Assembly (NCBI GenBank): GCA_016584305.1
Contig: JACEEZ010003824.1
Span: forward strand, 216,001-280,000
Direction: 5' to 3'
DNA: 64,000 nt
From: Chionoecetes opilio
Taxonomy: Eukaryota > Arthropoda > Malacostraca > Decapoda > Majidae
Position numbers and translations under genes: made by a program. This document shows, piece by piece, positions 1 to 64,000 of this stretch. The number at the start of each line of letters is the position of its first letter. Position 1 is the first letter of the stretch. The notes under the pieces are model-generated. The model was not told where the DNA came from. It was given only the letters and a program-made list of their open reading frames with translations, and searched no databases.

Positions 1-94
1 TGCATTAAGCTGCGCATCATGAGTCCTAGTGTGCACGTAGCTTCACAAGGAGTATTTCTAACCCCTACAACAGCCGTCGGAAATGAAAAATGGT

Positions 95-492
95 AAAATT
101 CTAGAGTCCTTTCCAGCCCTTATTAGTGGTTCTGTTTTCTCCAGACCTTCACAGATCCCTTCAGATACCTCTAAAACGTAATTATAAAGTGGGGGAGAGA
201 TTAAAAAATTTAAATAAATTACTAACCTAACCTAACTTGGTAACATTCTAGTCCTTTCCCGCCCTTAGGTCTCGCTAGGAGGTTATTGGTAAGGTTATAT
301 TAGGTTATAGTAGGGCTAGATTAGTGATATTATTTTGGGGGGTCCAGGGCGGGGGTAATATAGGGGGTAGGGGGGGTTGAAGGGGGCATATCCCCCCCAC
401 TTTATAATTACGTTTTAGAGGTATCTGAAGGGATCTGTGAAGGTCTGCAGAAAATAAAAACACTAATAAGGGCTGGAAAGGACTCGAATTTT
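95..492. repeat. palindromic (foldback) element
   Basis: Two arms of about 90-100 bp (about 105-195 and 395-485) are reverse complements of each other. Both carry the segment around AACGTAATTATAAAGTGGGG. The loop is rich in GGTTAGGTTA-like words. No coding sequence is seen. It is read as a MITE-like foldback element; the superfamily is not identified. Confidence 0.75.
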
Positions 493-654
493 TCCTGAAT
501 AATAAGACGAGGGGAGTTTGGGGAGGCGAAGTAACCCCCAGTGAGGTTAGGTTACGTCATCAATGCCCAGGTTAGGTTAGTTAACTAGCGGGGGTGCTTG
601 TCATGCCAGGAGAGTATTGGTCAATGGCATGGCACTAAATCGGTTTATGGAACT

Positions 655-908
655 GACGCCGATAGGAATTCTCATCGAAACGCCAACCGAAAGCTCTCGC
701 CGACAGTCGCCGACGTGGACATTTTCGGTGATAGTTCAACCGGTAAAGACCCCCCAGCTCGATTATTAACCTAAACTGGACATTGGTCACCTGGCCAACA
801 TAACCTAACTCAAGATCAAGAACTAGAACTGTCACCAGAAACAGGAACACTCGCCGACGTGAAAAATTGGAACACCCGCCAACGTCGGCGAGAATTCCTA
901 TCGGCGAC
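655..908. repeat. short element with terminal inverted repeats
   Basis: The word CGCCGATAGGAATTCTC at 657-673 is matched by its reverse complement at 890-906. The interior also holds inverted CGCCGACGT words. Small non-autonomous DNA element; family unknown. Confidence 0.65.
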
Positions 909-932
909 ACTTCCAGGTACCACTAAATCCAT

Positions 933-1487
933 TTAAGTCCAAACCCTACAGTAAATACTATACTTGTACAACCCACCTGTGTTTGGCGATGCTGATGTGT
1001 GTTCATCGGAGCAGACTTCCCCTTCACTCCCGTCCTGAACCCCTGCACTCCCTGACACACTGTCCTCAGCCTTACACAGCAACACAGGCTGGCTATCGTC
1101 CCGCTCAGTCTGGCCGTCACTAGGGGTCGTGTCGGCATCCACACTGCACGGCTCAACATTCTGCTCTGGGGTGTTCTTTACAATGGTGGAGTGTGAGCCA
1201 TTCTTCCCCCAGCCATTATAACCAAACAGCACGGGGTCTGGGTGCCTGGGAGACGGTCTGTTGTGGTCCCAGGCCAGGAAGTGTCTGGAGCACACGACAT
1301 GCTCCCTGCCTGCCCGCCACTGGTCGCCTCTTCTGCACCGCCTCTCCCACAACCTGCGCCGTTTTCCATCTTTCTTAGTGGGTGGGAATCTGGCCCAGCC
1401 CTGCACCTCCTTCATGAATGGGTGTTGGTCTGGGGTCAAGGTGGAATTTGACGTGCAATCCGCCACGGCACAGACGTAGCCCGCCAT
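933..1487 (-). pseudogene. THAP-domain exon, inverted second copy
   Basis: Reading leftward from an ATG at 1487 gives a THAP (C2CH) zinc finger: CAVADC near the start, CSRH about 60 residues later, and a basic stretch KKDGKRRRLWERR between them. An acidic, Ser/Thr-rich tail follows. The first 170 codons are nearly identical to the exon at 20434-20944, with only a handful of substitutions (for example STLTPDQ against FTLTPDQ). The same donor context, CACAG|GTGGGT, is present near 976. THAP domains bind DNA and occur in P-element/THAP9-type and PIF-related proteins. No DDE exon lies downstream inside the window, and the homologous 5' flank is separated from the ATG by an unrelated 0.4-kb insertion. 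This copy is therefore probably broken or orphaned, although the left window edge limits the judgement. Confidence 0.7.
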
Positions 1488-1905
1488 GCTCCCAGTTCAG
1501 TTGTGGGTCGGGAGTTAGGCCTATTTCATCGGCACTCCCTGACGTGTTTCTTCTTGCTGTCTGGGTCTTTATTTAGTTGTCTTCTCTTATTCTATATTAT
1601 ATGTTCTCTGGTCGTCCAAAAACTGTTGACTGTTCTTTTTGCTTCTTCCACATTCCCATCTCCAAACCAATACTCCCCCACTATAGCCTCTTCCTCCTCT
1701 ACCTAGGTAAGGTTGTTGGAGACTCGCACTTTTCTTTCTTTCTTTATTGTTGTTGTTGTTGTTGTTGAAGGGCAGTTATTGTATGTAATGTTGTTGTTGT
1801 AGGCTGGGCACCATAATAGGAAATGTTGTTCTTGTTTTAGGGCTGCGAGGATCCCTTGGGGAACACGTGTGAGCCCAACCTGTCCCTATATAGGAAATGT
1901 TTGAA
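1488..1905 (+). mobile_element. dispersed repeat inserted beside the THAP copy
   Basis: The segment has a second copy at 8551-8850, sharing CGGCACTCCCTGACGTGTTT and the later AAACTGTTGACTGTTC. Both copies end in GTT/CAA-rich simple sequence. It interrupts homology between this THAP locus and the one at 20.0-20.9 kb, so it inserted after, or distinguishes, the duplicates. Probably a 5'-truncated retroelement; no ORF is recognised. Confidence 0.6.
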
Positions 1906-2420
1906 CCCGCGCCCTCGGTTCAAGTCTGTTTTTGTTGTTGTTTTCATTCTGGGTTGCCACTCAATATTTTCAGAAATCCCAAGACTCACCCAAAAATCCC
2001 AAGATAGACAAAAATATACCAAGGTCTTTAAAAAACATTGAAACTGAATCCTAAATAAGGTAAACATGCTTACCTTGAGATAAACTACTGGAGAGATACT
2101 TAATAATCCCCAAAATAGACGAAAAATATCCCAAGGTCATGGCCCAAATCCCAAGATCTTGGACAAAATCCAAGGAGTGGCCTCCCTGGACGGGAAAATA
2201 CAAGCCTATAGAGTAGTTATTGGCAGAAAACCATGGATAAAAAACCCCATATAGATACAAGAAAATTAAGAATAATTAGCCATGGTAAGAAATGGTACAA
2301 AATAACACCTATAAGACGGTGACAAGTGTGTCTAGGCCTGTGTTGTGTGCCATGTGTGCAGCGAGGTTAACTGTACGATAATTATCGTAATTGTACGATA
2401 ATTTGACTATCCGTACGATG
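1906..2420 (-). repeat. 5' flank of the inverted THAP duplicate
   Basis: Reverse-complement match to 19920-20430. It includes repeated CTTGGGATTTTGG / ATCTTGGGATATTT words and, at the far end, an AT-rich palindromic stretch with ATTATCGTACAATTACGATAA. It probably contains the promoter or 5' UTR of the duplicated THAP locus. No TATA box can be assigned with confidence. Confidence 0.65.
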
Positions 2421-2750
2421 TACGATGCAAAGTTGCAGAAAACTAACGCAGGGGTGCCGTTGACAAGTCTTAAGACGTGCAGTGCAGTGGCCACGTCCAC
2501 CACCACGCCCTGAACGTCACCACCTTTGACCTGCTGGCGTCCACCCCAACACGCTGTCCGCCGCCTCACCCGTGCCTTCCTCCAGGAGACAGGTCAGCTG
2601 CCACGCCTGTGATAGCCTGGCAGGACATCACCACCGGGGCTCCTACGGTTCCTCCTGGCAGCCCTAAACAACACCACCAACCCACACACACCACCACCCA
2701 GCGCTCGGCTCTCACTCGCAACGCTAAAAACTCACTCACGCACTCGCTAC
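2421..2750. other. unassigned spacer
   Basis: Pro/Thr/His-rich open frame without recognisable homology, ending in a TTGTTTGTTTGTTT tract that belongs to the SINE tail. Nothing else is identified. Confidence 0.4.
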
Positions 2751-3005
2751 TTGTTTGTTTGTTTATTTAGAGGATAATGCCTCAGAGCCATAGTGATCTA
2801 CCGCTGCAGGTTAGTGTTGGCCGAAGCCACCACCCCGGGAGGGGGGTCATAAACCCCCGGCTAACACCCGGTACCCATTCACTGCTGGGTGGACAGGGGC
2901 TCGGGTTTTAAGAAAGACCTCCCATCTATCTTCGCTCCGCCCGGGGATCGAACCCGGGACTTCTCGGTTGTGAGCCGAGCGTGCTAACCACTACACTACG
3001 GAGTA
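2751..3005 (-). mobile_element. tRNA-Val-derived SINE, copy 1
   Basis: On the minus strand the element begins with a tRNA-like head, continues through a body containing GGTGGCTTCGGCCAACACTA, and ends in an AAAC-type tail. It is about 90% or more alike to the copy at 19371-19622. See the separate entry for the head. Confidence 0.85.
2935..3003 (-). tRNA. tRNA-Val(CAC)-like head of the SINE (not a functional tRNA)
   Basis: Minus strand reads CTCCGTAGTGTAGTGGTTAG (acceptor side plus A box). An anticodon loop CTCACAA with anticodon CAC follows, then the B box GGTTCGATCCC and a complementary 3' acceptor arm GGGCGGAG. It continues directly into a SINE body, so it is annotated as the promoter head of a retroposon. 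Confidence 0.75.
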
Positions 3006-3028
3006 CCCTGGACAAAACGGATCCGAAT

Positions 3029-3550
3029 GGACGAGGACTTCGCGGTCGTTTTCAGAGACAGACACTTTTTTCCTGGCCTACAATAGGTGCTTTATCTAAT
3101 GGAGATAGTTTTATTTTGCACAAACCCATAAGTTAAAAAAAAAAAAAAAATTCAAAATAGAATTTTATGGTACCGTTTCCATTAAAAACACTATCTCCAT
3201 CAGAAAATACACTAAAACTTTGCCTTGAAAAATTAGTCAGGGTCTTATAGGTTTTAATGAAACCTAACCTAAGCTTATAGGTTTTAATGAAACCTTTAAG
3301 GTTAGGCTAGGTATACTTTGTGGTTAAGGTTAGGTTTGGTTTCAATAAAACCTATAAGGTTAGGTTAGGTTTCATCAAAACCTATAAGACCCTGACAAAT
3401 TTTTCTCGGCCAAGTTTTAGTGTATTTTCTGATGGAGATAGTGTTTTTAATGGAAACGGTACCATAAAATTCGGTGATGATTTTTATATTTTTTTTTATA
3501 GGTTTGCGCAAAATAAAACTATCTCCATTAGAAAAAGAACCGGGAAATTT
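3029..3550. repeat. foldback element (family O), copy 1
   Basis: Inverted arms carry CTAATGGAGATAGTTTTATT on the left and its complement on the right. A central stretch has repeated CCTATAAGGTTAGGTTAGG-like words. The same element forms the inner hairpin at 21253-21935, and a solo arm lies at 16926-17075. Confidence 0.75.
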
Positions 3551-5640
3551 TTATTTGATCTTTCACTCATTATGTTTGGATCTTCATATATCATATTACC
3601 TTCTTTCAGTCTCTACTTTGTCCTTATGCTTGATTCTTCCATTGATAAATCTATAGAGCAGTTCGGGTTCTTCCTTACACTTTTCAACTCTATCCTTCTC
3701 CTAACTCTTCTCTTCCTCCCTCCTCATGCACACATATTCATTTCTTGCCAACTTAGTCTTCTTTATTTCTTGGTGTCCGATTTCTCTTCATTCTTTTCCA
3801 TGCCTCATCCCTTATCCTCTTTGCCCTCTCATATCTTCCATTAAACTATTCTTTCTTTCCCTTTTCTCTTGGTGTATATAATGTAACATGCTTTTCAACT
3901 CCTTTCTCATATATGCCCAGAAAATTATCATATTTCTCTTGCACATCATTCACTCTTTTCATTTCTCCCCAGTCAATTTCTTCAAAGAATGTTCTCAGTT
4001 CTTCCATGTTATGTTTTTCCAAAGTTGCTTCTGCTCCTCTTGTACGATTCATCTTCCTCCTGTACACCTTTTCCGTCTCCATTACTAAAATGTCATGGTC
4101 ACGCTTTCCCATGGGGCACACATAAATTATCGCCTTGGCTAGGTCCATACCTATTCACACGTTATAGCGCGTTTTCGTGATGTTCACCGCCCTGGTTCAG
4201 TCCAGTCTATACCGCTCCAGGCAGGACTGATGCTCGCTAAAATACATCGAGACTGGCCCCGTCCCATTCGTCGTTCCTATTGGCTGGGGGATCGAGTGGG
4301 CGGTCCTCCGGGCAGAAATGCACATTTTTAAAAAGCGCGCGTTTTATTTACTTGACTTCTCAATGGGAAGTCAAGTTGTAGGGATGACTATGAAAATTAC
4401 TTTAGTCTTATGGTCGGCCATCATGGTGTTTCATGTCTTATCAGCAGCACGAGAAGCTCCTGGTCGTCTTCCCCGCTGATTGTAGTGCGCATGTGTCAGT
4501 TCTCCCCACACTGGTCCAAGGTGGTCCTGCTCTCTGGGCTGCACCGGACTGGACTGGGCTGAACCGTTCCAGACTGCTTCGCGAAAACAGTGGCCACCCG
4601 GGACTAGCCCAGTCCAGACCGGGCCAGAGCGGCCGCGAAAACGCGCTTTTAGTAAAGTCTTGCTGGTTCGTCATCTCCCCTATATCTTGTGGAGTCATTG
4701 TGTTTTCCATTGTCAGCCTCGACAATCTATCCCCCAAAACATTCTCATTTCCTTCTTCAAATGTCTCCCATTTTACTTCCTTGCCGTTAAAATCTCCAGC
4801 CAACAGCACCTTTTTACTACTCTTGATTATTATACTTAAATACTTCAAGGGATCCTCTAGTACTTTCTCATGTTCTTCCTTACTCCAAGTCTTTGTTTTG
4901 GGTGGTACATAGGTTGCCACTAGTCAAGAGTTTCTCAATTTTTGCCTTCTATTATAACACTCACTATTTCAGCTCTTCCTTCTCCATACTCCACTTTTTT
5001 TTATACTTTCACCCTTATATTTTGTCAGTATCATAACTCTACCACCTGTTCCACCACTTCTGTCCCTTCGCCACATGTTGTAGATATTACTCATCACCAC
5101 TTGGTCTTCTTCTAATAATTTAGTTTCTGTTAGACACACCACGTCTGGATCTTTGTAATAAATAATTTCTTGGTTCCTGCCTTCTTGATGTTATCCCATC
5201 TGTGTTCGAGTACATCACTGCCATTCCGTTTTCTTCAACACATTTCCTCACCATTTTCCTTTAGTCTTTTTTCTTTATATATGTTTCTCACCCATTCATC
5301 TAATAATACTGAAAAAACATGTTGCTTTCTCTTCCTCAGTTATTTAAAAAAAATTCTGCCTTACTTCCTCTTTAATTTCCTTGAACTTTTTCCTTTCCTC
5401 TTCCTTCACAGCTTGTTTTCCATCCACCTCCCTGTCATCATCCGTTCACCTCAGCCTAAAAGCTCTCGCCAGGATCTCCTCGGTTGCAGTCTGCCATTTC
5501 AATCTTAGACCATCTATCTCTTCCTTCTGCATAAGGTCCCAATCTTACTACTTCTTCCACTTCATCTTCAAGTCTTGTCTCTTCCTCCTCCTCCTCATCA
5601 TTCAATTTCATCAACACGTCCTTTATTCACCCTATTAGTC
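3551..5640 (-). mobile_element. LINE fragment (endonuclease region), minus strand, interrupted
   Basis: Translating leftward gives an apurinic-endonuclease-like segment with VLLAGDFNGKEVKWE near 4800, the GDFN motif typical of LINE endonucleases. The post-endonuclease linker follows (MEELRTFFEEIDWGEM and KGVEKHVTLYTP near 3850-4030). Sequence at 4980-5640 reads as the upstream part in the same direction but has stops. A foldback element interrupts the ORF at 4167-4646. No full reverse transcriptase is present, so the copy is dead. Confidence 0.7.
4167..4646. mobile_element. MITE inserted in the LINE
   Basis: Termini GCGCGTTTTCG and CGAAAACGCGC are inverted repeats. The interior contains several imperfect inverted copies of CCAGTCCAGAC-like words. 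The flanks TTATA and TTTTA may be a degraded target duplication. The LINE reading frame stops at one end and resumes at the other. Confidence 0.7.
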
Positions 5641-5945
5641 CAGTTATTCACCTCCCCTTTCAGGAGGAGGAGGAGGGAGAGGAGGCCTTGCCAAGTGTGG
5701 TGTAAGTGAGGCAGGAAGCAGGGTGTGGGCCCCGCAGGCAGGAGCAGTGTGTCAGGGCAGCGCGTGGCTCTCTGTGTGCTGACTGTCACTACTGTTGCAG
5801 GTGCTGAGGTCACAGTCCAAGCCGGCTGCTCCGCCCGGCACTGACCCGGTTCGCTCCGGCATCCCCGAGGGATTCCGCAGGACCGGCCGTCGCATGTCCT
5901 GGTGAGAGTAGTGCTGCATTGGAGGCTGTGGGGCCGGGCAGAAGC
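5641..5945 (+). other. GC-rich leader before the zinc-finger gene
   Basis: GGA-rich and G+C-rich sequence leading into the zinc-finger ORF. It is likely 5' UTR or promoter-proximal. A GGTGAGAG word at 5901-5908 could be a donor, but no upstream coding exon is recognised. Confidence 0.35.
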
Positions 5946-6635
5946 ATGAGTGGCCGGGAGCAGCAGGATCAGTCTGCCTCAGGGGTGGGGAGGCACAGGG
6001 GTGATGGCAAGAATCACCTGGAGGCAGGCAGCTCAGGCCACAAAGCAGACAGTGAGCTGAAGTGCCAGCAGTGTGACAAAACATTTAAACACAAGAGTAG
6101 GCTTGAGGCGCATTCCTTGACACACAGTGGTGTAAAGAATTATGAATGTTTAGAGTGTGGGAAAAGATTTACTACAAAGTCTGACCTCACCAAACACACC
6201 CTGACACACAGTGCTGTTAGGAATTATGAATGTTTAGAGTGTGGGAAAAGATTTACTAAAACGAGTCACCTCACCGCGCACACCCTGACACACAGTGGTG
6301 TTAAGAATTATGAATGTTTAGAGTGTGGGAAAAAATTTACTGGAAAGAGTCAACTCACCGCACACACCCTGACACACAGTGGTGTTAAGAATTATGAATG
6401 TTTAGAGTGTGGGAAAAAATTTACTGCAAAGAGTAACCTCACCACACACACCCTGACACACATTGGTGTTAAGAATTATGAATGCCTAGAGTGTGGGAAA
6501 AGGTTTTATAGCCGTTCACAACTCAACAGACACACCTTTAGACACACTGGCTTGAGGGAGTTCAAGTGTGATATTTGTAGCAAGTGTTTCAAGACAAAGA
6601 ATGATATTGCCAAGCACATGAAGATCCACTTTTGA
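5946..6635 (+). CDS. C2H2 zinc-finger protein, seven fingers
   Basis: The ATG at 5946 opens a 229-residue protein ending at TGA 6633-6635. The first 38 residues or so are Gly/Ser/charged and have no domain. Then come seven tandem C2H2 fingers of the CxxC-x12-HxxxH type, joined by linkers such as HSGVKNYECLECGK in place of the usual TGEKP-type linker. The five middle fingers are near-identical (YECLECGKRFT or KKFT), which indicates recent intragenic duplication of an 84-bp unit. The last finger (FKCDICSKCFKTKNDIAKHM) diverges. The array predicts a nuclear, sequence-specific DNA-binding protein; the target cannot be inferred. No KRAB, ZAD or BTB domain is visible, but an upstream exon could carry one. 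A polyadenylation signal lies 183 bp downstream. Confidence 0.85.
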   Translation: MSGREQQDQSASGVGRHRGDGKNHLEAGSSGHKADSELKCQQCDKTFKHKSRLEAHSLTHSGVKNYECLECGKRFTTKSDLTKHTLTHSAVRNYECLECGKRFTKTSHLTAHTLTHSGVKNYECLECGKKFTGKSQLTAHTLTHSGVKNYECLECGKKFTAKSNLTTHTLTHIGVKNYECLECGKRFYSRSQLNRHTFRHTGLREFKCDICSKCFKTKNDIAKHMKIHF

Positions 6636-6817
6636 GGTGGCGTGTTGTGTGGACAAGTATGGTTGTACCCGTGCCTGTGGGAGTGTGTCCTGTGTGGCAA
6701 TGGGTGGTGGTGGTGGTGGGCAGTGTGTTACATGTGTGGTGGTAGCCGTGCCCTTGTGTTCTGTGAGGGAGTAATGGCCCCAGCAGTTGTTGGGATGACA
6801 GTGCAGGTGCGACTTTC

Positions 6818-6823
6818 AATAAA
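6818..6823 (+). terminator. polyadenylation signal AATAAA
   Basis: AATAAA downstream of the zinc-finger stop, with GT-rich sequence nearby. Fits the 3' end of that gene. Confidence 0.6.
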
Positions 6824-6959
6824 TGTATCCAGGGTTTTAAAGGTTTCTCTGCTGATTGCCTTAAAAAAACAGTCTTTCCACACATAAGTTACACTCCTAT
6901 TTTCTGCAGGTCACATATATGTATATCGCATAAACCTGACTCTGTCTCTTTATCATTGG

Positions 6960-7386
6960 ACAGCGGCAGGAAAAGTTATTGTCCCTGCATTAAATGAGAA
7001 GTCCAAATTGTCTAGAAATATACAAGACGATGTGAAGAAGTTAGTAAAAACGAGGCTAGGATCACATGGAGAGCTGGAGTGTCCAGTGAAGAGGTGGCAA
7101 GAAAATGTGGATTGAAGGAGCTGAGTACAGTGCCGAGAGTAAGGCGATTGAGGTGGTTTGGGCACGTGAAGAGGAGAGAAGGTGGTGAAGCATTGGGGAG
7201 AGTAAGGCGATTGAGGTGGTTTGGGCACGTGAAGAGGAGAGAAGGTGGTGAGGCATTGGGGAGAGCTGTTAGAGTGGAAGTGTCAGGTCGCCGTCCACCG
7301 GGCAGGCCAAGGAAGACATGGAGGCATTGTGTTGAAGAGGAAGTGGCAAGATTGGCCATTGAAGAAGTTTAGGCAACGGATAGAGA
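6960..7386 (+). mobile_element. LINE 3' fragment with 63-bp duplication
   Basis: Translation shows a reverse-transcriptase C-terminal tail: VARKCGLKELS, then RLRWFGHVKRREGGEALGR twice, then PPGRPRKTWRHCVEE. The duplicated unit is 63 bp and stays in frame. It is the same LINE family as 44460-45110 and 61909-63880. The 3' part is cut by the element at 7390. Confidence 0.8.
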
Positions 7387-7389
7387 TAC

Positions 7390-8047
7390 AGGGAGGTCCC
7401 GAAGATACGAGCAGTTAGGTTCCACCTGAAATACTCGTAAAGCGAAATAAAGTATAACGAAACACATAACTAATGGTAAAATATAGGTTTGGTTCCAGGA
7501 CCCCATCAATTAAAAAAAAGAAGAGAAAAAAAGATGTTTTTCAAGCTAAAATAAACTAGCAAACACAACAAACACACAGCGTCTATATTACCCACACTGT
7601 ACCTATTCTGTAGAAAAAGCATTCTGAAAGAGAAAATAGCACACAAAATAACATAACTGCACATTAATTAAACATAAAACATGCATAACAAGCAAAAAAG
7701 ACGTAATGTAGGGGACGCCTGCGTGATACAAGAGAAGGTAGTGTAGGGGTCCCAAGGTTGGGGCCCCACACATGCTAATTACCCTAAAGGTCAGGCCGCG
7801 CCATATGCTTAATTACCCTTCAGGTCACGCCTTGCTAGGGGTGACCTGACTGGGGTCAATCAAATCCCCCTTTGTCCAGCCCGGGAGTGGTAGGGCGTGC
7901 ATTTTGAACTTGATCATTTTACTCACCTCAGTTTGAATGTCGTATCATTGGATTTTCGATCTCGTAGATTGAAAATAGACCCTAATTTACACATCTCGTA
8001 TCACCGGATTCTCGTATACCGAATGCTCGTATAACGGGACCTCCCTG
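7390..8047. mobile_element. pogo-like MITE with TA flanks
   Basis: Begins CAGGGAGGTCCCG and ends with the complement, CGGGACCTCCCTG, flanked by TA on both sides. The interior repeats words about CGTATACC/CTCGTATAACG. There is no transposase. It sits at the truncated end of the LINE fragment. Confidence 0.75.
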
Positions 8048-8550
8048 TACTTTACTTTACTTTAACAATATAATAATCTACACAATTGTGAGTATGGTGG
8101 CTTCTTTTTACCCTAATGGATGTGCAGAAACTTTCCCTTGAGTTGCCGATATAAATCACCATTTTTGAAGATACATAGCATCACGCTTACATGGGTTAGG
8201 TTAGGAGGTAAACACGTGGATTTAGAATTATCAAGACTGCTTGCTGTTGGTTCTATGGTGACTATTGGCAGAATCGTATAAAAACCGCAGAATATACAAG
8301 TTTTGACCAAATACAACGTGGTGTTAAAGCAAAAATTTACCTCCGCGATGAACTAAGGACGAGTGGATCTAAGAATTTTTGGGGGGTTCTGGACAGACAA
8401 TTGGCTTGACACCATGTGGAGCAATCCTTCAAGTGGCTTTACCAATGCTTTGTTGATACTCCTGATATTACTTATCCTGTACTCTGTGCTATGCAATACT
8501 TGGCCGGTGGGGGGGGGGGGGATGCATCTCCCGCCCCCCTCTGGACCCAT
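8048..8550. other. unassigned intergenic sequence
   Basis: AT-rich sequence without a convincing ORF, ending in a G-run. No homology recognised. Confidence 0.3.
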
Positions 8551-8850
8551 CCCCAGTTCAGTACAGTTATGGGTCGGCAGTCTGGCCTTTTTCATCGGCA
8601 CTCCCTGACGTGTTTCTTCTTACTGTCTGGGTCTTTGGTTAGTTGTCTTCTCTTATCTATCTTTTTAGTTTCTTTCTCTTTCTTTCCTCTTATTTTCTCA
8701 GGTCGTCCCAAAACTGTTGATTGTTCTTTTTGCTTCTTCCACATTCCCACCTCCAAACAAATACTGCCCACGGGTTGTTGACATGCCACACAGACCCCGG
8801 CGCCACCACGGCCCTTCAACAACAACAACAACAACCACGGCAAACTTATT
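8551..8850 (+). mobile_element. dispersed repeat, second copy of 1488-1905 family
   Basis: Shares CGGCACTCCCTGACGTGTTT and the downstream GTTGATTGTTCTTTTTGCTT region with 1488-1905. Ends in (CAA)n. Confidence 0.6.
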
Positions 8851-9220
8851 CTTTGGGAAAGTTTTGACTACCGAGTTTGCGGGATTTGCAATATTGGCGA
8901 AGGGTTCACTGTGTACCCCTGTGATATTTGGGTCCCCATGTTATATATATATATACACTCACGATCAGCAGAGTCTTGGCAGTCCTGTTTGTGCATTGCG
9001 CCATGTATAATATCTCTTTCTCACCACTGTTGATGAGCAGACTTGTTCTGGTCCTGTCTGGCACCTCAGCATTCTTCTTCTTCCTCACTGTCAGTTTGGC
9101 AGATCAACAAGTCAATAAGTCAGGAAAAGAGAGGAGGGCATGTCACTGTTCCCTTCTTCCTGTCCTGCATCCTGTAATTCACTTCTCAACGTTCAGACCA
9201 TGAACACAGCGGACACTGCT
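8851..9220. other. unassigned sequence
   Basis: Contains a short (TA)n run near 8942. No supported gene. Confidence 0.3.
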
Positions 9221-9432
9221 TTAACCCCTTGAGACCCAGAACGTAATTTCCATTGTAATATGGCTACCAATAGACAATTTTTAGTGAACATAAGCAATAT
9301 GTAATAGATATGACCTGTTTAGTATCCTTGTCGACTGACTAATTTGGTATATTAAGTGACTTTTCGTACTTATATGGTTCAAAACAGACAATTTTCTATA
9401 GCAAAGGAAAGATCTGGGCGTGAAGGGGTTAA
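9221..9432. mobile_element. TTAA-flanked MITE (family E), copy 1
   Basis: Starts TTAACCCCTTGAGACCC and ends GGGCGTGAAGGGGTTAA. TTAA at each end with inverted CCCCTT termini matches the piggyBac target and terminus rule. About 210 bp, non-coding. Used here as the reference copy. Confidence 0.8.
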
Positions 9433-9762
9433 GAGGGTGGGGGAGAGGCCTCGTATTCTAGACTCGTGGGAGGAAAATTTATACCGGATTGAAGTGAAGT
9501 AGCAAGTGGTGTGGGCCGTGGGGCGAGGAGTGCGGTGTATCATTGCTAACTCCCAAACCCTGAGCCTCGTCAAAACCCCCGCCAAGCCTGACCTGGGAAC
9601 GCCTCAAGCAACACTGATATCCAGCTATGAACAGAACAGTTTTAATGACCCACAAATCGGCACCACACCACTGACAATAAATGTGTCCTGGGCTGCTCAA
9701 AAGCATTGCCCACCGCACCTTACAGGACACACTGCCATGACCTTCTGCCCATACTGTATGTG

Positions 9763-9941
9763 TGGGGGGGAGAGCGGGGCAGGTTGCATCGAGGGTAGGT
9801 TGCATCAATGCCTCTAACTCGCATGTTATCACACGTACATCGTCTTAATACTACTACTACTACTACAACTACAACAATAATAATAATACAAAAAGTTAAT
9901 GCGAGTTAGAGGCAATGATGCAACCTGCCCCGCTCTCCCCT
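9763..9941. repeat. palindromic element (family Q), copy 1
   Basis: Arms GAGCGGGGCAGGTTGCATC and its complement enclose a (CTA)n/(ATA)n microsatellite. A second copy lies at 53656-53881. Confidence 0.75.
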
Positions 9942-10129
9942 GCATACACACACACTCCAGACAAGTCATGCACATATTTATATCCATATAAGATAATAAA
10001 AACCACTGTTGTAAATGTTTGAGTTATAATGAGCCATTGTATGCAGAATAAGTGCAGATTCTGGTGATTTCATTGAAGAAAAAAAAACTCTAGGAATGTT
10101 TGCAGCCATTCTGTAACAACATAGTCAAT

Positions 10130-10157
10130 TCAAACACACACACATACATACATACAC

Positions 10158-10196
<39 letters not shown>

Positions 10197-10197
10197 A
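10130..10197. repeat. CA/CATA microsatellite
   Basis: Run of ACACAC and ACATACAT words just beyond the 3' end of the minus-strand TRIM-like gene, in its likely 3' UTR. Confidence 0.8.
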
Positions 10198-10203
10198 GTA
10201 GCA

Positions 10204-10524
10204 CTAGAAGTCTTCAGCTATGGGCAGCACATAGCCACAGTCACCAATCACAGCCTCCCGTTTGTCCCACACGGCGTAGCGCAACACTGACAGGCCCGAC
10301 AACACCTTGCCAAAGCCGGCGGGGTCGTTGCTGTTGTAGACATGGTAGAGGTGCACCATAAAACTGGACATTGTGGGGAAAATTCCTTCGTCATCATTGG
10401 GTTTGATATTTGCAGAGATGCCACTCACCAGGCCGGGGTAGATGTTGCGGTGATTGTAGTTGTCATGCTCCGGCAGTGGCATGTACCTGGGCAGGTAATT
10501 GTTCTCTGTGATCTCCTTGCCAAC
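10204..10524 (-). CDS. TRIM-like exon 8, C-half of cyclophilin-like domain and stop
   Basis: Carries FGKVLSGLSVLRYAV and IGDCGYVLPI, matching the VVFGKVxxGxxVV and IxDCGxL end of cyclophilins. Stop TAG at 10206-10204. Confidence 0.82.
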   Translation of the reverse strand, partial: VGKEITENNYLPRYMPLPEHDNYNHRNIYPGLVSGISANIKPNDDEGIFPTMSSFMVHLYHVYNSNDPAGFGKVLSGLSVLRYAVWDKREAVIGDCGYVLPIAEDF

Positions 10525-13500
10525 CTGTGGGAGGATGGGAACAGTGAAGCCCGGTGACCCTGGTGCACCCCTGCCTTCCTCACAGCAGCGGCAGGCATTA
10601 TTATTATCATTATATCAGGCGTCTAGAATTGAAATGGCACAAGCGCCACTTTTAAAAAACTGAGAAAAATGCGCTTAAAGTGTAATCTAAGAAATTCAAG
10701 ATATGAAACGGCACAAGCGCCACTTTTTATCAATGAAAAAAATGCACCTAAAGGGTTTTCAAAGTAAATCAGCAACAAAAGAAGATATTAGATTAAACTT
10801 TAAGCGCGTTTTTCTCAGTTTTTTAAAAGTGGCGCTTGTGCCGTTTCAATTCTAGGCGCCTGATATACCCTATGTCCTATATGTACTTTGATACTATGTC
10901 CCCTAATGTGTCTATATTAAGTATTTTTTGTTTTGCTCTAGTACTTAAATTAACTCTTTTTCTTGTCGTTGTTTCTTTTTTGCCTGTATGACTCCGGGTG
11001 ATATTAAAATTATTATTATTATTATGTATAGAGGTATATAGCTATTATCAATTATTTGCTTCAGTACTTAAGTTCATTCCCTCATCTATATATTATGTTG
11101 TTGTTTTTCTTGTATGCCTCCGGGTGAGAATAAAATTATTATTATTATTTTTAGAAAGGTCTCAAAACTTGTCAATTTTCAACATTTTTCAGGGACAGTA
11201 CAAGCATAGCTCTTTTCCTTTATGTTACAACTAGGTAAACACAACACATGCTCCCACCCTACCTGCACCACCCTGTTGTTGGTGTCCCCGGAGCGGTACA
11301 TGGGCGTGGACAGCTTGAGGCCCTTGTAAGTGGTGCCTTGGGCGTTGGAGAACAAGTCCAGAAAGACCTCGCCCTTCTTAAAGTTTGCTGTCCTGAACAA
11401 CACGATGACGACGCGGCCCTCAAAGCGGCCGTCCATGTGGATGTCAAAGAACACTTGCCTTTGTGTTACCTGTGAGAAGGCGACGGTGTTCCCCTGTAGC
11501 AAGGAAAGCAAAGGGTGTGAGGCAAGGCAGACATGACATCTTTGCTTAGTCTATTATATTATGGCAGGGTAGACCAAGAAGTAACGGATTCAAGCTGGAA
11601 AAGTGTAGATCTTAAAAGAAAGTAGGGAGAAACTGGTTCATAAATAGGGTGGTAAATGATTGGGATGGACTCAGTAGACAGGTAGTTAGTGCGGAGTCAT
11701 TAGAGAGATTTAAAAGGAGGCTGGATACATTCATGGATGGGGATGAAAGGTGGATGTAGGTAGTGTTTAAGTAACAGGAACTACCACGTGTAGGTCTCAC
11801 GGCCTCTTGTAGCTTCCTTATTTTCTTATGTTCTTATGTAAAGGTATGAGGCAAAGCAGACATGATATCTTTGCTTAGTCTATTATTATCACTACTCTAC
11901 CTTCGTGTGTCATTCACCCATGGTCTTGTCCACGCGAGTCAGACTCACGATCGCCAGTTTCACCCTCACGGTGCGAGCTTGGAACTCATTATTACCAATC
12001 TTTGGGTAATGCTGGGACCTCACACACCACACACCCCCATCCCCTTGCTCAAGGTGGACAGTAACCGCCTAAATTTCTCGTGGAAAAATCCCCGGGAATG
12101 AGCGGGGCCGGGGATCGAACGCCGGCCACAGAATGTTACCAGTCGCCCTAACCCACCAGTTCAGGTGGTGTGTGTGCGTGTATGCATCATCTCCCAACTT
12201 CATGTCATTTCCAAACAATAAAGTAATGGTATTTAGTCACTATAGGGACCAGAAGCCAATAGTGAGCCTTGTAGAACACAGAAGAAACACAATACAGAGA
12301 GACCAGCCAGAAACAGGCCTACTGGACCCAACACAGCTGCCTGGGTAACTTCTTTACACTACTAGGAAGGAGGAGGAGGAGGAGGAGGAGGAGGAGGAGG
12401 AGGAGGAGGAGGAGGAGGGAGGAGGAGGAGGAGGAGGAGTAGGAGTAGGAGTAGGAGTAGGAGTAGGAGGAGAACTCAGTAGACAGGTGGTTAGTGCAGA
12501 GTCATTAGGGAGCTTTAAAAGGTTAGATAATTTCATGGATGGGGATGAAAAGTGGATGTAGGTAGTGAGTGTTAACGCCTTGAGGCCCAGTGCATAATTT
12601 CCATTGTAATTTGACCACCATTAGATGATTTTTAATGGATATAAGCAATGTTTTTTATAGATATGACCTGTTTAGTATCCTTGTTCACTAGCTGATTTGG
12701 TTTATTTAGTTACTTTTTGTAATTCTATGGCTAACGACAGAAACAAATTTTATAGGAAAGGAAAGATCTGGGCGTGAAGGGGTTAAGTAAGTAACAGGAA
12801 CTACCTCGTGTAGATTTCGCGGCCTCTTGTAGCTTCCTTATTTTCTTATGTTCTTATAACTGAAACCAAGACAAGATTAGCTTGACTCACCGACATTAGA
12901 TTTGCATTGGATGGCGGTGCCTTTGTGGTGTAGGTGTGCACAAAGATCTTGTCGCCCTGCACACTGACCGGGGCGAAGATCTGTTCATTATCTTTGTTGC
13001 GCTTCACGGCATAGATGTTCTTGGTGACCAGCAGCTTCTGACGCAGGACCTAAGGGACGGGTGAGACAAAGGAGACCATCTTGACATGAACAGAACACAC
13101 TGTATTATTCCAGATGAACACCGAATTCACTTTGGTGGCCGAAAAAAAAAATTCTCGTAAGTTTTGATGTGTTTTGAAATAATCTGTTAACCGTTCAGTC
13201 GCAATTTTTTATTATTTTCATTTTTTTATAGTTACGTAAAGGTTAGGTATAGATTAGGTTAGGCAAAGGTTCGGTTAGGTTCAATTTTCTGTTTTCATTG
13301 TTGTTGAAAAAAGAAGAAGTTATTTGCGACAGAAACGGTTAGCAGATTAATTCAAAACACGTCAAAACTTACAAGAAAAAAATAGTTTAGTCCACCCAAG
13401 GAGGTTCGGTGTTCGTCTGGAATACTACCGAAAACACAATAACAGAAACATTATGATCTGAACTCTCTCGCGCTCCAATAATTTTCTTCAATTATTTGTT

Positions 13501-16500
13501 CTAATGCCTGGTCTGTTGGCAGCATTTGTGGCCTCTCTGCACAGCTTGCTCAGTAGGCAGCTGTCTTCACGTAGAAACTCATAAATAGGCACATGTTATA
13601 CGTCACTAGATTCACAAGGAATTGAATATCAGGTGATTGCATAAAAAATCCATTATAAAATCAATGTGATGCATTTTTTTATACGAATATAAACCTTAAG
13701 AAATAAGACAAAAATTCCCAACATCGTAGCTCAAAACTTCTACGTGAAAATGTTACGCTCTTCACTTCATTGCAACCGTCTTGTTGTGAGCTTAACAATG
13801 GTGGTGTTGCCATTCTGATGCGTGAATCAGATTTCAGGAAAATGAATGAAAACTGACACCATGATATCCCCGCTGCTTGAGTCCAGGCGCCCCCCGTCAC
13901 TGTCCACACTCTCTGGGTATTCTGCATCACTGTCAGTCGTGGTCTCACTGTGTACTTTTATTTTAGACATGTCTAATTTCTTATCTGCTGAGAATTCCCT
14001 GAAATATGTTACCATATTCCCTATTACACCACCACCAATTAACTTTGCACAAACACAACTTGCATAGAAAATGTAGGCCACGAGTACGGCAACAGTTATC
14101 CTATGTACGGGAAACAAGCTGCACAGACATGGAGACCGTGCGCCCACAGCCTGCCTGGCGGGCAAATACTGACACACTTATCTTGCAGGCAGCCTAGTGT
14201 GGGAATGTTATTGTGGACGTTACTAATGCATTCATTTTATAACACTGATGCAAATCTTTGACCTGCCAAAAAGTGACGCACTTACACCAGAAGCTTTTTT
14301 TTCTAAGAATTCAAACAAGTTTTTCAACACATTTGTGCGTCAGGTGATGTTTGGCATGAAGACATTGTGAGGCACCCGAGCCTTCCGTGCACAGGAGTGT
14401 TAATGTCTAAGTAGATATGATCAGTACACTCACATCCAGGCTGACGGGTCCGTCGTCCAGGGACAAGGGTGGTGACGAGGGCCGGCTGTTCTTGTGCTCC
14501 AGCCACACCCGGGCCGCGGCCTGCACCTCCGCCGCCCTGGCCAAGGCCCGGGTCATGCGGCACGCTGAGGACGCCTCCACCACCTGCGCCTCCGCCTCCT
14601 CCACGTCCAGCACCTGCAGAGGGGAGGGAGGTGGGGGTCAGGTGTCCTGCATCTCTGTGGAGAAAACAATGACTCTGTGCCCCTTGGTCATTCTTGTTGA
14701 CTATCCTAAACTTGATACTTGATAACCTTGATAGGCAACATATCTGGATTTTAAATGAGTATTACTTAAAACTTATCACTTGTTGTATCATAAGGAAAAT
14801 AAATCAATGCTGCAGACAAGGAACAATTGAAGGCTCTTCTGTGACGGCCATCCACTCGGCAGCGGATCAGAGACGGACAGAAGAACATGCTGCATCCCTG
14901 CTCCCCTGCCACCTGTCCCAGCCTCTGTGGCTCACCTGCTCCCCCCTGCCACCCGTCCCCGCCTCTGTGGCTCACCTGCTCCCCCCTGCCACCCGTCCCC
15001 GCCTCTGTGGCTCACCTGCTCCCCCCTGCCACCCGTCCCCGCCTCTGTGGTTCACCTGCTCCCCCCTGCCACCCGTCCCTGCCTCTGTGGCTCACCTGCT
15101 CCTGGACCTTCTTGGCCTTGGCCTTGAGCTGCCGCACCTCCTCGGCCATGCGGTCAATGGCCACCTTCAGCTTGTCCTGCTGGGTCTCCATGGTGTTGTG
15201 CAGGTCCTGCAGGGCCAGCACCGTGCGCTCGGACTCCTCCACCTGGGCCTGCTTGAGGTGCACGATGGCCTCCCCGGCGGGCAGCCTCTCGGGGCAGTCG
15301 TCGGAGTGGGTGCAGCTGCGGCACTGGAAGGCGTGGCAGCTGGAGCACCACCACAGCACCGGGTAGTGGTGGCGCACACACGTCTCTCCGATCACCCCCG
15401 CCTCATTCACCTCCTCAATCTCTGCCTCCGCTGTCAGAGGGGGGGGAGGGTGGCGTGCTATTGGTAAGACTCCTTGAAGAAGTGCACTGGCACATTCGAG
15501 GGGGGGGGGGTCGTCCCCTTCCCCCCCTAAAATGTGGAATATATCATGTACTGCCTGTTTCCAAGTGATATTTCATACAGGAACATTTGCATCCACATAT
15601 ACAAGAAGGTAAATTTTTGTGTGTGATGCCAATGATGGTTTGTTGTTGTTTTGGCTTCTGATTCATTACTGTTCATGCTAAAAAAGATATACTGTACTAC
15701 AATCCTACTTGACACTTCAGTGCAGTATACTATACTAGAGTAAGCTAGGCTATCTGGTAACTTGGCCCCCTAAAACACTTTTCCCAAGATCTCCTAGTCC
15801 TAGTAAGTGCTATAAGGCAAAGATCTACCAATCAAGACTTTGAGCCTGAATGATCTACCAATTAGCCTAAATTCCGTGCTTCTTCAGGACATATCAGAAT
15901 TACACTTCAATACAATTACAATACAATCACTGAAACAGTTCTTAATAAAAATGTAGTTCAGTGTTTAGTGTAGTTTACTCGAAGTGCAAAAGAAGTGACA
16001 GCGCTAGACATCTGGTGGCGCTAGCTTTGAAAGTTCCCCATTGCAATCACTCAAACACTGTCTTGACTCTTGTATTTGGAGAGGGACTGTTATTATTAGG
16101 TGGACTACAGGACATGCCTAGAACACTGGACAGGGTACATGCAGTGGTGCTAAAAGACCCCCGCCCCTCCCTACCTGCCGCGGCCACTGCACAGGTCTGC
16201 TCCAGGGCCCGCGCCAGCCTCATGATGGTGTAGGAGACGGGGATGTGCGCCACAGCCGTCACCTGAGGGTCGACAACACCGTCATTACATTATCGCTGCA
16301 GCACAACAGCTCACAAGGCACACTGTCAACGCCACCGTGGTCCTGTGCTCACAACCCCACCGTCTGTGATATCAACATTTGATTGACATTTGATATTTTG
16401 TTATAAGGAAAACAACACTAAGTTTACCCCTTGAGACCCACAATGTATTTTCCATTGTTACTTGGGGGTAGTATTGGTACTAAAAAAACCTGTCTACCTT

Positions 16501-18828
16501 GCAACACCAAGCACACTACTCCCCCTTGACACACAGCCACACCTTCCCACCTTGAGGGGGCGGCGGCATTCCGGACAGTTGCGGTCGCCGGCGGGGCGTG
16601 TGAGGATGGTCTCCAGGCAGGGGGTGCAGACGGTGTGGCCGCAGCGCAGGGTGCGGGGAGCGTGCGCCTCCTCAAACTGCTCAAAGCATATGGGGCAGTT
16701 GACCTCCCGCTCCTGGGGCACATCTGCGGGCAAGACCAGACAACAACATTAGGCTGTGAGGATGATGAAATTAACCCCTTCACGCCCAGCTCTTTCCTTT
16801 TACAATATATAAAATGGTCTGTTGTTAGCCATAATATTACGAAAAGTAACTTAATATACCTACCAAATTAGCTAGTGTTCAAGGATACTAAACAGGTCAC
16901 ATCTATAAAATATTGCTTATATGCTTCTTTTTTTAAGCTATGGGTTTCCGGAAAATAAAACTATCTCCATTAAAAAAAAAGCACCTATTTTAGGCCAGGA
17001 AAAATTAGTCGGTGTCTCTGAAAACGACCGTGAAGTCCTCGTCCATTATTACCTCCATTTTTACCGAAACTGCATATTAACCGACATGAATGTGTCTTGG
17101 GGGACCTAAGTTAGGAGTCGAGGTCGCGTGCACGGCGATTGCGTCCCGGCGTGACAGTCTGGCGTCTTGGCCACAATGCCGCGGGCCGTGGCTGGGGATA
17201 CGGGCCCGTACCTCTGGCCACCCCTGGCTACCCGTACACACAGCACAATACACCAGACAGTTTGGTCCCTATGCTAGCAGGGTGCTGGGAACCGCAATGA
17301 CATCTGTAAGTATTGTTTTTGATGCTAAAGCCATTCCAGCCTCCCTCCCTCCAGCAGAACACAGGCAAAGCACAGAAAAATGACCGTCAATTTATAGTTT
17401 CACCCAACCAACGATTTTCTGATGCGCCTTATGTTTTTCTGGTGTGTTTTTATGTGTTTTGAATGAATCTGCTAACCATTTCTGTTGCATTTTTTTTTTT
17501 TTTTTTTTTTTTTTTTGCAAAACTGACAAATAAAAAAATAAAAAAATGAACCTAAACCTAACCTAACCTTTACCTGTACCTAACCTATATAACCTATAAT
17601 ACCTAACCTAAAGGTTACTTAATACCTAGGTAACCTTTACCTAACAAAAAAAACAAAAAACAACTAACCTTTATCTACCTTTAAAAAAAAAAAAAAAAAA
17701 TTGCGACAGAAACGGTTAGCAGATTCATTCAAAACAATAAAAACACATCAGAAAAACATAAGGCGCATCAGAAAATCGTTGGTTGGGTGAAACTATAAAT
17801 TATCCAAAATGACCAGAGAAAATAAGAAGAAAAAAAAAAGAAACTAAAATATAGAATAAGAGAAGACAACTAGATCCTTAAAGGGAAAATCTTCAGAGCA
17901 AGGGCTCCAATTGCAACAAGGGCTCCACGCCAAGCTGACCCAAAGGTTGGCTCTACGTGTTATACTTACTGTCCTTAACACATCTGTTTAGATTTTAATG
18001 AGTGCCGATCCTTACTTTGCCTACATGGCAGATATTAAATTTCAGGTTCTTGAGAAAAACTAAGTCCAGCGAGATGCGACAGATTAGGTTAGAGTAGGTC
18101 AGGTCAGGTCAGGTTAGTGCACAGCACGAGGGGCTCGAGGAGGGGTGCTAGGTTAGGTCTGTAGAGTTTTGTCATCTTTAGAATAAAGGCTCAACCTCCT
18201 ATCTTCTTCTTCTTCTTCTTCTAGCCAACAAGCTTGGGGACATGGTGGAAACCGGAGTTTTTGGGCGGGGGAGCACACACATAAGGGAAATATGGCCCCA
18301 ATAGTATGAACTAGGGAAATTTCCCTAGTTTATTTATTTTTTAGCGGGGGCCATATATCCCTTATGTGTGTGCTCCCCCACCCAAAACCCGGTTTCCCAC
18401 CATATCCCCAAGCTTGTTGGCTATAAGAAGAAGAAGAAGATAGGGGGTGGAGCCTTTGTTCTTAAGATTTACCTGAATTTTTGCCATCAATGTGGAACAA
18501 AAGACAAGGCATTATTAAGCAGCAGCAACAGTAACAACAGCAGCAGTAACAAAGTCAAACAAAATAGTAGACAACATAGCAAACCCAACACATGGGTGTC
18601 GTTACAGGAAGGCAACACCCCCAACAACATCACCTGATCTGAACTACACTGCACCGCGGCCACGCTCCTCAGGGCCGCGTGGCACTGTCACTCACCCGGC
18701 GCGGCACTCATCACGTTGTCCTCGGCCACTGTCTGCAGGTGGTTGATGCCCGCCATGACCTGCATCGCCAGCTGGGTGATGCGTGACGAGATCTCCTCCG
18801 GCCTGGGTGGCTGGCCCGCTGCCTCCAT
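10204..18828 (-). CDS. RING / B-box / coiled-coil / cyclophilin-like protein (TRIM-Cyp-like), 8 exons
   Basis: Minus-strand gene with exons 18828-18696, 16723-16551, 16262-16175, 15430-15096, 14613-14434, 13049-12891, 11493-11263 and 10524-10204. All boundaries are GT-AG, all phases agree, and the coding sum is 1620 bp (539 residues plus stop). Order: short helical N-terminus; C3HC4 RING (CPIC ... CGHTVC ... CPECRR) at about residues 50-98; B-box-like Cys/His cluster (CVRHH ... CSSC ... CRSC) at about 145-175; long coiled coil to about 280; a linker; then from about 360 a cyclophilin-like domain (VFFDIHMDG, GRVVIVLF, TTYKG, GFGKVLSG, GDCGYV). RING proteins of this kind are ubiquitin E3 ligases. 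The cyclophilin-like part lacks the usual FHR/QGG active-site residues, so it is probably a binding module without isomerase activity. The nearest known design is primate TRIM5-CypA. No symbol is assigned. Confidence 0.85.
10612..10867. mobile_element. palindromic MITE (family I), copy 1, intron 7
   Basis: Ends TATCAGGCG and CGCCTGATA. Arms share GGCACAAGCGCCACTTTT and its complement. Second copy at 54717-54971. Confidence 0.8.
11263..11493 (-). CDS. TRIM-like exon 7, N-half of cyclophilin-like domain
   Basis: VFFDIHMDGRFEGRVVIVLF aligns with the first two strands of cyclophilins (VFFDI.IGG...GRI.IELF). TTYKGLKLSTPMYRSGD occupies the place of the YKGxxFHRVIPGFMxQGGD segment, without the catalytic Arg and Gln. 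Confidence 0.82.
11563..11837 (+). mobile_element. LINE 3' tail (family D), copy 1
   Basis: Contains AACGGATTCAAGCTGGAAAA, a WDGLSRQV-type C-terminus of a reverse transcriptase and CCTCTTGTAGCTTCCTTATT, ending in TTCTTATG repeats. The family recurs about ten times in this window, always 5'-truncated. Confidence 0.8.
11911..12165 (-). mobile_element. SINE family B, copy 1 (minus)
   Basis: Reverse complement of 36601-36860. The B-box-like CGTTCGATCCCCGGC lies near the minus-strand head, and the body has GCTGGGACCACACAC-like words. tRNA-derived SINE. Confidence 0.75.
12365..12470. repeat. (GGA)n microsatellite grading to (GTAGGA)n
   Basis: About 100 bp of AGG triplets with AGTAGG hexamers at the right end, lying at the 5' truncation point of the next LINE tail. 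Confidence 0.95.
12473..12857 (+). mobile_element. LINE tail (family D), copy 2, split by a MITE
   Basis: The tail runs up to the word before TTAA at 12572 and resumes after TTAA at 12786 with GTAACAGGAACTACCTCGTG. The uninterrupted form is seen at 59140-59165. Confidence 0.8.
12572..12786. mobile_element. TTAA MITE (family E), copy 2, inside a LINE tail
   Basis: TTAACGCCTTGAGGCCC ... GAAGGGGTTAA. Exact insertion at a TTAA that is single in the empty sites, showing TTAA target duplication. Confidence 0.85.
12891..13049 (-). CDS. TRIM-like exon 6, linker
   Basis: 53 codons, phase 0-0, with VLRQKLLVTKNIYAVKR and VQGDKIFVHTYT. No recognised domain. Clean splice sites and an open frame in phase with both neighbours support it. 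Confidence 0.75.
13105..13425. repeat. foldback element (family M), copy 1
   Basis: Ends TTCCAGATGAACACCGAA and TTCGGTGTTCGTCTGGAA. Arms include GCTAACCGTTTCTGTCGCAA-like words in opposite orientation. The centre has GGTTAGG words. Lies in TRIM-like intron 5. Confidence 0.8.
13426..14433. other. rest of TRIM-like intron 5
   Basis: No repeat family recognised. A minus-strand open stretch at 13850-14080 is acidic, with Asp/Ser runs, but has no supported splice context. Confidence 0.35.
14434..14613 (-). CDS. TRIM-like exon 5, end of coiled coil
   Basis: Ala/Glu/Arg-rich helix (VLDVEEAEAQVVEA ...) then a Ser/Pro linker. 60 codons, phase 0-0. Acceptor CTGCAG, donor GAT|GTGAGT. Confidence 0.8.
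14931..15095. repeat. 40-bp tandem array starting at the exon 4 donor
   Basis: Four full units plus part, each reading on the minus strand GGAGCAG|GTGAGCCACAGAGG (one GTGAAC) followed by a G-rich segment. The word GAGCAG|GTGAG is the real exon 4 end, so each unit repeats the splice junction. Confidence 0.92.
15096..15430 (-). CDS. TRIM-like exon 4, B-box and coiled coil
   Basis: Cys/His cluster CVRHHYPVLWWCSSCHAFQC followed by RSCTHSDDC, then a heptad-rich helix ending KAKKVQEQ. The donor CAG|GTGAGC starts the 40-bp tandem array at 14931-15095. Confidence 0.88.
15838..16045. repeat. solo arm of the 22.1-23.2 kb palindrome family
   Basis: Shares GGACATATCAGAATTAC and CTGAAACAGTTCTTAATAAA with both arms of that element. 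Lies in TRIM-like intron 3. Confidence 0.7.
16175..16262 (-). CDS. TRIM-like exon 3
   Basis: Encodes VTAVAHIPVSYTIMRLARAL and a Cys/Ala-rich end. The VxxIPxNxxL-like pattern is usual just after TRIM RING fingers. Phase 0 to 1. Confidence 0.8.
16423..16490. mobile_element. TTAA MITE fragment (family E)
   Basis: Only the CCCCTTGAGACCCA end and about 60 bp are kept. Confidence 0.6.
16551..16723 (-). CDS. TRIM-like exon 2, RING finger
   Basis: C3HC4 RING: NCPICFEQF, then RCGHTVCTPC, then NCPECRRPLK. Acceptor CCCGCAG, donor AAG|GTGGGA. All eight zinc ligands are present. Confidence 0.92.
16771..16922. mobile_element. TTAA MITE fragment (family E)
   Basis: TTAACCCCTTCACGCCCAG through GGATACTAAACAGGTCA. 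The other end is replaced by a family O arm. Confidence 0.7.
16926..17075. repeat. solo arm of foldback family O
   Basis: AAAATAAAACTATCTCCATT and GTCGGTGTCTCTGAAAACGA as in 21820-21930. Confidence 0.7.
17076..17379. other. unassigned intron 1 sequence
   Basis: GC-rich, no supported feature. Confidence 0.3.
17380..17810. repeat. foldback element (family M relative)
   Basis: Ends ATAGTTTCACCCAACCAACG and its complement. Arms share TGAATCTGCTAACC with family M. Poly(T)/poly(A) and CCTAACC words are in the centre. Confidence 0.8.
18182..18464. repeat. near-perfect palindromic MITE
   Basis: Arms carry CCAACAAGCTTGGGG and CATAAGGGA words in opposite orientation, with almost no loop (centre near 18325). 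(CTT)n lies in one arm and (GAA)n in the other. In TRIM-like intron 1. Confidence 0.85.
18696..18828 (-). CDS. TRIM-like exon 1 (start codon)
   Basis: ATG at 18828 begins MEAAGQPPRPEE, followed by a short amphipathic helix. Ends CCG G|GTGAGTG, phase 1. A CA microsatellite lies a few bases 5' of the ATG. Confidence 0.8.
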
Positions 18829-19370
18829 GTTGTCCCGCCAAGCACACACACACACACACGCACACACACACAGGCAGGGGAAATTTTGTTGCCCGCATTA
18901 TCGTACCTACCCACCAAAACTTTCGTATTTTCAGATAGATTCTCGTACAACCTTACCGTAGATAACACTAAAGTCGCCAGGACAACGATTTTTTTTTTTT
19001 TTACAGACGTTGGTGGCGTTAATACTTAGATTTCTACATCCATGATTTCAGGAAAGTTAGAAGGGACTATCTACCTAGCTGGAGAGTCTGTGTCATTTTG
19101 TGTCTTCATCTGTGTCATAGTATGGCTATGAATGAACAAATTACAAAAATAAAACCGAGTGGCGACGTTGGTAACGGGCTACATTAAAGTCGCCATTTTA
19201 TGTTAAAGTAATCGTCCAGACCATTTCATCATTCCTGATTTGATGTAGTTACCTAGAGTATAGCCATTATCGAGTGTATAAACACCGTGCCCTTTAACTC
19301 TTTCTGAATGTCTGCCCCTGAGCTTGCGGCAACCCAGCGGCAAACCTCGAGTCGGTGCGCGGGAGATTTT
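18829..19370. other. 5' region upstream of the TRIM-like gene
   Basis: Probable 5' UTR/promoter side of the minus-strand gene. Begins with a CA microsatellite (18841-18871). No clear TATA box or initiator can be assigned. Confidence 0.35.
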
Positions 19371-19622
19371 GTTTGTTTGTTTGTTTAGCGGATAACAGAG
19401 CCATAGTGATCTACCGCTGCAGCTTTTTAGTGTTGGCCGAAGCCACCACCCCGGGAGGGGGGTCACAAACTCCCGGCTAACACCCGGTACCCATTCACTG
19501 CTGGGTGGACAGGGGCTCGGGTTTTCAGAAAGACCACCCATCTATCTTCGCTCCGCCCGAGGATCGAACCCGGGACTCCTCGGTTGTGAGCCGAGCGTGC
19601 TAACCACTACACTACGGAGTAG
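19371..19622 (-). mobile_element. tRNA-Val-derived SINE, copy 2
   Basis: Same structure as 2751-3005. The tRNA-like head lies at 19551-19619 with anticodon CAC, and the AAAC tail at the left end. Confidence 0.85.
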
Positions 19623-19685
19623 CTACCCCAGAGAGAAAACTGAATCGCTGAACTTTTTTGTGTACGGCGTAAAGTAGCGTTTTGT

Positions 19686-19855
19686 AGCTTACAGAATGCC
19701 TTAGTGAACGCACCCCTGTATCGTACAGAATGCCTTAGTGAACGCACCCCTGTATCGTACAGAATGCCTTAGTGAACGCACCCCTGTATCGTACAGAATG
19801 CCTTAGTGAACGCACCCCTGTATCGTACAGAATACCTTAGTGAACGCACCCCTAC
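19686..19855. repeat. 34-bp tandem array, five copies
   Basis: Unit GTACAGAATGCCTTAGTGAA plus CGCACCCCTGTATC. The copies are almost identical. Confidence 0.93.
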
Positions 19856-19919
19856 CGTAGCTGTGTCAGGTTTGTGGAGCCCTTCAAATTAACATCTAGC
19901 TAAAAGGGGGTAGTACACT

Positions 19920-20433
19920 ACAAAATTATCGTACAATTACGATAATTATCGTACAGTTAACCTCGCTGCACACATGGCACACAACACAGGCCTAGACACA
20001 CTTGCCACCGTCTTATAGGTGTTATTTTGTACCATTTCTTACCATGGCTAATTATTCTTAATTTTCTTGTATCTGTATGGGTTTTTTATCCATGGTTTTC
20101 TGCCAATAACTACTCTATAGGCTTGTATTTTCCCGTCCAGGGAGGCCACTCCTTGGGATTTTGTTCAAGATCTTGGGATTTGGGCCATGACCTTGGGATA
20201 TTTTTTGTCTATCTTGGGATTGTTGGGGATTATTCAAGTATCTATCCAGTAGTTTATCTCAAGGTTAGCTTGTGTACCTTATTTAGGATTCAGTTTCAAT
20301 GTTTTTTAAAGACCTTGGGATATTTTTGTCTATCTTGGGATATTTTTGGGGTGAGTCTTGGGATTCCTGAAAATGTTGAGTGGCAAACCAGAATGTAAAC
20401 AACAACAAAGACTTGAACCGAGGCCGCGGGAAC
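19920..20433 (+). promoter_or_regulatory. 5' flank of the THAP gene
   Basis: Homologous in inverted orientation to 1906-2420. Begins with AATTATCGTACAATTACGAT, an AT-rich palindrome kept in both copies, then repeated TTGGGATATTTTTGTCTATC words. Retention in both duplicates suggests it carries the promoter and 5' UTR; this is inference. Confidence 0.45.
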
Positions 20434-20944
20434 ATGGCGGGCTACGTCTGTGCCGTGGCGGATTGCACGTCAAATTTCACCTTGACCCCAGACCAACACC
20501 CATTCATGAAGGAGGTGCAGGGCTGGGCCAGATTCCCACCCACTAAGAAAGATGGAAAACGGCGCAGGTTGTGGGAGAGGCGGTGCAGAAGAGGCGACCA
20601 GTGGCGGGCAGGCAGGGAGCATGTCGTGTGCTCCAGACACTTCCTGGCCTGGGACCACAACAGACCGTCTCCCAGGCACCCAGACCCCGTGCTGTTTGGT
20701 TATAATGGCTGGGGGAAGAATGGCTCACACTCCACCATTGTAAAGAACACCCCAGAGCAGAATGTTGAGCCGTGCAGTGTGGATGCCGACACGACCCCTA
20801 GTGACGGCCAGACTGAGCGGGACGATAGCCAGCCTGTTTTGCTGTGTGAGGCTGAGGACAGTATGCCAGGGAGTGCAGGGGTTCAGGACGGGAGTGAAGG
20901 GGAAGTCTGCTCCGATGAACACAAACCAGCATCGCCAAACACAG
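20434..20944 (+). CDS. THAP zinc-finger exon
   Basis: ATG at 20434 in a GGGAACATGG context. Residues 1-95 or so form a THAP domain: MAGYVCAVADC, a basic middle KKDGKRRRLWERR, then EHVVCSRHF and a PDPVLF motif in the place of the AVPTIF box. The C2CH ligands are visible. About 75 residues of polar, acidic tail follow before the donor CACAG|GTGGGT (phase 1). THAP domains bind DNA, and in many invertebrates they are joined to PIF/Harbinger-type DDE_Tnp_4 domains. Such a domain lies 5.6 kb downstream on the same strand, so the two are probably one gene. Direct joining to 26514 would break the frame, so at least one unrecognised exon or another acceptor is needed. Confidence 0.75.
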
Positions 20945-21108
20945 GTGGGTTGTACAAGTGGTTACAGTGTTTTCCGGATATATTTTACGTTATCCACATA
21001 ATATACTATCAGTACAAAACTAGTTGCCATTTTCTCCGCCCTAAACTCTGCGTTCCCGACGGGTCCCCAGGTGTGTTATGGAGGGGGAACAACTGCAAAA
21101 TGGGTAAA

Positions 21109-22092
21109 TTTCCAGATGAACACCGAACTTCCTTTGGTGGACAAAACTATTTTTTCTGGTGAGCTTTGATGTGTTTTGAATGAATCTGCTAACCGTTTCT
21201 GTCGCAAATAACTTTTTTATTTTGTTTATTTGTAACAAAAATGGGTTATAATGGACGAGGACTTCGATTTCAGAGACACCGACTATTTTTTCCTGGTCTA
21301 CAATAGGTGCTTTTTCTAATGGAGATAGTTTTATATTGCGCAAATCTATAGTTTAAAAAAAAAAAAAATCATCACCGAATGTTATGGTACCATTTCCATT
21401 AAAAACACTGTATCTCCATCAGAAAAGCACTAAAACTTGGCCTGGAAAATTAGTCAGGGTCTTATAGGTTTCAATGAAACCTATGAGGTTAGGTTAGGTG
21501 TACTTTGTGGTTAAGGTTAGGTTAGGTTTCATTAAAACCTTTAAGGTTAGGTTTGGTTTCATTAAAACCTATAAGGTTAGGTTAGGTTTCATTAAAACCT
21601 ATAAGGCTAAGTTGGTTTCAGTAAAACCTATAATGTTAGGTTAGGTTTCATTAAAACCTATAAGGTTAGGTTAGGTTTAATTAAAAACTATAAGGTTAGG
21701 TTAGGTTTCATTATAACCTATAAGACCCTGACAAATTTTTCCCGGCCAAGTTTTAATGCTTTTTCTGATGGAGATTCAGTGCTTTTAATGGAAACGGTAC
21801 CATAACATTCAATTTTTTTTTTATGGGTTTGTGCAAAATAAAACTATCTCCATTAGAAAAAGCACCTATTGTAGGCCAGGAAAAAAAAGTCGGTGTCTCT
21901 GAAAACGACAGCGAAGTCCTCGTCCATTATTACCCAAAAATGACAAAATAAAGAAATTGAACCTAGCCTTTACCTAAAAAAAAAAAAGGCGACAAAACGG
22001 TTAGCAGATTCATTCAAAACACAAAACACATCAAAACTCACCAGAAAAAAATAGTTTTGTTCACCAAAGGGAATTCGGTGTTCATCTGGAAT
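21109..22092. repeat. nested foldback: family M outer hairpin holding family O
   Basis: Outer ends TTCCAGATGAACACCGAA and TTCGGTGTTCATCTGGAA match 13105-13425. Inside, 21253-21935 is a second palindrome with CTAATGGAGATAGTTTTAT arms and a (GGTTAGGTTTCATTAAAACC)-like tandem centre, matching 3029-3550. Confidence 0.85.
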
Positions 22093-22093
22093 G

Positions 22094-23226
22094 ACTACTT
22101 TTGACCGCGTACTCAATGGGGAGTTTTCAAAGATAAGCCGCCAGATGTCTCTCGCGCATCTCACATCCACTGCCCTTTGAGCGTGAATGATCTATCATTA
22201 ACCGTAAACTCCCTGTACTTTTTCGGGACATATCAGAATTACCCTTCAATACAACAACTGAAACAGTTCTTAATAAAAAATGTAGTTATCATTTTGTTTT
22301 TCAGCACTTGAAGAAAATATTGGCAAAACATAGAATACTTGAAAACTCAATTTCTTAAAATCGTCATTTCATGGAAACACTGCACGTTCAAGCTGAATGA
22401 AGCTTCAGGAAGTATGTACTTGTATGTAAGCTTTCGCCGAGTACCTGTTTTGGATGTGTCTGTCTCTTTTGCGACGAACATTTAACCAAGAAATAGTGTG
22501 GCGTTCAGCATCTCCGAAGAAACCATCCCGATGTCGGGATCTGATATCAGTCACTTCTTCTTATCCACGGCTGGGGGGAAGAGTCTTGTTTTGTTTTTGT
22601 TTTAGGGCTGCGAGGATCCCTTGGGAAAAACTATGAGCCCTGGTGATGTCCTATGATGCTATTACAGGCGTGGTAGTTGACCTGTCTCCTCAGGAAGGCA
22701 CAGGTGAGGCAGATAACGGCGGATGCATGCGTTCCTGCAGCCCGCTCTTTTTCAAGACAACAAGTAAACAAGACCCATGTATTGTCTTCGATAGAGGACT
22801 GTTCGTTGAGGTGCCAATTACTTAAATTACTTCTTGGTTAAATGTTCGTCGTAAGAGAGACATATACACCCAAAACAGGTAAGTTGAAAGCTTACATACA
22901 AGTACATACTTCCTGAAGCTTCATTCAGCTTGAACGTGCAGTGTTTCCATGAAATGACGATTTTAAGAAATTGAGTTTTCAAGTATTCTATGTTTTGCCA
23001 ATATTTTCTTCAAGTGCTGAAAAACAAAATGATAGACTACATTTTTTATTAAGAACTGTTTCAGTTGTTGTATTGAAGGGTAATTCTGATATGTCCCGAA
23101 AAAGTACAGGGAGTTTACGGTAAATGATAGATCACTCACGCTCAAAGGGCAGAGGATATGAGAGCGCGAGAAACAGGCTTGAGCGTGAGCTTATTAGAAA
23201 ACTCCCCATTACTGGTTGAAAGTACT
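22094..23226. repeat. 1.1-kb palindrome with arms of about 340-400 bp
   Basis: 22110-22500 and 22825-23215 are reverse complements (for example CATGGAAACACTGCACGTTC on the left). Ends ATGGGGAGTTTTC and GAAAACTCCCCAT. The loop of about 320 bp has GGCTGCGAGGATCCCTTGGG, shared with 1840-1860. No ORF recognised as a transposase. Confidence 0.85.
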
Positions 23227-23599
23227 AATTTACCGTTTCGTTTACATAGCTATACATAGTAAGTCTATGTGTAATGTAAGTGCATTTGCCCTTGGTTTTG
23301 CCCATTAGATCCTCCATTATAACGGGACTGAGTCTGAAAAATCATTTATGATAATATCATTATAAAGTTCGCACACGGGATTGGGACCTGACCTGAGCTT
23401 ACCACTCTGGGCCGACTTCACTAGTGTAACCAGTTCAAGATCACCGGGCCAGAGTCACCAAGGGCAGACTTGACTTGCAGTATCCTTTTATTGCTTACTG
23501 ATATCCTTTCACCGCCAATTCATTCGCAGTTTGATTGGTTTTCACTGTTTGAACTTTTTCTTTGATCTATTACAGTGTGTGCAGTCAGCAGCCCAGCAG

Positions 23600-23805
23600 C
23601 CCCGTGCTTGGACCACAGCCATGGCCAAGAGCCAGGGGACCCATGCTTGGACCACAGCCACGGCCAAGAGCCAGGGGACCCATGCTTGGACCACAGCCAC
23701 GGCCAAGAGCCAGGTGGACCCATGCTTGGACCACAGCCACGGCCAAGAGCCAGGGGACCCATGCTTGGACCACAGCCACGGCCAAGAGCCAGGGGATCCA
23801 GTGGC
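23600..23805. repeat. 39-bp tandem array, five copies
   Basis: Unit CTTGGACCACAGCCACGGCC plus AAGAGCCAGGGGACCCATG. It is open in all plus frames, but this follows from the repeat. Confidence 0.92.
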
Positions 23806-23861
23806 TGCTGCGGTACAAACGGATCCTCTCGGGACCAACTGCAAGTCATCAGCCAATGCAT

Positions 23862-24035
23862 ATGATGCTCGGTTGCTAGAGCTGTGGGCTCGCATGCAGA
23901 ATCCCTGCATTCCGTCAGCGGTTCAAGTCCACCAGGTTCGTCCTGGCGTGGTGGCGCTTTGTATAGTCAATAACCTTGTCGTTGGTACTTGCAAAGTGTC
24001 TAGATAGGATCAAAGTATCTTATCTTATCTTGTAA
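23862..24035 (+). mobile_element. SINE family C, copy 1
   Basis: Contains B-box-like GCGGTTCAAGTCC, TTTGTATAGTCAATAACCTT, and ends TAGATAGGAT plus (CTTAT)n. Related copies at 37740-37917 and 51408-52017. Confidence 0.75.
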
Positions 24036-24114
24036 CTTCATATTTGGTTATGTTAACTTTCTTACTTTTAACATGACTGCCTAGAGACAACCTGTGTGCA
24101 GTAGCTCACCTAGT

Positions 24115-24448
24115 AGGCCTCCCTCTTTGTTGTTTAAGGCTGGCTTGGCTCCCTCCCTGTTGTTTAAGGCTGGCTTGCCTCCCTCCTTGTTGTTTAAGGC
24201 TGGCTTGGCTCCCTCCCTGTTGTTTAAGGCTGGCTTGGCTCCCTCCTTGTTGTTTAAGGCTGGCTTGCCTCCCTCCTTGTTGTTTAAAGCTGGCTTGCCT
24301 CCCTCCTTGTTGTTTAAAGCTAGCTTGCCTCCCTCCTTGTTGTTTAAAGCTGGCTTGCCTCCCTCCTTGTTGTTTAAGGCTGGCTTGCCTCCCTCCTTGT
24401 TGTTTAAGGCTGGCTTGCCTCCCTCCTTGTTGTTTAAGGCTGGCTTGC
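24115..24448. repeat. 30-bp tandem array, eleven copies
   Basis: Unit CTCCCTCCTTGTTGTTTAAG plus GCTGGCTTGC. Being a multiple of three, it yields a repetitive PPSLLFKAGL reading that is not taken as protein. Confidence 0.93.
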
Positions 24449-26490
24449 ATGGTTGTCACGCCCTCTTCACCATGGTTGTCACGCCCTCTTCACCATGGTT
24501 GTCACGCCCTCTTCACCATGGTTGTCACGCCCTCTTCACCATGGTTGTCACGTCCTCTGCACCATGGTTGTCACGCCCTCTTCACCCTGGTTGTCACAGC
24601 CTCTGCACCCTGGTTGTCACGCCCTCTTCACCCTGGTTGTCACGCCCTCTTCACCATGGTTGTCACAGCCTCTTCACCCTGGTTGTCACACCCTCTGCAC
24701 CCTGGTTGTCACACCCTCTGCACCCTGGTTGTCACGCCCTCTGCACCCTGGTTGTCACACCCTCTGCACCCTGGTTGTCACAGCCTCTTCACCCTGGTTG
24801 TCACAGCCTCTTCACCCTGGTTGTCACGCCCTCTCACCATGGTTGTCACGCCCTCTTCACCATGGTTGTCACGCCCTCTTCACCATGGTTGTCAGGCCCT
24901 CTGCACCCTGGTTGTCACGCCCTCTGCACCCTGGTTGTCACGCCCTCTTCACCATGGTTGTCACGCCCTCTGCACCTGGTTGTCACGCCCTCTGCACCCT
25001 GGTTGTCACACCCTCTGCACCCTGGTTGTCACGCCCTCTCACCCTGGTTGTCACGCCCTCTGCACCATGGTTGTCACGCCTCTGCACCTGGTTGTCACGC
25101 CCTCTGCACCATGGTTGTCACCCCTCTGCACCCTGGTTGTAGCTCTGCACATGGTCACCCCTCTCACCATGGTTGTCACGCCCTCTTCACCATGGTTGTC
25201 ACAGCCTCTGCACCATGGTTGTCACGCCCTCTTCACCTGGTTGTCACGCCCTCTGCACCATGGTTGTCACACCCTCTCACCATGGTTGTCACGCCCTCTG
25301 CACCATGGTTGTCACGCCCTCTGCACCCTGGTTGTCACGCCCTCTGCACCATGGTTGTCACACCCTCTGCACCCTGGTTGTCACGCCCTCTTCACCCTGG
25401 TTGTCACGCCCTCTGCACCATGGTTGTCACGCCCTCTGCACCCTGGTTGTCACGCCCTCTGCACCCTGGTTGTCACACCCTCTGCACCCTGGTTGTCACA
25501 CCCTCTTCACCCTGGTTGTCACGCCCTCTTCACCCTGGTTGTCACGCCCTCTGCACCCGGGTTTGTCACACCCTCTGCACCCTGGTTGTCACCCCTCTGC
25601 ACCCTGGTTGTCACGCCCTCTCACCCTGGTTGTCACGCCCTCTGCACCATGGTTGTCACGCCCTCTGCACCATGGTTGTCACACCCTCTGCACCCTGGTT
25701 GTCACGCCCTCTGCACCCTGGTTGTCACACCCTCTTCACCCTGGTTGTCACACCCTCTTCACCCTGGTTGTCACGCCCTCTTCACCATGGTTGTCACAGC
25801 CTCTGCACCATGGTTGTCACGCCCTCTGCACCCTGGTTGTCACACCCTCTGCACCCTGGTTGTCACACCCTCTTCACCTGGTTGTCACGCCCTCTGCACC
25901 ATGGTTGTCACACCCTCTGCACCCTGGTTGTCACGCCCTCTGCACCCTGGTTGTCACACCCTCTTCACCCTGGTTGTCACGCCCTCTGCACCATGGTTGT
26001 CACACCCTCTGCACCATGGTTGTCACGCCCTCTGCACCATGGTTGTCACAGCCTCTTCACCCTGGTTGTCACACCCTCTTCACCCTGGTTGTCACGCCCT
26101 CTGCACCCTGGTTGTCACGCCCTCTGCACCCTGGTTGTCACGCCCTCTGCACCCTGGTTGTCACGCCCTCTGCACCCTGGTTGTCACGCCCTCTGCACCC
26201 TGGTTGTCACGCCCTCTTCACCCTGGTTGTCACGCCCTCTGCACCATGGTTGTCACGCCCTCTTCACCCTGGTTGTCACACCCTCTTCACCCTGGTTGTC
26301 ACAGCCTCTGCACCCTGGTTGTCACGCCCTCTGCACCCTGGTTGTCACACCCTCTTCACCCTGGTTGTTACTCTTCACCCTGGTTGTCACACCTCTACAC
26401 CCTGGTTGTCACAGCCTCTGCACCATGGTTGTCAAACCCTCTGCACCCTGGTTGTCACAGCCTCTTCACCTTGGTTGTCACACCAATATC
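24446..26490. repeat. 23-bp minisatellite, about 88 copies, next to a splice acceptor
   Basis: Unit CCTGGTTGTCACGCCCTCTG plus CAC, with C/A and TTC/TGC variants. It ends about 25 bp before the acceptor of the DDE exon. Period 23 lets all three plus frames stay open for more than 600 codons, creating large false ORFs. The last units decay into the pyrimidine tract. Confidence 0.95.
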
Positions 26491-26513
26491 CACCATTCAC
26501 ATTTTTGTTCCAG

Positions 26514-27500
26514 ATGGAAACCAGTGCAAGGAACATATCTAGGCGCCAGCTTTTCATCCAGTCGGTTCTTCAAAGTGACGAGTCTCTTGATAGGTACACA
26601 GGTTTTCCAGTAAAGGAGTTTTTTTACGAAGTATTTGATATGGTTGGAAATCATGTCAGTAACATGGATTATTGGGAGACCATCCCGAAGCCTCCATCAG
26701 GTGAAGGCGCGTCAAGTTCAAAGCATAAGGAGGAGAAACTGTCAAACATCCAGGCCTTCCTTCTGACCCTGGTGTACCTCCGCCAAGGGTTCGACTTGGT
26801 CATGCTGGCTGATTTATTTGAAATTTCAAGTAGCTGTGCAGGTATTGTTGTGAAGGAATGGATAGATATATTAGCCACACTATTTAAGGAGGTTTTTCTG
26901 ATATACCCAAGTGCAGCACAGGTTCAGTCTTGCTTACCTCTAGGCTACCCACTTCAGTATTCTGACACCAGAGTTATATTGAACCGCACTGAGTTCTTCA
27001 CTACAACGCCAGGTAATGCGGCATCTCAGGCAGCCACAGTGACAGGCTCTGAACATCAGCCTACTGCCAAGGCACTGATTGGAGTGACTCCCTTTGGTTT
27101 GATCAGTTTTGTTTCCAAAGTGTATGGTGGGAATACTTCTGACAGGCACATATTTAAGTCTGAATTCCTGTCTAGAGTTGAGGCCGGTGATGGCATAGTG
27201 GTGGGCCAGGGTTTTGATGTGGCAGACCTTGTACTCCCTGTTGGGGCAAGACTGCACATGCCACCCGCCACAAGAAGCAAGTCAGGAGGTAAGGCTAGAA
27301 CCTTAAATCGAAGGGAAATTCTGAAAACCAGGGATCTTGCAAGGCTTCAGATCATCAATGAGCTTACAGTGACACGAATGAAAAAGGAATTTAAACTAAT
27401 TGGCAATAAATTTGATAGCAAACTGTTGCCTCAGCTTGAAGAGATTTTGATTATTGTAGCAGTTTTGAGCAATTTTCAACCACCTCTTGTTGAAGGTTAG
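26514..27500 (+). CDS. PIF/Harbinger-like DDE_Tnp_4 transposase-derived exon, catalytic residues lost
   Basis: Starts after the acceptor TTGTTCCAG at 26513 and runs 328 codons to TAG at 27498. Residues 80-130 (LSNIQAFLLTLVYLRQGFDL ...) match the HTH_Tnp_4 helix-turn-helix. Residues about 160-325 match DDE_Tnp_4, with RVILNRTEFF, KALIGVTPFGLISFVSKVYG, GNTSDRHIF, GFDVADLV and a final LSNFQPPLVEG. In active relatives the first motif is I-I-D-C-T-E and the second A-D-R-G-F. Here they read ILNRTE and VGQGF, so both aspartates are replaced; the third acidic position is ambiguous. The frame is intact over its whole length. This suggests a domesticated DNA-binding protein, probably the 3' part of the THAP gene at 20434, although recent decay cannot be excluded. 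Confidence 0.8.
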   Translation: METSARNISRRQLFIQSVLQSDESLDRYTGFPVKEFFYEVFDMVGNHVSNMDYWETIPKPPSGEGASSSKHKEEKLSNIQAFLLTLVYLRQGFDLVMLADLFEISSSCAGIVVKEWIDILATLFKEVFLIYPSAAQVQSCLPLGYPLQYSDTRVILNRTEFFTTTPGNAASQAATVTGSEHQPTAKALIGVTPFGLISFVSKVYGGNTSDRHIFKSEFLSRVEAGDGIVVGQGFDVADLVLPVGARLHMPPATRSKSGGKARTLNRREILKTRDLARLQIINELTVTRMKKEFKLIGNKFDSKLLPQLEEILIIVAVLSNFQPPLVEG

Positions 27501-27669
27501 GGAAACAGAGAAACTAACTCAGTGACCGGCATTTGAAGATGTGTGTTTGTTGTGATAGGACAGATGGCATCGTTCACTTGGGTTTGAACTGTTTGTGTGT
27601 TTGAAAAGAAGAACGGGAGTACTTTTGTATTGGACTACATTTATATATTGATTATATTTATACCTGTAC

Positions 27670-27675
27670 AATAAA
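27670..27675 (+). terminator. polyadenylation signal AATAAA
   Basis: 170 bp after the DDE stop, in AT-rich sequence. Plausible 3' end of the THAP-DDE gene. Confidence 0.6.
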
Positions 27676-27779
27676 TAGTTTCATACAATTTACCTAATAT
27701 ATCTATCTAACCTGTAATATATTTATCCCGTGACATATCGGGTGTTGACATTATTCAAGTAAACCCTCGCTTTTATGGA

Positions 27780-28430
27780 CCTCTATATAACATTTTTTTT
27801 TTTTTTTTTTTTTTTTTGCCAGTCCGATATATGCTTGGTTCGGTGGTGGGCCGGCCGAACATGTACATGCAGGTCGTACGGTGGCAGTGAAGACAAAGCC
27901 GACCGGGCTGTGTGCGCTGCGTGACAATCAGTCTGGCTTTCATCGCACCACGCATAAATAATCGATTATATCTGCAAGCCTCGTTTATTTCTTCCCATAT
28001 AGGACCTGAATCCTCTTTACATAAAGTTTGGAGGCCTATACACTACACCCAAAACCATTTTCTCCTTTCCCTCTGTAACCTGTACCCATATAGACTATGC
28101 TGTCATCTGTTTTTATAACATTATTAACACAACACTGCAATGTATCTCTTGCATAAAGCGCAACTCCTCCACCTCGCCTGCCCAACCTGTCCTTGTGGAA
28201 TAACTTATACCCCGCTATCTCAACCTCCGGATTAAATGCCTAGCCTGACATATCCAACCATGTTTCTGTTAATGCTATTATCAAAATCTTTTACACTAGT
28301 TATTCCTCAGTAAATCTATCCTGTGCTCCTACAGTTTGTTTAATACACCTTTTAGGTATTCCTCTTTATCTTGTCAATTTTCCCTTTATCTTTAACTAAC
28401 CCTTTCCTCTCTTTGTACGAATTACTTTAG
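27780..28430 (-). mobile_element. LINE endonuclease fragment
   Basis: The minus strand reads ALTETWLDMS followed by a GYKLFHKDRLGRRGGGVALY segment, the conserved end of a LINE endonuclease N-terminal half. It has internal stops and no reverse transcriptase. Lies between the two convergent genes; 27790-27818 is poly(T). Confidence 0.65.
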
Positions 28431-29270
28431 TTCCCTGCCTTCTGAAACTCCTCCTTTGTGTCACAAGTTTCCTTTACCCCGACCCCAGTGTCTAATCCCC
28501 AGTTCTCTTATCTTAAAAAAGCCTGCAATGCATCTACCTCCCTTTCAAAGGATTCAGACAAGATCTGAACTCCTTTCCTCGAAAGGTGCACCCGTCCCTG
28601 TGGTAGAGGTGGTTATGCCTGAAAAAGAGGTCCCAGTTATTGACAAAGGCCCAACCATTGGCTTTGCGATGAAATGCCAGCCGGCATTAACCCCTACGCG
28701 GGGGTGGACATACTGGTACGTCGTCACGAATCCGGCCCAATTTTGGACTCTACAGAAAACTTTCGTTGTCTAGATATAAATTACTCTAAATGGGAGTAGA
28801 GTCCACCGCATATGTGGTGTCTATATGGAAATAAGTGGTAGGCCTCGTCCCGACATTTGCTTCAGAGCGCATGCTTCGGCCAACAACAAAGTCTGTCTGC
28901 GTGAGGAGAAGTTATTGTCGTTTGGTCCTAGCAAAGGTAAAGAATGAAGCACCACCTACACACACAACACAAGTGTTGTACCTGGCCAAGCCTTGGGGAG
29001 GCAGCGCCCCTGGGGTTAATGACCCCGAAACCATCATATAATAACAGGTTTGCGGCACTGCAACTTAACTTGGTTGCGATGTTCCTGGACAAACCAAGAC
29101 TGTTCCTGGACAAAAAGAGACTTATCTGTTCCTGGACAAACCAAGACTCTTACTATGTCTTCCTTCCATTTTGAGACCTTAGAGGCTGCTGGGGACAAGG
29201 GTGAAGGCTTGGGATCCCTTGCCATGACGTGTTCTCTTCCCATGAAAATAAAAAAGCGTAATCAAGTAAT
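28431..29270. other. unassigned intergenic sequence
   Basis: No supported gene. GTTCCTGGACAAA recurs three times at about 29083-29140. Confidence 0.3.
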
Positions 29271-29276
29271 CTGCTT

Positions 29277-29282
29277 TTTATT
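29277..29282 (-). terminator. polyadenylation signal (minus) for the receptor gene
   Basis: TTTATT on the plus strand is AATAAA on the minus strand, about 260 bp past the proposed receptor stop. Tentative. Confidence 0.4.
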
Positions 29283-29537
29283 AAGAGCAATCCACTTGCT
29301 CAGGAGAAGGCAATTTGTATGAAAAATTGTATATAATCAATGATTAAATCAAGGCAATACAAGTGTACATGTAGAAAAAAGAGGCCCCATCAGTCTCCAG
29401 TGGCTGGTACACCCCTGGAGGCAGAACAGAGGCCCTTAGAGGCATAGGTGGGTTAAGGCCCTGGGCGGTGAGGTGCAGCAAGGTGGCGCGGCATGAGGAC
29501 CGCCGCCGCCGCTGCTGCTGGTGAGGTGTTCCCTGTC

Positions 29538-61877
<32,340 letters not shown>

Positions 61878-61908
61878 CTGCAGGCAAAGGTCAGATAGGT
61901 CAGCATGA

Positions 61909-63880
61909 TTGGCAATGGAAAATGTGGCAAGAAAATGTGGATTGAAGGAGCTGAGTGCAGTGCTGAGAGTAAGGCGATGGAGGTGGTTTGGGCACGTGAA
62001 GAGGAGAGAAGGTGGTGAGGCATTGGGGAGAGCTGTTAGAGTGGAAGTACCAGGTGAGAGTAAGGCGATGGAGGTGGTTTGGGCACGTGAAGAGGAGAGA
62101 AGGTGGTGAGGCATTGGGGAGAGCTGTTAGAGTGGAAGTGCCAGGTGAGAGTAAGGCGATGGAGGTGGTTTGGGCACGTGAAGAGGAGAGAAGGTGGTGA
62201 GGCATTGGGGAGAGCTGTTAGAGTGGAAGTGCCAGGTGAGAGTAAGGCGATTGAGGTGGTTTGGACACGTGAAGAGGAGAGAAGGTGGTGAGGCATTGGG
62301 GAGAGCTGTTAAGAGTTGAAGTGCCAGGTGAGAGTAAGGCGATGGAGGTGGTTTGGGCACGTGAAGAGGAGAGAAGGTGGTGAGGCATTGGGGAGAGCTG
62401 TTGGAGTGGAAGTGCCAGGTGAGAGTAAGGCGATGGAGGTGGTTTGGGCACGTGAAGAGGAGAGGTGGTGGTGAGGCATTGGGGAGAGCTGTTAGAGTGG
62501 AAGTGCCAGGTGAGAGTAAGGCAATGGAGGTGGTTTGGGCACGTGAAGAGGAGAGGTGGTGGTGAGGCATTGGGGAGAGCTGTTAGAGTGGAAGTGCCAG
62601 GTGAGAGTAAGGCGATTGAGGTGGTTTGGACACGTGAAGAGGAGAGAAGGTGGTGAGGCATTGGGGAGAGCTGTTAGAGTGGAAGTGCCAGGTGAGAGTA
62701 AGGCGATGGAGTGGTTTGGGCACGTGAAGAGGAGAGAAGGTGGTGAGGCATTGGGGAGAGCTGTTAGAGTGGAAGTGCCAGGTGAGAGTAAGGCGATGGA
62801 GGTGGTTTGGGCACGTGAAGAGGAGAGGTGGTGGTGAGGCATTGGGGAGAGCTGTTGGAGTGGAAGTGCCAGGTGAGAGTAAGGCGATGGAGGTGGTTTG
62901 GGCACGTGAAGAGGAGAGACGGTGGTGAGGCATTGGGGAGAGCTGTTGGAGTGGAAGTGCCAGGTGAGAGTAAGGCGATGGAGGTGGTTTGGGCACGTGA
63001 AGAGGAGAGACGGTGGTGAGGCATTGGGGAGAGCTGTTAGAGTGGAAGTGCCAGGTGAGAGTAAGGCGATGGAGGTGGTTTGGGCACGTGAAGAGGAGAG
63101 ACGGTGGTGAGGCATTGGGGAGAGCTGTTAGAGTGGAAGTGCCAGGTGAGAGTAAGGCGATGGAGGTGGTTTGGGCACGTGAAGAGGAGAGAAGGTGGTG
63201 AGGCATTGGGGAGAGCTGTTAGAGTGGAAGTGCCAGGTGAGAGTAAGGCGATGGAGGTGGTTTGGGCACGTGAAGAGGAGAGACGGTGGTGAGGCATTGG
63301 GGAGAGCTGTTAGAGTGGAAGTGCCAGGTGAGAGTAAGGCGATGGAGGTGGTTTGGGCACGTGAAGAGGAGAGACGGTGGTGAGGCATTGGGGAGAGCTG
63401 TTAGAGTGGAAGTGCCAGGTGAGAGTAAGGCGATGGAGGTGGTTTGGGCACGTGAAGAGGAGAGAAGGTGGTGAGGCATTGGGGAGAGCTGTTAGAGTGG
63501 AAGTGCCAGGTGAGAGTAAGGCGATGGAGGTGGTTTGGGCACGTGAAGAGGAGAGACGGTGGTGAGGCATTGGGGAGAGCTGTTAGAGTGGAAGTGCCAG
63601 GTGAGAGTAAGGCGATGGAGGTGGTTTGGGCACGTGAAGAGGAGAGAAGGTGGTGAGGCATTGGGGAGAGCTGTTAGAGTGGAAGTACCAGGTCGCCATC
63701 CACCGGGCAGGCCAAGGAAGACATGGAGGCAGTGTGTTGAAGAGGATCTGGCAGCATTGGCCATTGAAGAAGTTGAGGCAATGGATAGAGATAGTTGGAA
63801 GCGTATCATCGGCCGTCTAACTTCATAAAATATTATGGGAAAAACTGACGTTAAACAGAAAGAAGAAGAAGAGGATTGGC
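61909..63880 (+). mobile_element. LINE 3' end with 91-bp tandem units, about 19 copies
   Basis: Same structure and same breakpoints as 44460-45110, but about 19 units, two of them with small indels (about 62311 and 62710). The last unit runs on to the LINE stop and TTAAACAGAAAGAAGAAG. Lies in the intron just upstream of R1, about 45 bp from its acceptor. Confidence 0.95.
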
Positions 63881-64000
63881 AATGGCAAGGAGTCACGGCT
63901 ACTTGGCATGTATCTCGGCATTTTTTTCTTCAACGAACACACAATACAAGTCAGTGTTGACTAATGACCGAGTCAGGTTTTGACCATACAGTTGTAAACA

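Follow-up and report, generated by a model that had tools for sequence, protein, structure and literature searches.

In amphioxus, minisatellites located at exon-intron boundaries and termed mirages are reported from Adh3 and from the globin genes BflGb6 and BflGb9 (with PGBD5 also compared), and these reports describe arrays that are variable in length and leave regular splicing undisturbed (PMC3087553, PMC3902484). Two human genes present related situations. The ABCA7 intron 18 VNTR is built of 25-bp units in which the first GT is the exon 18 donor; there, one extra unit can be retained by way of an inner donor, and array length goes with exon 19 skipping (PMC5954066). In IFI6 (6-16), a minisatellite is described as supplying multiple splice donors, with downstream units used and three mRNA species formed (Turri 1995, via PMC4526556). 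Tandem duplication also figures in models of intron gain: in that of Rogers, as told in PMC3087553, the duplicated piece carries a splice motif, and PMC4974935 likewise deals with intron gain by tandem duplication.

Here, we describe such arrays in the crab Chionoecetes opilio. With amphioxus mirages, they share tandem boundary duplications on the donor or acceptor side, with units of ~10 to 160 bp, many of which carry AG/GT inside introns; they differ in belonging to another phylum and in that the crab data provide a rate per splice site, estimated from a sample. As in IFI6, the minisatellite would supply multiple donors, and, whereas the ABCA7 unit begins at the GT, crab units include 6 to 37 exon bases. 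The crab arrays also differ from intron gain in that the copies do not give rise to a new intron: the acceptors that follow exon L2a and the TRIM exon lie outside the array. Literature searches, both general and directed at crustaceans and crabs and covering titles and open papers, brought up no title that reports arrays of this kind from an arthropod, and the main text of a paper on Daphnia repeats (PMC3152781) does not contain the word “splice.” The anatomy is already known from mirages, and what is new is the lineage and the sampled rate per splice site.

The window, by which we mean the whole stretch of DNA analyzed, comprises 64,000 nt of C. opilio contig JACEEZ010003824.1 (216,001-280,000), from a genome of 1.94 Gb. 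Its minus strand carries two genes: a TRIM-like gene and a long insulin-receptor-like kinase gene, whose furin-like, receptor L, FN3, and tyrosine-kinase exons run from 61.9 to 31.5 kb by domain homology. Eighteen exons were fixed by domain homology and splice-site score, and the arrays were not used in placing them; splice sites throughout are based on homology and a hand-set motif score. Joined in silico, 13 of 14 neighboring exon pairs keep an open frame, the exception being FNe-K1, because of which the start of K1 is uncertain. A candidate FN3 exon near 54.5 kb was discarded for want of clear splice sites. About 3 kb past the last fixed TRIM exon, 11179-11550 (minus strand) holds a weak cyclophilin-like stretch (best E of 0.008 against solved cyclophilins and no Pfam match), and a TRIM-cyclophilin fusion gene is possible at this locus.

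Table 1. Exons of the two minus-strand genes and minisatellites at or near their junctions (window positions; minisatellites are given as unit length and copy number)
Feature	Positions	Strand	Description
TRIM-like RING exon	16723-16551	-	domain homology
TRIM-like exon 3 (B-box/coiled coil)	15096-15430	-	donor after 15096; B-box match weak, below Pfam cut-off; in-phase join to next exon using outermost donor
Minisatellite, TRIM exon 3 donor	14903-15102	-	40 bp x5; begins 7 nt inside exon; 3 further donors, equal in score
Insulin-receptor-like exon L2a	60867-60963	-	donor after 60867; ungapped INSR alignment over L2a-L2b junction
Minisatellite, L2a donor	60435-60903	-	52 bp x9; begins 37 nt inside exon; 8 further strong donors
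Insulin-receptor-like exon L2b	60300-60139	-	donor precedes array 59976-60122
Minisatellite after L2b donor	59976-60122	-	36 bp x4; starts +16; donor not in unit
Insulin-receptor-like FN3 exon FNd	48039-48109	-	donor after 48039; splice-site score; open-frame joins on both sides
Minisatellite, FNd donor	47934-48063	-	30 bp x4.3, 100% identical; unit of 25 exon + 5 intron nt; begins 25 nt inside exon; 3 further donors
Insulin-receptor-like exon FNe	40378-40217	-	next exon after FNd; donor precedes array 39863-40188
Minisatellite after FNe donor	39863-40188	-	13 bp x25; starts +28; donor not in unit
Insulin-receptor-like kinase exon K5	31463-31662	-	acceptor before 31662, donor after 31463; donor placed by score and array
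Minisatellite, K5 acceptor side	31668-32712	-	38 bp x27; stops 5 bp short of exon K5, without exon bases; last partial unit enters acceptor pyrimidine stretch
Minisatellite, K5 donor	30341-31468	-	~32 bp x35; begins 6 nt inside exon; 36 further donors
Minisatellite before Harbinger-like transposase ORF	24450-26481	+	23 bp x89; ends 32 bp before acceptor motif at 26514 (9.5 bits); candidate junction only

Several other repeats and ORFs occupy the window. Three minisatellites (7135-7265, 44552-44916, and 61964-63693) have related units of 63 or 91 bp, and a forward frame at 7016-7372 (33-residue reading) resembles the end of a retroelement. Two very similar ORFs lie in opposite orientation at 933-1496 (minus) and 20380-21162 (plus), with a THAP domain match in the second, and a C2H2 zinc-finger ORF at 5808-6635 (plus) has an 84-bp tandem repeat in its coding sequence. 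When the genome was searched with a kinase profile, many dispersed kinase-like copies were recovered, which have one TAG in common and cover almost identical parts of the profile (2-154 or 2-176); these are apparently copies of a repeated element that would carry a kinase-like ORF.

Arrays in the window were called by TRF (90 rows). In four of them, the unit includes the final 6 to 37 bases of a coding exon together with its GT donor, the exons concerned being one TRIM-like and three insulin-receptor-like; an earlier note on this DNA had claimed at least four such arrays in two unrelated genes, and TRF and the independently fixed exons agree on the point. Repeat copies in all four carry splice signals, and the further donors (3 in TRIM, 8 in L2a, 3 in FNd, and 36 in K5) differ from the authentic donor by no more than 3 bits in score. 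In the L2a array, CT(I/T)IRGPLII is still encoded by six of the intron copies; as these are conserved receptor residues, the simplest view is that the array was founded by the exon copy. Joined to L2b at the outermost donor, L2a aligns to the human insulin receptor without a gap, and, by this alignment, the authentic L2a donor is the outermost. The outermost donor gives open-frame joins for TRIM, L2a, and FNd, and the K4-K5 join aligns ungapped to a kinase over the junction, supporting the K5 acceptor. The next acceptor lies outside the array by 134 bp in L2a and by 289 bp in TRIM, and the exon following FNd starts at 40378.

Other arrays adjoin junctions rather than include them. The array previously placed at an acceptor as 31664-32712 does adjoin one, that of K5, which is supported by homology, and the two said to lie close to donors (39850-40190 and 59994-60122) start at +28 and +16, respectively. 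The weakest claim was that 24446-26490 sits at an acceptor: the array ends at the distance given in Table 1 from a good motif, but the ORF beyond is a Harbinger-like transposase and the junction remains a candidate only. This 2-kb array of 23-bp units, within 24077-27500 (plus), is largely open in three forward frames (821, 842, and 234 + 785 aa), of which the 785-aa frame continues into the transposase.

Arrays make up 18% of the two gene spans, and the test set for the window was formed by the 16 arrays (period of at least 10 and score of at least 80) that overlap them. Six of the 16 start within -60 to +35 of a donor, against 0.81 under random placement (1 of 20,000 shuffles as high, p = 5e-5) and 0.90 when exon overlap is limited to 60 nt (1 of 10,000, p = 1e-4). 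The contention that arrays meet junctions too frequently for random placement is thus borne out for donors, but acceptors in the window are not overrepresented: a single array compares with 0.73 to 0.84 expected in the two gene spans. Arrays that cover a donor number four, which is unremarkable against the 3.3 expected under free placement but more than the 0.57 expected when exon overlap is limited (p = 0.0019); the count of covered donors was dropped as evidence because its outcome depends on the null chosen.

Array-to-junction distances were then compiled on a small scale in a sample of 172 exons from the same genome, found by profile search in the myosin, TCP1, kinesin, and adaptin families; these are conserved-domain exons of one genome and not a random draw. 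The sample is composed of 30 loci each for myosin and TCP1, another 21 rows of those two tables that fall within these stretches, 63 of 124 kinesin rows listed, and 28 of 38 for adaptin. Score cut-offs are passed by 129 donors and 139 acceptors (43 and 33 exons, respectively, being without one), and removal of two of each with identical neighborhoods leaves 127 donors and 137 acceptors. Among the donors so dropped is C3051:24891, with an array at +28, and one acceptor lost at the score cut-off, of myosin exon L037, has a 31-bp duplication that reaches 3 nt into the exon.

The enrichment that the earlier note had anticipated appears in this sample on both sides of the intron. Seven arrays start 0 to 30 bp after donors, against 1.65 expected from the rate at 60 to 1400 bp (p = 0.0026), and nine start at 0 to 60 bp (3.3 expected, p = 0.012); before acceptors, 19 end within 0 to 60 bp, against 4.8 expected (p = 5e-6). 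With a TRF score of at least 100, the corresponding donor counts are 6 versus 1.24 at 0 to 30 bp (p = 0.003) and 6 versus 2.48 at 0 to 60 bp (p = 0.056), and the acceptor count is 12 versus 2.69 at 0 to 60 bp (p = 1e-4). Donor cases include an adaptin exon with an array of 106-bp units beginning 78 nt inside the exon, a second adaptin exon with an array of 74-bp units beginning 7 nt inside it, and kinesin, myosin, and TCP1 exons. TRF arrays span 2 of the 127 donors and none of the 137 acceptors. By the same criterion, the window exceeds the sample both in spanned donors (4 of 18 versus 2 of 127, p = 0.002) and in starts at -60 to +35 of donors (6 of 18 versus 8 of 127, p = 0.003), a surplus that we tentatively attribute to the choice of the window for its striking appearance. 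One kinesin exon occurs on two contigs (L073 and L093), perhaps as alleles, with acceptor-side arrays of 181 and 137 bp that do not span the junction.

We consider these arrays to be probably mirage-type minisatellites, i.e., ordinary local tandem duplications, some of which take in an exon-intron junction, in a repeat-rich genome. A duplication over a donor would give the intron copies of the exon tail and donor, with the real exon keeping the outermost copy; on the acceptor side, the real site would be in the copy that adjoins the exon. Copies placed in the intron would be removed with it; were the spliceosome to keep to the outermost copy, the mRNA would be unchanged and the change near neutral, and the array could then expand by unequal exchange or slippage, while duplications favoring inner sites would be removed. 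With one array edge anchored by the exon, splice sites would look like the starting points of arrays even if no process were directed at them. Neutrality, outermost-site use in the mRNA, and the mechanism of expansion are what we infer. A process that duplicates junctions is not needed, because introns are rich in repeats and exons poor in them, and an array over a junction is tolerated if the exon-adjacent copy keeps the real site.

The distribution of array coverage around junctions can be set against this reading. Far from exons (>350 bases from an annotated exon), 15.9% of 111,098 bases lie in arrays. On the donor side, coverage is 0.8 to 1.6% at the exon end, 3.9% at +10, 7.1% at +30, and finally 8.7% at +60; for acceptors, it is 0 of 137 in the exon, 2.2% at -10, and 12.4% at -60. 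A model in which every exon-touching array is lost yields 1.66 donor starts at 0 to 30 bp (95% range, 0 to 5) and 4.7 acceptor ends at 0 to 60 bp (1 to 10), whereas one in which exons clip arrays yields 11.5 (5 to 19) and 19.1 (11 to 29), the observed values being 7 and 19. Exons therefore seem to clip arrays rather than repel them, with extra loss over the first 20 to 30 bp, where the splice signals lie. The clipping model predicts flat coverage after donors, with 7.8% at +10 against the 3.9% observed; it overshoots there, and some counter-selection near the splice site must therefore be added. Neither simulated model reaches the 16% coverage found at a distance from exons, a shortfall that probably reflects the absence, from the length pool, of arrays truncated at stretch ends.

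A further cause may operate at acceptors. There are hints that the pyrimidine tract seeds arrays there, and a wider version of this explanation, in which splice-site sequence itself seeds arrays through slippage-prone acceptor pyrimidine tracts and G/GT-rich donor motifs, is one that we hold tentatively as possible. It would account for the strength of the acceptor-side excess, and near-acceptor arrays are pyrimidine-rich (a mean of 0.66 in 17 arrays versus 0.52 in 90 others, p = 0.0014, in a smaller sample of 119 acceptors); several donor-side units, moreover, are GT- or G-rich. Nevertheless, 4 of the 17 near-acceptor arrays are less than half pyrimidine, the nine near-donor arrays show no difference from others in pyrimidine content (p = 0.55), and three tandem donor motifs are not clearly commoner genome-wide than the reversed pattern (394 versus 365, a weak test in which matches overlap within arrays). 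When the TRIM array was used as a DNA query for similar arrays, it returned 13 matches, consisting of the locus itself (100%) and 12 at 68 to 72%; the seven of these 12 that were inspected were all low-complexity C- or G-rich arrays, and the approach was abandoned. We give a low probability to the stronger proposition that new tandem duplications in this lineage arise preferentially at exon-intron edges, acceptors above all, by way of the pyrimidine tract or transcription-linked breaks, such that splice sites would keep gaining spare copies and introns would grow from their ends.

A process directed at the junction itself, such as R-loop formation where exon and intron meet, transcription-replication conflict, or break repair at splice sites, would also concentrate array edges around donors and acceptors. 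The presence of several arrays in one receptor gene, their higher frequency in the window than in the sample, and the seemingly G-rich sense strand of arrays 14903 and 30341 (judged by eye) are in keeping with such a process. It should, however, raise the rate at which duplications span junctions, for which control positions, assumed to be intronic, were drawn from the sampled stretches with a margin of at least 110 bases to any annotated exon. Counting every copy, 13 to 14% of control positions are covered; the fair comparison is with control positions that fall in the edge copy of a duplication, as a junction can sit only in an edge copy. In self-alignments, which reveal both donor and acceptor junctions affected in the sample, local duplications span 5 of 127 donors, while 38 of 1411 control positions fall in an edge copy (p = 0.39), and 4 of 137 acceptors, while 34 of 1424 do so (p = 0.57), comparisons of small numbers and low power with which a moderate junction effect is compatible. 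A 24-base test for junction copies (at least 17 matches) is positive at 3 of 104 donors, where other introns give 0.38, and at 3 of 114 acceptors, where they give 0.24; applied to the window, it picks out four of the 18 donors (TR3, TR4, L2a, and FNd, with TR4 probably by chance and K5 missed) and none of 18 acceptors. Because this test exceeds the rate from other introns, the junction copies are real; the edge-copy comparison is the better control. The earlier proposal of a process that duplicates exon-intron edges is not supported: spanning duplications occur at about the control rate and not significantly above it, coverage falls near junctions, and tandem donor motifs show no clear genome-wide surplus. 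We regard a junction-directed process as quite unlikely.

Selection could, in principle, keep the extra donors for alternative protein ends or for tuning of receptor output. The FNd array keeps its frame open throughout the repeats and meets a stop only beyond them, so that each inner donor would add 10 residues to the FN3 region of the receptor, and the human ABCA7 unit can be retained in mRNA (PMC5954066). Read-through of L2a past the outermost donor, however, meets a stop immediately, and many inclusion lengths are not multiples of three (6 of 8 for L2a, 2 of 3 for TRIM, and 25 of 36 for K5), all of which makes selected donors very improbable. An assembly artefact is hardly credible: repeat arrays are prone to misassembly and some contigs share identical exon neighborhoods, but copies differ within the L2a, TRIM, and K5 arrays (those of FNd being identical) and the same anatomy recurs in unrelated genes and on other contigs.

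Read as ordinary duplications that sometimes take in a junction, the crab arrays carry a warning: an excess of repeat edges at exons can come from exclusion and tolerance alone. Amphioxus mirages are reported gene by gene in the literature found, whereas local duplications occur here at ~3 to 4% of sampled splice sites. The genome of C. opilio thus offers many natural experiments in which the spliceosome must select a single donor where up to 37 are nearly equal, and in which any contribution of the arrays to intron growth or to new isoforms could be followed.
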